A stretch of 64,000 nucleotides of DNA from Flavobacterium sp. CS20 (GTDB lineage: Bacteria; Bacteroidota; Bacteroidia; Flavobacteriales; Flavobacteriaceae). Where the stretch lies: NCBI RefSeq assembly GCF_018080005.1, contig NZ_CP073015.1, positions 2,384,501 through 2,448,500 on the forward strand, in the 5' to 3' direction. The position numbers and the translations under genes were made by a program. The notes under the pieces are model-generated. The model saw only the letters and a list, made by a program, of their open reading frames with translations. It had not been told where the DNA came from and ran no database searches. Shown one piece after another: positions 1 through 64,000 of the stretch; within the stretch, counting starts at the first letter, position 1; every line of letters starts with the position of its first letter.

Positions 1-943
1 TGAAGAAGAATTAAAGTTGCCAAAAAATGAACGTATGCAAGTCCTGTCTGTGCTTACGCCAAATTACCTGCACTTTAGTATGGCTAAAAAGCTTTTGGAA
101 AATGGGTTTCATGTGATTTGTGAAAAACCTATGACCACAACTTTTGAAGAAGCTAAAATTTTATATCAAACTTTAAAAGATAGCGAACTTATTTTTGCGG
201 TAACCTACACCTATACGGGTTATCCTATGATTCGGCAAATGCGTGAAATGATAAAAAATGGGGTTTTAGGTAAAGTTCAAAAAATAGATGCACAATATTA
301 CCAAGGTTGGATAAACCCTATTATTCACAGTGAAGCTGAGCGTTCTTCAACGTGGCGTTTAAATCCTGAAAAATCTGGCATTAGTTGCTGCTTAGGCGAT
401 ATTGGAATACATGCTTTTGACATGTTGGAATACGTGAGCGGACTTAAAATAGAATCTGTTTTATCTGATCTCAATTTTGTGTATTCAGACAATAAAATGG
501 ATGTAGATGCTACAGTTTTATTACGACTCAATAATAAAGCTAAGGGCGTGATTTATCCCAGCCAAATAGCTACAGGTTAAGAAAACAGTTTTATCATAAA
601 AATTTATGGCGACAAAGCAGGTTTAAAATGGGAGCAAGAAAATCCTAACTTTCTGTATTTAATGGAAGAGGGAAAACCTTTACAAGTTTTGAAGCCAGGT
701 CACGGTTACAACTCAGGTGTTTCTTTAGACGGCACCAAGTTGCCACCAGGTCATCCAGAAGGCATTTTTGATGCTATGGGAAACATTTATAAAGGCATTG
801 CTAAAGCCATAAATAAAGAACCTTACAACCAAGGCGAGTTTCCGACAATTATTGACGGCGTCAGAGGAATGAGTTTTGTAGAAAAAGCTGTGGAATCTCA
901 TCAAAAAGGAAATGTTTGGGTTAAAGTTGAAGATAAGTTATAG
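1..943 (+). pseudogene. Gfo/Idh/MocA-family oxidoreductase, 5'-truncated by the window and broken by a stop codon
   Basis: The frame is open from base 2 and reads as the middle and C-terminal part of an NAD(P)-dependent sugar or inositol-type dehydrogenase. The 'VICEKPM' motif near the start is the family's E-K-P signature, and the later 'GDIGIHAFDM' carries the family's usual catalytic-region Asp and His. A TAA at 578-580 interrupts the frame, and the same frame then continues without further stops to 943. The continuation ends in the typical 'FVEKAVESHQKGNVWVKV' tail. The codon expected at the stop is probably GAA, so one G-to-T change explains it. It could be a real pseudogene or a base-call error. 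The substrate is unknown. Confidence 0.8.
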
Positions 944-1122
944 ATGAAAATCTTATCAAAAATAAAGACTTTGAGGGTTTGAGAAATACTTAGGTTACGA
1001 AATTTTGACACATAATTTTTACTATTTACTTTCTGTATAAAATTGTTAAAATGAAATATATTTATCTATATATTTTAATAATTCATAAATATTTTGTTTA
1101 TTTATTGTCAAATTAAAGTATT

Positions 1123-1596
1123 ATGGGCATTAAGAGTTTTCAAGGTAATCACATTGGTGAAGTCAACGCCAAAGCAGAAAAGATAACGGTAAGAGATTGT
1201 ATGTCAAAAAACATGATTCTTTTCACCAAGGATCAAAACGTGATAGAGGTTGTAGAAAAATTGATAAAACACCGTATTTCTGGCGGTCCTGTTGTGGATG
1301 AATATAGACATGTTATAGGCATAATTTCTGAAGGCGATTGTATCAAGCAAATTTCTGAAAGTCGTTATTACAATATGCCCATGGAAGATACAAGCATAGA
1401 AAAATATATGTCAACACAAGTTGATACTATGTCGCCAGATATCAATTTATTTGATCTTGCAAATCAGTTTTTAGTTTCCAAAAGACGACGTTTTCCTGTG
1501 GTTGAAAACAATAAAATTATAGGCATTGTCAGTCAAAAAGATATTTTAAGAACTGCTCTTTATCTCAAGGGCAGTAGTTGGAAATATGGGGTTTAA
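1123..1596 (+). CDS. CBS domain-containing protein (two CBS repeats)
   Basis: A 157-residue protein made almost entirely of a tandem CBS pair. The first repeat covers about residues 25-80 ('VRDCMSKNMILFTKDQNVIEVVEKLIKHRISGGPVVD' region) and the second about 90-150 ('VDTMSPDINLFDLANQFLVSKRRRFPVVENN' region). Such pairs usually bind adenosine nucleotides and sense energy state. No catalytic domain is attached, so it probably acts on a partner protein or by itself as a cytosolic sensor. It stands alone between a broken oxidoreductase gene and yebC, and the partner is not evident. Confidence 0.85.
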   Translation: MGIKSFQGNHIGEVNAKAEKITVRDCMSKNMILFTKDQNVIEVVEKLIKHRISGGPVVDEYRHVIGIISEGDCIKQISESRYYNMPMEDTSIEKYMSTQVDTMSPDINLFDLANQFLVSKRRRFPVVENNKIIGIVSQKDILRTALYLKGSSWKYGV

Positions 1597-1766
1597 TTTT
1601 ACTTTGGCATAAAACAGATTATACTAATTGAGAAATTTATCATTCTATTTTATCTAACCTTCTTAGTCTTTTTCTAACAAGTTGATATTAAACCCAAATT
1701 ATACATTAGAGCATAATCTTCCATAATAGCCGACGAAAACACAGTTTTGCTATGGTTTGTGAATAA

Positions 1767-1800
1767 TTTGAGTTAAAAACAATATTTAGAATTATATTTG
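1767..1800 (+). promoter_or_regulatory. Probable Bacteroidota-type promoter of yebC
   Basis: TATATTTG at 1793-1800 matches the TAnnTTTG box of Bacteroidota housekeeping promoters. A TTTG at 1767-1770 lies 22 bp upstream, slightly longer than the usual 19-21. The yebC start codon follows 33 bp downstream. Confidence 0.5.
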
Positions 1801-1833
1801 CCTAAGAATTATTCTCTCAAAAATTTTTAACAT

Positions 1834-2544
1834 ATGGGAAGAGCTTTTGAGTTTAGAAAAGCTAGAAAAATGAAGCGTTGGGCGACGATGAGCAAAGCCT
1901 TTACACGTATAGGCAAAGACATTGTAATGGCTGTAAAAGAAGGCGGTCCAGATCCAGACACCAACGCCAAACTACGAGCTGTTATCCAAAATGCCAAGTC
2001 GGTCAATATGCCTAAAGATAATATTGAACGGGCTATTAAACGGGCTTCAGACAAAAATCAAGGTGATTACAAAGAAGTGCTTTTTGAAGGTTATGCTCCG
2101 CACGGCATTGCTGTTCTGATAGAAACCGCTACCGATAACAACACGAGAACAAGAGCCAATATCCGTAGTTATTTTAATAAATGCGATGGTAATTTAGGCA
2201 CTGCTGGTTCTGTGTCTTTTATGTTTGACCATACTTGCAATTTTAGAGTCAATGCTGATGGAGTTGACGTAGAAGAACTCGAATTAGAAATGATAGATTT
2301 TGGTGCAGAAGAAGTCTTTGAAGATGAAGACGGTATTTTAATTTACGCCCCTTTTGAAAGTTTTGGAGCCATACAATCCGAACTTGAATCCAGAAATATA
2401 GAAATTTTATCCTCAGGGTTTGAGCGTATTCCACAAGTCACAAAATCACTCTCTCCTGAACAAGTTGAAGATGTTGAAAAGCTTTTAGAAAAAATAGAGG
2501 AAGACGATGATGTGCAAAATGTATATCATACGATGGAAGAGTAA
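1834..2544 (+). CDS. yebC: YebC/PmpR family protein (transcription/translation regulator)
   Basis: A 236-residue protein with the hallmark N-terminus of the family (MGRAFEFRKARKMKRW) and the conserved 'GGPDPDTNAKLRAVIQNAK' and 'MPKDNIERAIKRA' helices. The acidic C-terminal domain ends in 'DDDVQNVYHTM'. Family members bind DNA as regulators or relieve ribosome stalling, and they act in the cytosol. Length is normal. ATG follows a promoter-like TATATTTG box 33 bp upstream. The gene is transcribed alone, and the next gene converges on it after 36 bp. Confidence 0.93.
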   Translation: MGRAFEFRKARKMKRWATMSKAFTRIGKDIVMAVKEGGPDPDTNAKLRAVIQNAKSVNMPKDNIERAIKRASDKNQGDYKEVLFEGYAPHGIAVLIETATDNNTRTRANIRSYFNKCDGNLGTAGSVSFMFDHTCNFRVNADGVDVEELELEMIDFGAEEVFEDEDGILIYAPFESFGAIQSELESRNIEILSSGFERIPQVTKSLSPEQVEDVEKLLEKIEEDDDVQNVYHTMEE

Positions 2545-2580
2545 ATTTTTATTACAATCAAATCAATTTACAAATGTTAA

Positions 2581-3216
2581 TCATTCTACTTTAGTAAAAA
2601 TCATTTCACTATCAACAGAATTTTCAACATCGAAATTGAAATCAGGAAAATCTTCAAAGCCTGGTATACTACTAAAGTCTAAATCTAATAATTCATCAAA
2701 ACCAGGTAAAGTTTCGTTTTGACTCATTGTCATTTGTTGAGAATTAAAAGACGTGATAGTAGATTGTGTTTCCCCATTACTGTTAGTTAATGTTAATACA
2801 CCATTACTGATTGACCACGTACCAGATTCTGGTACAAAGCTATCTTGAATTTCCTCTGTTTGTGGTGGAAGTCCTTCTTGAGTCACAGTTAAGTTATAAG
2901 TCGCAGTACCAGAAGTTATATAATCACCATTTTCTTCAAAAACAATAGTTAAGTCACCCTCAACATAATTTCCCTCAGTTGTCTGGTTAAAAGGTATAGT
3001 TTGACCATCAAAGGTTACATTACCAGTTTGAGATACTGAAAAGTTGTGGCTTGTCATCATCCATTCTCCAGTCAATTCATTTTCTTCAACATTAACTCCT
3101 TCTAAAGGGATATTTTCGTTTAATTCAAAATCTTCTGGAAGCGGTTCATCGTCACAAGCTGTAAAGCTGAAAACGAATAATATTAATAATCCACAAATCT
3201 TTATTGTATTTGACAT
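2581..3216 (-). CDS. Lipocalin-like secreted lipoprotein (hypothetical)
   Basis: A 211-residue protein with a lipoprotein signal peptide: a hydrophobic stretch at residues 7-20 and a lipobox ending FTAC, with Cys at about residue 21. The acidic linker after it (CDDEPLPEDFELNEN) is typical of exported Bacteroidota lipoproteins. The body has the 'LTGEWMMTSHNF' opening and alternating beta-strand pattern of lipocalin-like proteins, with 'WSISNGVLTLTNSNG' near the middle. No catalytic residues are evident. It converges with yebC and is divergent from the membrane protein/XRE pair. Ligand and role are unknown. Confidence 0.75.
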   Translation of the reverse strand: MSNTIKICGLLILFVFSFTACDDEPLPEDFELNENIPLEGVNVEENELTGEWMMTSHNFSVSQTGNVTFDGQTIPFNQTTEGNYVEGDLTIVFEENGDYITSGTATYNLTVTQEGLPPQTEEIQDSFVPESGTWSISNGVLTLTNSNGETQSTITSFNSQQMTMSQNETLPGFDELLDLDFSSIPGFEDFPDFNFDVENSVDSEMIFTKVE

Positions 3217-3272
3217 ATCTTAAAATTTTTAGCAAGTTAATAAAAAAGAAACTCTACCAAAAAATTATTTTT

Positions 3273-3329
3273 ATGTAAAGTTTGCTTTACATTATAATTT
3301 TATTATATATTTGTAAAGTTTTATTTACA
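3273..3329 (+). promoter_or_regulatory. Double palindromic operator overlapping the promoter of the membrane protein/XRE pair
   Basis: Two sites of the form TGTAAA-N6-TTTACA lie at 3274-3291 and 3312-3329, 38 bp apart. The first extends to a perfect ATGTAAAG/CTTTACAT arm pair. A promoter sits between and across them: TTTG at 3281-3284 inside the first site, 21 bp, then TATATTTG at 3306-3313 touching the second. A repressor bound to both would block RNA polymerase. The obvious candidate is the XRE regulator encoded just downstream at 3743 (inference). Confidence 0.75.
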
Positions 3330-3356
3330 TAATGTATAACTTTAATTACTTTTATT

Positions 3357-3746
3357 ATGACAACACAAAAACAACAAACCATTAAATTAGCCCTTTGGAC
3401 GTGGAGTTGGGTCGCTACATTAGCGATTGCTACTTTTGGACCAAAATTTATTTGGGATAATCATCAATTGTTGACCACTTTAGCTATTGCTGTTAATTTA
3501 TCTAACGGAGTAATGATGATTATTGCCAATCGAAATTACTTTAATAAGATGGATGAACTGCAACGAAAAATTCATATTGAAGCCTTGGCAATTACATTAG
3601 GTTTAGCGGTAATTGTCGGTTTAAGTTTTTCTTTATTAGATCAAACTAACCTAATAACCTTTGATGCAGAAATTGGTTTTTTGGTGGGTTTTATTGGAAT
3701 AACCTATATGATCGCTTTACTCATTAATAGAAGTAGATACTTATGA
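3357..3746 (+). CDS. Four-helix membrane protein paired with an XRE regulator
   Basis: A 129-residue inner-membrane protein with four hydrophobic segments at about residues 11-30, 36-54, 73-92 and 104-124, and a short cytosolic loop 'NYFNKMDELQRKIHIEALA'. The family is not recognised. Its stop overlaps the start of the XRE gene (ATGA), so the two are translated together. Small membrane protein plus minimal XRE regulator is a recurrent arrangement in Bacteria, often self-regulated, but the physiological role here is unknown. Confidence 0.8.
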   Translation: MTTQKQQTIKLALWTWSWVATLAIATFGPKFIWDNHQLLTTLAIAVNLSNGVMMIIANRNYFNKMDELQRKIHIEALAITLGLAVIVGLSFSLLDQTNLITFDAEIGFLVGFIGITYMIALLINRSRYL

Positions 3747-3937
3747 AAAATAAGCTAAAAGTTCTACGCGCAGAACACGATATGACACAACAGGATTTAG
3801 CCAAAGCTGTAGAAGTTTCTCGACAAACCATTAACGCTATTGAAAAAGGCAAATTTGATCCGAGTTTAGTTTTAGCAATGAAATTGAGTCGCTTATTTAA
3901 ACAGGATATTGAGGAGATGTTTATTTATGAAGAGTGA
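3743..3937 (+). CDS. Minimal XRE-family transcriptional regulator
   Basis: A 64-residue protein that is only a helix-turn-helix Cro/CI domain. 'MTQQDLAKAVEVSRQTINAIEKGKFDPSLVLAMKLSRLF' contains the two HTH helices and the usual 'SRQTI-AIEKGK' recognition element. Related to the YozG-type small regulators. It overlaps the upstream membrane-protein gene by 4 bp. The double palindrome in front of the operon is a likely binding site, which would make the unit autoregulated (inference). Confidence 0.9.
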   Translation: MKNKLKVLRAEHDMTQQDLAKAVEVSRQTINAIEKGKFDPSLVLAMKLSRLFKQDIEEMFIYEE

Positions 3938-3965
3938 TTTGTCTAATTCAATTAGAAAATAATGC

Positions 3966-4046
3966 CACGAATGCACTAATTTATGAATAAAATTTAAAAC
4001 AAGGTAATGGTCGTGGTGGCTTAGGGATTCACGAATGCACTAATTT
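3966..4046. repeat. Pair of 17-bp direct repeats in the XRE-rnr gap
   Basis: CACGAATGCACTAATTT occurs at 3966-3982 and again at 4030-4046, 64 bp apart, in the non-coding stretch after the XRE gene. No gene is seen here. The origin is unclear; it may be slippage or a remnant of a small repeat element. Confidence 0.7.
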
Positions 4047-4059
4047 GTAAAAGATATTT

Positions 4060-4206
4060 GTCGGGACAGGCACAACGGAATCTTTTTTGAGGTTTGTCTT
4101 AGCGAAGTTTGGTATTGAGTATGCTGCCAATAAGTGGCATACTCAAAACCTTTACTGAGACTTGGCAAACCCCAAAAAAATATAGTGGATAGCCCGGCTC
4201 GAAGCC
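4060..4206 (+). ncRNA. Structured intergenic element, flavobacterial type (copy 1)
   Basis: A multi-stem structure. An outer stem pairs GGTTTG (4091-4096) with CAAACC (4166-4171). An inner hairpin pairs TTGAGTATGC (4115-4124) with its complement (4137-4146). Flanking words are 'CGGAATCTTTTTTGAGG' before and 'CCCCAAAAAAATATAGTGGATAGC' after. The same flanking words and topology recur at 36409-36553 on the opposite strand, so this is a repeated family and not a chance hairpin. It resembles structured elements common between flavobacterial genes. The Rfam family Flavo-1 is a candidate name, from memory only. Its 3' end lies 10 bp from the rnr stop codon. Confidence 0.5.
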
Positions 4207-4216
4207 TATAAAAAAT

Positions 4217-6394
4217 CTAAACCATCTCAAAATCTAAATTCCGTTTTATTAAATCGGCTTTTTTGACTTTCACGTCTATTTCATCACCAAGGCGGTAGCT
4301 TTGACCTGTTTTTTTACCTACAACTTCGTAGGTTTCGGGGTCAAAGGTGTAGTAATCGCCTGGTAAGTCTTTAAGGCGAATCATGCCTTCACATTTATTC
4401 TCGATAAGTTCGACAAAAATACCGAAGTCTGTAACGCCAGAAATCACGCCTGTAAAAATTTCGCCTTCGTGTTTTTGCATAAATTTGACTTGCATAAACT
4501 TGATAGAGTCACGCTCAGCGTTGGTCGATAAATTTTCCATCGCACTGCAGTGCTTACATTTGTCTTCGTAAAGGGCTTCGCTTTGGCTGGATTTGCCATC
4601 GAGGTAATGTTGCAGTAAACGATGTGCCATCACGTCAGGATAACGGCGAATAGGCGAAGTAAAGTGAGAATAATAAGGAAACGCCAAACCGTAATGACCA
4701 ATGTTTTGCGTAGAATAATATGCCTTACTCATACTTCGAATAGCCAAGGTATCTACCAAATTTTGTTCGTTTTTGCCTTCTACATCTTTCAAGAGTTTAT
4801 TGATAGACTGACTCAACGATTTTGGGTTTTTATAATTTAATTTATACCCAAACTGGCTGATGATTTTATCCAAAGCTTCAAGTCTATCTTCGCTTGGTTC
4901 AGCGTGACAGCGGTAAACAAAGGTTTTTGGTGGTTTCTGTTTTCCTATAAATTCAGATACTTTTTTGTTGGCTAAAAGCATAAACTCTTCTATGAGTTTG
5001 TTGGCTTCTTTTGAGGTTTTAAAATAAACGCTTTCTGGTTCATTATCGTCGCTTAGGTTGAAATTAACTTCTACTTTATCAAAAGAAATTGCCCCTTTTT
5101 GAAAGCGCTGATTCCGCATTTGTTCAGCTAAGGTGTTTAGTTTTAGGATGGCTTCTTTTATGTCTTCTGAAACTTCATAGGATTTTCCAGTCAAAGACAC
5201 GGATTGATCAACTGTAGTATCTTGGGTATCTAAAATATATTGGGCTTCTTCGTAGGCTAATCTTTGGTCGGAATGCGTGACTGTTCTTCCAAACCATTGT
5301 TGAATAACTTGTCCGTTATTGCCTAATTCAAAAACGGCTGAAAAGGTTAATTTGTCTTCATTTGGTCTTAATGAACAAGCATCGTTTGATAATATTTCAG
5401 GTAACATCGGCACAACGCGGTCAACCAAATAAATGGAAGTTGCACGGTTGTAAGCTTCTTCATCAAGAATGGTATCAGGTTGTAGATAATGCGACACATC
5501 AGCAATGTGAATACCAACTTCGTAATTGCCGTTTTTTAAGGTTCTAAAACTCAACGCATCGTCAAAATCTTTGGCAGTGGCGGGATCTATGGTAAAGGTT
5601 AAAACCTCTCGCATATCTCGACGCGATTTTATGTCTTTTGGTGTAATGTTAGTATCGAGTTGATTGGCAAAATTTTCAACTTCTTTCGGAAATGCTTCTG
5701 GCAAATCATATTGTGCCAGAATAGCGTGCATTTCAGTGTTGTGGTCGCCTGGCGTGCCGAGAACTTCAAGCACTTTTCCGTTTGGGGAATCTTTGTTGTC
5801 TTGCCATTTGGTCATTTCTACAACAACTAATTCGCCATCTTTTGCGTTGTTGTAATCTGATTTGTCGATGAAAAAGTCTGTGTACATTTTAGGGTCTTGC
5901 ACAATGACAAATGCAAAACGTTCGTTGATTTCTATTTTACCGACAAATTTGGTTTTGAAGCGTTCAATAATTTTAGTGATTTCACCTTCAGATTTTCTAC
6001 CGTGTGGCTTAAGGTTGGCGACATAAACTTCTACTATGTCTTTGTGAAAAGCGGTGTTGAGTTTTTTGGCTGGTACGTAAATATCAGTTTCTAAATCTTC
6101 AACTTTTATGTAGGCATCACCACGATTGGTCATATCGACAACACCTTCAAAAACATTTGAAGTATCGTTAAATTGAAATTGACCAGATTGGGTTTGCACT
6201 AATTTTTTCTTTGCCGTCAATTCACCTAAAGTCCTGATAATTCTATTTCGGGTTTTGGTGTCTTTGGCGTTGAGTTTTTCAGCAATTTGTGGAAATTTAA
6301 ATCCTTTAGTAGGTTGTTTTCTAAGGATATTAAGGATTTTTTGAGAGAATTTTTCCGAAGGTTTATTGCTTTTGTGGTGTTTTTGTTTTTGCAT
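4217..6394 (-). CDS. rnr: Ribonuclease R
   Basis: A 725-residue 3'-5' exoribonuclease that degrades structured RNA. An N-terminal winged-helix-like region is followed by cold-shock-like OB folds (to about 220), the RNB catalytic domain with 'DPATAKDFDDALSF' holding the metal-binding Asp cluster, and a C-terminal S1 domain ('GEIFTGVISGVTDFGIFVEL'). The frame also allows a TTG start 21 bp further upstream, but that TTG is part of a TAAATTTG promoter-like box (minus strand, 6420-6413). The ATG at 6394 is therefore the better start. Transcribed alone. Confidence 0.95.
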   Translation of the reverse strand: MQKQKHHKSNKPSEKFSQKILNILRKQPTKGFKFPQIAEKLNAKDTKTRNRIIRTLGELTAKKKLVQTQSGQFQFNDTSNVFEGVVDMTNRGDAYIKVEDLETDIYVPAKKLNTAFHKDIVEVYVANLKPHGRKSEGEITKIIERFKTKFVGKIEINERFAFVIVQDPKMYTDFFIDKSDYNNAKDGELVVVEMTKWQDNKDSPNGKVLEVLGTPGDHNTEMHAILAQYDLPEAFPKEVENFANQLDTNITPKDIKSRRDMREVLTFTIDPATAKDFDDALSFRTLKNGNYEVGIHIADVSHYLQPDTILDEEAYNRATSIYLVDRVVPMLPEILSNDACSLRPNEDKLTFSAVFELGNNGQVIQQWFGRTVTHSDQRLAYEEAQYILDTQDTTVDQSVSLTGKSYEVSEDIKEAILKLNTLAEQMRNQRFQKGAISFDKVEVNFNLSDDNEPESVYFKTSKEANKLIEEFMLLANKKVSEFIGKQKPPKTFVYRCHAEPSEDRLEALDKIISQFGYKLNYKNPKSLSQSINKLLKDVEGKNEQNLVDTLAIRSMSKAYYSTQNIGHYGLAFPYYSHFTSPIRRYPDVMAHRLLQHYLDGKSSQSEALYEDKCKHCSAMENLSTNAERDSIKFMQVKFMQKHEGEIFTGVISGVTDFGIFVELIENKCEGMIRLKDLPGDYYTFDPETYEVVGKKTGQSYRLGDEIDVKVKKADLIKRNLDFEMV

Positions 6395-6527
6395 AAAAAT
6401 ATTAAAATCGGTCAAATTTACGTTTTATAAACTAAGAAATTATAAATATGTGTGTAATAATTTGTTAAGAGCTACAAATGTTGTTTTATTTTCTTAACGA
6501 TTTGGTAAACTTTGAACACTCAAAATA

Positions 6528-6559
6528 TTTGTCAAACACTTAAATAAATGTTAAATTTG
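6528..6559 (+). promoter_or_regulatory. Promoter in front of a 34-codon ORF
   Basis: TTTG at 6528-6531 and TAAATTTG at 6552-6559 are separated by 20 bp, a near-ideal Bacteroidota promoter. The small ORF at 6582 begins 22 bp downstream of the box. A promoter of this quality in an otherwise empty gap supports the ORF being real. Confidence 0.65.
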
Positions 6560-6581
6560 TAATCTAAATAACTTCTATTTT

Positions 6582-6686
6582 ATGTCTAAATCTCTAAAAA
6601 TAATCTTGTGGTTTGTCTCAATTTTTATTGTTGGGGTAATTGCGACTTGGATTTACTTAGAGATTTTGATTGAGCAGTCGCTTTAG
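6582..6686 (+). CDS. Small single-span membrane protein (34 residues)
   Basis: ATG at 6582, stop TAG at 6684-6686. The product begins MSKSLKIILWFVSIF and has one hydrophobic helix at about residues 6-27 with a positively charged N-terminus and acidic residues after it. That is the layout of a small inner-membrane protein. It has a well-spaced promoter directly upstream. No family is recognised. The support is the promoter, the ATG and the clean amphipathic layout; homology could not be tested. Confidence 0.5.
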   Translation: MSKSLKIILWFVSIFIVGVIATWIYLEILIEQSL

Positions 6687-6734
6687 TTTTCTGTTGTGTA
6701 TAAGTTAGAGTGCTTGGTTCATATCGCTCAATTT

Positions 6735-6934
6735 AATTAACGTGAGTTCGATATAAATTCATATAAAATACAGATATTTAATCATTTGTCATGTCGATAG
6801 AGCGAAGCATGAGCGACGAGACATCTCAGTAGGGTGAGATTTCTCCTTATTCTTCGTTCGAAATGACAAAATTTGCTTACAAAATATGTAATCATCTGAT
6901 TTACAGATTTCAATAAATCGAACTTACGTTAATT
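6735..6934. repeat. MITE-like nested inverted repeat
   Basis: An outer inverted repeat of 18 bp (6735-6752 and 6917-6934, one mismatch) encloses a second inverted repeat, TTTGTCATgTCGA at 6785-6797 against 6858-6870 (12 of 13 pairs). It carries no ORF. The inner words (GTCATTTCGAACGA..., GAGATTTCTCC) resemble non-coding repeats often scattered in flavobacterial genomes. The right arm overlaps the stop codon of mscS, so the element was inserted right at, or contributes, that gene's end. Confidence 0.6.
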
Positions 6935-7804
6935 ATCTTCAATTAGAATTTTATTCTGTCTATACATTTTATGTTCAATAACCTGAGAAGGCATTTCTAT
7001 GTTGTTTTTATCTAAAATAGTTTTGATGTCTGTTATCACTTTACTCCTGATGCTATGACCTAAATATTCATCGGGTAAATTTTTAACTGAGAGAATATTT
7101 ATCCAAAAGAAAACTTGAATATCTGTTGTGTATTCTCCTAATTCTTGAACAACTACATTATGCTCTGGATTTTTTAAAATATTTTTATTTGTTTTTAGGT
7201 AATCTAAAATGAGTTTTCTCGTTTTTTCAATATCGCATTCTGGTGCAATACCTATCATAAAATTAATTCTTAACAACCCATCTTTTGTGTAATTGGTAAG
7301 TGTGTTTTTTATGATTGTTGAATTGGGAATGTAAATGTCTTTTCCTTCTGGATTTCTGATATGTGTGAGTCTTAAATCAAGGGCTTTTACCGTGCCTTTG
7401 TCACCTTGAATTTCGATGATATCACCAATTTCAAAAGGTCTTTTTAAAGCTAAAATAATTCCTGACAAAAAATTTTCTCCAATATCTTTAAAAGCAAAAC
7501 CTATCACGATAGCACTCACGCCTGCTCCAGCAAATAATGTGTTTGCTATGCCTGTAAAACCTAAAAAATTTAAAGCTATTACGACCCCAAAAAGATAGAA
7601 TGTCCATTTTATTATTTGTGCTAAAAAACTTGAAATTATACTGTCCTTCCATTTTTTATTTGTGGCTTTCTCAATTATTTTAAAAACGACTTTTCCTGCT
7701 ATAATTGCTATAATTAAAACCACTATTGCACTTATTATATTTGGTAATAGAAGGCTTATTTTATAGAAAAAATCACTAAATATGTCTTGAAAATCTATGT
7801 TCAT
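6929..7804 (-). CDS. Small-conductance mechanosensitive channel (MscS family)
   Basis: A 291-residue channel of typical MscS size. Three transmembrane segments lie in the first 110 residues, including the Gly/Ala-rich pore helix 'LFAGAGVSAIVIGFAFKDIG'. The beta domain follows ('FEIGDIIEIQGDKGTVKALDLRLTHI', 'IYIPNSTIIKNTLTNYT') and then the C-terminal alpha/beta domain. It opens on hypo-osmotic shock to release solutes. Its neighbour upstream is a CorA transporter gene 47 bp away on the same strand, so they may share a transcript. Confidence 0.93.
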   Translation of the reverse strand: MNIDFQDIFSDFFYKISLLLPNIISAIVVLIIAIIAGKVVFKIIEKATNKKWKDSIISSFLAQIIKWTFYLFGVVIALNFLGFTGIANTLFAGAGVSAIVIGFAFKDIGENFLSGIILALKRPFEIGDIIEIQGDKGTVKALDLRLTHIRNPEGKDIYIPNSTIIKNTLTNYTKDGLLRINFMIGIAPECDIEKTRKLILDYLKTNKNILKNPEHNVVVQELGEYTTDIQVFFWINILSVKNLPDEYLGHSIRSKVITDIKTILDKNNIEMPSQVIEHKMYRQNKILIEDN

Positions 7805-7851
7805 TAATCGATGGATTTAAAATGTGTTTATAAAAATTGATGTTGCTTAAT

Positions 7852-8919
7852 TTAAAGCCATTTTTTCTTTTTAAAAAATAAAAGCATACCTATGACAATA
7901 ACTATCATTATGAACCACATTATAAAATAGCTATATTTATATGAAAGCTCAGGGATATTTTCAAAGTTAGTGCCGTATATACCTGCTATAAAGGTTAAAG
8001 GAATAAAAATGACTGAAAACACCGTGAGAAATTTTATGATATCATTCAGTTTACTGCTGATTGTGGTGTGATAGATGTTTAGCTGGTCTGACAGAATTTC
8101 TCGGTAATTGTCCGAAGCATCGTTGGCTTGACTAATATTATCTTCAAGTTCTTTAAAATGAACATAAGTGCTTTCTGAGATAAAGTCAGAATCGGTTTTA
8201 GCTAATGAAAAAATCATTTCTTTAGCAGGTTTGATGCTTTTTCTTAAAAAATTTAATTCTCTTTTATAATTGTTGATTTCGTTAACAACATCTTGATTAG
8301 GGTCGATTAAAAGATTTTCTTCTAAGGTTTCAATTTTTTCGCCTAAAATACCAATTACATATAGGTAATTATCAATAACAATATCTAATAAAGCATAGGT
8401 TAAATAATCGATGCCACCATTGCGAATTCGTTTTTTTTGCTTTCTTATCCGTTCTCTTACAGGTTCAAACACATCGCCTTTTTGCTCTTGAAATGAAATT
8501 AAAACGGTTTTGGTGAGAATCAAACTCAAGTTTTCTACAATAATTCTATTGCTGGTCTCATTCAGTCTTAACATCTTGATTGTTATCAAGGTGCAGTTAT
8601 CATATTCAACAATTCTCGGTCTGGCATCTGTATTTAAAACTTCTGCCATCACTAAGGTATCAAAGTTGAATGATGTTGAAATTTCTTGCATTATTGAAGT
8701 ATTGTGCAAGCCATCAATGTTTAGCCAAGTGATGGTGTCTTGTTTTTGAAATTCAGAGATTTCCTTAACCGATTTCAGATTGTTTTCTATTAAATTTTCA
8801 GGATCAAAATCAATAAGCCTAAGCAAAACATCTTCTTGTTTTTTTTGACCCCTAAATATGAGTGCATCAGGTGATAGACCAATTTCGCTTTTATTTCTCT
8901 TTTTTAAAATTCTGTTCAT
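7852..8919 (-). CDS. corA: CorA-family divalent cation transporter
   Basis: A 355-residue protein with a large cytosolic N-domain, a long helical stalk ('IETLEENLLIDPNQDVVNEI' region) and two C-terminal transmembrane helices. The pore signature reads 'IYGTNFENIPEL'. The usual GMN triplet is therefore GTN, a variant found in part of the CorA superfamily. The length fits CorA (about 316-370). Mg2+ uptake is likely, but another divalent metal or direction cannot be excluded given the GTN variant. It lies upstream of mscS on the same strand. Confidence 0.88.
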   Translation of the reverse strand: MNRILKKRNKSEIGLSPDALIFRGQKKQEDVLLRLIDFDPENLIENNLKSVKEISEFQKQDTITWLNIDGLHNTSIMQEISTSFNFDTLVMAEVLNTDARPRIVEYDNCTLITIKMLRLNETSNRIIVENLSLILTKTVLISFQEQKGDVFEPVRERIRKQKKRIRNGGIDYLTYALLDIVIDNYLYVIGILGEKIETLEENLLIDPNQDVVNEINNYKRELNFLRKSIKPAKEMIFSLAKTDSDFISESTYVHFKELEDNISQANDASDNYREILSDQLNIYHTTISSKLNDIIKFLTVFSVIFIPLTFIAGIYGTNFENIPELSYKYSYFIMWFIMIVIVIGMLLFFKKKKWL

Positions 8920-9128
8920 TGTTTTATAAATTTCAACTAACTGCTCAATAAAAATAGTTTTAGTTAAAATTAGTATTTATTTTTTGATAAACATCAGTAA
9001 TGGTTATTTTTAAATCATAATTTAGATGAAGCTATTGCGTTGTAAAAGTGAAATTAGCTTAAATTTAATCATCTATTTTATAGTATTTTTACAAATAACA
9101 CTAAAAAGTAATATTTAAATAAAATATT

Positions 9129-9371
9129 TTGCAAACCTATACCACAATAGCACGTTTTTCTTACACTTTTGAATATGTAATTCTAAAGCTTTTATTAGAC
9201 AAAGCTGACATTCGGTATTTTTTTAAAAATGAACAATTTGCCAGTATTATGCCTATGAATGCAATTGGTAACAATGGAATTTTACTGATGGTTCATCAAG
9301 CTGACGAAGTTGAAGCCAAGCAAATTTTAAAAGATTTTAAAGCCTCAGATTCGCCTTTGAAGTTGGTTTGA
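9129..9371 (+). CDS. DUF2007-type small signal-transducing protein
   Basis: An 80-residue protein with the compact pattern of the DUF2007 family: an opening strand, a helix 'FEYVILKLLLDKADIRYFFKNE', and a last strand/helix 'LLMVHQADEVEAKQILKDF'. Family members are proposed to be PII-like binding modules, but the function is not established. The start is a TTG at 9129; no upstream ATG is available in frame. Single gene, divergent from corA. Confidence 0.7.
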   Translation: MQTYTTIARFSYTFEYVILKLLLDKADIRYFFKNEQFASIMPMNAIGNNGILLMVHQADEVEAKQILKDFKASDSPLKLV

Positions 9372-10117
9372 CAATCGTTCAACTGTCTGACTTTCGATAA
9401 TATTAAATTTCATATTGTGGTTATTTTTTTCAATAGAAAATTTAAAAATAATGACAATGAAGTTATCAACACTATATACCATATCATTTATTTTATTTAA
9501 AAATTTTAAAACAAAATGATGCTTATTATGGTGTGTTAATAAGCGTTATAACTTTTTGAAGTAAAAGTTGATTTTTAAGTTCTTAAAATTTCATTTATGG
9601 TTATCAACATCTTTTTGAATTTTAAAGTTTTGAATTTCAATTTGTATTCAATTTTATCAACATCTGTTTATAACTTCAGTTTTTAATAAAAAGGAATTTT
9701 CATCTCCTAAATTTTATGTTTATAAAGTTGTTTTTTGTGCTGATAAATTTGTTTTAAAAAATGAATAAAAAATTTGCTTACTAAATTGGTTTATCTATCT
9801 GAATATTTTTTCCTAAAAAACAAATCTATTTTTCATTTTCTGCTTAAAACATATCAACAGAATTGTTAATTACTTAAATACTGAAAATCAAATATTTACA
9901 AAATTTAATTAACAATGCCTTAACTTTAGGTTAACATTAAGAGAAACAGTATTTTAGGTCAATATCATTAAAAATATTACTCTTTGATTGCACTTTTTTT
10001 ACTAAATAAATCATTTCTATAAATCTAAACTTATAAGTCTTTGTTAAAACCTAATTGAGTTTGTGAGTTCTTTTCAACTTTTCTTTTATTTGAAAATTAA
10101 TTTTAAAAAATAGATTC
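9372..10117. other. 746-bp AT-rich gap; candidate replication-origin region
   Basis: No ORF of note is seen in this very AT-rich stretch. It holds three exact TTATCAACA words (9463-9471, 9601-9609, 9654-9662), one TGTTAATAA (9534-9542) and one ATATCAACA (9851-9859). Two of the words share the longer TTATCAACATCT. TTATCAACA differs from the DnaA-box consensus TTATCCACA at one position. Genes diverge around this gap: corA, mscS and rnr run left, and the block to 20.8 kb runs right. The parS-like sites at 17.3 and 19.2 kb fit an origin nearby. This is an inference only. Confidence 0.35.
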
Positions 10118-10549
10118 ATGTTAAAAACAATCACAAGTTTAATTTTGTGCTTTACCACAACAGTGTTCGTTGCACAAAATCAAGACATTTCAGACCAAGA
10201 ACTGAAACAATTTGCAGATGCATTTCAGCAAGTGAGAATGTTGAACCAATCTTCACAACAGAAAATGATAAAAGCTGTTCAAGATGAAGATTTAACCGTA
10301 GAACGTTTTAATCTCATCAACCAAGCGGAGCAAAATCCAAACAAAAAAGTTGAAGCTACAGATGATGAGCTTAAAAAATATAAATTAGCTATGCAATCAG
10401 TTGAAGCTATTCAAACAGAAGTTCAGAAGCAATTAGAGACTAAAATTCAAGACGCGGGTTTAACACTTGAGCGTTTTCAAAAGATTTCAGCTTTACTTCA
10501 AAATAATAAAGAACTACAACAACGCCTTACTTCTTTAATGCAAGGTTAA
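10118..10549 (+). CDS. DUF4168-like secreted helical protein
   Basis: A 143-residue protein with a cleavable signal peptide (about 1-20, ending VFVAQN). Two repeated helical segments follow, each with the pattern 'QDEDLTVERFNLINQAEQN' and 'IQDAGLTLERFQKISALLQN'. The internal repeat and sequence fit the DUF4168 family of exported helical proteins. Function unknown. Stands before rpiB on the same strand. Confidence 0.75.
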   Translation: MLKTITSLILCFTTTVFVAQNQDISDQELKQFADAFQQVRMLNQSSQQKMIKAVQDEDLTVERFNLINQAEQNPNKKVEATDDELKKYKLAMQSVEAIQTEVQKQLETKIQDAGLTLERFQKISALLQNNKELQQRLTSLMQG

Positions 10550-10620
10550 TTCCTTTATATATTTTCTAATTATCAATAAGAGATTTGCAGAGTTTATGTA
10601 ATTTTGTTTAAAATTATATT

Positions 10621-11052
10621 ATGCAAATCTCAATTGGTAATGACCACGCTGGAACCGAGTATAAACAAGCCATTATTAAGCATTTAGAAGAAAATGGTCA
10701 TCAAATTATCAATCACGGCACAGATCAAGAAGATGCTGTAGATTATCCAGATTTTGTACATCCTGTTGCTGAAGATGTTGAAAACCAAAAAGCTCAATTT
10801 GGCATTGTTATTTGTGGCAGTGGCAACGGTGCTAACATGACGGCCAACAAACATCAAGGTGTGCGTTCCGCTTTATGTTGGAATAATGAAATTGTAGCCT
10901 TAGCTAGACAGCATAATAATGCAAATATATTAAGCATTCCTGCAAGATTTGTGTCACTTCAACAAGCCATCAAATTTGTAGATATTTTTCTCGATACTCC
11001 ATTTGATGGCGGTCGTCACCAAAGACGAGTTGAAAAAATAGCTTGTTTATAA
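10621..11052 (+). CDS. rpiB: Ribose-5-phosphate isomerase B
   Basis: A 143-residue cytosolic isomerase that interconverts ribose-5-phosphate and ribulose-5-phosphate (pentose phosphate pathway). 'IGNDHAGTEYKQ' is the N-terminal phosphate-binding signature. 'VICGSGNGANMTANK' holds the catalytic Cys, and 'RSALCWN' and the C-terminal 'GGRHQRRVEKI' are as in the family. Normal length. The ATG lies 71 bp after the DUF4168 gene, and the cation exporter starts 8 bp downstream. Confidence 0.95.
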   Translation: MQISIGNDHAGTEYKQAIIKHLEENGHQIINHGTDQEDAVDYPDFVHPVAEDVENQKAQFGIVICGSGNGANMTANKHQGVRSALCWNNEIVALARQHNNANILSIPARFVSLQQAIKFVDIFLDTPFDGGRHQRRVEKIACL

Positions 11053-11060
11053 ATTAGAAT

Positions 11061-11963
11061 TTGGATCATTTTCACAATCATATTAAAAATTCGCATTCCA
11101 GAAAAATTCTGATTACCATCTTTCTCAATATTGGGATTACCGTGGCACAAGTCATTGGTGGTTTAATTAGTGGTAGTTTAGCCTTACTTTCTGATGCTTT
11201 ACACAACTTTACTGATGTTGTTTCCTTAATCATCAGCTATATTGCTTCTGTATTTGCGTCAAAAGACGCTTCTACACAACGCACTTTTGGATATAAACGT
11301 GCCGAAATTTTAGCGGCATTTGTTAATGCCGCTACTTTAGTGGTAATAGCTATTATATTAATTATAGAAGCAATTGAGCGTTTTTTTTCACCACAAGAGA
11401 TCGAATCTGATTTAGTTATTATCTTATCCTTAGTTGCTATACTAGGCAATGGCTTTAGTGTGTTATTGCTTAAAAAAGAAAGCGGTAAAAATATGAATAT
11501 GCGTTCGGCATATCTGCATTTGTTGACCGATATGTTGGCCTCAGTTGCTGTTTTGATAGGCGGTTTGCTAATGAAATATTATGAATTTTTTTGGATTGAC
11601 AGTTTACTTACCTTAGCAATTGCCATTTATCTTATTGTCGTGAGTATAGATTTACTCGTAAAATCTTATAGGGTCTTGATGTTGTTTACTCCAAAAGAAA
11701 CTGATGTTGAAGAAATTGTTGAGCACGTCAATAAGATTCAAGGCGTGGCTTTACTTCATCACGTTCACGTATGGCAACTCAATGAAGATGAAGTTCATCT
11801 CGAAGCTCATTTAGATTTTGAAAACAATTTAAAAATCTCTGAATTTGATCATATTTTAATTGAAATAGAAGATTTACTCAATTCCAAATACAATATCAAT
11901 CACGTGACTATTCAACCTGAATATAATAAACCCGACCCAAAAGACATTATTGTCCAAGATTAA
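11061..11963 (+). CDS. Cation diffusion facilitator (CzcD/ZitB-type) exporter
   Basis: A 300-residue inner-membrane metal/proton antiporter. Six transmembrane segments lie within residues about 16-205. The metal site is visible as 'ALLSDALHNFTDVV' (H-x3-D) in helix 2 and 'HLLTDMLASV' (H-x3-D) in helix 5. The cytosolic C-terminal domain contains 'LLHHVHVWQLNEDEVHLEAHL'. The His-rich start (DHFHNHIKNSH) is typical of Zn exporters. The start is a TTG, 8 bp after rpiB. Zn2+ is the most likely substrate; others are possible. Confidence 0.9.
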   Translation: MDHFHNHIKNSHSRKILITIFLNIGITVAQVIGGLISGSLALLSDALHNFTDVVSLIISYIASVFASKDASTQRTFGYKRAEILAAFVNAATLVVIAIILIIEAIERFFSPQEIESDLVIILSLVAILGNGFSVLLLKKESGKNMNMRSAYLHLLTDMLASVAVLIGGLLMKYYEFFWIDSLLTLAIAIYLIVVSIDLLVKSYRVLMLFTPKETDVEEIVEHVNKIQGVALLHHVHVWQLNEDEVHLEAHLDFENNLKISEFDHILIEIEDLLNSKYNINHVTIQPEYNKPDPKDIIVQD

Positions 11964-11966
11964 GTT

Positions 11967-12419
11967 ATGATATTTCAAACTTCCAGCTTTTCAGAATTAA
12001 AAAAACAACAGCTTTATGACATTTTACAACTGCGTTCAGAAGTTTTTGTTGTTGAACAAGATTGTGTCTATCAAGATATTGACGGTTACGATCAAATAGC
12101 TACTCATGTTTTAGCTTATGATGAGAAAGCTTTAGTCGCCTATGCGAGAATTTTACCACCTAAAACCTATTTTGAAGAGTTAAGTATAGGGCGAATTATT
12201 GTTAAAGAAACACATCGTGGACAAGCTTTAGGCTATAAATTAATGACCTTTTGCATAGATTTTATTTCAACACAATTCAAGCCTCAAACCATAAAACTTT
12301 CAGCCCAAGAACATTTGAAATCATTCTATCAACAACACGGATTTCAACAACAAGGCGATGGCTATCTTGAAGATGGTATTCCCCATGTGGCGATGTATCG
12401 CCACGCAACCCTTAATTAA
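11967..12419 (+). CDS. GNAT acetyltransferase, ElaA type
   Basis: A 150-residue acetyltransferase with the ElaA-family opening 'LYDILQLRSEVFVVEQDCVYQDIDGYD'. The acetyl-CoA site is 'SIGRIIVKETHRGQALGYKLM' (R/Q-x-x-G-x-A/G loop). The end 'FYQQHGFQQQGDGYLEDGIPHVAMYR' is also characteristic. The start ATG lies 3 bp after the exporter stop, so the genes are co-translated. The last codons (CTT AAT TAA) run into the first REP unit of the neighbouring element. Substrate unknown. Confidence 0.9.
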   Translation: MIFQTSSFSELKKQQLYDILQLRSEVFVVEQDCVYQDIDGYDQIATHVLAYDEKALVAYARILPPKTYFEELSIGRIIVKETHRGQALGYKLMTFCIDFISTQFKPQTIKLSAQEHLKSFYQQHGFQQQGDGYLEDGIPHVAMYRHATLN

Positions 12420-12617
12420 GACTTCACTATCACTCACCGCCCACCTAATTAAGACTTCACCCTATTAAGACTTCACTATCACTCACACCGCCCACCTAAT
12501 TAAGACTTCACTATCACCACACTGTTTATAGTGAAGTCTTAATTATCCACAGCGTTGTCTTAATTAACAGGCAGTGATAGTGAAGTCTTAATTGTTGCTG
12601 ATAGGAGTCTTAATTGT
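12411..12617. repeat. REP cluster upstream of the RAYT gene
   Basis: The word AATTAAGACTTCAC(TATCAC) recurs at least four times in both orientations. One pair makes an 18-bp perfect inverted repeat (12497-12514 with 12528-12545, 13-nt loop). Other copies lie near 12415, 12447, 12462, 12577 and 12607. GC-rich spacers 'ACCGCCCACC' are repeated between them. These are palindromic REP units of the kind mobilised by the adjacent transposase. The first unit overlaps the stop codon of the GNAT gene. Confidence 0.85.
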
Positions 12618-12663
12618 AAAAAAATATTATCTTAGCCCTGTAAATCAAGCATTTTAACTCAAT

Positions 12664-13248
12664 ATGCAATTTGAAAAAGGGCATTTATATCACATTTACA
12701 ATCAAGGTAATAATAGGCGTCGCATTTTCTTTTCAAGACAAAATTATTATTACTTTGTCAAAAAACTTAAAATTTACGTTAAACCCTATGCAGATGTCTT
12801 AGCTTGGTGTTTGATGCCTAATCACTTTCATTTAATGGTTTATGTTAAACATCTTGAATTACTAAATTCACAACAAAAGTCAAGATCGTTTAATGATTCT
12901 ATTGGCATTTTACTAAGGTCATATACCAGAGCTATTAATAAACAAGAAAACACTTCGGGTTCTTTATTCAGACAAGAAACCAAAGCCATTTGTATTACTT
13001 GTCACAAAGGATTAACACCAAACTCAGTGAATACGATTTATGGAAAAAGTTTAAATATCAAACATCCAAAATCTCAATATCCACAAATATGCTTTGATTA
13101 TATTCATAACAATCCTTATAAAGCGGGCTTAGTCATAACCACAACTGATTGGGATTATTCTTCAGCTAAAGATTATTATGAAAATAGAAACGGAAGTTTA
13201 ATCAATAAAGAATTAGCACTTGAGTATGTTAGGGTTTCTTCTGCTTAG
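12664..13248 (+). CDS. REP-associated tyrosine transposase (RAYT, Y1 family)
   Basis: A 194-residue Y1/HUH single-strand transposase. 'HLYHIYNQGNNRRRIFF' is the typical N-terminus. 'WCLMPNHFHLMVY' contains the HUH metal motif (H-F-H). 'CFDYIHNNPYKAGLV' holds the catalytic Tyr. It is flanked upstream by a REP cluster and downstream by a different REP-like hairpin nested in a 22-bp inverted repeat whose left arm is the gene's own 3' end. These enzymes cut and join single-stranded REP DNA. The frame is intact, so it may be active. Confidence 0.92.
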   Translation: MQFEKGHLYHIYNQGNNRRRIFFSRQNYYYFVKKLKIYVKPYADVLAWCLMPNHFHLMVYVKHLELLNSQQKSRSFNDSIGILLRSYTRAINKQENTSGSLFRQETKAICITCHKGLTPNSVNTIYGKSLNIKHPKSQYPQICFDYIHNNPYKAGLVITTTDWDYSSAKDYYENRNGSLINKELALEYVRVSSA

Positions 13249-13352
13249 GGTTTTCATTCATCGCTCCTAACTATATAGGGGTTCACTATCATCACAGCGT
13301 ATTAGTGAACCCCTATATTAAAACCCTAAAAACCCTAAGCAGAAGAAACCCT
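13231..13352. repeat. Nested inverted repeats at the 3' end of the RAYT gene
   Basis: A perfect 22-bp inverted repeat (13231-13252 and 13331-13352) has its left arm in the last codons and stop of the transposase gene. Inside it lies a 16-bp perfect hairpin (13273-13288 with 13303-13318, 14-nt loop). The inner hairpin shares the core TTCACTATCA with the upstream REPs, but its stem end is TATAGGGG rather than AATTAAGAC, so two REP classes surround one transposase. Confidence 0.85.
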
Positions 13353-13431
13353 TAAAAAGGTTAAACTTTAGCAACACCTTTTTCAAGCTTACCAAATAAA
13401 TCTTACATTTGAGTTTCAAGAAACGATAGCA

Positions 13432-16400
13432 ATGCAGAATTATAAAACCATAGAACAAAAAATCAATCAATATATACGCAAGTATTATATCAATGAATTG
13501 ATAAAAGGTCTGATATTGTTCTTTTCTGCAACCTTGCTCTACTTTATCATCACAACCGCACTGGAATATGTATTATGGCTAAGTTCAACGGGGCGAGCGA
13601 TTTTATTTTGGAGTTTTGTTTTGTTTTCATCGGTATTGTTTGCTAAATTTATTTTTTGGTCTATCGCCAAACTGATGCGTTGGTTTAAAGGCATTGACTA
13701 TAGCGACGCTTCTAATCAAATCGGCAAACATTTTCCTGAAGTGAGTGATAAGCTGACCAACTTGCTTCAACTTAAAGCTCAAGGTGCACATGATGAGTTG
13801 GTTATTGCTGGTATAGAGCAAAAAGCTAAAGACTTAAAACCTGTTCCTTTTCAATTGGCAATCGACCTCACTTCAAATCTCAAGTATTTGAAATTCGCCA
13901 TTATTCCTATAAGCATTATCATCATTGTGATTGCTTTTGGGAAAATCGATTTTTTTACTGATTCTTATAAACGTGTCGTGAATTACCAAACCTATTACGA
14001 ACCGCCAGCACCGTTTTATTTTCAACTCAATAACTCAAGTCTAAAAGTAGAAGAAGGCGAAAGCTTAAAGCTTAAAGTTACAACCGCAGGAGAAGTTTTG
14101 CCCAATCAAGCTAAAATCAATATTAATAACCAATCTTATTTCTTAAAACCCATTGGCGATGGACAATTTGAATATCAATTCAATCAAATTAATGATGATC
14201 TAAATTTTAACTTTTCAGCCAACGGTATTAAGTCCAAAAACTACCAAATTGAGGTTATTAAAGTGCCTAAAATTTTAGACTTTAAAATGCTTTTAGATTA
14301 TCCAAACTATACACAAAACCAAAACAAAATCATTCAAGGTCAAGGCAGTATCAATATTCCCGAAGGCACTAAAATAGAATGGCAATTAAAAACACAAACT
14401 ACAAACCACGTTAAGTTTTTAAGCGAATCTCAAATTGATACATTTCAAAATCAAAACAATCTTTTTCTATTCAATAAAAAAATCACTAAAAACTTAGATT
14501 ACAGCATTTCAACTTCAAATCAAAACCTTAAAGATTACGAAACGCTTTCCTATAAAATCAAGGTCATCAAAGATCAATTTCCTAAAATTAGTGTTCAACA
14601 AAAAGCGGATTCTATCAGCCAAAAAACCTTTTATTACCAAGTTAATTTGACAGATGATTATGGCTTAAAACGCAGTCAATTAGTATATTACGAATCTGAT
14701 AATCCTAAGGAGACGTTTAAAGTTGACATTCCTATAAAACCTTTAACTTACGAACAATTTTTCTATGTATTTCCAAATGAAAACCTTGATTTAAAAGAAG
14801 GAACATCGTATCAATATTACTTTCAAGTTTTTGATAATGATGCGGTTAACGGTTCAAAATCAAGTCAATCTCAGGTGTTTGGCTATCGCCAAAAAACCCA
14901 ATCAGAAGTTGATGATGCTTTGCTGAACCAACAAAATCGAAGTTTAGATAGCTTAGATTCTGGTTTAGAAAATTTAAAGAAACAAAAGAAAGACCTCAAG
15001 GCTATTGAACAATTACAAAAAGAAAAACAAAAGTTCAACTATTCAGATAAACAGAAGATTTCAAACTTCATTGAACGCCAAAAGCGACAACGCCAAATGA
15101 TGAAAGAGTATATGAAATCTTTAGAAAAATCGCTTTCCGAATTTCAACCCGAACAAAACAATGAAGAAAAAAAGGCACTTCAAGAGCGGATTAAAAACAA
15201 CGAAAAAATGCTTCAACAAAATGAAGATTTGTTGAAAGAATTAGAAAAATACCAAAATAAATTAGACAACGAACAGCTTAAAGAAAAACTCGATAAATTT
15301 TCAAAATCATCTAAAAAGCAGGAGAGAAGTTTAGAACAATTATTAGAACTAACCAAACGATATTACGTAGAGCAAAAAACTCAAAAACTCGCCGAAGACT
15401 TAAATAAATTGGCTGAAAAACAAGAAGAACTTTCAAAGCAAGAAAGCGACAAGGAAAGTGAAAAGCAAGAGCAACTCAACAAAGAATTTGATGATCTACA
15501 AAAACAACTTGACGAACTTGACAAAGAAAATGAAAAGTTGAAAACACCGATGTCCATTGAGCGAGATGAATTAGCTGAAAAACAGGTGGAACAAGCTCAA
15601 AAAGAAGCTCAAGACAATTTAGAGAAAAGCGAATCTGAGGAAAGCTCTCAAAGTCAAAAACAACAACAGCAACAAAAAGCCAATCAACAGCAGAAAAAAG
15701 CCAGCGAACAGATGCAACAAATGGCTCAACAAATGTCGCAATCTATGATGAGTATGTCTGCTCAACAACAAAGTGAAGACGCTGAAATGCTCAAGCAGAT
15801 TTTAGATAATCTAATCACGTTTTCTAAAGAACAAGAAGCCTTGATGGATGACTTTAAAGCTATCAATGCTACCAATCCAAGTTTTGCCAAAAAATTACGA
15901 CGTCAAGGTCAGCTTCGAGAAAATTTTGAACATATAGATGATAGTTTGTTTGCTCTCGCTTTAAGAAACCCGATAATTTCAGAAAGTATTACGTCAAAAC
16001 TTACTGATATTCAGTTTGATATAGAAAAATCTATAGAACGATTAGCCGAAACAGAGATGCGTCTTGGCACAACAAGCCAACAATACGTTATGGTTAACGC
16101 TAATGAATTAGCTAATATGCTTGATTTATCTTTAGATCAAATGCAAATGCAGATGCAAGGCTCAGGTCAAGACCAATCAGGAAAAGGAAAACAAGGCGAA
16201 TCGCAAGGGCAAGGTTTTCAGTTGTCTGATATTATTCAATCCCACGAAGAATTGCAAAAGCAAATGAGTCAAAAAGGTCAAGGTCAAAAACTTGGTCATA
16301 AACCTGGTCAAAATGGAAATCAAGGTCAACAGCAAGGCGGACAACAGCAAGGTGGTCAGCATTCAGGTCAACAAGACCAAAATGCTAATGAGGGAAAAAG

Positions 16401-16881
16401 TGGAAATTCAAACCAACAAGGCAAAGGAGAAAACGGTCAACAACATGGTTTATCTGAAGAAATGAGTGCTGAGATATTTGAAATCTATAAACAACAACAA
16501 GACTTAAGAAATCAACTTGAAGACAAAATTAAAGAACTGGGTTTAGAATCTGAATCTCAAAACCTTGAACGCAGTCTTGACCAATTGGAAGAAGATATGT
16601 TGATGCAAGGTTTTTCATCTGATGTGTTAAAACAAATGCAAAATATCAAACATCAATTATTAAAATTAGAAAAGGCGGCTCAACAACAAGGTCAAGACAA
16701 CAGACGCCAAGCTACTACCAATTATAAGGAGTATAAAAATAATGTCAATTCACAGCCTTTAGATAAAGCAAAAGAATATTTTGAAAGTTTTGAAATATTA
16801 AATCGCCAACAATTACCTTTGCAAAACAAATACAAAAACTTAATTAAAAAGTATTTTGATGAAAGCACAAATCAACTTTAA
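13432..16881 (+). CDS. DUF4175 family giant membrane-anchored protein
   Basis: A 1149-residue protein. Two or three transmembrane helices lie near the N-terminus (about 23-45, 55-78 and 155-172). A periplasmic beta-rich part with 'YYEPPAPFYFQLNNSSLKVEEGE' and repeated strand patterns runs to about 480. Very long charged coiled coil covers about 500-800, and a Gln/Gly-rich low-complexity stretch about 900-1000 (repeated GQQ, QGG). Bacteroidota members are conserved beside ybeY and mnmG, as here. The function is not established; an envelope role is likely from the topology. A TACATTTG box at 13404-13411 is a possible promoter. The 3' end overlaps ybeY. Confidence 0.85.
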   Translation: MQNYKTIEQKINQYIRKYYINELIKGLILFFSATLLYFIITTALEYVLWLSSTGRAILFWSFVLFSSVLFAKFIFWSIAKLMRWFKGIDYSDASNQIGKHFPEVSDKLTNLLQLKAQGAHDELVIAGIEQKAKDLKPVPFQLAIDLTSNLKYLKFAIIPISIIIIVIAFGKIDFFTDSYKRVVNYQTYYEPPAPFYFQLNNSSLKVEEGESLKLKVTTAGEVLPNQAKININNQSYFLKPIGDGQFEYQFNQINDDLNFNFSANGIKSKNYQIEVIKVPKILDFKMLLDYPNYTQNQNKIIQGQGSINIPEGTKIEWQLKTQTTNHVKFLSESQIDTFQNQNNLFLFNKKITKNLDYSISTSNQNLKDYETLSYKIKVIKDQFPKISVQQKADSISQKTFYYQVNLTDDYGLKRSQLVYYESDNPKETFKVDIPIKPLTYEQFFYVFPNENLDLKEGTSYQYYFQVFDNDAVNGSKSSQSQVFGYRQKTQSEVDDALLNQQNRSLDSLDSGLENLKKQKKDLKAIEQLQKEKQKFNYSDKQKISNFIERQKRQRQMMKEYMKSLEKSLSEFQPEQNNEEKKALQERIKNNEKMLQQNEDLLKELEKYQNKLDNEQLKEKLDKFSKSSKKQERSLEQLLELTKRYYVEQKTQKLAEDLNKLAEKQEELSKQESDKESEKQEQLNKEFDDLQKQLDELDKENEKLKTPMSIERDELAEKQVEQAQKEAQDNLEKSESEESSQSQKQQQQQKANQQQKKASEQMQQMAQQMSQSMMSMSAQQQSEDAEMLKQILDNLITFSKEQEALMDDFKAINATNPSFAKKLRRQGQLRENFEHIDDSLFALALRNPIISESITSKLTDIQFDIEKSIERLAETEMRLGTTSQQYVMVNANELANMLDLSLDQMQMQMQGSGQDQSGKGKQGESQGQGFQLSDIIQSHEELQKQMSQKGQGQKLGHKPGQNGNQGQQQGGQQQGGQHSGQQDQNANEGKSGNSNQQGKGENGQQHGLSEEMSAEIFEIYKQQQDLRNQLEDKIKELGLESESQNLERSLDQLEEDMLMQGFSSDVLKQMQNIKHQLLKLEKAAQQQGQDNRRQATTNYKEYKNNVNSQPLDKAKEYFESFEILNRQQLPLQNKYKNLIKKYFDESTNQL

Positions 16882-17296
16882 TCATTTAGAAAAATTCAAT
16901 CTCGCTTTAGATATTGAGGTTAAAAATTGGCTTTCAGATTTTATTTATAAAAAAGATTTTGTATATACTGAAATCAACTACAACTTTTATACTGATGATG
17001 AGTTGTTAAAAATCAATAATACCCATTTAAATCATAATTTTTATACAGATATCATCACTTTTGATAATACCATACAAAATGCCATATCAGCAGATATCGC
17101 CATCAGTATAGATAGAGTAAAAGAAAATGCAAATCGAAACAATGTAGATTTTGAAACCGAACTCAAACGTGTGATGGTTCACGGTATTTTACATTGTATG
17201 GGTTATAATGATAAAGACGAGAAACAAAAACAGATAATGCGTTCAGAAGAAGAAAAAGCACTTAATATGTTCCACGTGGAACATAAAAAATCTTGA
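16859..17296 (+). CDS. ybeY: Endoribonuclease YbeY (rRNA maturation)
   Basis: A 145-residue metal-dependent RNase needed for 16S rRNA 3' processing and ribosome quality control. The catalytic signature reads 'HGILHCMGYNDKDE'. The usual third metal-binding His is replaced by Asn, a substitution I recall as common in this phylum. ATG at 16859 is chosen over the TTG just before it. It overlaps the end of the DUF4175 gene. Its last codons contain a parS-like palindrome (17268-17283), so a DNA-segregation site is embedded in the coding sequence. Confidence 0.9.
   Translation: MKAQINFNHLEKFNLALDIEVKNWLSDFIYKKDFVYTEINYNFYTDDELLKINNTHLNHNFYTDIITFDNTIQNAISADIAISIDRVKENANRNNVDFETELKRVMVHGILHCMGYNDKDEKQKQIMRSEEEKALNMFHVEHKKS
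17268..17283. promoter_or_regulatory. parS-like ParB-binding palindrome (site 1)
   Basis: TGTTCCACGTGGAACA is a perfect 16-bp palindrome of the conserved parS form TGTTnCACGTGnAACA, which ParB/Spo0J binds near replication origins. It lies in the 3' end of ybeY, 17 bp before mnmG. A second copy lies right after mnmG. Confidence 0.8.
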
Positions 17297-17300
17297 AGAA

Positions 17301-19170
17301 ATGTTTAATACGGAATATGATGTTATTGTTGTAGGAGCAGGACACGCTGGAAGTGAAGTACGCGTCTCTCGCCAATATGGGTTGTTCTACTTTGTTGATC
17401 ACGATGAATTTACAAAACATTGCTCAAATGTCTTGTAATCCAGCTATGGGCGGTATTGCTAAAGGCCAAATTATACGTGAGATTGATGCATTAGGCGGTT
17501 ATTCTGGAATTGTTTCTGATGAATCTGCCATACAATTCAAAATGCTTAACCGTTCTAAAGGACCAGCCATGTGGAGCCCAAGAGTGCAATCTGACCGTAT
17601 GATGTTTTCACAGCGTTGGAGAGAATTACTTGAAGCTACACCAAATCTTGATTTTTATCAAGAAATGGTTTCTGGATTAATCGTTAATAACAATAAAATT
17701 CAAGGCGTTAAAACCTCTTTAGGACTTGAAATTAGGTCTAAAACTGTTGTGCTTACCAATGGCACATTTTTAAATGGTTTAATTCATATTGGGGATAAAA
17801 ATTTTGGTGGCGGTAGAGCAGGTGAGCGAGCATCAACTGGAATCACAGCAGAGCTTGAAGAATTGGGTTTTGAAGCTGGTCGAATGAAAACAGGAACACC
17901 ACCAAGAGTTGATGGTCGTTCTTTAGACTTTTCTAAAATGATTGAACAACCAGGAGACGACAATATTGGTAAATTTTCTTTCCTTAAAAATGTAAAAACC
18001 ATCAACAAACAGCGTTCTTGTTATATGACCTATACTTCTCCTGAAGTTCACGATTTACTCAGAGAAGGTTTTGACCGTTCACCAATGTTTAATGGACGAA
18101 TACAAAGCATAGGTCCAAGATATTGCCCAAGTATAGAAGATAAAATAGACCGTTTTGCCGATAAAGATCGTCATCAAATGTTTATTGAGCCCGAAGGTTG
18201 GACAACCATTGAATATTACGTGAATGGGTTTTCAACTTCTCTTCCTGAAGATGTGCAATACAAAGCTCTAAAATCAGTCAAAGGTTTTGAAAACGTCAAA
18301 TTTTTCAGACCGGGTTATGCTATTGAATACGATTATTTTCCACCAACTCAACTACAACATTCTTTAGAAACCAAATTAGTTTCTGGACTGTATTTTGCTG
18401 GTCAAATCAATGGCACAACGGGTTATGAAGAAGCAGGCTCGCAAGGTTTAATGGCTGGAATAAATGCGGCTCTTAAAGTCAAAGCTCAAGACCCGTTTAT
18501 CCTTAGAAGAGACGAAGCTTATATCGGAGTTTTAATAGATGATTTAATCACTAAAGGCACTGAAGAACCCTACAGAATGTTCACTTCCCGTGCTGAATAT
18601 AGAACGCTTTTACGTCAAGATAATGCTGATATCAGATTGACAGAGCGTTCCTATCGTCTTGGCTTAGCTTCGGAAGAAAGAATGAAACAAGTCGATAAAA
18701 AGATAGAAAAAACCAAAAAGTTTGTTCAGTTTTTTAAAGACACCAGTGTTACAACTTCTGAAATTAATCCGATTTTAGAATCAAAAGGTTCAAATCCTGT
18801 TGACCAACAAGGCAAATTGTTTAAAATTTTTGCCCGTCCAAATGTTACGCTTTCAGATTTAAAACAAATCAAAAAAGTTGATGCATTTATCAAAGTAAAC
18901 AATCTTGATAAAGACGTGCAAGAACAAACCGAAATACAGATCAAATACGCAGGCTATATTGAAAAAGAAAAATTAAATGCCGATAAGCTACATCGTTTAG
19001 AAAACATCAAAATACCACAAAATTTTGATTATTCTCAGTTAAAATCGATGTCTTATGAAGCCAGAGAAAAATTGTCTCAAATACAACCTCAAAGTATTTC
19101 TCAAGCTTCTAGAGTTAGTGGCGTCAACCCAAGCGACATCTCAGTGTTATTAGTGCATTTAGGTCGATAA
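17301..19170 (+). CDS. mnmG: tRNA uridine-5-carboxymethylaminomethyl synthesis enzyme MnmG, frameshifted near its start
   Basis: An FAD-dependent partner of MnmE that modifies U34 of tRNAs. The first codons (ATG at 17301) give 'YDVIVVGAGHAGSE', the FAD-binding GxGxxG. The remaining 600 residues ('NLQNIAQMSCNPAMGGIAKGQI...', 'SGLYFAGQINGTTGYEEAGSQG', 'TSRAEYR') lie in another frame from about 17359 on. Counting residues against the family pattern suggests two bases are missing after GAA at 17355-17357. Without the shift the protein would lack its FAD loop, so this is either a sequence error or a true lesion. It is flanked by two parS-like sites. Confidence 0.88.
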
Positions 19171-19185
19171 GTTCCACGTGGAACA
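19170..19185. promoter_or_regulatory. parS-like ParB-binding palindrome (site 2)
   Basis: AGTTCCACGTGGAACA is the same palindrome as at 17268 with one changed end base. It starts at the last base of the mnmG stop codon and ends 7 bp before the next gene's ATG. Two such sites within 2 kb are unlikely by chance and fit a chromosomal centromere region. Confidence 0.75.
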
Positions 19186-19192
19186 TTTTAGT

Positions 19193-20026
19193 ATGAAAAT
19201 CAAAGATTATTTTTTAAGTCAAGAAACTTTTGAAGTTAAACCTTCAAAACATAAGGGAATTCTTCAAACTTTTCCGCAACCTTCCGAAAAAGATTTACCT
19301 AAATATTACGATTCGCCCAAATATATTTCGCATCAAACTCAAGCCAAATCATTTAAAGATAAAATTTACCAAAAGGTCAAATCTTTTATGATTGATAAGA
19401 AAAAAAAGATGGTGTTAAAACATCATCAACAAGGAAATATTTTGGATATTGGTGCTGGAACAGGAGAATTTTTGGATGCTTTTGATCATTCACTTTGGAC
19501 AAAATTTAGCATTGAACCTTCTAAAAAATTACAGTCAAATTTATCTAAAAAAGGAATCAACTTAGTAAATGATCTTGAGCAATTTGATGGCCAATCTTTT
19601 GAAGTCATTACATTATGGCATAGCCTTGAACATATTCCTGATCTTGAATTAACTGTCAAACAACTCAGAAGAATTTTAAAACCTAATGGCGTTTTATTTA
19701 TAGCTGTACCAAATCACAAAAGCTATGATGCTCAATATTACGATAAATATTGGGTAGCTTGGGATGTGCCTCGGCATTTGTGGCATTTTTCTAAGTTAGG
19801 AATGACGTCTATTTTTTCTAAGCATAATTTTAATTGTATAAAAGATAGAGGAATGTTTTTTGATGCCTTTTATGTGTCTATGTTATCAACACAATATCAA
19901 CCTAAGAGTAATTTATTAACTGCTTTTTGGGTTGCAAGTTTATCAAACTTAAAAGCTTGGTTCAACAAAGAGTATTCATCCATTATTTACGTTTTTAAAC
20001 CATCATCAAACCTAAACGACATTTGA
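19193..20026 (+). CDS. Class I SAM-dependent methyltransferase
   Basis: A 277-residue protein with a Rossmann methyltransferase core. 'GNILDIGAGTGEFLDAF' is motif I, 'FEVITLWHSLEHIPDL' motif IV and 'LKPNGVLFIAVPNHKSYDA' motif V/VI. The N-terminal 60 residues contain 'YYDSPKYISHQ', typical of a Bacteroidota subgroup. The ATG at 19193 is preferred over a GTG 15 bp upstream that falls inside the parS-like palindrome. Substrate unknown. Confidence 0.85.
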   Translation: MKIKDYFLSQETFEVKPSKHKGILQTFPQPSEKDLPKYYDSPKYISHQTQAKSFKDKIYQKVKSFMIDKKKKMVLKHHQQGNILDIGAGTGEFLDAFDHSLWTKFSIEPSKKLQSNLSKKGINLVNDLEQFDGQSFEVITLWHSLEHIPDLELTVKQLRRILKPNGVLFIAVPNHKSYDAQYYDKYWVAWDVPRHLWHFSKLGMTSIFSKHNFNCIKDRGMFFDAFYVSMLSTQYQPKSNLLTAFWVASLSNLKAWFNKEYSSIIYVFKPSSNLNDI

Positions 20027-20196
20027 TACATATTTTTTAAGAAGTGGCTTTAATCGCTTTAAAACAAATTTAATTTTAATAGTTTATGAATATTTAAAAC
20101 TTTAATTTAATAAATAATATTTATAGTAAAAATTTTAGGTCAATCTTTTATTCTTATTTACATTCGCATTTACATTCGTACCAAAATAAATCAAAT

Positions 20197-20769
20197 ATGA
20201 AAAAATTAGCAATTCTATTCATTTTAAGTGTTGGCGTTTATAGTTGCCAACAAAACAAAACCGCTTACGTAAACAATACCAAAATAATGGAAGGTTTTGA
20301 CAAACTTACCCAAACTGAAGAACAATTCACGCAAGAAGAAGAAGCTTTAAAAGCAAAAATCGATGCGATGGTTGCCGAAAGCGGTTATCAAGATTTGGTA
20401 AAAGAATACCAAAGTAAACAAGGTCAAATGTCTAAAACGGAAGAAGAAAAACTGTATAACAAAATTATGCAAATTCAACAGCGTTTAGGTCAGCAACAAC
20501 AAATGAATAATCAGCAATTTCAACAACGCAAAAACGCTGAAATGGATTCATTAGTGACTTTGGTAAAAGATTTTATCAAAGATTATGGCAAAAAAAATGG
20601 CTATACTTATATCTATGGTGCCAACGAATCTGGTAATATTTTATATGGCAAAGAAGACTTAGACATCACAGAAAAAGTAATTAAAGCTTTAAATGAAAAA
20701 TATAGCGTAAAAGAAGAAAGTTCAGATGAATCTGCCGAAGCTGAACCTAAAAATGATTCGGTTCAGTAA
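20197..20769 (+). CDS. OmpH/Skp-like periplasmic chaperone lipoprotein
   Basis: A 190-residue protein with a lipoprotein signal (lipobox VYSC, Cys at about 17). The OmpH pattern follows: 'TAYVNNTKIMEGFDKLTQTE', a long central coiled coil (about 40-130), and 'LVKDFIKDYGKKNGYTYIYGANESGNILYGKEDLDIT', the C-terminal strand region of the family. Skp-like chaperones carry outer-membrane proteins through the periplasm. Here the lipid anchor suggests a membrane-tethered version. The acidic tail (SSDESAEAEPKNDS) is disordered. Confidence 0.82.
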   Translation: MKKLAILFILSVGVYSCQQNKTAYVNNTKIMEGFDKLTQTEEQFTQEEEALKAKIDAMVAESGYQDLVKEYQSKQGQMSKTEEEKLYNKIMQIQQRLGQQQQMNNQQFQQRKNAEMDSLVTLVKDFIKDYGKKNGYTYIYGANESGNILYGKEDLDITEKVIKALNEKYSVKEESSDESAEAEPKNDSVQ

Positions 20770-20789
20770 AGTTTAAAATTCACTTTATA

Positions 20790-20821
20790 ATCATTAAGCC
20801 CGAGTTTTTGCTTGGGTTTTT
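20790..20821 (+). terminator. Rho-independent terminator after the OmpH-like gene
   Basis: AAGCCCGAG, a TTTTT loop, and GCTTGGG followed by a run of T form a G-U-containing stem with a U tract. It serves the plus-strand OmpH-like gene and touches the 3' end of the converging holB. Confidence 0.65.
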
Positions 20822-21942
20822 TATGCTTTCATGTGAATAAACCGCGATAATTTTATAGACGTATCTGTGATAACCATTTTAGAATTGACGTTTCTATCAA
20901 TATGAAAAATAGCTTCTTGTATAGTGGTATAAATGTGTTCGATATTGTTACCGTGAATAAAAGGGGCAAATTTATCTAACGAAAATTTAGTCTGAGTTTT
21001 TAAATAAACCAAGTCGTTTGCTTGATAATTTTGAAGTAAAGCTTGTCTAAAAAAATGCAAGCAATATTTTAAAAATCGAATTTGTTTATCGCGCGTATTT
21101 TCGCTAATAGTTTGACTCCATTCTACCAATTTCATCACAACTTGTTTATTCTTTTTTGCCTGAAAGACCAATCGAACCCAATCGATAAACCATTGTTCAA
21201 ACTCGAGTTCTTCTTGATTATTTTGAGCTAAATTATAGGCTATTGAAAAATTGCCATCAGCTTGTTGAGCCACAAAATCGGCTTGAGATGAGTCGAGAGA
21301 TAAGCGATTAACCAATGCTTCTCGAATAGCCTCTTGACTTAATCGTGGAAAATATAAGCGTTGACACCTCGATTTTATAGTATCTAAAAGAAGTTCTTCT
21401 TTATCTGTTGTTAAAATCAAAAACGTCTTTTCTGGTGGTTCTTCAATGAGTTTTAATAGTTTGTTAGCGGCTTGAGTATTAAGCTTGTCCGCACACCAAA
21501 TGACTATAACTTTAGCCACTCCAGAATGTGGTTTTAAAGCGAGTTCATTTGCAATACGATCAGCCTCGTGAACTGACATCAAGCCTTTTTTCTTTTCAAT
21601 ACCTATTTCAGCATACCAAGTTTTCAAATCCATATACGGATTAGATTTTGCTAAATTCAACCAAGTTTTAATAAAGTCAGAAGTTGTAGGTTTACTTGGC
21701 TTTCCTTTATTATTATTAACAGGCACTGCAATATGAAAATCAGGATGTTGTAAAACCGATGAATAAGTTTGTCTGGACGGATCAGAATTTAAAATTAAGT
21801 TAGCACAAGCCAAAGCCATAGGCAAAGTGCCATAACCCGTTTCGCCAACATAGAGTTGAGCGTGTGGCATTCTGTTGTTAGAATAACAGACTTTAAGGTG
21901 TTTTTTCAGGTGATCTTGCCCGATGATATCATCAAATGTCAT
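20821..21942 (-). CDS. holB: DNA polymerase III subunit delta'
   Basis: A 373-residue clamp-loader subunit of the AAA+ fold. 'IIGQDHLKKHLKVCYSNNRMPHAQLYVGETGYGTLPMA' is the degenerate Walker A region (no GKT, as usual for delta' in this phylum). 'KVIVIWCADKLNTQAANKLLKLIEEPPEKTFLIL' is the Walker B/SRC region, and 'SRCQRLYF' the arginine motif. The frame stays open upstream to 22050, but that extension runs across tRNA-Gln and its promoter. The ATG at 21942 is the right start. Confidence 0.92.
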   Translation of the reverse strand: MTFDDIIGQDHLKKHLKVCYSNNRMPHAQLYVGETGYGTLPMALACANLILNSDPSRQTYSSVLQHPDFHIAVPVNNNKGKPSKPTTSDFIKTWLNLAKSNPYMDLKTWYAEIGIEKKKGLMSVHEADRIANELALKPHSGVAKVIVIWCADKLNTQAANKLLKLIEEPPEKTFLILTTDKEELLLDTIKSRCQRLYFPRLSQEAIREALVNRLSLDSSQADFVAQQADGNFSIAYNLAQNNQEELEFEQWFIDWVRLVFQAKKNKQVVMKLVEWSQTISENTRDKQIRFLKYCLHFFRQALLQNYQANDLVYLKTQTKFSLDKFAPFIHGNNIEHIYTTIQEAIFHIDRNVNSKMVITDTSIKLSRFIHMKA

Positions 21943-21981
21943 AACACGCAAAATTAAGATAAATAAAATTGGCAGTAAAGA

Positions 21982-22012
21982 TTTGCGTAAACAAAAGAAT
22001 GTTTTAAATTTG
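21982..22012 (+). promoter_or_regulatory. Promoter of tRNA-Gln
   Basis: TTTG (21982-21985), exactly 19 bp, then TAAATTTG (22005-22012): a textbook Bacteroidota housekeeping promoter. The mature tRNA starts 12 bp downstream of the box. Confidence 0.8.
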
Positions 22013-22023
22013 CAAATCCATTT

Positions 22024-22096
22024 TGGCCTATGGTGTAACTGGCAACACATCTGGTTTTGGTCCAGAAGAGTCTAGGTTCGAGCCCTAGTAGGCTAA
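22024..22096 (+). tRNA. tRNA-Gln (anticodon TTG)
   Basis: A 73-nt cloverleaf. The acceptor stem is TGGCCTA/TAGGCTA (one G-U). The anticodon stem is TCTGG/CCAGA around loop TTTTGGT, giving anticodon TTG. The T arm is CTAGG-TTCGAGC-CCTAG. The CCA end is not encoded. It has a perfect-spacing promoter and a strong terminator directly after. Confidence 0.93.
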
Positions 22097-22104
22097 CAAA
22101 AATC

Positions 22105-22139
22105 AACCTGAATTGCTAAGGTAGTTCAGGTTTTTTTTA
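22105..22139 (+). terminator. Rho-independent terminator of tRNA-Gln
   Basis: AACCTGAA (22105-22112) pairs with TTCAGGTT (22125-22132), followed by an uninterrupted run of T. It ends the tRNA transcript. Confidence 0.85.
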
Positions 22140-22192
22140 TGGAGTTTAAAGCATAATATGGCGAGAAGTTTATCCCGAGCGTAGCCGAGGGA

Positions 22193-22215
22193 AGCCCTAG
22201 TAGACTAACAAAAAT
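22193..22215 (+). repeat. Displaced copy of the tRNA-Gln 3' end (possible attachment-site scar)
   Basis: 23 bases match the 3' end of tRNA-Gln plus trailing bases (22081-22103) with one mismatch, 112 bp downstream. Duplication of a tRNA 3' end is the usual trace of integrase-mediated insertion. Accessory genes follow directly, but no integrase is seen in the window. Confidence 0.6.
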
Positions 22216-22266
22216 TATGTTTTTTTAAAAAACACTATCTGCTAGTATTGTAGAGGGACTTTAATT

Positions 22267-22720
22267 TTAATCAAATGCTTCACTGAAAAAATAAGATTTT
22301 GAACTTCTATCATTTTTATTTCCAAACTTTATAACTATTTCAAATTTAGGGTATTTCAATTCGTTTATTGTTATAATTTCAGGATTTAAAACACCTTCTA
22401 TTTTAAATAATTTACTCCACGAATAATAATCACCGTCTGGTTTTACAGAAATAAAAAGGCTTTGTAAAATGTAAAATGCCGTCATAGCCATCAAAATAAT
22501 TTTCTGGCGTTGCTTTGGCGTCATCTACGGTATAAACATTTACAAACATTGCTCTTGAAAAAAGACTATGGTTTTTTACGTTGACTTGTGAGATATTTGA
22601 AAAATAATAATTCAAATCAGTATTATCAGCCATTTCTATCAAATCACCTTGAGCTTTACAATTCAAAATTTGAATCGTAAAACACACAAACATAAGTATT
22701 TTTAAAACGTTTTTGTTCAT
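22267..22720 (-). pseudogene. Secreted protein of unknown family, split by a homopolymer frameshift
   Basis: A reading frame from 22720 gives a signal peptide (MNKNVLKILMFVCFTIQILN) and about 85 residues up to 'YDGILHFTKPF'. The other half ('ISVKPDGDYYSWSKLFKIEG...') is in the next frame and ends at 22267. Removing one base from the five-A run at 22453-22457 (T run on the coding strand) joins both into one protein of about 150 residues. No family recognised. It follows two tandem paralogous secreted proteins in the same orientation. Single-base homopolymer error or phase variation are both possible. Confidence 0.6.
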
Positions 22721-22742
22721 GACTTAAAAATAATACTTTTTT

Positions 22743-22778
22743 TAAAAAACACCCTCTACTTGGGGTTGTAGAGGGTGG
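22743..22778 (-). terminator. Terminator after the 177-residue paralog
   Basis: ACCCTCTA/TAGAGGGT stem (22751-22758 with 22769-22776) followed by T6 on the minus strand. A closely similar hairpin follows the neighbouring paralog, so the terminator was duplicated with the gene. Confidence 0.65.
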
Positions 22779-22788
22779 TTGATTTATG

Positions 22789-23322
22789 TTAGTCTGATAC
22801 CTTAGTTAAAATAATATCTGTAGGCACATTAAAATCTGGCGAAACAGAGCTAAAAGTAAGATGCCGCCCTTCACTTTCCTGAACTGTCCATCTGGCAGTA
22901 ACCGTATTGGTAAGTTGATTGTTAGATATAATTTCAATTTTGACTTGACCTCTTTTTATTCTATCGTACAAATTTGGGTTTATTGTATTATCAATAAAGG
23001 GACCGATGAGGTAATTTGACGTGACATCAACATTAATAGCGCTAGGCACCCAACCTTTACTGTCGCCTGGTATTTTTCCTTTTTCTGAGGTATAAATATA
23101 GTTTTGTATAATGCCATTATCATCTACGACAAACTTTTCAAAATGACCTACAATTACATCGGGAGCTTCATTGTATTCCCATAATATTACTCTAAAAACT
23201 TCATTGTTTTCTTGATATTCCCAAGTTCCTGTAAATAAATCCATAGGAGTTGTTTGGGAGTAAAGAGCATTTGAAATTATTAAACTGGCACTAAATATTA
23301 AAATTTTTGAGTTTAGGTTCAT
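22789..23322 (-). CDS. Secreted protein, tandem paralog 1 (DUF6705-like)
   Basis: A 177-residue protein with a signal peptide (about 1-22, ending ALYSQT). The mature part begins 'MDLFTGTWEYQENNEVFRVILWEY', a lipocalin-like opening, and ends 'VPTDIILTKVSD'. It resembles a flavobacterial family I recall as DUF6705 (name uncertain). The next gene upstream (23378-23908) is a close paralog. About 205 bp of DNA are almost identical between the two, but the middle and 3' parts differ. Function unknown. Confidence 0.75.
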   Translation of the reverse strand: MNLNSKILIFSASLIISNALYSQTTPMDLFTGTWEYQENNEVFRVILWEYNEAPDVIVGHFEKFVVDDNGIIQNYIYTSEKGKIPGDSKGWVPSAINVDVTSNYLIGPFIDNTINPNLYDRIKRGQVKIEIISNNQLTNTVTARWTVQESEGRHLTFSSVSPDFNVPTDIILTKVSD

Positions 23323-23336
23323 TAACTTTTTTTTTA

Positions 23337-23369
23337 AACCACCCTCTAATTGAGATTTAGAGGGTGGTT
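23337..23369 (-). terminator. Perfect 12-bp hairpin between the two paralogs
   Basis: AACCACCCTCTA (23337-23348) pairs perfectly with 23358-23369. Only three T follow on the minus strand, so it is a weaker terminator than its duplicate at 22751. Confidence 0.6.
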
Positions 23370-23377
23370 GATTTATG

Positions 23378-23908
23378 TTAGTCGGATACCTTAGTTAAAA
23401 TAATATCCGTAGGTACATTAAAATCTGGAGATTGTGTTGATAATCTAATATGTTGTCCTATTCTTTCTTTCACAGTCCATCGGGCAGTAACGGTATTGGT
23501 AAGCTGATTATTGGATAAAATTTCAATTTTCACTTCACCCGTTTTTATTCTATCGTACAAATTTGGGTTAATCGTATTGTCTTCAAAAATACCTTTTATA
23601 AAATCTGTTGAAACGCCTGCATAAATAGCAAAGGGAATCCATCCTTTACTGTCGCCTGGTATTTTTCCTTTTTCAGAGGTATAAATATAGTTTTGTATAA
23701 TGCCATTATCATCTACGACAAACTTTTCAAAATGACCTACAATTACATCGGGAGCTTCATTGTATTCCCATAATATTACTCTAAAAACTTCATTGTTTTC
23801 TTGATATTCCCAAGTTCCTGTAAACAAATCCATAGGAGTTGTTTGGGAATAAATACTCATTGATAGTAAAAGACTTATGTTTAATAATATATGTTTTATG
23901 GTTTTCAT
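23378..23908 (-). CDS. Secreted protein, tandem paralog 2 (DUF6705-like)
   Basis: A 176-residue paralog of the preceding gene, with its own signal peptide (about 1-21). It shares residues about 22-95 almost exactly and the C-terminal 'FNVPTDIILTKVSD'. It differs in the region 'FAIYAGVSTDFIKGIFED' and around 'RIGQHIRLSTQ'. It lies 11 bp downstream of the JAMM-motif lipoprotein gene, so co-transcription is likely. Function unknown. Confidence 0.75.
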   Translation of the reverse strand: MKTIKHILLNISLLLSMSIYSQTTPMDLFTGTWEYQENNEVFRVILWEYNEAPDVIVGHFEKFVVDDNGIIQNYIYTSEKGKIPGDSKGWIPFAIYAGVSTDFIKGIFEDNTINPNLYDRIKTGEVKIEILSNNQLTNTVTARWTVKERIGQHIRLSTQSPDFNVPTDIILTKVSD

Positions 23909-23919
23909 GGTTTTGTTTT

Positions 23920-25461
23920 TTAGTTGTTACAATTTGTTCTTTTAAGGTTATCGCTTTGAGAGTTATCAAAACTTACTTTAGTGAAAGTATCAAAATTTTC
24001 ATTTGTTTCAAATAGTGTAATGCCTAAATCGGCTCTACTCATAAAAAGTGAAAATCGTTGTAAAATTAATTCTGAATTTGTTTCGCTCGATTTTATTAGA
24101 GGATCATCGCCAGTGAAGTATATTTTTGTGAGATCAAAATAATTTTTTGCAGATTCCCTGTATTTATCTTGTTCATCGCTACTAGCTGTGTTTATATCAA
24201 AGTCTTTTTTATTAATAAGGTAATGAAAAAAGTCTCTAAATTTTGATTTACTATGTATAGTAAAAGCATAGTGCTTAACTTCATTTCCTTTCTTTGTTAT
24301 TAAAAAAGAAACGAAATTATTAATATCGATATTGTTCTCTTTGTCTATAAGTGCAATTGCTTCTAAATCTGCTAAGGAAAATATAGAATAGGTCCCTTCT
24401 GTATCATTAGGATGCGTATGTGCTAAGGCAACATATTTGTTTGAGGGAAATACATCAAGAGCTATTTGAGCATCATTTATTGTTCCTTGATGTTCTATAA
24501 TATTATCTTGATTATTATGTTTACTTATCCCTTTTTCAAATTCAATATCCAAATTTTCATCATAATTATCAGGACTAGCTAGTTCTAACAATTTATTTTT
24601 AAAATCTTCATTTTCTTCATCTGATAAAAAATCAAAAATTTTATCACATTCTTTTATGGTTCCTAAAGTATCGTCTAAAGGCACTAAAGGTGTGTTATTT
24701 TGATTAGTATCATCATTATCATTATTTGTTGAAGAACCACCTCCAATTGGTGGTGTTGGAGGGTCAGTTTGAGTACCGTCGGGTGGCTTGTAACCACCCA
24801 TGCAATCCACCACTACCCATTCTGAAATACATTGGGTTGAAGGACCGTTAGGTTCTTCGTAATCACATGCACTACTCTGTTCAGCTCCGGAGTGTTGACC
24901 AGAAGCACAATCAAAATCAACACATGTTGTAACATAATCTACAACTTCTATAAACTCTGGCATACAGCTGGTTTTAGTGTCTACTAGATTATCACCATCT
25001 ACAATTTCAATACTACTCAAATCTGCATTATAACTTAAATTAGGGTCATTTATACTTACACCATATTTAATTATGAAACTATAGTAAGTGCTGTCTGCAA
25101 AATAGCTAACTACATAGTTTTCGATAGAATCTTGGGCAATTGCATTAGATCTACTCACTTTAAATGTATAACTTTCAAAGTAGTCTGAACTTATTTTTTG
25201 AACTGTAGAAGTGTCAATATAAATATCATACTCTTGATTATATAGTGCAGTAGATTTTGACTTAATGTTATTTTTAAAAGGTTTTAAAATCTTTTTTTGC
25301 TGTGACTTTGATACTAATTTTTTAAAGGTATTTTTATCTCCTTTAAGTGTAATTATGTTCTGAAAATTAGGTGCTTCTTTATAGAAATCATCCTCACAAC
25401 TTATCACAAAAACTAACCCTAAACAAAAAATAAGGGCTTTTATTAATTTATAAAATTTCAT
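23920..25461 (-). CDS. Large lipoprotein with a C-terminal JAMM-like metalloprotease motif
   Basis: A 513-residue surface or periplasmic lipoprotein: signal peptide and lipobox ending FVISC (Cys at about 22), then acidic residues. A beta-rich N-terminal half follows. A Cys-rich zone at about 165-225 (seven or more Cys) is followed by a Pro/Gly/Asn linker at about 225-265. In the C-terminal part, 'VALAHTHPNDTEGTYSIFSLAD' has the H-x-H ... S-x2-D arrangement of JAB/JAMM Zn peptidases. The spacing to S is 11, longer than usual, and no Glu upstream is certain. The domain order fits a secreted effector; this is inference. Confidence 0.6.
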   Translation of the reverse strand: MKFYKLIKALIFCLGLVFVISCEDDFYKEAPNFQNIITLKGDKNTFKKLVSKSQQKKILKPFKNNIKSKSTALYNQEYDIYIDTSTVQKISSDYFESYTFKVSRSNAIAQDSIENYVVSYFADSTYYSFIIKYGVSINDPNLSYNADLSSIEIVDGDNLVDTKTSCMPEFIEVVDYVTTCVDFDCASGQHSGAEQSSACDYEEPNGPSTQCISEWVVVDCMGGYKPPDGTQTDPPTPPIGGGSSTNNDNDDTNQNNTPLVPLDDTLGTIKECDKIFDFLSDEENEDFKNKLLELASPDNYDENLDIEFEKGISKHNNQDNIIEHQGTINDAQIALDVFPSNKYVALAHTHPNDTEGTYSIFSLADLEAIALIDKENNIDINNFVSFLITKKGNEVKHYAFTIHSKSKFRDFFHYLINKKDFDINTASSDEQDKYRESAKNYFDLTKIYFTGDDPLIKSSETNSELILQRFSLFMSRADLGITLFETNENFDTFTKVSFDNSQSDNLKRTNCNN

Positions 25462-25802
25462 AATTGGGTTTAATTTTTAGGTTTTTAATTAAGTTTTTAA
25501 GTTTTCGATGTCATCAACTTTATAACCTAAGTAAACCCAAAAATCCAATCAGAATTTAGCCAATGCCTTGTGCTGAACAAAGCCGAAAGCCAACTGCCAA
25601 CTGCCAACTGCCAACTGTGTAATAATCTTTCATAAAACCAAATTTACAAAAAATATGTTAATTTATGTTATGATAGTGTTAAAATATAAAAGAAATCAAA
25701 ACAATATGCCTGTATCCGATAAAAACTTTTACAATCATATAAAAAACAAAAGTATGTTTTTATAATTCAAAACCCTTAAATTTGAACAATTGGGATGAGA
25801 AT
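25462..25802. other. 340-bp gap with a short tandem repeat
   Basis: An AT-rich region between the lipoprotein (leftward) and the AlbA-like gene (rightward). It holds four copies of the 7-mer GCCAACT in a row (25589-25616). No RNA gene or small ORF is evident, and promoters for the two divergent genes must lie here. Confidence 0.6.
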
Positions 25803-26942
25803 ATGATTAACAAACGACTTTTGATTAAAAACCTGTTGGCGCATAATGATGAAAATAGTTTTTATGATAAAAAACTCAAACTCGATTTTAGCAATCGTGA
25901 AGGCAAAGCTAAGTTTTTAAAACACGTTTGTGCCATGAGTAATTCCAACCCCAAAAACAACTCTTATCTTGTTATTGGCGTAAAAGACGATGATAACAGT
26001 ATTGTTGGTGTAGATTTTTTTGACGACTCTAAAATTCAAAATCTGATTAATGCTTACTTGGATAATCCACCACTGGTAAATTATGAAAATATTCCTTTCC
26101 CACATTTGCCTGCTGACAAAGTTGTAGGCTTGGTAAGCATTAGACCGCGTAACGACGACAGCATTTGTGCCTTGAGACGCAATATTTGGAAATATTATGG
26201 CGGTTCAGTTTTTATGCGCGAAGGAAGCATCAGCAAACCCAAAGTTTTTGATATCGAAATTAAAGACATCAATTCTGAAATGGTCAAAGCTATTGAAAAC
26301 CACTCTCAGAACAATATCAAAATGACTTTAGACAGTGTATTTGAATTTATGCAAAACAGCAAAGATTTCAATCCAACTTATAAAGTGTTTAAAGAATATT
26401 TTGTGTTGTGTTGGGCTGGAAAAACACAAAAAGTCAACAACAAAACCTACTACTCAAGAGTCAATATCGAGTTGATTAACGAGCAAGTCAAATTGTTTTA
26501 TTCCGACCAAGATGAAGTTGAAATTGAAATCAGTGAAAACGAGTTTAAGATTTTAGAATACATTCATCTCGGTTTACAAGGCGAGTATTATTATTATCCT
26601 TTAGAAAAAACTTCTATTCGCTTTAAAGACAATATGAGTTACGATATTGAAAGCGAATTGGTGTTTCAACCGCCAAAGTTTGATCAAAAAACCTTGCACC
26701 ATTATATGAATTCCAACGATCATTTATTAAAAAAGTTAAATAAAAATCAGGGTCTGAACAAACAAGAAACCATCGAACTTCGATATTTGCCATCCGTTTA
26801 TTTGATAGGTTATTTAAATGGTTTTGAAAATAGCATTGAAAAATTAGAATCGGCTAAATCCTTTTTAAAAGCTAAAAGTCGTAAAGCTTATAGAAAATAC
26901 AAAGAAGCCATGCGGGTTTTAAGAAAAATAAAATACAATTAA
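25803..26942 (+). CDS. AlbA_2/Schlafen-like putative ATP-binding protein
   Basis: About 379 residues. The N-terminal domain reads 'LDFSNREGKAKFLKHVCAMSNSNPKNNSYLVIGVKDDDNSIVGVDFF', the AlbA_2 (Schlafen AAA_4-like) nucleotide-binding fold with its N-S/N and 'GV-DD--I-G' signature. The C-terminal half is unrecognised, and its end is basic ('KAKSRKAYRKYKEAMRVLRKIK'). The ATG at 25803 is preferred over a TTG 21 bp upstream. The phosphatase gene starts 2 bp after the stop, so both are co-translated. Nucleic-acid or nucleotide binding is likely; the pathway is unknown. Confidence 0.75.
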   Translation: MINKRLLIKNLLAHNDENSFYDKKLKLDFSNREGKAKFLKHVCAMSNSNPKNNSYLVIGVKDDDNSIVGVDFFDDSKIQNLINAYLDNPPLVNYENIPFPHLPADKVVGLVSIRPRNDDSICALRRNIWKYYGGSVFMREGSISKPKVFDIEIKDINSEMVKAIENHSQNNIKMTLDSVFEFMQNSKDFNPTYKVFKEYFVLCWAGKTQKVNNKTYYSRVNIELINEQVKLFYSDQDEVEIEISENEFKILEYIHLGLQGEYYYYPLEKTSIRFKDNMSYDIESELVFQPPKFDQKTLHHYMNSNDHLLKKLNKNQGLNKQETIELRYLPSVYLIGYLNGFENSIEKLESAKSFLKAKSRKAYRKYKEAMRVLRKIKYN

Positions 26943-26944
26943 TT

Positions 26945-27673
26945 ATGGCTAGAACATTAGTTATAGGAGACATTCATGGAGCTTTAAAAGCTTTAAAAGA
27001 AATTCTCGAAAAGGCAAAAGTTACAAAAGATGACAAACTCATTTTTCTAGGCGATTATGTTGACGGTTGGAGCGATAGTGCTAAGACTTTAGATTTTTTG
27101 ATTTCGCTTCAACAAACTCATAATTGTATTATGCTTAAAGGCAATCACGATGAACTCCTACTCGATTGGCTCATCCATCAAACCGAAAACGAAAAGTGGT
27201 TAATGCACGGTGGCAAAAGCACTTTAGAAGCCTATAAAAATTTGGATGAAACCCATAAAAAAATTCATCAGAAATTCATCAAAAATTTGTCCACTTACCA
27301 CGTTGATAACCAAAATCGTTTATTTGTTCATGCAGGTTTTGCCAATATGCACGGTCCAGATTATGAGTATTATGACAATACGGTATATTGGGACAGAACA
27401 CTTTGGGAAACGGCTGTAGCAACTGATAGAAATTTGAGCAAAAATGATGTGAAATATCCTAAACGCTTCAAACTCTTTAAAGAAATTTATATCGGTCACA
27501 CGCCAGTAAATCGATATGGGCAACTCACGCCAATGCAAGCTCAAAATGTAATAAATGTTGATACTGATGCGGCTTTTAAAGGACCTCTAACTATTTTAGA
27601 TATAGAAACTAAAAACTATTGGCAAAGCACACCAGTTTACAAATTGTATCCTGATGAAAATGGTAGAAATTAA
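26945..27673 (+). CDS. PPP-type metallophosphoesterase (serine/threonine phosphatase-like)
   Basis: A 242-residue calcineurin-like phosphoesterase. The metal-binding motifs occur in order: 'VIGDIHGAL' (GDxHG), 'FLGDYVDGW' (GDxVDxG variant), 'LKGNHDELLLDW' (GNHDE), 'VHAGF' and 'YIGHTPVNRY'. This is the PrpE/ApaH-like branch, whose members remove phosphate from proteins or dinucleotide polyphosphates. It is the second gene of a two-gene unit with the AlbA-like protein. Confidence 0.9.
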   Translation: MARTLVIGDIHGALKALKEILEKAKVTKDDKLIFLGDYVDGWSDSAKTLDFLISLQQTHNCIMLKGNHDELLLDWLIHQTENEKWLMHGGKSTLEAYKNLDETHKKIHQKFIKNLSTYHVDNQNRLFVHAGFANMHGPDYEYYDNTVYWDRTLWETAVATDRNLSKNDVKYPKRFKLFKEIYIGHTPVNRYGQLTPMQAQNVINVDTDAAFKGPLTILDIETKNYWQSTPVYKLYPDENGRN

Positions 27674-27688
27674 AGTTATTTCAAACGA

Positions 27689-30148
27689 TTAAAATCGCCC
27701 TCTAATCCTTAAATTAAAAACCCGTGGACTTAAAAAATCGGGAATAGCAAACTGATTTTTGCTTTCAGCATCTCTCACAAAAGTGTTGGTAATGGAATTT
27801 AAGCGGTCAAAAAGATTAAAAATTTCAAAACCAACCTCTAAGTGCTTAAAAGGATTTAGCCAATGCCCTTTTTTTAAAACATCGCCTTCTTCTTTTAAAG
27901 TGTAGAAAAATCCAGCATCAACTCGTGTATAATCGGGCAAACGGTTTTGAAAATCAAAAGGATCTTCAAATTGCGGTTGACCACCTGGTAAACCCGTGTT
28001 ATAAACCAAATTCAAATACAGCTTCATTTTCGGGATGTTGGGAATATAGTCTTGAAACAAAGTCGCGAATTTTAAACGTTGATCGGTAGGTCGAGCGATG
28101 TAACCGCGTTCGTCAAATTTTTCTTCAGTCTTTAAATATCCAAAGCTGAACCAGCTTTCTGTGCCAGGTACAAATTCGCCATTCAGTCGCATATCAAGCC
28201 CATAAGCATAGGCTTCAGCATTGTTGTTGGCTTGATAGCGTATTCTTACGTTTTCTACCGTAAATCGGTTGACATCGGTAAGGCTTTTGTAATAGACTTC
28301 AGACACAAGCTTAAACGGTCTATCCCAAAGTTTAAAACTATAATCGTGTCCTGCAACAATATGAAACGATTCTTGGGCTTTGACCTTTTCGTTTACACTT
28401 CCATCAGGACGACGCAACTCCCGATAAAACGGCGGTTGATGATACAATCCTGTCGCTACTCTAAAAATCATGTCTTTATCCCAATCGGGTTTTATGGCAA
28501 ATTGGGCACGTGGACTGACTACCGTTTGGGTGTTATTTTCAATATCATCACCGCTCACATTCCACGTATGAGATCGAATTCCCACATTATACCAAGCTTT
28601 GGCATTGCCTATTTCACTTTGATAGCTCCATTGCAAATAATTGGTAAACCGATTGATTTGCATATCATTGAACGACCGAATTCTAATAAACGGTTCTATC
28701 GGTTCGTCAAAAGGAGCGTATGGCTGGTCATTGGCAAAATCTGGCAAAGGTGGTCTGACATTAAAACCAGCCGAGTCCACAACTTCAAACTCTTGAAGTC
28801 TGTCTCTAATGTCTTCGTGTGTGAATTTTATGCCGTACTTGATTAAATGTTCATCTATTTTGATATCGCCTTGGTGATCAAAGTTAAAAATTAGAGCATC
28901 CAAATCATTTCTGGCGTGTTTAAATTGGCTTCCAGCACCTTGGCTAAATTCTACATCGCCAAAGTTTTCATCACCAATACTTGAATTTACAGAGCCTAAT
29001 CGGTATTGAGCTAAAATATCAAAGTGTTCTTGCTCTTGGGTGTGATAGGTTGAGGCAATAAATTTTGCCGTATAATTTTCTGACACATCATAAGTGGCTT
29101 TTAAAGCACCGAAGTAAGTTTCGTATTTATCATCTTCTTGACCTTCGTAAAACACCAACAAAGCTCTTGGGTCTTGAAGTGTTCCAAAATTAGTTTGTCG
29201 TGTAAAAGGTTCAAATTCATAATTATTGATAGAGATATTGCCTAGAAATCCTAATTCAAATTTATCGTTAAATTTATAGGTGATATAGCTTTGCACATCA
29301 AAAAAACGCGGTTTAAAATTGGCTTCGGTATCTTTGGCATTGACAAAAAGCGAATTGTCTCGATACCTTATGCCTGTAATAGCAGACAGTTTTTTGTCTT
29401 TAGAAATGCCACCAACCATAGCCGAACCGCCGAGAAAACTACCATCAAAACTCGCCATAAAATCAACTGGTCTTTCGTAAGTGATGTCTAAAACCGATGA
29501 CATTTTATCGCCATATTGAGCTTTAAAACCTCCAGCAGAAAATTTGATATTTCGCACCATATCAGGATTGACAAAACTCAAACCTTCTTGTTGACCACTT
29601 CTAATCAAGAATGGACGATATACCTGAATATCATTGACATAAACTAAGTTTTCATCAAAATTACCACCACGAACGTTGTATTGGGTGCTCAACTCATTGT
29701 TTGAACTCACGCCTGGCAAAGATGTTAGTAAATTTTCAACGCCAGGATTGGCACCAGGAATACGTCTTACCGTTGCTGGCTCAAGCGTGACGATACCTTC
29801 AACTCGTGTTTGCTTATCGCTGGTTATATTAACTTCACCTATTTGTTCTACATTGGTTTTTAAAACAAAATTCAATTCTCTACTTTGGTTCACGCCTAAC
29901 TCAATTGTAGCGGTTATGGTTTTAAAACCTGTATAACTTATCACCACTTTTACTTTTTGATTAGCAGGAATTCTTAGCTCGTAAAATCCGTTTTCATTTG
30001 ATGTCGTTCCCGAGCTTTGCGAAGTGATATTTGCAAAAGGCAATGGGTTTTGGTTTTCGTCAAAAATTATACCTTTGATAGAAGCGGTTTGTGTATATCC
30101 ACAGGTAAGCAAAAAGCTGACTAAAAGAAAATAGACGTATTTGTTCAA
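27689..30148 (-). CDS. TonB-dependent outer-membrane receptor
   Basis: About 819 residues. A signal peptide (NKYVYFLLVSFLLTCGYTQ) is followed by a carboxypeptidase-regulatory-like domain ('SIKGIIFDENQNPLPFANITSQSSGTTSNENG', about 20-105). The plug is next ('RIPGANPGVENLLTSLPGVSSN', 'YNVRGGNFDENLVYVNDIQVY') and then a beta-barrel ending in Phe. A TTG at 30187 would give a longer form, but it lies inside a TATATTTG promoter-like box (30192-30185) and inside the M23 gene. The TTG at 30148, right before the signal peptide, is preferred. Ligand unknown. Confidence 0.85.
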   Translation of the reverse strand: MNKYVYFLLVSFLLTCGYTQTASIKGIIFDENQNPLPFANITSQSSGTTSNENGFYELRIPANQKVKVVISYTGFKTITATIELGVNQSRELNFVLKTNVEQIGEVNITSDKQTRVEGIVTLEPATVRRIPGANPGVENLLTSLPGVSSNNELSTQYNVRGGNFDENLVYVNDIQVYRPFLIRSGQQEGLSFVNPDMVRNIKFSAGGFKAQYGDKMSSVLDITYERPVDFMASFDGSFLGGSAMVGGISKDKKLSAITGIRYRDNSLFVNAKDTEANFKPRFFDVQSYITYKFNDKFELGFLGNISINNYEFEPFTRQTNFGTLQDPRALLVFYEGQEDDKYETYFGALKATYDVSENYTAKFIASTYHTQEQEHFDILAQYRLGSVNSSIGDENFGDVEFSQGAGSQFKHARNDLDALIFNFDHQGDIKIDEHLIKYGIKFTHEDIRDRLQEFEVVDSAGFNVRPPLPDFANDQPYAPFDEPIEPFIRIRSFNDMQINRFTNYLQWSYQSEIGNAKAWYNVGIRSHTWNVSGDDIENNTQTVVSPRAQFAIKPDWDKDMIFRVATGLYHQPPFYRELRRPDGSVNEKVKAQESFHIVAGHDYSFKLWDRPFKLVSEVYYKSLTDVNRFTVENVRIRYQANNNAEAYAYGLDMRLNGEFVPGTESWFSFGYLKTEEKFDERGYIARPTDQRLKFATLFQDYIPNIPKMKLYLNLVYNTGLPGGQPQFEDPFDFQNRLPDYTRVDAGFFYTLKEEGDVLKKGHWLNPFKHLEVGFEIFNLFDRLNSITNTFVRDAESKNQFAIPDFLSPRVFNLRIRGRF

Positions 30149-30158
30149 AAAATAGATT

Positions 30159-31850
30159 TTAATTTTTTCTAAAAAACTTGGATTCAAATATAGTAGTATT
30201 TCCCACTTTATCTGTAACTACCAACTTAAAATTATTTTCGGTTTCGTTGACCACGCCATCATTAAAATCGTGCACAAGTGTATTGGTTTTGTAATCGTAT
30301 TCCATCAAAATAAACTTACCATTCACCGTTGCTCTGTAGCTATCAATCCCCGTCAAATCATCTTCTATTTTTAATTTGAGATAGCGAAACCTCGACAACC
30401 ATTGTTTATTACGAAAATTGAGCGGTTTTATTGTAGGTGGCGTGGTATCTTTTGTTAGAATATATTCTCCAAATTCTTTAACACCAGCCGTAAAGCGGTT
30501 TTTTTTCTTGGTGGTATTCACATAATAAATTTTCCCCCAAGGCATTTTTTTTCCTATAAATAAATGTTGTTTATCTTCATCCGTATATTGAGAAACATCA
30601 AAACCAATCGTTATACCTTTATGAACAGGTGTTCTGTAATCGTGTAGTTTTACGCTTTCGCCTTCAACTTCTAAATCCAAATAAGTGTCATTATACAAAG
30701 CGTGTTTTGGGATATAAATATCTACTAATCCTTTGTCGTAAGCAAAAGCGTAGTCGTGTTTGACAAAATAATTGGTTTTAGCAATACTATCTTTTATGTT
30801 TTCATTTAAAGGTTCGTAGCTTATCGGTATATGAATTTGAGTGGTATTGCCTTTAAAATCTTTAATTTTAATATCGTATTTATAATTTATAGTATCTTCA
30901 ATTCTTAAAATACCGTTATTGACAGGATTACCATTAATTTCTAAACGTTGATAATCGTAACTTCTCAACTTGTGGATTTTGCGTTTGTATTCTTTATAAT
31001 AACCATAATCAATGAGTCTATTGATATATCGGGATTCACTGAAAGCAAACCGGTTGAAAGTTGACGTAAAAAAAGGTAACCCATTGAGTTTGACATCAAC
31101 TTCATAATATCCATTTCTGTTAAAAGCATAATCTAATTGGTCATAGGCTTCTATTCCAAAATAAATATCGCCAGCAGCTTGAATTTCAGGTAATTTGAAA
31201 TTCCCGTTTTGGTCTCTTATAGGTTTTAGTTTTATGCGACCACGTTTAAAATTAATATGGGCATCCTTAGAGGCGGTAAAGGCATAAATATTTTTCAATC
31301 TCGGTGGCTTTGTGTCTTTAACTTCCTTAAAACCAAAAAGAAAAGGATTCATTGGTCTAGATTGGCTGTCTCTGATTTCAAAGTGCAAATGCGGACCATC
31401 ACTTGAGCCAAGATTGCCACTATAAGCAATCACTTCTTGAGCTTTTACGGGTAATTTATCAGGCGAAGGAAAAAGCTGAACTTCGTAGCTTTCTTTATCG
31501 TATTGGTAAGCTTTGACATATTTTTCAATTTTTGGAGCAAATTTATTTAAATGTGCGTAAACCGTTTGATAACCATTGGGATGTGTAATATAAATTGCCT
31601 TGCCATAACCAAATCTCTGTATCTTGATTCGGCTGATATAACCTTCTGCACTCGCTTTGACTTCCAATCCAATGTGCCCTTGTGTTTTAATATCTAAACC
31701 AGCGTGAAAATGGTTAGACCGCAACTCACCAAAGGTACCTGATAAAACTAAAGGAATATCTATAGGTTTTTGAAAATAATCTTGTGGCAACTCATTTTGA
31801 GCCCAAAATATTTGAGTAAATAAAATCAACAGCCCAAAATAAATTTTCAT
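30159..31850 (-). CDS. M23-family metallopeptidase, secreted
   Basis: A 563-residue protein with a signal peptide (about 1-18). The M23 domain lies at about 25-175: 'NHFHAGLDIKTQ' (H-x3-D metal ligands), 'YAHLNKF' and 'GPHLHFEIRD' (HxH). The long C-terminal region is beta-rich and not assigned. Such enzymes cut peptidoglycan cross-bridges or act as scaffold partners when inactive. All zinc ligands are present here. It precedes the TonB receptor gene on the same strand. Confidence 0.88.
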   Translation of the reverse strand: MKIYFGLLILFTQIFWAQNELPQDYFQKPIDIPLVLSGTFGELRSNHFHAGLDIKTQGHIGLEVKASAEGYISRIKIQRFGYGKAIYITHPNGYQTVYAHLNKFAPKIEKYVKAYQYDKESYEVQLFPSPDKLPVKAQEVIAYSGNLGSSDGPHLHFEIRDSQSRPMNPFLFGFKEVKDTKPPRLKNIYAFTASKDAHINFKRGRIKLKPIRDQNGNFKLPEIQAAGDIYFGIEAYDQLDYAFNRNGYYEVDVKLNGLPFFTSTFNRFAFSESRYINRLIDYGYYKEYKRKIHKLRSYDYQRLEINGNPVNNGILRIEDTINYKYDIKIKDFKGNTTQIHIPISYEPLNENIKDSIAKTNYFVKHDYAFAYDKGLVDIYIPKHALYNDTYLDLEVEGESVKLHDYRTPVHKGITIGFDVSQYTDEDKQHLFIGKKMPWGKIYYVNTTKKKNRFTAGVKEFGEYILTKDTTPPTIKPLNFRNKQWLSRFRYLKLKIEDDLTGIDSYRATVNGKFILMEYDYKTNTLVHDFNDGVVNETENNFKLVVTDKVGNTTIFESKFFRKN

Positions 31851-31897
31851 ACCTCTTCTTTTAAAATAAAATTAAAACAATTTCTAAGATTTCAAAG

Positions 31898-32743
31898 CTA
31901 ATCAATCAAAAGCTTTAGCATACGCTCATTGCCTCTAAAATCTTTACGAAACTCAATTTTATTAATGTCGTAAGGCTGTATCAATTTTTTCAAATCCTCT
32001 TTTAAATATTGATTAATTTCAAAATAAACAGTTTTACATTTCGAAGAAGTTATGGCTAACTCAATGATTTTTCTATAAAACACTAAAGCATCATTATTTT
32101 TGACAAACAAGGCTTGATGCGGTTCAAATTTTAAGACATTATCGCACATCTGTTCTTTTTCAAGAACTCTGACATAAGGTGGATTTGAAACCATAATATC
32201 AACATCCTCTGGAAGTGAGTCAAGCTTTAAAATGTCTTGTTGTACAAAGTTGATTTTTACCTCATTTTGTTTTGCGTTTTCTGAAGCCATTTGAAGAGCA
32301 GTTTCTGAAATATCAAAGGCTGAAATTTCACATTTTGGCAATTCTTTTTTTAAAGCAATGGCAATGCGACCACTTCCTGTGCCAATATCTAATAAGTGTT
32401 TTTTCGGTTGATGTTTTAAATCAGAAACTATCCAGTTAACTAAATCTTCAGTTTCAGGTCGTGGAATCAAAACATTAGGATTAACCTGAAAGTGCATTCC
32501 GTAAAATTCAGTATGTCCTAAGATATATTGAATCGGTTCATTTTGTTGTAAACGATTCATTTGACTTTTAATCGTTTTTAAATCCTTTTCATTGATTTCA
32601 AAATCAGGATTTAAACTCACATCAATACGTTTGAGTTGTAAAACATCTTCAACTATCCAATAAAAAAACGTGTCGATTTCAGATTTAGGATAAATTTCTG
32701 AAAGGGTTTTATGGAACTTTTTTTGGGTTTCTTTTAGATTCAT
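31898..32743 (-). CDS. prmC: Peptide chain release factor glutamine methyltransferase
   Basis: About 281 residues. It methylates the Gln of the GGQ motif in RF1/RF2. An N-terminal helical domain is followed by the SAM fold: 'LLDIGTGSGRIAIAL' (motif I) and 'DIMVSNPPYVRVLE' (NPPY catalytic motif). The frame is open to a TTG at 32776, but ATG 32743 gives the family-typical N-terminus and sits 2 bp after the upstream GNAT stop. Confidence 0.93.
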   Translation of the reverse strand: MNLKETQKKFHKTLSEIYPKSEIDTFFYWIVEDVLQLKRIDVSLNPDFEINEKDLKTIKSQMNRLQQNEPIQYILGHTEFYGMHFQVNPNVLIPRPETEDLVNWIVSDLKHQPKKHLLDIGTGSGRIAIALKKELPKCEISAFDISETALQMASENAKQNEVKINFVQQDILKLDSLPEDVDIMVSNPPYVRVLEKEQMCDNVLKFEPHQALFVKNNDALVFYRKIIELAITSSKCKTVYFEINQYLKEDLKKLIQPYDINKIEFRKDFRGNERMLKLLID

Positions 32744-32745
32744 AT

Positions 32746-33231
32746 TTACAATTCTTTCAACATCCAAACCGTACAAGCGTGATGACCGGTTTGTCCCAAT
32801 TTGTAATCAATATACTCAAACCCATTTCTAAGATAACGTTTTTGTGCAGCTTTCATACTCGGCAAAGTTTCTATATAACAAGATTTATAGCCTTGATTTT
32901 TTGCAAATCTCAAACACTGTTCTATCATTTGCTGTCCAAGTCCTCTACCACGGGCTTTGGGATGAAAATACATTTTTTGTAATTCGCAGATACTGTCATC
33001 ATCATCCAAAGCCTGAATGCCAGCACCGCCAATGATTTCATCATTTTCAGTCAAAATATAGTAAACCGCACGTTCGTCTTTGTAAGTTTCATACAAATCA
33101 TCAAGTGCTTTGTCTTCATAAGCCGTGCCTGTTTTTGGAGCGTTTTGCTCGATGAGAACATAACGAATCATCTCTGCAGTGGCTTGATTATCTTTTTTTT
33201 GAATCGGTCGAATTGCAATGCTTTGACTCAT
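32746..33231 (-). CDS. GNAT family N-acetyltransferase
   Basis: A 161-residue acetyltransferase. 'LQKMYFHPKARGRGLGQQMIEQCLRFA' is the acetyl-CoA-binding R-G-x-G-x-G region, and 'CYIETLPSMKAAQKRYLRNGFEYID' is the usual C-terminal part. It probably shares a transcript with prmC, which starts 2 bp after its stop. Substrate unknown. It is divergent from ribD with only 23 bp between starts. Confidence 0.9.
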   Translation of the reverse strand: MSQSIAIRPIQKKDNQATAEMIRYVLIEQNAPKTGTAYEDKALDDLYETYKDERAVYYILTENDEIIGGAGIQALDDDDSICELQKMYFHPKARGRGLGQQMIEQCLRFAKNQGYKSCYIETLPSMKAAQKRYLRNGFEYIDYKLGQTGHHACTVWMLKEL

Positions 33232-33250
33232 ACGAAAAACCTTATTTTTG
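33222..33250 (+). promoter_or_regulatory. Probable ribD promoter inside the start of the GNAT gene
   Basis: TTTG (33222-33225), 17 bp, TATTTTTG (33243-33250). It lies within the divergent GNAT coding start. If used, the transcript would begin near 33257, after the GTG at 33255, and favour the ATG at 33276 as the RibD start. Confidence 0.45.
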
Positions 33251-33254
33251 CGAT

Positions 33255-34304
33255 GTGAATATACACGAAAAATATATGAAACGCTGTTTAGATTTGGCTA
33301 AAAATGGTTTAGGTCAAACCTATCCAAACCCAATGGTGGGTCGCGTAATTGTGCATAAAGACAAAATCATTGCCGAAGGTTGGCATCAACGCGCTGGTCA
33401 AGCCCACGCCGAAGTCAATGCCATCAACCAAATTAAAGACCAAAGCCTTATCAAGCACGCCACATTATACGTCAGTTTAGAGCCTTGCAGTCACTACGGT
33501 AAAACACCGCCTTGTGCAGATTTAATCATAGACAAAGGTTTTAAAAAAATAGTCATCGGCAGTATTGATCCCTTTGCAAAAGTGAAAGGCAAAGGCATTC
33601 AAAAATTAATGGCTAAGGGTTGCGAAGTTGTTCTCGGCGTTTTGGAAGATGAATGTTTAGACCTCAACAAACGCTTTATCATGTTTCACACACACAAACG
33701 CCCTTATATTATTCTCAAGTGGGTAGAGTCTCAAGATGGGTTTTTAAGTCCATTTGAGTTTTGCAGAGACCAAAATCAAGCCCCAGTTTGGTTAACCAAC
33801 ACCTATTCAAAACAGCGGGTTCATCAATGGCGTAGCCAAGAGCAAGCTATTTTAGTAGGTACGCATACCGCTTTGATGGACAACCCAGCCTTGACCACAA
33901 GACTGTGGAAAGGTCAAAATCCACTCCGAATTGTCATTGATAAAAATTTAAAAATTCCTAAAACTTCCAAAATATTTTCTAACGAAGCCCAAACATTAGT
34001 GTTTACAAGTCGTCAAGAATCAGACTTTAAGACCACAACATTTTGTCAGATAGATTTTAAACAACCGATATTACCTCAACTCTTAAACGAACTTCACAAA
34101 AGAAACATCCAGTCTCTGCTCGTAGAAGGCGGACGAGTTACGCTACAGGAATTTATAAACGCCGATTTATGGGACGAAGCTCGTGTTTTCAAAAGTCCAA
34201 AACAACTCAAACTCGGCACAAAATCACCGATTTTTAAAGGTCAACTGATCAAATCTGAACGAATAGTTGAAGATGAATTGAAATTTTTCAAGCCTATAAA
34301 ATAA
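33255..34304 (+). CDS. ribD: Bifunctional riboflavin biosynthesis deaminase/reductase
   Basis: About 349 residues. The N-terminal deaminase has 'GQAHAEVNAI' (HAE) and 'SLEPCSHYGKTPPC' (PCxxxxxxPPC zinc site). The C-terminal reductase domain includes 'HKRPYIILKWVESQDGFL' and 'SLLVEGGRVTLQEFI'. It performs the second and third steps of riboflavin synthesis. The frame extends to an ATG at 33213, but that overlaps the divergent GNAT start. GTG 33255 gives 'NIHEKYMKRCLDLA' as in homologs, and ATG 33276 is the alternative. Confidence 0.9.
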   Translation: MNIHEKYMKRCLDLAKNGLGQTYPNPMVGRVIVHKDKIIAEGWHQRAGQAHAEVNAINQIKDQSLIKHATLYVSLEPCSHYGKTPPCADLIIDKGFKKIVIGSIDPFAKVKGKGIQKLMAKGCEVVLGVLEDECLDLNKRFIMFHTHKRPYIILKWVESQDGFLSPFEFCRDQNQAPVWLTNTYSKQRVHQWRSQEQAILVGTHTALMDNPALTTRLWKGQNPLRIVIDKNLKIPKTSKIFSNEAQTLVFTSRQESDFKTTTFCQIDFKQPILPQLLNELHKRNIQSLLVEGGRVTLQEFINADLWDEARVFKSPKQLKLGTKSPIFKGQLIKSERIVEDELKFFKPIK

Positions 34305-34340
34305 AAAATAGTTGTTTTGCCAGTTTCACTCTATCTTATC

Positions 34341-34492
34341 AATCTTAACCCAATTTTGTCAACCTAGACCAAAACTTGTCAATCTGAACCCAAACTTGTC
34401 AATCTGAACCCAAACTTGTCAATCTGAACCCAAACTTGTCAATCTGAACCCAAACTTGTCAATCTGAACCCAAACTTGTCAATCTGAACTTG
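34341..34492. repeat. 20-bp tandem repeat array
   Basis: Five exact copies of AATCTGAACCCAAACTTGTC (34381-34480) are preceded by two degenerate copies (34341-34380) and followed by a partial one (34481-34492). It lies between ribD and a small ORF whose TGA stop falls inside the last partial unit. Each unit reads without stop in some frames, but no protein context is seen. Copy number is likely variable between strains. Confidence 0.9.
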
Positions 34493-34679
34493 TTTCAGAT
34501 TCTATAGCTTTAACGCAATGGTTTTTGAGTTTGTCGTCTTTAATTTTATAATCAATTATTTGACCTCTAAAATCCCTTAAAATTAAATGAATGCTATCGG
34601 TGGTTTTGATAGGGTTTGTTTGTAAAAAAGCTAAATTATTTTGAGAATTGATACAGCACATGGGCTCGCTAAAAGGCAT
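34479..34679 (-). CDS. Hypothetical 66-residue protein downstream of tatA
   Basis: An ORF starting ATG at 34679, 27 bp after the tatA stop, on the same strand. The product has no signal peptide or clear motif ('STDSIHLILRD'-like strand pattern, basic middle, acidic end). Its stop lies in the edge of the 20-bp repeat array, so the array may have replaced the original gene end. Real coding status is uncertain. Confidence 0.35.
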   Translation of the reverse strand: MPFSEPMCCINSQNNLAFLQTNPIKTTDSIHLILRDFRGQIIDYKIKDDKLKNHCVKAIESETSSD

Positions 34680-34706
34680 AAAACTAAGGGTAAAAGTCTC
34701 AAGGTC

Positions 34707-35012
34707 TTAAAATTGTCTTTTGATTGGTCCAATTTTTTCTTCAATATCTTCTTTTAAAGATTGTCCTTCTTTTTCAAGAGATTTGGCTTGCTGTTTGACT
34801 TCATTTTTTAAGTCAACTCCCGTATCTTTGACTTTATAAGATTCTTTTGTAATTTCATATTTTATATCATCAGTAGCCTCGCGTATTGATTTTATGGTTT
34901 TGCCTAAAGTTCTTGCAATTTCAGGAACTTTGTCAGCACCAAATATCAACAACACAATAAAAAAAACCACGGCAATCTCACTACCGCTAATAAAAAATAC
35001 AATATTAGTCAT
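34707..35012 (-). CDS. tatA: Twin-arginine translocase subunit TatA/TatE family
   Basis: A 101-residue protein. One N-terminal transmembrane helix ('FFISGSEIAVVFFIVLLIFG') leads into the 'ADKVPEIARTLGKTIKSIREATDDIK' amphipathic helix with the conserved F/A-G-x-x-x-x-P-E hinge, then a charged tail. TatA oligomers form the passage for folded proteins. The length and 'KVPEIAR' motif could also fit TatB, but TatA-type use is common in Bacteroidota. Confidence 0.9.
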   Translation of the reverse strand: MTNIVFFISGSEIAVVFFIVLLIFGADKVPEIARTLGKTIKSIREATDDIKYEITKESYKVKDTGVDLKNEVKQQAKSLEKEGQSLKEDIEEKIGPIKRQF

Positions 35013-35182
35013 AGCACAAATATAGAAAATTTTACAAGTTCAAACCCTATAAATCAAAACTCTATCAACAATAAATCTTAAAAAATTAGTTATTAATAAC
35101 ATATTTAAAAAGATATTCAGCAAATTGAATAACAAAACCATAATCAGCGATAAATCTTTACCTTTGCAACAGATTATAATCT

Positions 35183-36403
35183 ATGCTTGAACCCAAAAAA
35201 ACCGAATACGAAACAGCAGTTCTTATTGGTATCATCAACCAATACCAAGACGAAGACAAGTCAGACGAATATCTCGACGAACTCGAGTTTTTAACCTACA
35301 CCGCAGGTGGCGAAGTCCTTAAACGCTTTCAGCAAAAGTTAGACAAACCCAATCCCAAAACCTTTATCGGTTCTGGAAAAATGGAAGAAGTCCGTGAATT
35401 TGTCAATGCCAACAACATTGGAGCCGCTATTTTTGACGACGAGCTTTCACCTGCTCAACAAAAAAACATCGAGAAAATACTCAAATGCAAAGTCGTTGAC
35501 CGAACTTATCTCATCCTTGATATCTTCGCACAACGTGCCCAAACCAGCTATGCCAGAACACAAGTTGAACTGGCTCAATATGAATATTTGTTGCCAAGAT
35601 TATCAGGTCTGTGGACACACCTTGAACGCCAACGCGGTGGTATCGGTATGCGTGGTCCTGGAGAAACCGAAATCGAAACCGACCGCCGTATCGTAAGAGA
35701 CAAAATATCTTTACTCAAGAAAAAGCTCAAAACCATCGACAAACAAATGGCCGTTCAACGTGGCAATCGTGGTAGCCTTGTCCGTGTAGCACTTGTAGGT
35801 TACACCAACGTAGGCAAATCTACCTTGATGAATATCATCAGTAAAAGCGATATCTTTGCCGAAAACAAACTCTTTGCCACGCTCGACACCACGGTAAGAA
35901 AAGTCGTTATCCGCAACCTGCCTTTTTTGTTGTCAGACACTGTGGGTTTCATTCGCAAACTGCCAACTCAACTTGTAGAATCGTTCAAATCCACGCTTGA
36001 CGAAGTGCGTGAAGCCGATTTATTGCTTCACGTGGTTGACATTTCGCACCCACAATTTCAAGACCACATCGAGTCTGTCAACCAAACACTTAGCGAAATT
36101 GACGCCAAGGACAAACCTTGCCTTATGGTTTTCAACAAAATAGACCAATACCAAGCCGAAAGCTTCGACGAAGATGACCTCATCAACGAAAAAACCGAAA
36201 AACACTTTAGCCTTAAAGATTGGAAAAATACTTGGATGAACAAAGTTGGCGACGATGCCATTTTCATCTCAGCCATCAAAAAACAAAACATTACATCCTT
36301 TAGACGAAAGGTATATAAAAAAGTGCGTTCCATTCACGTAACGCGATTTCCCTACAACAATTTTCTCTATCCCGAACTTAAAGATTTAGAAAACGAATCC
36401 TAG
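35183..36403 (+). CDS. hflX: Ribosome-associated GTPase HflX
   Basis: A 406-residue GTPase that splits or rescues stalled ribosomes. The N-terminal HflX domain ends in 'GERG-like GGIGMRGPGETEIETDRR', a hallmark. The G domain shows 'GYTNVGKST' (P-loop), 'DTVGFIRKLP' (G3) and 'NKIDQ' (G4). Normal length. TACCTTTG at 35159-35166 is a possible promoter box just before the ATG. The stop codon is 5 bp from a structured repeat element on the other strand. Confidence 0.95.
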   Translation: MLEPKKTEYETAVLIGIINQYQDEDKSDEYLDELEFLTYTAGGEVLKRFQQKLDKPNPKTFIGSGKMEEVREFVNANNIGAAIFDDELSPAQQKNIEKILKCKVVDRTYLILDIFAQRAQTSYARTQVELAQYEYLLPRLSGLWTHLERQRGGIGMRGPGETEIETDRRIVRDKISLLKKKLKTIDKQMAVQRGNRGSLVRVALVGYTNVGKSTLMNIISKSDIFAENKLFATLDTTVRKVVIRNLPFLLSDTVGFIRKLPTQLVESFKSTLDEVREADLLLHVVDISHPQFQDHIESVNQTLSEIDAKDKPCLMVFNKIDQYQAESFDEDDLINEKTEKHFSLKDWKNTWMNKVGDDAIFISAIKKQNITSFRRKVYKKVRSIHVTRFPYNNFLYPELKDLENES

Positions 36404-36408
36404 AATAA

Positions 36409-36553
36409 GGAGCAGAAACCTGCTTTCCGCTATATTTTTTGGGTTGAGCTCAAGCATCTGTTTGGCTTGGCAGGATTACCGCTTGTGGCGACACTCTGTT
36501 TAGCCAACATCTGCTAAGGCTCAGCCCAAAAAGATGCCACTCCAATCAGGGCT
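36409..36553 (-). ncRNA. Structured intergenic element, flavobacterial type (copy 2)
   Basis: Read on the minus strand it has the same plan as 4060-4206: an AGCCCTGATTGGAGTGGCATC lead, CTTTTTGGG stem (11 bp, 36519-36529 with 36439-36449, one G-U), a variable interior of about 70 nt, then CCCAAAAAATATAGCGGAAAGCAGG with a terminal AGCAG/CTGCT hairpin (36411-36415 with 36420-36424). The outer words are conserved between the copies and the interior is not. As with copy 1, its 3' end abuts the stop codon of a converging gene. Confidence 0.5.
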
Positions 36554-36594
36554 ATTCACCCAATCGGTGTTTTAAAACCCTAACAACAAACCAA

Positions 36595-36903
36595 TTCTTT
36601 TAAATAATCAACTCCAAATACGCAGTTTGAGTGACCTTTGTCATTTTAAACCAAAAACCTTATTCATAATTTTGACTACTTTTAAAACCAAACCTATGCA
36701 ATATCTTATCCCTTTTGTAGATTGGACTAGTGGCGCTATTTTGATGACTGTTGTTTTTGGACTTGTTATCATCGGTCTAGTTGGTTTTGTGATTTATTTC
36801 ATAAATTCTTCAGCAAAAAAAGAACGCGAAAAAAAGAATGCAAAGGATTAATTGAAGTTTCTTCTTTTAAATAATCAACTCCAAATACGCAGTTTGAGTG
36901 ACC
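36595..36903. repeat. 42-bp perfect direct repeats flanking a small gene
   Basis: Bases 36595-36636 and 36862-36903 are identical. Read on the minus strand, both would encode the same short protein end (VTQTAYLELII then stop). They may be twin remnants of a lost gene's 3' end (inference). The first copy is in the leader of the 51-residue membrane protein. Confidence 0.75.
36696..36851 (+). CDS. Small single-span membrane protein (51 residues)
   Basis: ATG at 36696. A hydrophobic helix lies at about residues 15-36 ('ILMTVVFGLVIIGLVGFVIYF'), followed by a strongly charged tail (KKEREKKNAKD). Layout of a small inner-membrane protein. A TAATTTTG box at 36667-36674 may be the promoter. The frame is open upstream to 36627, but that start would lie inside the direct repeat. 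No family recognised. Confidence 0.6.
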   Translation: MQYLIPFVDWTSGAILMTVVFGLVIIGLVGFVIYFINSSAKKEREKKNAKD

Positions 36904-36947
36904 AAGGGTTTTTATCGTGCCTTTTGTATTTTTTTATTATAAAATTA

Positions 36948-37277
36948 TTACGACTTAAATTTTGAAAGTAGATTTTTAAGGGCTTTAGGGTTTTTGCTAT
37001 TATTCCAAAACAACAGTAAATCAATCTGCTTTTTGTCTTTTCTATAAACATAAAATAAGCTCGTTTGTTTTGAAATCATTAATTTATAAATCCCTGTTTT
37101 TACTGATAATCTTCCTTGTAAAACGTTATTTGACAATAATGAAAGTTGATGTTCAACCATATGCATAAACTTTTCAACTTCCTTAAGGTTCCATTTGTAT
37201 TTTATGAAGTCTAATTCGTTTACGTATGATTGCTTAGCGATACTTGTCCAAAATATAGAATACCTGTCATTTGACAT
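36948..37277 (-). CDS. RelE/ParE-family toxin
   Basis: A 109-residue protein of the RelE/ParE fold: 'YSIFWTSIAKQSYVNELDFIKYKWNLKEVEKFMHMV' is the usual helical opening, then 'GIYKLMISKQTSLFYVYRKDKKQIDLLLFWNNSKNPKAL', the core strands. ParE toxins poison gyrase and RelE toxins cut mRNA; the catalytic class cannot be decided. It overlaps its antitoxin by 11 bp. Confidence 0.85.
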   Translation of the reverse strand: MSNDRYSIFWTSIAKQSYVNELDFIKYKWNLKEVEKFMHMVEHQLSLLSNNVLQGRLSVKTGIYKLMISKQTSLFYVYRKDKKQIDLLLFWNNSKNPKALKNLLSKFKS

Positions 37278-37512
37278 TATACTTTGCTCTTATTTCCTTT
37301 ACAACTTCACTGTGAGGTGACGTCTGATGATCATCTGATTGTTTTTTACTTATTAAAAGTAAATTTTGAATGTCATCAGGAAGATTATCAAAAAAATCAC
37401 TCGGCTTATGGTTCCTATAACTTTCATATATTTCATCTATTAGAATCAAAAAATCTTCATCAACTTCAGAAATTGACTTTTGCCATTTAGCTCTTAATTT
37501 TGTGTTATCCAT
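37267..37512 (-). CDS. Antitoxin of the RelE/ParE pair
   Basis: An 81-residue, mostly helical and acidic protein directly upstream of the toxin, ending 'SEVVKEIRAKYNVK'. The end overlaps the toxin start. A DNA-binding domain is not obvious, so autoregulation is uncertain. A minus-strand TATATTTG box (37539-37532) lies before it. Confidence 0.8.
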   Translation of the reverse strand: MDNTKLRAKWQKSISEVDEDFLILIDEIYESYRNHKPSDFFDNLPDDIQNLLLISKKQSDDHQTSPHSEVVKEIRAKYNVK

Positions 37513-37634
37513 AACTCATCATTTTCTATTTCAAATATAAAGAATTTTAAAATAAGTATCTTATAAGTACTAAAGCCTTATCACTCTGTTAATAAGACTG
37601 ATATTTTTAAAAATTAATGTTATTTTTAAAAATT

Positions 37635-38228
37635 ATGAATAGAATTATAACACATAAAGCACTGAATTTACTTTATTTGATAAGCATTTTGAGCTTGTTT
37701 TGGAGTTGTAAAACCAATCAAATTGCCAAAGCAGAAGCTAAGGCTAATGATTTAAAGATTTTGGATTCATTATATGCTAAAAAAGATTATCATATAAAAA
37801 TAAATGTGGCTTATCCTTTTGCTTCAGTAGCAACCACAAAAGTAGCTAATGAATTGTTGAGAAACACAGGCAATTCTGCTAACAGAATAGATGTTAGTGG
37901 CGATGGCAATTTTATAAAAATACAAAACGATACCGTTTCAGGCTATTTGCCTTTTTTTGGAGAAAGTCGAACAAGTTCTGGCTCTTATGGTGGAACAGAT
38001 CTCGCTATTCAATTTGAAGAACCTCTTAAGGATTTAAAAAAACAAATCAATACGGAAAAGCCTAAATTGAAATTAGAGTTTACAACAGAACAAAAAAGAA
38101 ATAATAACGAAAAATATGACGTGTCAATAGATATTTACCCCAACAAAAATGTAAGGGTCAACATCAGACCTGTTCATAAAACTGTTATGCAGTATGATGG
38201 GCGATTGGATGAGTTTAGTAAAGATTAG
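37635..38228 (+). CDS. DUF4251 family lipoprotein
   Basis: About 197 residues. Lipoprotein signal with lipobox LFWSC (Cys at about 25 from the ATG at 37635; another ATG lies 18 bp upstream). The mature part has the DUF4251 pattern: 'GYLPFFGESRTSSGSYGGTDLAIQFEEPL' and 'YDVSIDIYPNKNVRVNI...R'. Family function is unknown. It is a single gene converging on the ABC-F gene. Confidence 0.8.
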   Translation: MNRIITHKALNLLYLISILSLFWSCKTNQIAKAEAKANDLKILDSLYAKKDYHIKINVAYPFASVATTKVANELLRNTGNSANRIDVSGDGNFIKIQNDTVSGYLPFFGESRTSSGSYGGTDLAIQFEEPLKDLKKQINTEKPKLKLEFTTEQKRNNNEKYDVSIDIYPNKNVRVNIRPVHKTVMQYDGRLDEFSKD

Positions 38229-38321
38229 TCTTTTTTTGAACGGTGTTTAAATGCAGAATGGTTATTTTACCGCAAGGGTCGCTATGATTTCGCAATGTTC
38301 GCAAGGGGTTTTTTGATTTGC

Positions 38322-38390
38322 AATTCAAGACTTACCAAAGGAATATGATTCCTTGAATTTTTTCATTCTCCAATGGGTTTAAACCCATTG
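38322..38390. terminator. Palindromes between convergent genes (bidirectional terminator and 20-bp palindrome)
   Basis: AAGGAAT-ATG-ATTCCTT (38338-38354) sits inside a larger AATTCAAG/CTTGAATT arm pair, with a run of T after it. Downstream lies a perfect palindrome CAATGGGTTTAAACCCATTG (38371-38390). They lie between the DUF4251 gene (plus) and the ABC-F gene (minus). A terminator function is likely for the first; the second may be a repeat unit. Confidence 0.55.
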
Positions 38391-38403
38391 AAGTGCATAA
38401 AAT

Positions 38404-40248
38404 CTAGTCTGTCAACTCAAACCACCTCTCCGTTTTTTTATCAATATTTGTTTCTATCTCTTGAAGCTTAATGCTATTTTCTTTAATATCTTCTGCCGAT
38501 AAGTCTTCTAGAAAAGCTTGTTGTAGTTTTTCTTTTTCCTTTTCTAAATTTTTGATTTGGGTTTCCAATTGTTTGAGTTCTTTTTGCTCGAGATAACTGA
38601 GTTTGTTTTCGGGTTTTTCTTTTTCTTGAGGTTTTGAAGTTGTTGGTTTGGGTTCGAGTTTCTCAGCTGGCTTTTGGGCTTCATATTGTCTATAATCTGA
38701 ATAATTGCCAGGAAAATCTCTGATGTTTCCATTTTCAAATACAAACAAATGATCAACGATTTTATCCATAAAATAACGGTCGTGAGAGACAACAATCAAG
38801 CGACCTGGAAAATCCATCAAAAAATTCTCAAGCACATTAATCGTCACCACATCCAAATCGTTGGTGGGTTCATCGAGAATTAAAAAATTAGGATTTTGTA
38901 TTAAAACCGTACATAAATACAAGCGTTTCAATTCGCCGCCACTCAATTTTTCAACATAGTCGTATTGCTTTTTACGGTCAAACAAAAAACGTTCTAATAA
39001 TTGCGAAGCTGATATTTTTCGGCCTTTAGCCAGTGGAATGTATTCGCCAAAATCTTTGATGACTTCAATGAGTTTTTTGCCGGGTTTCACCTCTAAACCA
39101 CCTTGACGGTAATAACCAAACTTTAAAGTTTCGCCTAAAACTACTTTGCCAGTATCGGGTTTAAGGTTTTCAGTTAAGATATTAAGGAATGTAGATTTTC
39201 CGCTTCCGTTTTTACCGATGATTCCAACGCGTTCGCCACGTTTAAAATTATAATCAAAATTTTCAAACAAAGTATTGTTGTCAAAAGATTTAGACACATT
39301 ATGAAATTCAACAATCTTGGTACCGAGGCGTTCCATATTGATTTCAAGCTCTATTTCGTGGTCTTTTCGGCGTTGTTGAGCCCGTTTTTTAATGTCTTCA
39401 AAATCATCTATACGCGATTTTGATTTGCTGGTTCGGGCTTTGGGTTGACGACGCATCCAGCCCAGTTCTTTTTTGAAAAGCTGTTTGGCTTTTTCAGTTG
39501 AGGTTTCTTGCTGTTGTAGTCGTTCTTCTCGCTTTTCAAGATAATAGCTGTAATTGCCTTTATAAGTATAAAGTTCGCCTTGGTCGAGCTCCATAATTTG
39601 GTTGCACACCCGTTCTAAAAAATACCTATCGTGAGTCACCATAAAAAAACTCATTTTGGCTTGAGTAAAATAACCTTCAAGCCATTCAATCATATCAAGG
39701 TCTAAATGGTTTGTCGGTTCGTCAAGAATAAGTAAGTCAGGCGAATCTAATAACAAAATAGCTAAAGCCAGTCGCTTTTTCTGTCCGCCAGAAAGGCTTT
39801 TTACAGGTTTTTGTAAATCTTGTAGTTTTAATTTAGAAAGCACTTGCTGGTATTGGCTTTCAAAATCCCAAGCTTGATGAGCTTCCATAGCTTCAAAAGC
39901 CTTTTGATAGGCATCTGCATCACTGGGATTTTGAAGTGCTTTTTCGTATTGACTAATGACCTTGAGCATTTCGTTGTCTGATGCTAAAATGCTTTGTTCT
40001 ACATTTAGATTGGGGTTGAGGTCAGGTTCTTGAGATAAGAAACCGATTTTTATGTCATTTCTAAAATTGATTTCGCCTCGATCGGGTACATCTTTTTGGG
40101 CTAAAATTTTGAGCAAACTGGTCTTTCCACTACCATTTTGAGCCACTAAACCAATTTTTTGACCGTGGTTAATGCCAAAAGATAAATCTTCAAAAAGCCT
40201 TAGCGTGCCATAAGATTTGGCGATGTGTTCAACAGAAATGAGGTTCAT
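38404..40248 (-). CDS. ABC-F family ATPase (Uup-like)
   Basis: A 614-residue protein with two soluble ABC domains and no membrane part. Domain 1: 'VAQNGSGKTSLLK' and 'SLSGGQKKRLALAILLLDSPDLLILDEPTNHLD'. Domain 2: 'IGKNGSGKSTFLN' and 'KLSGGELKRLYLCTVL'. A basic linker follows the first domain, and a C-terminal coiled coil (about 540-605) marks the Uup subgroup. ABC-F proteins act on ribosomes or DNA intermediates. Two bases separate it from lspA upstream. Confidence 0.92.
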   Translation of the reverse strand: MNLISVEHIAKSYGTLRLFEDLSFGINHGQKIGLVAQNGSGKTSLLKILAQKDVPDRGEINFRNDIKIGFLSQEPDLNPNLNVEQSILASDNEMLKVISQYEKALQNPSDADAYQKAFEAMEAHQAWDFESQYQQVLSKLKLQDLQKPVKSLSGGQKKRLALAILLLDSPDLLILDEPTNHLDLDMIEWLEGYFTQAKMSFFMVTHDRYFLERVCNQIMELDQGELYTYKGNYSYYLEKREERLQQQETSTEKAKQLFKKELGWMRRQPKARTSKSKSRIDDFEDIKKRAQQRRKDHEIELEINMERLGTKIVEFHNVSKSFDNNTLFENFDYNFKRGERVGIIGKNGSGKSTFLNILTENLKPDTGKVVLGETLKFGYYRQGGLEVKPGKKLIEVIKDFGEYIPLAKGRKISASQLLERFLFDRKKQYDYVEKLSGGELKRLYLCTVLIQNPNFLILDEPTNDLDVVTINVLENFLMDFPGRLIVVSHDRYFMDKIVDHLFVFENGNIRDFPGNYSDYRQYEAQKPAEKLEPKPTTSKPQEKEKPENKLSYLEQKELKQLETQIKNLEKEKEKLQQAFLEDLSAEDIKENSIKLQEIETNIDKKTERWFELTD

Positions 40249-40250
40249 AG

Positions 40251-40862
40251 TTAAGAGGTCTTATCTTTTTTTGGGAAAGCTTTTTTGTGAAATACCAACA
40301 GAATTCCAAAACCTGTGCTTATAGCCGTATCAGCAATGTTGAAAACAGGTTCAAAAAACACAAAGCGTTCGCCACCCCAAATGGGAATCCAGCTCGGTAA
40401 AATATCATCGTAAATTGGAAAATAAAGCATGTCAACAACTTTGCCCTTGAGTATAGGTGCGTAACCACCACCTTCTGGAAACATAGTAGCTACTTGATCT
40501 AAACTGTCACTAAAAATAGTCCCATAAAACACAGAATCGATAATATTGCCCATCGCACCAGCAAATATCAAGCTGATGGCAATTAACAAGATTTTTGGTG
40601 CTTTTTTTCGAGTCGAATCCCATAACCACCAACCAATGCCAACAATAGCAAATAGGCGAAATACAGTGAGTATGATTTTGCCATAATCACCCGGAATTTT
40701 TGCTCCCCAAGCCATTCCTTCATTTTCTATAAAAAGAATCTGAAACCAGGAAAACACTTCAACGCTTTCATACAGTTTGAAATGGGTTTTGATATAAATT
40801 TTAGAAATCTGGTCTATAATTAAAATCACGATTATAAACCAGATTGATTTTTTTAAGTTCAT
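40251..40862 (-). CDS. lspA: Lipoprotein signal peptidase (SPase II), intact copy
   Basis: A 203-residue inner-membrane aspartic peptidase that cleaves prolipoproteins. Four transmembrane helices. Catalytic Asp residues lie in 'GAMGNIIDSVFYG' and 'FNIADTAISTG'. Length is typical for Bacteroidota. The 5' 293 bp (from 40570) belong to a 989-bp direct repeat. The second copy (to 50603) keeps only the first about 97 residues and lacks both Asp, so this is the working gene. The ABC-F gene follows 2 bp downstream. Confidence 0.93.
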   Translation of the reverse strand: MNLKKSIWFIIVILIIDQISKIYIKTHFKLYESVEVFSWFQILFIENEGMAWGAKIPGDYGKIILTVFRLFAIVGIGWWLWDSTRKKAPKILLIAISLIFAGAMGNIIDSVFYGTIFSDSLDQVATMFPEGGGYAPILKGKVVDMLYFPIYDDILPSWIPIWGGERFVFFEPVFNIADTAISTGFGILLVFHKKAFPKKDKTS

Positions 40863-40975
40863 CTATATAAAAGATTTGAAAGGCAAAAATAGGGTTTTTA
40901 TTCCATTTGCCTAACAATGATATTGCCGTTTACGCTCTTGAGGTTGATTTGATTTTTTTTTTGAATAAAACGAAT

Positions 40976-42361
40976 CATTGTTGTCCGATAAAAATCTAAA
41001 TTACTAAAAAAATCTTTTGTATCGCCTAATTTCACTGTGTAGCTTTAGTATTTTAAAAATAGAACCTCCTTATGGGTCAAAAAGGCTTAATTGACCTATA
41101 TTTTTTGTTGTAATATCTTCCCATTTTGCTTCTGGATTTTTAAGGAATTTGAACAAATCAATATAGGTCATTAAATGATATCGTATCACGGACATCATAT
41201 TAGAATATGCCCATTTTCTTTCTGCTTTTCTCTGAATGACAAGCATTATTAGTTGTATGATTAAGCTGACCCATATCTGTATCTCGATGGCATTTTGATT
41301 ATCTCCAAGAAAATACTTTAGCGGGAAGTTTTGTTTAAGGCGTTTGAACATAGTCTCGATTTGCCACCTGTTCTTGTAGATCTCGGCAATTTTATCTGCC
41401 TGAAGTTCATAATTGTTGGTAATGAACTCATAAACTTTTTGGTGTTTATCGTACCAAAAAGCTATTCTTCTAAGGTAAAATGGCTTACCGTCATTGTCTT
41501 TGAGTTCTATTTTTTCGTCCTTTAGGACAGCATCATCTACCGTGTCGGGAATATCAAACTCTTCAAGGCTTGTATAACGGGCATTGTCTTTTTGTCTGGT
41601 CACAAAGTAAATATTCTCTAAGGTCCATTTTTGGTATTGTTTATAATCCACATAACCTTTATCAAAGACGACATAAGAACCTTTCTTGAGTTCAAGATCC
41701 TTTAAAAAGGTATGGTCATGGGTTGCGGCATTTGAGAACTTTATCAGACAGGGCACATCTTCCATAGCATTTATCATAGTGTGCATCTTGATACCACCTT
41801 TCTTTTTGCCGTTGAGTGAGTTTCTACCTACACCTTTAAGAATGTCACTAAAGAGTGTTATAGTTGATGAATCAACAATTTTAAGGTCTTTTACAGCTGG
41901 TTCATAAGTTCTGCTGTCCGACAAAAATCGGTGGTAACGTTTATAGAGTAAATGGTAAATATCAGCAAATACTGATGAGCTTCTTCTCCTGTTGGCGTCA
42001 GATAATGTGCTTCGCTTTGGGAAATCTTTTAGCCCCAAATGGTTGATTTTTCCTTCACAAGCAAGCATAATACTCGATACTTCACGAAGCGAGCTACAAC
42101 CACTAATGACAGTGAAAATCATAGTAACTAAATGCTCATAAGTAGTGAACTTTTTAGTGTATCTGTCGCTGTTATGCTTTTCGGCTGTCCGATAAACATC
42201 GTTGGGTAAAATAAAATTTAAAACCTGTTTGATAATGGGTTGACCGCTGAAATTTTTACTTTTGTTCATATCTCTTTTTTTTTGCGAAAGATGAAGATAT
42301 AAAAAAGTGGGAAATCCTGTATTGGAAATCCCACTTTAAAATATTTTATCGGACACTAATG
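40976..42361 (-). mobile_element. Complete IS4-family insertion sequence (1386 bp)
   Basis: The ends are imperfect inverted repeats of about 18 bp reading CATT(G/A)(T/G)TGTCCGATAAAA from both outsides. They are flanked by a 9-bp target duplication AAAACGAAT (40967-40975 and 42362-42370). The uninterrupted target can be read in the right repeat near 50705. One transposase ORF. The insertion disrupts the left copy of the beta-helix-like gene. Confidence 0.92.
41070..42269 (-). CDS. IS4-family transposase with an N-terminal DUF4372-like domain
   Basis: A 399-residue DDE transposase. The DUF4372-like N-terminus contains 'FVISGCSSLREVSSIM'-type residues (here 'TVISGCSSLREVSSIM'). The catalytic core shows 'KIVDSSTITLF' (first D), 'YVVFDKGYVDYKQYQ' (second D) and the YREK signature 'YKNRWQIETMFKRLK' (E). 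The frame is intact, so the element may still be mobile. Confidence 0.93.
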   Translation of the reverse strand: MNKSKNFSGQPIIKQVLNFILPNDVYRTAEKHNSDRYTKKFTTYEHLVTMIFTVISGCSSLREVSSIMLACEGKINHLGLKDFPKRSTLSDANRRRSSSVFADIYHLLYKRYHRFLSDSRTYEPAVKDLKIVDSSTITLFSDILKGVGRNSLNGKKKGGIKMHTMINAMEDVPCLIKFSNAATHDHTFLKDLELKKGSYVVFDKGYVDYKQYQKWTLENIYFVTRQKDNARYTSLEEFDIPDTVDDAVLKDEKIELKDNDGKPFYLRRIAFWYDKHQKVYEFITNNYELQADKIAEIYKNRWQIETMFKRLKQNFPLKYFLGDNQNAIEIQIWVSLIIQLIMLVIQRKAERKWAYSNMMSVIRYHLMTYIDLFKFLKNPEAKWEDITTKNIGQLSLFDP

Positions 42362-42389
42362 AAAACGAATCAATTTTTATCATTCCATT

Positions 42390-42926
42390 TTACGAAAACG
42401 CCTTGATATCAGCTCTTTTGGTGTTTATTTTTATATTCCCGTTAAACGTATTGATATCTGCATGACCAACAAAAGCTTTGAGGTTACAATGTCCAGATTT
42501 TGTATTGAGTTGAAAATATTCAAATTCACCCTGACCTTCAACTGAAGCTAAATCTGACTCTATGATAAGTTGAGACTGTTGAGGAAGATCAAATGTAACG
42601 CTTACGGAAAAACTCTGCATTGAAGTCATTTTATTATCGCCAAATTCTAAAGCTTTAGGATAAATACTTTTTATAATCAAACTGTCATTTTGAATGCGAT
42701 AGTCAAAATACAACTCGGTTTTATAAGTGCTTTCTGCTGATGAATTGAATTTAAAATAAGCTGATTTATGCGTCTTGATTTCAATTTTTGAAACTTGATT
42801 GGCTTGAAACCACACGACTTTGATGCCATTGTTGTTGATTTCAAAAGCGGTTTTGAATTGCGGATAAGCTTTTTGAATGCTTAAAAATACTAATAGTAAA
42901 AACAAAAAGATTTGTTTGAAAATCAT
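42390..42926 (-). pseudogene. Truncated left copy of the beta-helix-like secreted protein gene
   Basis: 178 residues remain of a 210-residue protein intact at 50639-51271. A changed codon creates TAA after 'DIKAFS' (the intact copy has Gln), and the 3' remainder is further cut by the IS4-family element 29 bp downstream (its leftover lies at about 40900-40975). About 97% identical to the intact copy at protein level. It probably decays because the right copy still works. Confidence 0.85.
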
Positions 42927-43088
42927 TTATGTAATTTAGATTGTAATTAAATACTTAGTACCAGGTCAGAAACTGGTATATCTGGAATTTAAAAATTGAT
43001 CTTATCTATTGAAATCCTCAATTATACGGGCGTATTAGTCCGCTGAGACTTATATGAAGTCTTTAAAATTTAGAAGATAATAACCGAT

Positions 43089-44102
43089 TCATGGTTTTCT
43101 ATAAAAAGTTTTATGGTTGGACAGATCCAGGATTTTTTCCGCTTTTCCTGTGGTGATATACTTTTTCACATTCCTTATTCCCATCTTACTTGAATGCAAC
43201 AGCACTCCTTCAACCATTGCTGAATTGTGCGGAGATCCCAGGACGTTTGGTAATTCTAAAAACGGAAAATTCAATTCAAATTTATTTACAAAAAAAGGTT
43301 CTATCCACCAGGCATCTATAGCCGCCTTGAAAGTAGGGGTCGCTTTAAGCTTTTGGAATAAAGGTTCTTCCTCAATGATTTGTCCCCGAGCCAGATTGAC
43401 CAGGATAGCGTTATCTTTCATTTTACTGAGTTCTGCGTGACTAATAAGATTATTAGTCTTTTCTGTTAGCGGGATTGTAATGACCACAAAATCTGAATTA
43501 GAGAGCAGGAAATCCAATTCATCCAGTGTTCCAACCCAGTCGGTTTTTTCTTTACTCTTACCACTGGTATTTATGGCGAATATTTTACAATCAAAAGCAG
43601 ACTTCATTATTTGTCCAATACGCTTTCCAATACCTCCAAAACCAATTATTCCACAAACTTTTTGATCAATCAACATTGATTTACTCTCAAATTGATTGAA
43701 TTCTCCATGTTTCATTTCTTCATGCCTTAGTCTTAGATTTTTGACCAATGATAAAATCATACCCACTCCATGCTCTGCCATTGGCTTTGCATAGGCACCC
43801 ATATTACCAGCTACAATGGTGTCCTGAGGAAACCTGCTAAAATCCAGATGGTCATAACCAGCCGAAAGGAGTTGGATAAACCGAATTCCTTTAAAGGCTC
43901 GATCCTCCACTTCGGGTAGTTCAACGGTGGGATTTCGAGCAATTAAAATGTCCGAGTCTTTGAGTTTTTTATTCTGAATTTCTGCTGATAAGCCATTAAG
44001 AAAATGAACTTCTGCTATTCCATCAAGTTCCTTTTTATAGTATTCAAACTCCTCATCACTTACTTTATTGCTGACTGAAATAATATGCCTTGAGTTTTTC
44101 AT
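43089..44102 (-). CDS. D-isomer-specific 2-hydroxyacid dehydrogenase family protein
   Basis: A 337-residue NAD(P)-dependent dehydrogenase. 'GIIGFGGIGKRIGQIM' is the nucleotide-binding loop. The catalytic triad is visible as 'NLARGQIIEEE' (Arg), 'IDAWWIEPF' (Glu) and 'LGSPHNSA' (His). Last gene of the island cluster, 3 bp after an SDR gene. It could reduce or oxidise a 2-keto/2-hydroxy acid made by ring cleavage; this is an inference from context. Confidence 0.88.
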   Translation of the reverse strand: MKNSRHIISVSNKVSDEEFEYYKKELDGIAEVHFLNGLSAEIQNKKLKDSDILIARNPTVELPEVEDRAFKGIRFIQLLSAGYDHLDFSRFPQDTIVAGNMGAYAKPMAEHGVGMILSLVKNLRLRHEEMKHGEFNQFESKSMLIDQKVCGIIGFGGIGKRIGQIMKSAFDCKIFAINTSGKSKEKTDWVGTLDELDFLLSNSDFVVITIPLTEKTNNLISHAELSKMKDNAILVNLARGQIIEEEPLFQKLKATPTFKAAIDAWWIEPFFVNKFELNFPFLELPNVLGSPHNSAMVEGVLLHSSKMGIRNVKKYITTGKAEKILDLSNHKTFYRKP

Positions 44103-44105
44103 ATC

Positions 44106-44891
44106 CTAAATTGGGAATTTAGACTCTCCACCATCAACAGTCCATATTGATCCAGTGACAAAGGAAGTCGCTGGAGAAAGCAAAAAAGTTGCTACTCTAC
44201 CAATCTCTTCCGGTGTCGCAAAACGACCTAAAGGAATGTTTGCCGCCATTTGTTTTTCTGTCTCTTCTATGTTTTGACTTTTTTCATTTGCCACCATCTC
44301 TACGTATTTAGCCACAACTTCGGTATTGGTATATCCCGGGGCAATACCATTTACCCGAATACCCTTAGGCGCCAATTCTTCTGAAAAAGTTTTGACCATA
44401 CCAGCCACAGCTAGTCGTAGATTGGAAGCCAGTGTGTAATCTACGGACGGTTGCCGTATATAACTTGAAGTATTGAGCACAATACTCCCTTTATCACTAA
44501 GAATTTTCAAGGCATGGTAACAGAGATGCCTCACAGATGCTATAATGGTCGTGTAACCATTTTCCCAATCTTCGGAAGAAAGGGAAGATAGATTTCCCGC
44601 AGAAGGGGCTCCTGAATTTGTGAAAAGCAAATCCAGTTTTCCTTGTTGTTCATGTATTATATCAAAAGCTTTAATTATGTCGCTTTCGTTAGTAACGTCG
44701 CATACTAAAGGAATGACTTTGTTTCCAGTTTGCCCTTGAATATTTTTTGTTTTTTCTTGAATACTTTCTTTTGTGCGTGCACATGCATAAACTATTGCTC
44801 CTTCCCTGGATAGCTCTTCAGCTACAGTCGCTCCCATACCCTGGCTGGCTCCAGCCACAAAGGCTATTTTATTCTTAAGTTGTAAATCCAT
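44106..44891 (-). CDS. SDR family oxidoreductase with an atypical active site (1)
   Basis: A 261-residue Rossmann reductase. 'FVAGASQGMGATVAEEL' is the glycine-rich cofactor loop, 'TNSGAP' stands in for NNAG, and 'FVTGSIWTVDGG' is the usual end. At the catalytic site the sequence reads 'SVDYTLASNLRLAV', so Tyr is kept but the Lys of YxxxK is absent. This matches an SDR subgroup with 'LSNSLR'-type sequence. Substrate unknown; a pathway intermediate is likely. Confidence 0.85.
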   Translation of the reverse strand: MDLQLKNKIAFVAGASQGMGATVAEELSREGAIVYACARTKESIQEKTKNIQGQTGNKVIPLVCDVTNESDIIKAFDIIHEQQGKLDLLFTNSGAPSAGNLSSLSSEDWENGYTTIIASVRHLCYHALKILSDKGSIVLNTSSYIRQPSVDYTLASNLRLAVAGMVKTFSEELAPKGIRVNGIAPGYTNTEVVAKYVEMVANEKSQNIEETEKQMAANIPLGRFATPEEIGRVATFLLSPATSFVTGSIWTVDGGESKFPI

Positions 44892-44897
44892 TTTATA

Positions 44898-45662
44898 TTA
44901 ATTGGCTGTTATTAATCCTCCATCTACATGTATATTCTGTCCCGTTATGTACTGGTTTTCTTCCGATAGTAGATAAGCAATCAACCCAGCCACATCTTCT
45001 GGTTTTCCAAACATTTTCAACGGAATTTCTTTGATTGTTCTTTGATCGACCTCTTCTTTGCTGATGTTCTCTTGATCTGCGTAACGCTGATTAAAATCCA
45101 GGATCTGTTGAGTAGCGATGTAACCTGGAGCTACTGTATTGATTAATATCCCGTCACTGCCTAATTCCATAGCTACGGTCTTTAATGCGTTAACCAAGGT
45201 CGCCCTCAAACTATTAGATAAGACAATCCCAGCACGTGGGCTTTTAACCGTAAAAGAACTTATTGTCGCCACCCTACATTTCTGCTGTTTCTGCATGATG
45301 GGTGTCAATTCGCGCAAAAGCCTAAGCGGCCCATGCAACATGATTTTGGTATAAGTTTCCCATTCTGCATGTGATACTTCTAAAAAAGACTTAACAGGAG
45401 GTCCTCCATGGTTGAGGAGCAGAGCATCTATCTGACCTCTTTCTTCTACCTTAGCTATTAAAGCTGTGATTGTGGCATCATCGCCCAAACTTCCATCCAC
45501 TCCCTCTACTATTGTGCCATATTCCTTGAGTTTTTTCACCGCATTAGATGTATTCCTGCTGTTAATGATCAATTCATATCCTTTTTTTGCCAATATTTGT
45601 GCAGTGGCATATCCAATGCCTTTAGAAGCTCCTGTAAGTAATGCAATTTTTCTTTCCATCAT
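44898..45662 (-). CDS. SDR family oxidoreductase with an atypical active site (2)
   Basis: 254 residues. 'LLTGASKGIGYATAQIL' is the cofactor loop and 'LLNHGGPP' the NNAG equivalent. The active-site region reads 'PRAGIVLSNSLRATLVNALKTVA', lacking both Tyr and Lys of the normal YxxxK. 'YITGQNIHVDGG' ends the fold. It belongs to the same unusual SDR subgroup as its neighbour, and the two are distant paralogs. The cupin gene overlaps or abuts its start (stop at 45663). Confidence 0.85.
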   Translation of the reverse strand: MMERKIALLTGASKGIGYATAQILAKKGYELIINSRNTSNAVKKLKEYGTIVEGVDGSLGDDATITALIAKVEERGQIDALLLNHGGPPVKSFLEVSHAEWETYTKIMLHGPLRLLRELTPIMQKQQKCRVATISSFTVKSPRAGIVLSNSLRATLVNALKTVAMELGSDGILINTVAPGYIATQQILDFNQRYADQENISKEEVDQRTIKEIPLKMFGKPEDVAGLIAYLLSEENQYITGQNIHVDGGLITAN

Positions 45663-46007
45663 TTAAACATCTTTTAATTTTTGGATAAAATCTTCTCTCA
45701 CAGGGGTGAAGATGTCAAGAAGAATAGTGTCTTCTGCGACTTCTAATTCGTGCTCTTCATTAGAAGGGAAGTGTATAATTCCGCCTTGAGATAAAATAAA
45801 TTCTTCTCCTTTCATTCTTACTTTCACTCTACCTTTGACCACATAAGTCATTTGTTCATGAGGATGAGAATGTTTGGCGCCTATACTTCCTTTTGGTAGT
45901 TCTGCCTTCACTGTCATTAGCTTATCCCCGGCAAAAGGAAAAAGCTTTAACTTCTCCACCTGGAGATGGGGAAGTTCATTCATTTGTACATATTTACTTT
46001 TATTCAT
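45663..46007 (-). CDS. Cupin domain protein
   Basis: A 114-residue single cupin. 'GAKHSHPHEQMTYVVKGRVKVRMKGEEF' carries the metal-binding H-x-H-x3-Q/E motif 1 and 'GGIIHFPSNEEHELEV' motif 2. Small cupins of this kind often act as isomerases or auxiliary proteins in aromatic pathways. It sits between the channel gene and the SDR genes of the island. Confidence 0.85.
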   Translation of the reverse strand: MNKSKYVQMNELPHLQVEKLKLFPFAGDKLMTVKAELPKGSIGAKHSHPHEQMTYVVKGRVKVRMKGEEFILSQGGIIHFPSNEEHELEVAEDTILLDIFTPVREDFIQKLKDV

Positions 46008-46061
46008 AAAATCATATTATTTTTAAAAAATTGAATATAACTAATTTTTAAATCCAAAGGT

Positions 46062-47012
46062 CTATTTAGGCCAAATTTTTGTGAATGTGAAATTCACAAA
46101 AGGTGCCTGAGACCATCTATTTTCAGTTGTCACATCAAATGTCGCTGTTAATCGAAACATAAAAGTTTTATATTGTTTAAAAAATGCTGGACTGACGGCA
46201 AATGCCATTTCTTTTGAATCTGGTATTGAGTTTCCCCCTATTTCATGGTCTGACAATTGCTGTAAAAAATAGCCTGCTACCCCGACTCTAAATTCTTTCC
46301 CCAAATTGTAAGAGGCCGCATAATTCACATAAAAAGCTTGACCTGGTTTGGTTTCTTCAACGCCAAGACCAACAAATGGATCTTTGTTCTTTGAATTCCA
46401 CATATAGCGGAACCGCATTGAAGTTTCCCATGTATTGCTTTCGTCCCAATATATTGTAAAGGCATAATATGGCATAATGCTCCATACATTAGATCCCACA
46501 TTCACTAAGTTTTCTTCATCATAAGTCCCCGTGGGCAGGATGGCATTCAATAAAAAACGGTGAAAGAATGTTTTGCCGAATAGTTTTTTATTTGGCCATT
46601 GAATACCTGCTCCTATAATAACATCGCCAAGTCCAAATTCGCTTTCATCTAAAGCAGGAGGCACCTCAATTCCTACATTAACTAGGGGAATTAAGATTTC
46701 AGCCACTGGAAAACCATTCAGCATTGGCTTCTTTGAGACTATAGCCAAATGATTGATAAAAAGAAAATTGTTCAAACTATTGTCCCCAGGAATTTCATCA
46801 CCATTTGCATCGGTCAGCTTAGTTGAATTTTGGCTACCCAGGAAAGCCTCGTAAAGGATTCCTGGACCAGCAACTCCGTCATTAATACTTGTTAACCCTA
46901 CATCATTTGGAGGTAAATTCACTTGCGCTTGAAGAAAGAGAGGCAGGCAAGAAAACAGAATTAACAATAATGACTTTCGTATTTCTCGAAGAATTTTACT
47001 TAAACGTTTCAT
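46062..47012 (-). CDS. Outer-membrane channel, phenol MetA-pathway type
   Basis: A 316-residue protein with a signal peptide (about 1-30, ending LFLQAQV). Beta-barrel patterns carry 'FLINHLAIVSKKPMLNG', 'GLGDVIIGAGIQWP' and an aromatic end 'FTFTKIWPK'. It resembles the 'MetA-pathway of phenol degradation' family (SphA/ TbuX-like barrels), thought to bring hydrophobic aromatics across the outer membrane. This supports an aromatic substrate for the cluster. Confidence 0.8.
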   Translation of the reverse strand: MKRLSKILREIRKSLLLILFSCLPLFLQAQVNLPPNDVGLTSINDGVAGPGILYEAFLGSQNSTKLTDANGDEIPGDNSLNNFLFINHLAIVSKKPMLNGFPVAEILIPLVNVGIEVPPALDESEFGLGDVIIGAGIQWPNKKLFGKTFFHRFLLNAILPTGTYDEENLVNVGSNVWSIMPYYAFTIYWDESNTWETSMRFRYMWNSKNKDPFVGLGVEETKPGQAFYVNYAASYNLGKEFRVGVAGYFLQQLSDHEIGGNSIPDSKEMAFAVSPAFFKQYKTFMFRLTATFDVTTENRWSQAPFVNFTFTKIWPK

Positions 47013-47024
47013 TGCGTCGTGCTT

Positions 47025-47975
47025 TTATTTATCGGGGCCAATAGAGTTTGCTAAAAAATCAGGAGACAACTCTGGTCCCCACCAAATGATGCCCTCAGCC
47101 AATTCATTTTCTTTCCAAAGAACAGGTTTCCAGTCGGGATCATAAATATGGTAACCACCACTAAACAGTTCCAGCCGGTGTCCACTTCCCGGATCAATTG
47201 CATAAATGAACCCTGCTTGGGAGATGCCATGTTTTCCAGGAGCTAAACTAAGCTCTATGCCATTTTCCTTGAAAATATCTGCGGCTCTTGCCACGTCTTG
47301 GAAATTATCAAGATAAAAGACCGTATGGTGATATCTGTTTTTACGTCCAGCTTCGTCAAACATTATAGCCAAATCATGTACTAAAGTGGTTACAGATGTC
47401 CAAAAAGCCAATCCAAATCCATTGTCTAATTGGACGTATTCACGATTTTTAAATCCAAAAAGTTTTTCATGTAATTCCATAGATTCCTCGGGATTGCCAA
47501 CATTGAAATTAACATGATCTATGCACCGAGGAGATATTCCATGGTCAAAAGATTTAAATACTTGATTTTTAAGTCTGGATCTTTTGCCTTCAGGAGCCAA
47601 TGGTCTTTCCATATCATAATAGATTTCATAAGTCTGTCCCGTCGGTAAATTAAAACGAAACGCCTTTCCAAGACCAGCCTCTTTACCTTCAGGAACCCAA
47701 GAGGGATTTAAGCCAGCATTTTTTACCTTGTCATAAAAATAATCTACATCATCAGGCTCCTGGGTTTTCCAAGCAATATGATCTAACATAGCTACCTTTC
47801 CTTCAATTAAAATCAAAGAATGATGTTCAAAATCTGCCCATGCACGATAATAGATTTTATTTCCTTCGCGCTTTTGTTCATTTAATCCCACTATATCATG
47901 AAAAAACCAGTGTGATTTTTCAAGATTTGGAGTAACAAGGGCTACATGCCCCAACTTTGCAAGTCTTTTTTCCAT
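47025..47975 (-). CDS. Extradiol (catechol 2,3-type) ring-cleavage dioxygenase, VOC superfamily
   Basis: 316 residues, two glyoxalase-like modules. The Fe(II) ligands can be read as His in 'RCIDHVNFNV', His in 'RYHHTVFYL' and Glu in 'HRLELFSGGYH'. Tyr and the conserved 'HRLELFSGG' tail match two-domain type I extradiol enzymes. It opens catecholic rings next to the diol (meta cleavage). The hydrolase gene 17 bp upstream would process the product. The exact catechol is unknown. Confidence 0.88.
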   Translation of the reverse strand: MEKRLAKLGHVALVTPNLEKSHWFFHDIVGLNEQKREGNKIYYRAWADFEHHSLILIEGKVAMLDHIAWKTQEPDDVDYFYDKVKNAGLNPSWVPEGKEAGLGKAFRFNLPTGQTYEIYYDMERPLAPEGKRSRLKNQVFKSFDHGISPRCIDHVNFNVGNPEESMELHEKLFGFKNREYVQLDNGFGLAFWTSVTTLVHDLAIMFDEAGRKNRYHHTVFYLDNFQDVARAADIFKENGIELSLAPGKHGISQAGFIYAIDPGSGHRLELFSGGYHIYDPDWKPVLWKENELAEGIIWWGPELSPDFLANSIGPDK

Positions 47976-47992
47976 AATTAAATTTGTTTTTA

Positions 47993-48844
47993 TTAATAAT
48001 TCTTTTCGAAAAATTCTTTCAATAAAAAATGAAAAGATTCTTTATATTCAATTTGGGTCCAATGGCTACAGTGACCAAAAATGTGCATCTGAGCATTTGG
48101 AAGATGTTTGATGAGATAATGGCTGGTTTCTACATTGACTAATAGATCCTCCTGACCATGAATGATCAAAATGGGATGATTCATGTTTCTCAAAGAACCA
48201 TTGGGGATTATCAATTCATCAAGATGTTGTTGTCTAGGGGCTGGGAACATAGCCTCAAATGATCTACGGATATTTGGATCTGAAGAAGCCTCATGTCTCA
48301 TTTTAGCAATTTCTCCCAATTGATCTCCTATAAAGCTATTATCGTATGAAAACCAGGAAATTATATTTGCCATAAGTTCAGGTGAAGGATCGTCATAATA
48401 TCCCCATGTTCTATCTAATTCTGAAGTAATAGTGGTTGGTGCTCCGGCAGGACCCATGAGTACAACCCGATTAAACCGGTCGGGGAAATCCATTAAAAGC
48501 TGAAGACTGATAGCTCCTCCCATTGAGTTTCCGACCATATGCACCTTTTCTAGCTTTAGTTCGTCTAATAGAGAAATAATTTGATCAATCCATAGCCGCA
48601 TCCAGTTACGCATTCCTTTAGGTGGGTTTTCTGGATGGTTGCTTTTTCCAAAACCAATTAAATCTGGTGCAATACAATGGAATTTTTCACCAAATTCGGG
48701 CATAATATATTGCCAGTTTGACCATGCACTAGCTCCTGGACCAGAACCGTGCAAAAACAAAATCGCTTCTTTATGACTTGCTCCACATTCATTAATATAT
48801 GTATTATTCGCACTTTTTACGATACGGTTATTAACTTCTTCCAT
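47993..48844 (-). CDS. Alpha/beta hydrolase of the meta-cleavage C-C hydrolase family
   Basis: 283 residues. 'LHGSGPGASAWSNW' (oxyanion region), 'VGNSMGGAI' (nucleophile Ser), 'IHGQEDLLV' (Asp) and 'GHCSHWTQIE' (His) reproduce the MhpC/BphD/XylF pattern, including the F/G-x-C-x-H-W-x-Q motif specific to 2-hydroxymuconate-type C-C hydrolases. First gene of the catabolic operon. A TAACTTTG box (minus strand, 48897-48890) lies about 46 bp upstream of its ATG. Confidence 0.9.
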   Translation of the reverse strand: MEEVNNRIVKSANNTYINECGASHKEAILFLHGSGPGASAWSNWQYIMPEFGEKFHCIAPDLIGFGKSNHPENPPKGMRNWMRLWIDQIISLLDELKLEKVHMVGNSMGGAISLQLLMDFPDRFNRVVLMGPAGAPTTITSELDRTWGYYDDPSPELMANIISWFSYDNSFIGDQLGEIAKMRHEASSDPNIRRSFEAMFPAPRQQHLDELIIPNGSLRNMNHPILIIHGQEDLLVNVETSHYLIKHLPNAQMHIFGHCSHWTQIEYKESFHFLLKEFFEKNY

Positions 48845-49004
48845 AAGTTTTAAGTTTTAATATTATTAAAGATTAACTAAACGTTTCGTCAAAGTTAAAA
48901 ATATAAATTCTTACGATTTATACATTATATTGTCTTAAAAGTGCACAATTCGAATATTGTCTTTCGTCCTGGATGGGTAGTGATTTCGGAAATGGGAAGT
49001 TTGT

Positions 49005-49883
49005 TTATCTTTTACGATAGCTATTCCTGAAGTCTTTAGGTGTTTTACCTATATATTTCTTGAACATCCTAAAGAAATAGGTGGGATGATTAAAGTTTAG
49101 CTGATATGCAATTTCAGATATTGTTTTGTCCGAATAAATAAGTAATCTCTCTGCCTCATGGAGAATTCTCTCTCTTATAACTTTTCCAGCTGGATGCCCC
49201 GTTTCGTTTTTTACTACATGGTTAAGATATCCTTCTGAAAGGTTCAAATTACGTGCATATTCGGCCACACTCTTTTTGCTTACGAAATGTTCTTCAACAG
49301 CTTGAAAAAATTTATTCACAATCACTTGAGATGACGTGTAATGGGTGCTACTATCATGTAAATTATAATACTCAAAGAGTTTTAATAATGTAAGATGTAA
49401 ATAGGATCTAATAATCTCATCCTTCAAAAATGACCCACTAACATAAGTGCTATTCATATATTGAATTAGACCATTCACTTCTTTTGAAGTGGAGCTATTC
49501 ATCTTCACGATTAAGAACTTTTTTGAAATATTGTGCTTGATAATTCCTGCCAAGTGACTTTTATTTTCAGAATGGATTTCAAAAAAATCTGAGCTGAAAT
49601 GCATGGAATATCCCTGTACTGTTTTAGTAAAATTTGTTGCGTGAATGGTGTTTGGATACAGGAGCAGAAAATGATTGTTTTGTATTTCATGTTCTTCTTC
49701 ATCTATTGTGACAATATATTTACCATCCGATATCCAAACCAGCTGAAAAAGATGGCTATGGCGGTGGGGTTCTAGTATCCTTACTGTCTAAGCCAGACTT
49801 TCTATGGTATTTATTGAAAAATAATCTGATAGATGTTTTGGCGAATTTTCACCGTATTCTAAATAATTTGGGATAAATTTCAT
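49005..49883 (-). pseudogene. AraC-family transcriptional regulator with a nonsense codon
   Basis: The full frame from ATG 49883 encodes about 292 residues. The N-terminal cupin-like sensor ('HRHSHLFQLVWISDGKYIV', 'LLYPNTIHA') and the C-terminal HTH ('KSVAEYARNLNLSEGYLNHVVKNETGHPAG', 'ISEIAYQLNFNHPTYFFRMFKKYIGKTPKDFR') are intact. An in-frame TAG at 49788-49790 (codon 32) stops it. An internal start at ATG 49604 would make only the last 199 residues. It is oriented with the catabolic operon and probably regulated it. Confidence 0.85.
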
Positions 49884-49886
49884 TCA

Positions 49887-50310
49887 GTAAGGAATATTTG
49901 ATTTTTTAAGAATTATTTCTTAAATAAATTGTAACTAATCAATCCGCAAATTAGCAAAAATATTTAGTGTAGATAAAACTGGTTGCTGATTTTTTAAACA
50001 AGAACCTGTTACAGATCTAAGTTTGGCAAAGTTATCACAGCCTTGTTCTGATCTAAATTGTCCAGAGATTTTCTGTTTTACTTTTATATTTCTTATAGCT
50101 CTTTCAGAGGCGTTGTTATCTGGAGGGACATCCAGATGATAGAGGAATGTAAAGATATAGTTCCTGTATTTTATAAGTCTTTTTTTAAAGGTTATTAATT
50201 CTCTATGTTCTTTTGGCGGATCATGATTTAAGATGATATCCATTCTTTTTTCTATACTTTTCTTTATTGGACAATTCTCATTAAAGGCTATTTCTTTTAT
50301 TTTTTTCTTA
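49887..50310 (-). mobile_element. IS66-family remnant (transposase C-terminus)
   Basis: The coding part gives 'PPDNNASERAIRNIKVKQKISG' and 'LRSVTGSCLKNQQPVLSTL', the C-terminal signature of IS66 transposases, ending at 49935. GTAAGG at 49887 resembles the start of an IS66 terminal repeat. The 5' part of the transposase is missing because the sequence joins the lspA copy at 50311. Confidence 0.75.
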
Positions 50311-50603
50311 AAGCTGATGGCAATTAACAAGATTTTTGGTGCTTTTTTTCGAGTCGAATCCCATAACCACCAACCAATGCCAACAATAGCAAATAGGCGA
50401 AATACAGTGAGTATGATTTTGCCATAATCACCCGGAATTTTTGCTCCCCAAGCCATACCTTCATTTTCTATAAAAAGAATCTGAAACCAGGAAAACACTT
50501 CAATGCTTTCATACAGTTTGAAATGGGTTTTGATATAAATTTTAGAAATCTGATCTATAATTAAAATCACGATTATAAACCAGATTGATTTTTTTAAGTT
50601 CAT
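49935..50603 (-). pseudogene. Chimeric ORF: LspA N-terminus fused to IS66 transposase C-terminus
   Basis: 222 residues in one open frame. Residues 1-97 match LspA of 40251-40862 (one difference) and then switch at 'LLIAIS|FKKKIKE' to the IS66 transposase tail. The LspA part lacks both catalytic Asp and the last two membrane helices. The transposase part lacks the catalytic core. It is a recombination product and probably non-functional, although it would still be transcribed and inserted in the membrane. Confidence 0.85.
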
Positions 50604-51298
50604 CTATATAAAAGATGTGAAAGGCAAAAATAGGGTTTTTATTCCATTTGCCTAACAATGATATTGCCGTTTACGCTCTTGAGGTTGATTTGATTTTTTT
50701 TTGAATAAAACGAATCAATTTTTATCATTCCATTTTGTGAAAACGCCTTGATATCAGCTCTTTTGGTGTTTATTTTTATATTCCCGTTAAACGTATTGAT
50801 ATCTGCATGACCAACAAAAGCTTTGAGGTTACAATGTCCAGATTTTGTATTGAGTTGAAAATATTCAAATTCACCCTGACCTTCAACTGAAGCTAAATCT
50901 GACTCTATGATAAGTTGAGACTGTTGAGGAAGATCAAATGTAACGCTTACGGAAAAACTCTGCATTGAAGTCATTTTATTATCGCCAAATTCTAAAGCTT
51001 TAGGATAAATACTTTTTATAATCAAACTGTCATTTTGAATGCGATAGTAAAAATACAACTCGGTTTTATAAGTGCTTTCTGCTGATGAATTGAATTTAAA
51101 ATAAGCTGATTTATGCGTCTTGATTTTAATTTTTGAAACTTGATTGGCTTGAAACCACACGACTTTGATGTCATTGTTGTTGATTTCAAAAGAGGTTTTG
51201 AATTGCGGATAAGCTTTTTGAATGCTTAAAAATACTAATAGTAAAAACAAAAAGATTTGTTTGAAAATCATTTATGTAATTTAGATTGTAATTAAATA
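50311..51298. repeat. Right 988-bp direct repeat
   Basis: Second copy of 40570-42953, without the IS. Joined on its left to the IS66 remnant and on its right to the DUF3307 gene. About ten base differences from the left copy were noticed by eye, including one that changes lspA Val to Ile. Confidence 0.9.
50639..51271 (-). CDS. Secreted beta-strand-repeat protein (DUF4097-like), intact copy
   Basis: 210 residues. Signal peptide (about 1-22, ending KAYPQ). The mature part is rich in short strands ('LIIESDLASVEGQGEFEYFQLNTKSGHCNLKAFVGHADINTFNGNIKI' region), resembling DUF4097 beta-solenoid proteins. The family is uncertain. It lies 10 bp from DUF3307 and is the working twin of the disrupted copy at 42390-42926. 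Confidence 0.75.
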   Translation of the reverse strand: MIFKQIFLFLLLVFLSIQKAYPQFKTSFEINNNDIKVVWFQANQVSKIKIKTHKSAYFKFNSSAESTYKTELYFYYRIQNDSLIIKSIYPKALEFGDNKMTSMQSFSVSVTFDLPQQSQLIIESDLASVEGQGEFEYFQLNTKSGHCNLKAFVGHADINTFNGNIKINTKRADIKAFSQNGMIKIDSFYSKKNQINLKSVNGNIIVRQME

Positions 51299-51994
51299 TT
51301 TATAACCCAAACCTATAACAATAGCTATGAGAAAGCTCAATAAAGTTCCGATTAAAATGTATTCTGTGAGTTTTCTGTCTTTTGCTCTTGAAAGATCACC
51401 AAACCTAAATACAGATTTTGCAGTGATTAAAAACCCAATTGCACTCCAATGACCTAATACAATAAATAAAAAGATAAACAAGCGTTCTAAAATACCAATA
51501 AAAGCACCAGCATTTTTTAAAGCACTTTTAGGTTGGTCTTCATCTAATTGCCATTTACTCATCAGCGTTTTTATAACAACTGAAGTTACTGATGTTAGCA
51601 TCAAAATGGAGAGAAGTGTCAGTAAAAAATTACCTGAAAAGATGTTATCAAAACCAATTGAAAATGGAAAATTAAGATCAACCACAAGACCAATTACTGA
51701 TAAATGTAGCCCTTGGTCTATAAAAAACAAACGTCTTTCATTTTTAGAATTTTGTAAATAGAGTTTTGCCAAATCAATAACAAAATGGCTTAATAAAATC
51801 ATCAAAATATAAGGCCAAAGGCTAAAATCTAATTTTAAAAGAAGCAACAGTGCTATGGTATGCACCAAAATATGATAATATAAATATTTGGATTTATGTT
51901 TTTTGCGTTTTTTTTCGCTTATCCAAGTATTGGGTTGTAAGACAAAATCACCAATGATATGAGCAATCAATAATTTTAAAGTAAAAGCTAACAT
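51281..51994 (-). CDS. DUF3307 family membrane protein
   Basis: A 237-residue integral membrane protein with about six hydrophobic segments. The N-terminal 'KLLIAHIIGDFVLQPNTWISEKK' and 'YYHILVHT' carry the conserved His/Asp and Trp residues of DUF3307. It overlaps the SatD-like gene by 7 bp, a pairing often seen in Bacteroidota. Function unknown. Confidence 0.85.
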   Translation of the reverse strand: MLAFTLKLLIAHIIGDFVLQPNTWISEKKRKKHKSKYLYYHILVHTIALLLLLKLDFSLWPYILMILLSHFVIDLAKLYLQNSKNERRLFFIDQGLHLSVIGLVVDLNFPFSIGFDNIFSGNFLLTLLSILMLTSVTSVVIKTLMSKWQLDEDQPKSALKNAGAFIGILERLFIFLFIVLGHWSAIGFLITAKSVFRFGDLSRAKDRKLTEYILIGTLLSFLIAIVIGLGYKYLITI

Positions 51995-52590
51995 AATTCA
52001 GCAATTTGATTTTTATAATAATTATTCATCATCATCATTTCGTCAAATCCACCACGTTTTAAGGCTTCGCTGATACTGCTTTGAGATTTGTTGAGCTTGT
52101 CGGCGAGTTCTTTTTGTTTGAGATTTGGATTTTCAATCGAAAGTTTAATGATTTTAGCCACCGTTGGACTCCAACGATCTGCTGTCAGTAAAGATAAAGA
52201 TAGCATTAGATTTATGGTATCGTCAAACTTTTTGTTTTCAGATTTTAAAATCATATTTTGTTTTTTTAACGCATCAAAACTTTCTCCCGACCTTATAAAA
52301 GCTGAACCATTAGATTCGGTGATATGAATTGATTCATAATTTTGTTTTCCCAAACCTATACCGATTCGCACATCCAAATCTTCAAATTGTTTAATGGCAG
52401 ATTTAAGATGTATTGACGCTAATATCGCTTTTTCATTTGAAATAGCTAATTGAAAACTATCACCCCTAAAAACTTCCCAATCCTTTGGTGCTTTGCCATA
52501 AAATTCTAATGTCGATTTAAGCACTTGAAGCCATACTTCAGCATTTTCGCTTTTAGAATTTACAACATCTCCTGTTAATACCGCTATCAT
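51988..52590 (-). CDS. SatD family protein with a C-terminal helix-turn-helix
   Basis: 200 residues. 'IAVLTGDVVNSK' and 'WEVFRGDSFQLAI' are the SatD N-terminal motifs (cyclase-like fold, with Asp pairs in GDVVNS and GDSF). The C-terminal 'NLKQKELADKLNKSQSSISEALKRGG' is a helix-turn-helix. It probably controls or works with the DUF3307 membrane protein, whose start it overlaps. Biochemical activity is unknown. Confidence 0.82.
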   Translation of the reverse strand: MIAVLTGDVVNSKSENAEVWLQVLKSTLEFYGKAPKDWEVFRGDSFQLAISNEKAILASIHLKSAIKQFEDLDVRIGIGLGKQNYESIHITESNGSAFIRSGESFDALKKQNMILKSENKKFDDTINLMLSLSLLTADRWSPTVAKIIKLSIENPNLKQKELADKLNKSQSSISEALKRGGFDEMMMMNNYYKNQIAELC

Positions 52591-52705
52591 TTTTATTTGA
52601 TATTTTTTACAAATATATCGGTTTTAGAACAGATATCCAAATAAATCGGCTATAAAGCCGATAATTAAGAATATCGGGTTTAAAGCCGATAATTGTTTAG
52701 AGGTT

Positions 52706-53650
52706 TTAATTTAAAAATTCTCTTTTGATTTTATCTACAATGGTTTGAGCCAATTTAGCCTTACTTTCAATGGTCCAACCAGCGATATGTGGAGATAAAA
52801 TCACATTATCGAGTTGTATTAAAGTTTTAAAAGCTTCGGGCATTTGAGATTGATTTGTAAACAAATTTTCAAATGAATTTTTTTCATATTCTAAAACATC
52901 TAAACCTGCACCTTTCACTTTTTTATTTTCTATAGCTTTTACCAAATCATCAGTTTTTATAACCAGACCACGAGCGGTGTTGATTAACCAAATAGGGTGA
53001 GAAAATTGAGATAGAAATTTTTCATCAACGATATGTCGAGTTTTTTCAGTTAAAGGCAAATGAAGACTTAAAATTTGAGTTTCTTCAAAAAAGGTTTTTA
53101 AATCGACTTGTTTTGCAAATTTATCGCCAACCTTAGTTTTGATGTCATAGCAAATCACTTTGCAACCAAAACCTTGGAGGCGTTTTGCAAAAGCTTTTCC
53201 CATATAACCATAGCCTAAAATACCCATGGTTTTACCCATAATTTCTTCACCGCGATTCTCTTCTCGTTTCCAAACGCCATTTCTAACTTCTTGATGTGCG
53301 ATGAATAACCGATTGGTCAAATTCAGCAAAAGTCCTAAGGCGTGTTCGGCAACGGCATCACGATTGCCTTCAGGTGCATTAAACAATTTTATGCCTTGTT
53401 GCTCTGCAAAGTCAACATCAATGTTTTCTAAACCAGCACCAACACGACCGATAAATTTTAAGTTTTTAGCTTTTTGTAAAAATGATTTATCAATAGGAAA
53501 TCGGCTACGAATGATAATGCCATCATAGTTTTCAATATGCTTTTCAATTTTAGATTTTGATGATGAATAATCTTCTTCATTGGTCATACCAATAGCTTCA
53601 AGCTGATTGATGAGTAAAGGATGGTTTTGATCAAGATGAAGAATTTTCAT
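52706..53650 (-). CDS. 2-hydroxyacid dehydrogenase (phosphoglycerate dehydrogenase-like)
   Basis: 314 residues. 'GILGYGYMGKAFAKRL' is the NAD loop. The active-site residues are Arg in 'NTARGLVIKT', Glu in 'LDVLEYEKNS' and His in 'LSPHIAGWT'. No ACT domain, so it is a short SerA-like enzyme. It overlaps the thioesterase gene by 4 bp and ends the long minus-strand run. The exact substrate is not certain. Confidence 0.88.
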   Translation of the reverse strand: MKILHLDQNHPLLINQLEAIGMTNEEDYSSSKSKIEKHIENYDGIIIRSRFPIDKSFLQKAKNLKFIGRVGAGLENIDVDFAEQQGIKLFNAPEGNRDAVAEHALGLLLNLTNRLFIAHQEVRNGVWKREENRGEEIMGKTMGILGYGYMGKAFAKRLQGFGCKVICYDIKTKVGDKFAKQVDLKTFFEETQILSLHLPLTEKTRHIVDEKFLSQFSHPIWLINTARGLVIKTDDLVKAIENKKVKGAGLDVLEYEKNSFENLFTNQSQMPEAFKTLIQLDNVILSPHIAGWTIESKAKLAQTIVDKIKREFLN

Positions 53651-54054
53651 AAGTTTTCAAAATAGGGTTTCAAAATATCTGAAGTAAGTCGAGTAGGTTT
53701 TAAGGTTTTTAAACTTATAAAACACCATTGTGCTTCAGAATCAAAGATAAGTTGTTTGGTTTTGGTGTTTGTAATGGTGGTTTTTCTCACAGAAGTTGCT
53801 GTTGAAAAATCATCTATCCAAGTTTTGATGATTAACTCATCGTTGAGTTTAGCTTGTTTTTTGTAATGAACCTCGTGTTTTAAAATCATCCAACCAAATT
53901 GATTTCTCACGCTTTCTAAGCTAAAACTTGTCCAATGTTTTTTTGAAATATCTAAAACCCATTGGATATACGCTAAATTATTGACGTGATTAAAATGGTC
54001 TATCACATCGTTTTCAACTTTAATTTTTTTTTCGAAAGGAATAGGGATTAGCAT
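53647..54054 (-). CDS. Acyl-CoA thioesterase, hotdog fold
   Basis: 135 residues. 'VIDHFNHVNNLAYIQWVLDISKKHW' carries the D-x-x-x-H-V-N-x-x-Y/A motif of 4-hydroxybenzoyl-CoA-type thioesterases (YbgC-like). Single hotdog domain, normal length, cytosolic. It lies between mgtE (11 bp) and the hydroxyacid dehydrogenase (4-bp overlap). Confidence 0.88.
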   Translation of the reverse strand: MLIPIPFEKKIKVENDVIDHFNHVNNLAYIQWVLDISKKHWTSFSLESVRNQFGWMILKHEVHYKKQAKLNDELIIKTWIDDFSTATSVRKTTITNTKTKQLIFDSEAQWCFISLKTLKPTRLTSDILKPYFENL

Positions 54055-54065
54055 AGCAAATTATT

Positions 54066-55418
54066 TCAGAAACCTAACATATATTTAGCGATGGTAAAAA
54101 ATATCAGCAAGCCAAAAATATCGTTGCTTGTCGTGATAAAAGGACCTGTTGCTAATGCTGGGTCTATCTTGTAGCGGTCTAACATAATTGGGACAAAAGT
54201 TCCGATGAGTGAAGCGATAATAATCACTGATATTAATGCAATAGATACCGTGAAAGCCACTAGATAATCACGTCCTAGGATAAAATGTGACCCAATAAAA
54301 AGAATGAGTGATAAAACAATGCCGTTTAAAACATTAAGCCCAACTTCTTTAGCGAGACGTTTCCAAATGGAGCCTGTCAGTGTGCCTTTGGCTATGCTCT
54401 GAACAATAATGGCAGAAGATTGAACCCCAACATTACCAGCCATAGCGACAATGAGTGGCATAAAGAAAAACAGAAATCCATAATTGACCATAGCACTTTC
54501 AAATTGACCAGCAACGGTAACAGCTATAAACCCGCCAAAAAGTGCTAAAATTAACCAAGGTAAACGAGCACGTGTAAGTTCCCAAATGCTATCATCGGCA
54601 TCGACATCTTCAGAAATACCAGCGACCATTTGGTAATCTTTGTCGGCTTCATCTCTAATAAAATCGATAATATCATCAACGGTAATTCTACCGACCAATC
54701 GTCCGATTTCATCAACTACGGGTATGGCTTCAAGGTCGTATTTTTGCATTATACGAGCCACTTCTTCAGCAGAGGTATGTACATCGACATAATCTACATT
54801 TTCGATATAAACATCAGCGATATTGGCATTACTTGGAGCGGTAATTAAATCTTTAAGCGATAATCGTCCTTTTAATTTTCCTTTGTTATCAACAACGTAA
54901 ATTGAATGCACTCTTGTGACATTTTCAGCTTGAGCACGCATTTCTTCCATACAGCCTGTAACACTCCAGTTTTCATTGACCTTAATGAGTTCTTTAGCCA
55001 TCAAACCTCCTGCAGAATCTTCGTCATAACGCATAAGCTCAACTATATGTTGGGCGTGGTCGCGGTCTTTAAGGTTTTTAAATACTTCATCTTTGAGTTC
55101 TACAGATAAGTTTGAAATGATGTCGGTTGCATCATCGGTATCCATTTCTTCAATCTCGTCTGCTATTTCTTTTGGCGTCAGATTTTCGAGGAGTTTATCT
55201 CGATCATCTTCGTCGATTTCCATCAAAATTTCAGCCGTTTTTTCACTGTCTAAAAGTTTGATGATATAGGTGGCTTCATCAAGTGTGAGTTCGTCTAAAA
55301 TTTCAGCTATATCTGCATGATGCATATCATCGAGATGCGACATAAGCTCCTGATTATTTTTTTCTTCAATCAGGTATTTTATTTTTTCAATAAATGCTTT
55401 TGAAATTTCAAACTGCAT
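54066..55418 (-). CDS. mgtE: Magnesium transporter MgtE
   Basis: 450 residues. N-domain of acidic helices ('HLDDMHHADIAEILDEL', 'EIDEDDRDKLLENL') lies at about 10-130, a CBS pair at about 135-255 and five transmembrane helices at about 280-450 with 'PLIVAMAGNVGVQSSAI' (pore P-x-x-x-x-x-x-G-N-x-G). It imports Mg2+ and is gated by Mg2+ binding to the N and CBS domains. It overlaps rsmA by 11 bp. Confidence 0.95.
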   Translation of the reverse strand: MQFEISKAFIEKIKYLIEEKNNQELMSHLDDMHHADIAEILDELTLDEATYIIKLLDSEKTAEILMEIDEDDRDKLLENLTPKEIADEIEEMDTDDATDIISNLSVELKDEVFKNLKDRDHAQHIVELMRYDEDSAGGLMAKELIKVNENWSVTGCMEEMRAQAENVTRVHSIYVVDNKGKLKGRLSLKDLITAPSNANIADVYIENVDYVDVHTSAEEVARIMQKYDLEAIPVVDEIGRLVGRITVDDIIDFIRDEADKDYQMVAGISEDVDADDSIWELTRARLPWLILALFGGFIAVTVAGQFESAMVNYGFLFFFMPLIVAMAGNVGVQSSAIIVQSIAKGTLTGSIWKRLAKEVGLNVLNGIVLSLILFIGSHFILGRDYLVAFTVSIALISVIIIASLIGTFVPIMLDRYKIDPALATGPFITTSNDIFGLLIFFTIAKYMLGF

Positions 55419-56235
55419 CTTTAGCTATTTTTTGGGTTAAATCAACAAAATCTTGATAACTTAATCTTTCGGGTCGTTGAGCAAAGATAAGGTCAGATTT
55501 TAAATTATCGCTCAAATTGAATGTTTTTAAACTGTTACGAAGGGTTTTTCGGCGTTGTTGAAAAGCGGTTTTAACCACTTTAAAAAATAATTTTTCGTCG
55601 CAATCTAATTTGTAGTTTTCTCTACGGGTCAATTTGATTACACCACTATCTACTTTTGGCGGTGGATTAAACACCTGAGGCTTTACAGTAAATAAATATT
55701 TAGTTTCGTAAAACGCTTGAGTTAGTACAGATAGAATACCATATGTTTTATTACCGCTTTCTGCACAAATGCGTTTGGCGACTTCTTTTTGAAACATACC
55801 CGCAAATTCAGGTACAACATTTCTTAATTCTATGGTTTTAAATAAAATTTGACTGGAAATATTGTAAGGAAAATTACCTATGATTCCAAAGCTATCGTCA
55901 TCTAAAATAGTTTCTAAATCTGCTTTTAAAAAATCTTGGTCAATGATTTTAAAACGAGATTGGTTTTCAAGTGGGTTTAAAATATGTTCGTTGAGAAATG
56001 CTATAGAGTCTTTATCGATTTCAAAGGCAAAAAGTTCAACAGGTTTTTTGAGTAAAAATTTGGTAAGCATTCCTGTGCCAGGACCTATTTCTATGAGTTT
56101 ATCAAAAGCTTCATAATTTAATGCATCAGCTATTTTTTGGGCAATGGTTTCATCTTTCAGAAAATGTTGTCCAAAAAACTTTTTTGGGCGAACAAGTTGA
56201 GATAATTTCTGAAAATGATTTTTGGTGTTCGCCAT
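55408..56235 (-). CDS. rsmA: 16S rRNA dimethyladenosine transferase
   Basis: 275 residues. It dimethylates A1518/A1519 of 16S rRNA. 'RPKKFFGQHFLKD' is the family start, 'LIEIGPGTGMLTKFLL' motif I, and 'IIGNFPYNISSQILF' the NxPY catalytic motif. 'KTAFQQRRKTLRNSL' is the C-terminal RNA-binding helix. Normal length. It follows PBP1A by 18 bp. Confidence 0.95.
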   Translation of the reverse strand: MANTKNHFQKLSQLVRPKKFFGQHFLKDETIAQKIADALNYEAFDKLIEIGPGTGMLTKFLLKKPVELFAFEIDKDSIAFLNEHILNPLENQSRFKIIDQDFLKADLETILDDDSFGIIGNFPYNISSQILFKTIELRNVVPEFAGMFQKEVAKRICAESGNKTYGILSVLTQAFYETKYLFTVKPQVFNPPPKVDSGVIKLTRRENYKLDCDEKLFFKVVKTAFQQRRKTLRNSLKTFNLSDNLKSDLIFAQRPERLSYQDFVDLTQKIAKDAV

Positions 56236-56253
56236 TGTAGAGGAGTTTAAATC

Positions 56254-58557
56254 TTAAAAATCGATATTGTAATCTGGTTGAGATGTTGCATTATTACCGT
56301 CTTTAGTTTCGTTATCACATTCCACTTGAATACTTAGGTTTTCAGGCTTTTCAAATTCTTCTGCAGAGACTTCAAATTCTTCATCTTGATAAAGATTTTT
56401 CATATACATTCCCCAAATGGGCAAAGCCATAGTTGCTCCTTGACCATATGTGAGGTTGGTAAATCTAATCGAACGGTCTTCGCCACCAACCCAAACGCCA
56501 GTAGCCAAATCAGGCACCATACCAATAAACCAACCATCGCTTTGATTTTGAGTGGTTCCGGTTTTTCCTGCAATAGGGTTTTTAAAATCATAGGGATAAC
56601 CTGTTACAGCTTTTTTGTAGTGTGGTAAATTTTTAGCCCAAGTTCCTCTCAAGCGTTGACCTGAACCGTATTGGGTTACACCTTCTAAAAGTTTGACGGT
56701 AACATAAGCCGTTTCATAGCTTAAAACATCTTGCGTTTTGGACTTGTGTTGATACAAAACCGTTCCGTTTTTATCTTCAATTCTGCTGACGTAGTAAGGT
56801 TCAACATAAACGCCTTTGTTAGCAAATGTGCTGTAGGCTGAAACCATTTCATAAACACTCAAATCTGGTGTTCCTAAAGCTATTGAAGGATAAGGTTCAA
56901 TGTTTTTGGTATCAATTCCTAATTTTTGAACCAGTTGCAATACGGGTTGAGGACCAGTTTTGTCGATTACTCTTGCGGTAATGGTATTGATAGATTCAGC
57001 AAGAGCTTGTTTTAAGGTTTTAATTTCTCCGTAATCATCACTAGAATTTACAGGTGTCCAGTCTTTAATTAAACCAAATTTTCCTTTAGGTATGGTAAAC
57101 TTTGTATTAGGCAGTTTATAGCAAGGCGAAAGATGAAGCTGATCGATAGCGGTTGCATAAACAAAAGGTTTGAAAGTAGAGCCAACCTGTCGTTTAGCTT
57201 GTTGAACGTGTTCGTATTTAAAGTATTCAAAATCAATGCCACCAACCCAAGCTTTTATAGCACCAGTTTGTGGACGCATAGACATCATCCCAGCGTTTAA
57301 AAATGATTTATGGTAATAAATAGAATCTCTTGGAGTCATGATGGTGTCTTTTTTGCCTTCCCAGCTAAAGACTTTCATTTGGATTGGTTTATCAAACGAA
57401 GCCAGAATAGAATCTTCGGATACACCAGCCTTTTTCATTTGTTTATATCTCGAAGAGTTTTTGATAGATCTATCGATTATTCTGTCGATTTCTTTTTGGG
57501 AAAGACTTCTAAAAGGAGCTGTTTTATTGTTTTTATTTTTTTCAAAAAACACTTTTTGAAGATTTTTCATGTGGGCTTCAACAGCATTTTCTGCATAAGT
57601 TTGAGCTTTAGCATCAAGTGTTGTATAAATTTTTAGACCATCACTGTATAAGTTGTAGAGTTCGCCATCTTCTTTATGATTTTCTGCAATCCAATTATTC
57701 ATAAATTTTTTTAATTCAGCTCTAAAATAAGTGGCTTGACCGTCATTTTGATATTCTGGCGTATAATTCAACTCAAGAGGTAATGCCTTTAGTGAATCTT
57801 TTTCTTCTTCTGTGATAAACTCGTTTCTTGCCATTTGCACTAACACTTGATTGCGTCTTTGAAGTGCGTTGTCTTTAAAAATATCGCGATAAGGATTGCA
57901 CAGTACAGGGTTTTTGAACATCGCAACCAAAGTTGCAGATTCTTCAATATTTAAGTCCTGTGGTTCTTTTCCAAAATAAATACGTGTCGCTGAGCGTATG
58001 CCAACAGCTCCACGTGTAAAGTCAAAAATATTGAAATACATGGCAATGATTTCGTCTTTGGTATATTGCTTTTCCAGACGTGTGGCAATAACCCATTCTT
58101 TGATTTTTTGAGTTAATCTATTGGCTAAACCCGTTTGATTCATGTCTGTAAAAAGCTGTTTAGCGAGTTGCTGTGTGATGGTACTTGCACCACCTTTACT
58201 GCCGAGATAGGCAATAGCTCTTAAAGTACCTTTGGCGTCAATACCTGAATGCGAATAGTATCGTTCATCTTCGGTAGCGACTAAGGCATTGACCAAATGT
58301 TTAGGAAGTTGATCGTAATCAACCGGTGTTCGGTTTTGTTTAAAATATTTACCGAGGGTTTTTCCATCTTGTGAAATAATTTCTGTTGCCAGATCAGTTT
58401 GTGGATTTTCTAATTGTTCAAAGCTTGGCATTTTTCCGAAAACACCTACACTTGCCAGTAGAAATATTGATATTACAAATAGAAACAGCAATACATAAAG
58501 CATCCAAAATTTTTTGATGTATTTGCTCTGGTCTGTTTTTTTCTTTTTTGCCGTCAT
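56254..58557 (-). CDS. Penicillin-binding protein 1A-type bifunctional peptidoglycan synthase
   Basis: 767 residues. N-terminal cytosolic tail and one transmembrane helix at about 18-40, then the GT51 glycosyltransferase with 'ALVATEDERYYSHSGID' (catalytic Glu) and 'GGASTITQQLAKQLF'. The transpeptidase domain has 'GSTFKPFVY' (catalytic Ser), 'SxN-type AESINTITAR' and 'GKTGTTQNQSDGWFIG' (KTG). It polymerises and cross-links peptidoglycan. It overlaps gldH by 4 bp. Confidence 0.93.
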   Translation of the reverse strand: MTAKKKKTDQSKYIKKFWMLYVLLFLFVISIFLLASVGVFGKMPSFEQLENPQTDLATEIISQDGKTLGKYFKQNRTPVDYDQLPKHLVNALVATEDERYYSHSGIDAKGTLRAIAYLGSKGGASTITQQLAKQLFTDMNQTGLANRLTQKIKEWVIATRLEKQYTKDEIIAMYFNIFDFTRGAVGIRSATRIYFGKEPQDLNIEESATLVAMFKNPVLCNPYRDIFKDNALQRRNQVLVQMARNEFITEEEKDSLKALPLELNYTPEYQNDGQATYFRAELKKFMNNWIAENHKEDGELYNLYSDGLKIYTTLDAKAQTYAENAVEAHMKNLQKVFFEKNKNNKTAPFRSLSQKEIDRIIDRSIKNSSRYKQMKKAGVSEDSILASFDKPIQMKVFSWEGKKDTIMTPRDSIYYHKSFLNAGMMSMRPQTGAIKAWVGGIDFEYFKYEHVQQAKRQVGSTFKPFVYATAIDQLHLSPCYKLPNTKFTIPKGKFGLIKDWTPVNSSDDYGEIKTLKQALAESINTITARVIDKTGPQPVLQLVQKLGIDTKNIEPYPSIALGTPDLSVYEMVSAYSTFANKGVYVEPYYVSRIEDKNGTVLYQHKSKTQDVLSYETAYVTVKLLEGVTQYGSGQRLRGTWAKNLPHYKKAVTGYPYDFKNPIAGKTGTTQNQSDGWFIGMVPDLATGVWVGGEDRSIRFTNLTYGQGATMALPIWGMYMKNLYQDEEFEVSAEEFEKPENLSIQVECDNETKDGNNATSQPDYNIDF

Positions 58558-59048
58558 GATTTTTCAGGATTTGCTAATTCAAAACTAAAGCCAACTTCTT
58601 CAATACCTTTGAGTTTGGCCAATGTATTGGTTTCATTGGCTTTACGCATAGCCTGTTTTATTTTTAATTGATATTGTCCTTGCTCATTAAATTTAAGGTT
58701 TTCTTTATACCAAAGTTTATTGTGTTTTAAACTTCCAAAACCTTGTCCCATAAGTCTTCCATCTTTAAACGCCATTTTGTATTCTAAAGTATCTACAATA
58801 ATCTTACCATGTGGAAATTGCATAGCTGTTATAAGAAACAAATTGCTGTATTGATAATCTGCTGTGTTTTTAATATGGATAAAAAAATTATAATTTTTGG
58901 TAGTATCAGGTGCTTTAAATTCAAATTTAGCTATACTATCTTTATGCCAAAATCCATCAAAAGACTTAGATTCATAATAAAAAGGCTTGTTTTGGCAAGC
59001 TCCAAAACAGAAGAGCAATAAACTTATGGCTAAAATTTGTTTAAGCAT
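58554..59048 (-). CDS. gldH: Gliding motility lipoprotein GldH
   Basis: 164 residues from ATG 59048. Lipoprotein signal with lipobox FGAC (Cys at about 18), followed by 'YYESKSFDGFWHKDSIAKFEF' and 'GLGFG-type MGQGFGSLKHNKLWYKENLKF', as in GldH of flavobacteria. The frame extends 78 bp upstream into ricT, but the ATG before the signal peptide is the natural start. GldH is required for gliding motility and chitin use in Flavobacterium johnsoniae (literature knowledge); the present species may or may not glide. Confidence 0.88.
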   Translation of the reverse strand: MLKQILAISLLLFCFGACQNKPFYYESKSFDGFWHKDSIAKFEFKAPDTTKNYNFFIHIKNTADYQYSNLFLITAMQFPHGKIIVDTLEYKMAFKDGRLMGQGFGSLKHNKLWYKENLKFNEQGQYQLKIKQAMRKANETNTLAKLKGIEEVGFSFELANPEKS

Positions 59049-59049
59049 T

Positions 59050-60204
59050 TTAATTTGAATTCTTTTTATGTTGGTTTTGTCTTGGTTTTCTTTTTTTACG
59101 GCGTTTTTTGCGTTTGGGTTTGTCAAAACGTGTCAAACTATCTTGACCAACAACATTAGAATAATCTATGGTTTGAGTTGGTGTGTCGTCAACAAAATCT
59201 TCTAAGCAATCCACAGGTTTGTTTTGTTTTTCGGCTTGAATAATATCATTAACATCATCAACGTCTAATTCGTGCCAAGGATTGGGTTCATCAAAGTAAG
59301 CATACCATAGTTTTCGTTTAAAGATATCCATTTTTTGTAAACTGGCTTTTCCTTTTTTGGTGATTAGTTTATAATCTGATTTTGGAAAATCTTTAAGTGC
59401 TTCAACATACATATCCAATTCGTAATTGAGACAACATTTGAGTTTTCCGCACTGACCAGCCAATTTCAATGGATTTAAAGACAACTGTTGGTATCGTCTT
59501 GCAGAGGTTTTGACAGATCTAAAATCGGTAAGCCATGTTGAACAACAAAGTTCTCTGCCACATGAACCGATGCCACCAAGGCGAGATGCTTCTTGACGTA
59601 AGCCGATTTGTTTCATTTCAATACGGACTTTAAAAACATAAGCGTATTCTTTGATTAAGTCTCTAAAGTCAACACGTTGTTCAGCTGTGTAGTAAAATAT
59701 AGCTTTAGAGCCATCGCCTTGAAACTCGACATCGCTGATTTTCATTTTCAGCTTTAGTCTAATAGCGATTTGTCTAGCTTTGATTTTTACCTCTTCTTCT
59801 TTTTGACGGTATTTTTGCCAAACATCAATATCTTTTTGGTTAGCTTTACGATAAATTTTCGGGAAATCATCTCCTTCAGGTTTGGCTTTTTTCTTCTTCA
59901 TTTGAACTTTGACCAATTCACCAGTTAAGCTTACAATACCAATATCATGACCAGATTGTGCTTCTGTAGCCACAACATCGCCCATATAAATTTGTATGTT
60001 TTCTGGATTTCTAAAAAATTCTTTTCTTCCGTTTTTAAATCGGACTTCTACCATATCAAAGGCATCTTGACCTTTGGGCAATTGCATATTAGACAACCAA
60101 TCAAAAACACTGAGTTTATTGCGCCTGTCTGTTCCACATGTACCGTTATTTTTACAGCCTTTTGGCGTGCCATCTTTTTGAGTCGAGCAACTTCCACATC
60201 CCAT
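59050..60204 (-). CDS. PSP1/RicT-like protein
   Basis: 384 residues. 'GSCGRELCCSTWL' and 'GQCGKLKCCLNYE' give the Cys clusters of the PSP1 domain (RicT/YaaT, which helps form the Y complex with Fe-S clusters in Bacillus). The Cys-rich start (MGCGSCSTQKD) is also typical. The C-terminal 60 residues are a Lys/Arg-rich tail (KPKRKKRRKKRKPRQ), possibly for RNA binding. It sits 1 bp before gldH, a linkage common in flavobacteria. Confidence 0.88.
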   Translation of the reverse strand: MGCGSCSTQKDGTPKGCKNNGTCGTDRRNKLSVFDWLSNMQLPKGQDAFDMVEVRFKNGRKEFFRNPENIQIYMGDVVATEAQSGHDIGIVSLTGELVKVQMKKKKAKPEGDDFPKIYRKANQKDIDVWQKYRQKEEEVKIKARQIAIRLKLKMKISDVEFQGDGSKAIFYYTAEQRVDFRDLIKEYAYVFKVRIEMKQIGLRQEASRLGGIGSCGRELCCSTWLTDFRSVKTSARRYQQLSLNPLKLAGQCGKLKCCLNYELDMYVEALKDFPKSDYKLITKKGKASLQKMDIFKRKLWYAYFDEPNPWHELDVDDVNDIIQAEKQNKPVDCLEDFVDDTPTQTIDYSNVVGQDSLTRFDKPKRKKRRKKRKPRQNQHKKNSN

Positions 60205-60325
60205 ATTTCTATATATTGAAACTAAATACGATTATTTAGTTGATGAATAAATTAAAACGTAAAGATATTAAAAATTAAAGGTTAAGCGTGAAAATTGTTG
60301 GTTTGAAGTTTTAAATCAGTAGATA

Positions 60326-61114
60326 TTAAACTTTAGATCGCCTTTGCCTAAGAGCTTCAAAAGTCAAAACAGCAGTAGAAACTGAAAGATTCATCGAGTC
60401 GATTTGGCCTAACATCGGAATATTTATGGCTTGGATGTCAGGTTGATTTCTCCAAAACTCTGTTAAACCATAGGCTTCTGAACCCATCACAAAAGCTGTG
60501 TTGTTTTTATAATCTTCATTTAAATAAGAATTTGAATTTTGCAAAGTTGCTGAATACATATAAAATGAATGTTCTTTTAAAAACGCATAAACTTCTTTTG
60601 AAGATCCAAGGGCAATTTGGTTTGAAAACACCGCACCCAAACTCGCCCTAATCGTATTGGGATTATACAAGTCTGTTTTGGGGTTGGCAATGATGATTGC
60701 ATCGACCTGAGTCGCGTCTGCGGTGCGAAGAATAGCTCCGATATTTCCTGGTTTTTCTGGCGATTCTAAAACTAAAACTAAAGGATTTGAGGCTTTAAAT
60801 TTCAAATGTTTTAAATTATGTTTAGGACTTTTGCACAAGGCCACAACACCTTCTGTGCTAGATCGATAAGCCAAATGTTGATAAACATCAGTTGAAATAG
60901 AAATCACTTCAGTTTTATCAGAAAAATTCAAATCAGATTGATAGAGATTTTCAGCAAAAAAAACTTTTTCGATTTGATAATTATAGGTCAACGCCATTTC
61001 AATTTCTCTAACGCCTTCAACGACAAAACGGGCATCGCCAACTCTAAGTTTTGATTTGGATTGGAGTTGTTTTAAATATTTAATTTGAGAGTTTTTGGTG
61101 CTACTGATTTTCAT
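60326..61114 (-). CDS. TrmH/SpoU-type RNA 2'-O-methyltransferase
   Basis: 262 residues. An N-terminal RNA-substrate-binding domain is followed by the SPOUT knot: 'EKPGNIGAILRTADATQVDAII' (motif 1), 'FVMGSEAYGLTE' (motif 2) and 'IPMLGQIDSMNLSVSTAVLTFEALRQR' (motif 3). It methylates ribose in rRNA or tRNA; the site is not decidable from sequence. Transcribed alone, divergent from msrB. Confidence 0.92.
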   Translation of the reverse strand: MKISSTKNSQIKYLKQLQSKSKLRVGDARFVVEGVREIEMALTYNYQIEKVFFAENLYQSDLNFSDKTEVISISTDVYQHLAYRSSTEGVVALCKSPKHNLKHLKFKASNPLVLVLESPEKPGNIGAILRTADATQVDAIIIANPKTDLYNPNTIRASLGAVFSNQIALGSSKEVYAFLKEHSFYMYSATLQNSNSYLNEDYKNNTAFVMGSEAYGLTEFWRNQPDIQAINIPMLGQIDSMNLSVSTAVLTFEALRQRRSKV

Positions 61115-61322
61115 TTTATAGAATGATTACGTTAAAAATATATTAATTTCTGACACCTTAACCTCATTAAACATTTGTTTTTCAGTGATTTAATTTTTTA
61201 AGATTTATAATTTTAAATTTATGGCATCGAAATTGTTTAAATTAAATCATAACTTATCAAAATATTAACGAAACCTCATATTTCAAAACTAACTTTAATT
61301 TGTTATTTTACATCAAAAAGTT

Positions 61323-61820
61323 ATGAAAACATTTCTATCATTTATTCTTATATTCAGCTTATATAGTTGTCAATCTTCAGCTCAAGACGAAAAAAGCAAA
61401 AAAAATAATTATGAAGTAACTAAAACGGATGCTGAATGGAAAGCCGAGCTCAGCGATATAGAATATCAAGTTTTACGTGAAGCAGGAACTGAAAGAGCAT
61501 TTACAAGTGAATTACTTGAGGTAAAACAACCTGGTACATTTGTCTGTGCAGCCTGCGGTAACCCTTTATATAAAACCAAACACAAATTTGATAGCGGAAC
61601 AAGTTGGCCGAGTTTTGACCGTGCTATTGAAGGAAGTGTAGTTTTATCTTCTGATAAAAAAATTGGATATAAAAGAACCGAATTGCTTTGTGCAAAATGC
61701 GGTAGCCATCTCGGTCATATGTTCAACGATGGTCCAAGTGAAACCACAGGCAAAAGACACTGCATTAATGGTGTGGCATTAAACTTTGTTTCAAAAAAAA
61801 TAAAAAAAATAAAAGAATGA
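61323..61820 (+). CDS. msrB: Peptide-methionine (R)-S-oxide reductase, exported lipoprotein form
   Basis: 165 residues. Lipoprotein signal (lipobox LYSC, Cys at about 16) then the MsrB fold: 'CAACG' and 'CAKCG' zinc pairs, 'FDSGTSWPSF' and the catalytic Cys in 'RHCINGVALNF'. The lipid anchor places this repair enzyme in the periplasm. It overlaps the second msrB by 4 bp (ATGA). Confidence 0.92.
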   Translation: MKTFLSFILIFSLYSCQSSAQDEKSKKNNYEVTKTDAEWKAELSDIEYQVLREAGTERAFTSELLEVKQPGTFVCAACGNPLYKTKHKFDSGTSWPSFDRAIEGSVVLSSDKKIGYKRTELLCAKCGSHLGHMFNDGPSETTGKRHCINGVALNFVSKKIKKIKE

Positions 61821-62206
61821 AAAATCTAAAAGATACCGATTGGAAATCAAAACTTTCTCCTGAAGCATATGAAGTTTTAAGAAAAAAAGCCACCGAGCCA
61901 CCACATTCAGGAAAGTATAATATGCATTTTGAAAATGGCACTTATGTATGCAAAGGTTGCGGTGCTGAATTATTTGATAGTGACACCAAATTTGATAGTG
62001 GATGCGGTTGGCCAAGTTTTGATAAAGCCAAAGAAGGAGCTGTTCGCTACGAACCCGATCACTCTCTTGGAATGAAACGTGTAGAAATATTATGTAACAA
62101 TTGCGACGGTCATCTCGGTCATGTTTTTGATGATGGTCCAACCGAAACAGGACAACGCTACTGTGTTAACTCCTTAAGTTTGAATTTTAATCCTAAAAAT
62201 AAATAA
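61817..62206 (+). CDS. msrB: Peptide-methionine (R)-S-oxide reductase, cytosolic form
   Basis: 129 residues without signal peptide. 'CKGCG' and 'CNNCDGHLGH' are zinc ligands, 'FDSGCGWPSF' has an extra Cys that may serve as a resolving residue, and 'RYCVNSLSLNF' holds the catalytic Cys. It shares an operon with the exported form, giving repair of methionine sulfoxide on both sides of the membrane. Confidence 0.93.
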   Translation: MKNLKDTDWKSKLSPEAYEVLRKKATEPPHSGKYNMHFENGTYVCKGCGAELFDSDTKFDSGCGWPSFDKAKEGAVRYEPDHSLGMKRVEILCNNCDGHLGHVFDDGPTETGQRYCVNSLSLNFNPKNK

Positions 62207-62739
62207 TGATGAAAAAATTAATTGTACTGCTTTTCAGTTTAGCTCTAATCAGTTGCGAAGGCGATACCGGATATCCAGGACCTCCAGGATTAGATGGTGT
62301 GAATATTTTGGGTAACGTTTTTGACGTTACTGTTGACTTTACACCCAATAATGCTTATGCAAATTTAATTGCTTTTCCTAACAATATTGAAGTTTTTGAA
62401 AGCGATGTAGTAATGGTTTATCTGCTTGAAGAACAAGTCAGTGACCCAACCGGTCCAATTGACGTGTGGACGCCCTTGCCCCAGTCTTTCTTTTTAGACG
62501 ATGGTTCTCAAGTGGTTTATACCTTTAATCATACTTTTCTTGATGTTAACCTATTTTTAGATGGCAATGTCAACCTGGACAGTTTAGGACCAGCATTTAC
62601 TAATAATCAAACATTTAGAATTGCGATTTTGCCTGCAGATTTTGCAGAAAACTTTGATGTTAATTTAGAAAGTTACAATGAAGTTATGCAAGTTTTAAAA
62701 TCACAAGATGCGAATTTTAAGGTAAAATCTCTGAATTAG
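62206..62739 (+). CDS. Lipoprotein with a short collagen-like start
   Basis: 177 residues. Lipobox ALISC (Cys at about 17), then 'EGDTGYPGPPGLDG', a few G-x-y triplets, a pattern seen in a family of flavobacterial lipoproteins. The rest is a beta-rich domain with no recognised motif. Its ATG overlaps the stop of the second msrB (TAATG), suggesting translational coupling. Function unknown. Confidence 0.75.
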   Translation: MMKKLIVLLFSLALISCEGDTGYPGPPGLDGVNILGNVFDVTVDFTPNNAYANLIAFPNNIEVFESDVVMVYLLEEQVSDPTGPIDVWTPLPQSFFLDDGSQVVYTFNHTFLDVNLFLDGNVNLDSLGPAFTNNQTFRIAILPADFAENFDVNLESYNEVMQVLKSQDANFKVKSLN

Positions 62740-62955
62740 TATCAACAATAGGAGTTTTTTATAAGCTAAAATATTCTTGTTTTATATGAAAGTGATAAAA
62801 TAATAATGTTTGAGATATCTTTTGAATAGATACATATAAACTTTAGAATACCCACATGCTAAATTTACAGATAAGCTTATAGAATTTTTATTAAAACTTA
62901 TTGTTCGAAAGTTTTAATATAGAAAAAATTACTTTTGTAATACATTAAGTTTAAT

Positions 62956-63864
62956 ATGAAAGACTTTTTTTACAATTATATCTTAAATCTTCAAAACAGA
63001 ATTACTTCTACTCTTGAAGAAATTGACAGCAAAGCCAAATTTCACGAAGACCAATGGCAAAGAAAAGAAGGTGGTGGCGGAAAAACACGAGTCATTCAAA
63101 ATGGTGATGTTTTTGAAAAAGGCGGCGTCAATATCTCCGCAGTCCACGGTCCATTAGCACAATCTGTGCAAAAGTATTTTAATGTTGAAGATTGTGATTT
63201 TTATGCTTGTGGTTTGAGTTTGGTGCTTCATCCTAAAAATCCTTTTGTCCCAACAGTACACGCCAATTGGCGGTATTTTGAGATGTTTGATAAATCGGGG
63301 AAAATGATAGATCAATGGTTTGGTGGTGGATTGGATTTAACGCCGTATTATCTGTTTGAAGAAGACGCTAAACATTTTCATCAGGTTTGTAAAACGGCTT
63401 GTGATAAGCACAATTCACAATTTTATCACAAATATAAAAAACAATGTGATGACTATTTTTGGAATCATCATCGCCAAGAAGGTCGAGGTATTGGTGGTTT
63501 GTTTTTTGATTACCTAAAACCCACTGCTGACAGAGATATTGACCAATGGCATGATTTTGTTACCGAAGTTGGCGATAGTTTCCTTGAAGCTTATATTCCT
63601 ATTGTAGAAAAACGAAAAGATATACCTTATGAGAAGCATCATAGAGACTGGCAAGAAATACGACGTGGTCGCTATGTTGAGTTTAATTTAGTGCATGATA
63701 AAGGCACTTTATTTGGTCTTAAAACCAACGGTCGCATAGAAAGTATTTTGATGAGTTTGCCACCACATGTGCAATGGCGATATGATTATCAACCTGAGAA
63801 AAACTCAAAAGAAGAACAATTAATTCAAGTTTTACAACATCCAAAAGATTGGATAAATTCATAA
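62956..63864 (+). CDS. hemF: Oxygen-dependent coproporphyrinogen III oxidase
   Basis: 302 residues. '[27 protein letters not shown]' and '[18 protein letters not shown]' are the substrate-binding regions, and '[22 protein letters not shown]' and '[12 protein letters not shown]' are signature stretches. It oxidises coproporphyrinogen to protoporphyrinogen IX with O2, so heme is made aerobically. TACTTTTG at 62930-62937 is a possible promoter box. hemB follows 4 bp downstream. Confidence 0.96.
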
Positions 63865-63868
63865 AATT

Positions 63869-64000
63869 ATGTATCCATACCAACGCCCAAGACGATTAAG
63901 AAAAAGCCAAGCCATCAGAGATTTGGTTCAAGAAAACCGTTTGCATCCTGATGATTTTATTGTGCCTTTATTTATAGTTGAAGGTCAGAATATCAAAGAA
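63869..64000 (+). CDS. hemB: Porphobilinogen synthase, cut by the window end
   Basis: The first 44 codons only. '[38 protein letters not shown]' is the N-terminus of 5-aminolevulinate dehydratase. ATG 63869 lies 4 bp after hemF, so the two heme genes form an operon. Confidence 0.92.

Follow-up and report, generated by a model that had tools for sequence, protein, structure and literature searches.

In Escherichia coli, one study reports that a linearised non-replicating plasmid gave a duplication PCR product in 56 of 60 candidate clones, and that 14 sequenced clones had duplications of the target ranging from 109 to 950 bp (PMC3240628). The clones had been expected to be products of homology-facilitated illegitimate recombination (HFIR) but most were partial target duplications; in the authors' explanation, the ends were degraded and the molecule recircularised before a single crossover (PMC3240628). 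In HFIR, as that text describes it, homology is found on one side and an illegitimate joint on the other, with 3-10 bp of microhomology in most cases (PMC3240628). Direct duplications are also described, in a study on Streptococcus pneumoniae merodiploids made by transformation, as arising from exogenous, partly homologous DNA by interchromatid pairing (PMC3784515). In Burkholderia thailandensis, RecA-dependent amplification involves a block flanked by long direct repeats, which homologous recombination can amplify or delete, and recombinants arose at 10^-4, 10^-6 and 10^-7 with direct homologies of 500, 150 and 50 bp respectively (PMC9946442).

The locus analysed here lies in a window of 64,000 nucleotides, which is the whole stretch of Flavobacterium sp. 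CS20 DNA that was studied, and its anatomy, a partial target duplication with one splice in the homologous segment, is that of the E. coli recircularisation product as the source presents it. In both cases non-replicating DNA is flanked by directly repeated copies of part of the target (109-950 bp against 992 bp), and one gene copy is restored (PMC3240628). They differ in that the E. coli clones come from the laboratory, from selection and from known molecules, whereas the events in the window are deduced from one natural genome, and in that the closing joint of the window has 11 bp of microhomology, unlike the E. coli case (PMC3240628). The locus shares with HFIR the microhomology at the illegitimate joint, here 11 bp with one mismatch, but target DNA is deleted in HFIR while it is duplicated here (PMC3240628). 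In contrast to the present locus, the S. pneumoniae merodiploids are described as spanning ~ 100-900 kb between pre-existing repeats with no foreign island at the joint (PMC3784515), whereas the B. thailandensis repeats are ISs and amplification in the window is only predicted (PMC9946442).

A 992-bp host segment, hereafter R, which comprises the 5' half of lspA and the secreted-protein gene, is present twice in direct orientation. R starts within lspA, spans the secreted-protein gene and takes in the last ~ 22 bp of the DUF3307 gene (Table 1). The sequence-only reading had reported a segment of about 989 bp in two copies, and the repeat is real: blastn of the window against itself aligns 50704-51302 with 42358-42957 at 98.7% and 50311-50717 with 40570-40977 at 98.8% (E = 0.0). 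Since the ends of R lie within different genes, one gene is made whole at each copy while the other stays cut. The pattern described earlier, with lspA intact on the left and truncated on the right and the secreted-protein gene broken on the left and intact on the right, was recovered from the ORFs and, for the left lspA, from the family-specific model. A simple tandem duplication of R with a neighbour was rejected, since neither neighbour of R is repeated.

Table 1. Features of the R copies, the island and its joints (window coordinates)
Feature	Position	Strand	Details
Intact lspA (lipoprotein signal peptidase), 203 aa	40251..40862	-	Pfam PF01252; NCBIfam NF011369 292.5 bits, cut-off 200
Left copy of R	40570..42957	-	5' part of intact lspA, then 3'-cut secreted-protein gene; IS4-family IS within
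IS4-family IS, 1386 bp	about 40976-42361	-	left R copy only; 9-bp target duplication AAAACGAAT
Left secreted-protein gene	42390..42926	-	broken by in-frame stop and IS just downstream
Left joint	42957..42984	.	R ends near 42957; homology to Chryseobacterium locus starts near 42984
D-2-hydroxyacid dehydrogenase	43089..44102	-	PF02826
Short-chain dehydrogenase	44106..44891	-	PF13561
Short-chain dehydrogenase	44898..45662	-	PF13561
Cupin protein	45663..46007	-	PF07883
Outer-membrane protein, Phenol_MetA_deg family	46062..47012	-	PF13557
Extradiol ring-cleavage dioxygenase, catechol 2,3-dioxygenase-like	47025..47975	-	TIGR03211 297 bits, below equivalog cut-off of 320; PF00903, PF22247
Alpha/beta hydrolase, meta-cleavage-product hydrolase-like	47993..48844	-	NF045632 and TIGR03343 both below cut-off; PF00561
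AraC-family regulator gene	49005..49884	-	in-frame stop in 5' part; C-terminal 199-aa ORF remains (49005-49604)
IS66-family IS terminal fragment, 391 bp	49931..50321	-	from outer end into transposase gene; PF03050
Right joint	50311..50321	.	11-bp microhomology with one mismatch, IS66 interior / lspA interior
Right copy of R	50311..51302	-	cut lspA and open secreted-protein gene
Right secreted-protein gene, open, 210 aa	50639-51271	-	ORF
DUF3307 gene	51281..51994	-	last ~ 22 bp inside R

Aligned base by base with the IS omitted, the two R copies, which are spaced 7,353 bp apart, differ by 11 substitutions (4 + 7) and one 1-base indel, and the longest exact run between them is 310 bp. The substitutions are scattered through both copies, and nothing in their distribution marks a crossover point. 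Polarised against two or three relatives, three of the differences are left-derived, five are right-derived and three are ambiguous. The open secreted-protein gene on the right itself holds three derived changes and so is not visibly better conserved than the broken left copy. The divergence of about 1% had been taken as a sign of a close-strain donor or of an old event. This figure does not discriminate, as derived bases occur in both copies, and their polarity would be compatible with strain divergence as well as with later decay. The IS4-family IS, whose 9-bp target duplication was read by eye from the element ends, probably arrived after the duplication, given that it sits in the left R copy only and that at least 11 further copies at 99-100% identity were found in the genome, together with one at 87% (40 of 97 candidates scored). 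Any recombination between the R copies in the window would have to cope with ~ 1% mismatches and with the IS in the left one.

The search for an uninterrupted lspA-DUF-DUF3307 locus covered the other 59 of 60 genomes. It was found in the nearest relative (G010), with 82-84% identity at the host locus, where a query made of R, DUF3307 and SatD matched in one piece (1-2280, 81%), and, more diverged, in G026, again in one piece and nearly to the end of the query (1-1992, 65%). G013 has lspA and the secreted gene, with DUF3307 and SatD not there, and most other relatives matched at the DNA level only with short pieces of lspA or DUF3307. A single uninterrupted copy is likewise seen in L070 and L072. 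Taken together, the A-R-island-R-B topology, the complementary intact and cut genes and the uninterrupted relatives fit a Campbell-type insertion.

The best explanation, to which we give about an even chance, is that the locus is an insertion-duplication for which a fragment closed into a circle of ~ 8.3 kb and integrated by one homologous crossover, the circle, the crossover and the donor arrangement all being inferred. In the donor, lspA', the secreted-protein gene, the catabolic cluster and an IS66 copy would have been neighbours, and the ends of the donor fragment would have been joined, IS66 interior to lspA interior, across the 11-bp microhomology. The resulting non-replicating circle would then have entered the host lspA - secreted gene - DUF3307 locus by a single crossover within R, which would have restored a full lspA on the left and a full secreted gene on the right with a cut copy of each remaining, and the IS4-family IS would have inserted into the left copy afterwards. 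Integration of such a circle had already been proposed in the sequence-only reading; the topology, the gene pattern and the size (7,353 + 992 = 8,345 bp for the insert and one repeat) speak for it, but no circle was seen, with no match in 72,556 plasmid records. In viral contigs, three pattern matches to a catabolic gene were obtained and none was confirmed, and no donor strain was found among the genus, family and order genomes, plasmid records and viral contigs searched. Provided that the donor already had the island beside the secreted gene, the circle model needs one illegitimate joint only. A relative with the island and without the repeat, named in the sequence-only reading as a refuting result, would not count against the circle model, since the simplest donor in this model is such a strain.

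The two joints were compared with the rest of the genome. The left-joint stretch has no second copy in the genome. At the right joint, the cut lspA reads in frame into the IS66 fragment, forming a chimeric ORF of 222 aa (49935-50603). The genome holds nine full IS66-family copies of ~ 1.6 kb that are 99.1-99.8% identical (each compared with one of them), and the fragment is ~ 96% identical to these full copies, with 16 differences over 391-394 positions. Given that the fragment differs at 16 of 391-394 positions against 11 of ~ 988 for the R copies, the comparison suggests that the IS66-family IS was already in the island before the duplication, a reading that gene conversion between the R copies could make misleading. 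Over the joint stretch all nine full IS66 copies read AAGTTGATGGC and lspA reads AAGCTGATGGC; the splice lies at TGATGGC and the whole match is AAG(C/T)TGATGGC. In 200,000 trials of random IS66/lspA joints, an exact run of at least 7 occurred in 0.1% and a run of 11 with at most one mismatch in 0.017%. The joint thus compared looks like the scar of an illegitimate end joining, and it is plausible that it is the closing scar of the circle. Furthermore, the insert and one R close at this single joint, which is consistent with closure of a circle there. That this was a natural two-step capture, in which microhomology between an IS and a host housekeeping gene closed linear donor DNA into a circle, which a single crossover then brought into the chromosome, is a tentative proposal, which we hold as possible rather than probable.

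The right-joint microhomology would equally be produced by template switching, whereby copying at a broken fork went on past the end of R into incoming island DNA and then, using the microhomology, returned to lspA at a point upstream of the break. The topology of the product would be identical, and both joints and the duplication would arise in one event with no circle. Two non-homologous switches would however be required in that one event, and microhomology can be assessed at the right joint only, and we regard template switching as unlikely. The position of the right joint, internal to both the IS and lspA, is what deletion between short matches gives, and could reflect a longer insertion-duplication of any origin whose right side was trimmed later by an IS66-lspA deletion, the 992 bp being a remnant. 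This adds an extra step, however, and the window self-comparison contains no further duplicated host sequence; such trimming is judged rather improbable. In favour of an IS66-based composite transposon or a translocatable unit as the vehicle of the island, an IS66 end borders it and nine full copies reside in the genome. But the only IS66 sequence is a single fragment with none at the left end, the host border is inside the IS and not at its end, and the repeats are host genes and not the 8-bp duplications seen by eye at eight of the nine full copies. The IS66 composite transposon was rejected given the joint inside the IS and the missing second IS66, and we consider any such movement highly improbable. 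An assembly artefact is the least credible of all, since the genome is one contig of 3,064,238 bp, the R copies are distinct (11 differing sites and an IS in one) and the island gene order is kept in other genomes.

Turning to the island carried by the presumed circle, a search of the literature, judged from its listings, returned no paper on it. DNA identity is 90.1% for 43051-49902 against a Weeksellaceae MAG contig and 89.9% for 43051-49899 against Chryseobacterium sp. SC28, the shared stretch being 6.85 kb with gene order kept. The eight island genes are collinear in SC28 and in the Weeksellaceae MAG with protein identities of 83-96% to each, and they occur in equal order in [Muricauda] yonaguniensis at 57-89% identity. 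The island thus has the eight genes and their order in common with meta-cleavage aromatic clusters of Flavobacteriia in these three genomes, but the [Muricauda] yonaguniensis cluster extends into hydratase, acetaldehyde dehydrogenase and aldolase genes, which the island is without. Of the 27 genomes searched in the genus and the 299 in the family, this one alone yielded the dioxygenase, and in the order it was found in three of 395 genomes with this genome counted. When the island DNA was compared with 60 relatives, 14 had some match (self counted), those of the others being at most 141 bp and the longest being the IS66 part. Given the ~ 90% identity to another family against 82-84% at the host locus of the nearest genus mate, these comparisons indicate that the island was horizontally transferred, in either direction.

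Synonymous divergence between the island and SC28 is 0.22-0.44 over the seven genes compared, and for this reason SC28 is a relative of the donor line and not the direct donor. The dN/dS values range from 0.08 to 0.24, the highest being that of the outer-membrane protein against the Weeksellaceae MAG, so that the genes have been constrained for most of their separate history. In SC28 a nucleosidase-like gene and a lipoprotein gene flank the cluster, and comparison with the empty site in G687 reveals a clean insertion of ~ 7.2 kb, whose ends share a few A residues at most, with no long target duplication around it. Hence, the duplication does not belong to the cluster as such. The SC28 insertion reaches ~ 240 bp beyond the window homology on the AraC side, and since this end differs between SC28 and the window a discrete mobile unit with fixed ends is unsupported. 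An integrase-type genomic island was likewise set aside: no integrase or recombinase gene is present among the annotated ORFs of the insert, and the sole tRNA of the window is at 22024-22097.

The G+C content of the island core is 37.0%, compared to 34.7% and 33.8% for the flanks. The island had been described as less AT-rich than its neighbours, which holds, but the difference is mild, and because two other 2-kb bins, both distant from the island in the window, reach 38% G+C, base composition alone would not identify it. Similarly, the 7.36 kb of catabolic genes announced earlier stands as a length (7,353 bp), but its right end is the broken IS66-family IS (~ 49931-50321). The in-frame stop of the AraC gene is absent from the two closest relatives of the cluster, SC28 and the Weeksellaceae MAG. 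According to the domain annotation of the ORFs, no lower-pathway hydratase, acetaldehyde dehydrogenase or aldolase is found in the island. Elsewhere in the genome there is a hydratase-like protein at 54%, and a search for the aldolase, run with no positive control, gave no match. Considering the AraC stop and the lower-pathway genes missing from it, the island may have decayed in part or may work in another route.

The gene lspA is likely essential, and the locus can accommodate such an insertion because one full lspA survives through the duplication. We regard the locus as a case of gene capture that is informative but of an ordinary kind, and it shows at the base level how genes without mobility functions may enter a chromosome. 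Recombination between the R copies should, by the arrangement of the repeats, either remove the island, which would bring back the old locus, or amplify 8.3-kb units; the island may thus be open to reversible loss or amplification. Moreover, the pattern is searchable in other genomes. If it is general, acquisition of islands free of integrase, plasmid and transposase would be recognisable by partial host-gene duplications of ~ 1 kb together with one microhomology splice.

The AraC-family regulator gene of the island, the aromatic catabolic cluster lying between the two direct copies of the host segment, is interrupted in its 5' part by an in-frame stop, unlike its counterparts in both closest relatives of the cluster (L073, a Weeksellaceae MAG, and L074, Chryseobacterium sp. 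SC28), in which the frame is uninterrupted. In SC28, the cluster's outer-membrane protein frame is broken into two ORFs but, despite this split, is matched by tblastn in a single piece.

At the right joint of the island, the N-terminal half of LspA and the C-terminal end of the IS66 transposase form an in-frame chimeric ORF of 222 aa. Outside the window, the same genome holds an IS66 derivative of ~0.77 kb with an internal deletion, which aligns at 97-98% with two separate stretches of the complete IS; its match to the IS end is weak.

Elsewhere in the window, a secreted-protein gene (176-177 aa) is duplicated in tandem, the copies being 85% identical in DNA, and ~7.8 repeats of a 20-bp unit were observed. 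A Flavo-1 RNA match is found near an exact 42-bp direct repeat.

Coordinates of the features described
Feature	Sequence	Positions	Strand
Tandem secreted-protein genes	window	22735-23853	
20-bp unit repeats	window	34335-34489	
Flavo-1 RNA match	window	36412-36557	minus
42-bp direct repeat	window	36595-36636 and 36862-36903	
AraC-family regulator gene	window	49005-49884	
LspA/IS66 transposase ORF	window	49935-50603	
Outer-membrane protein frame	SC28 (L074)	8966-9919	
IS66 derivative	L069 (G000:C1:1335000-1340000)	2265-3033
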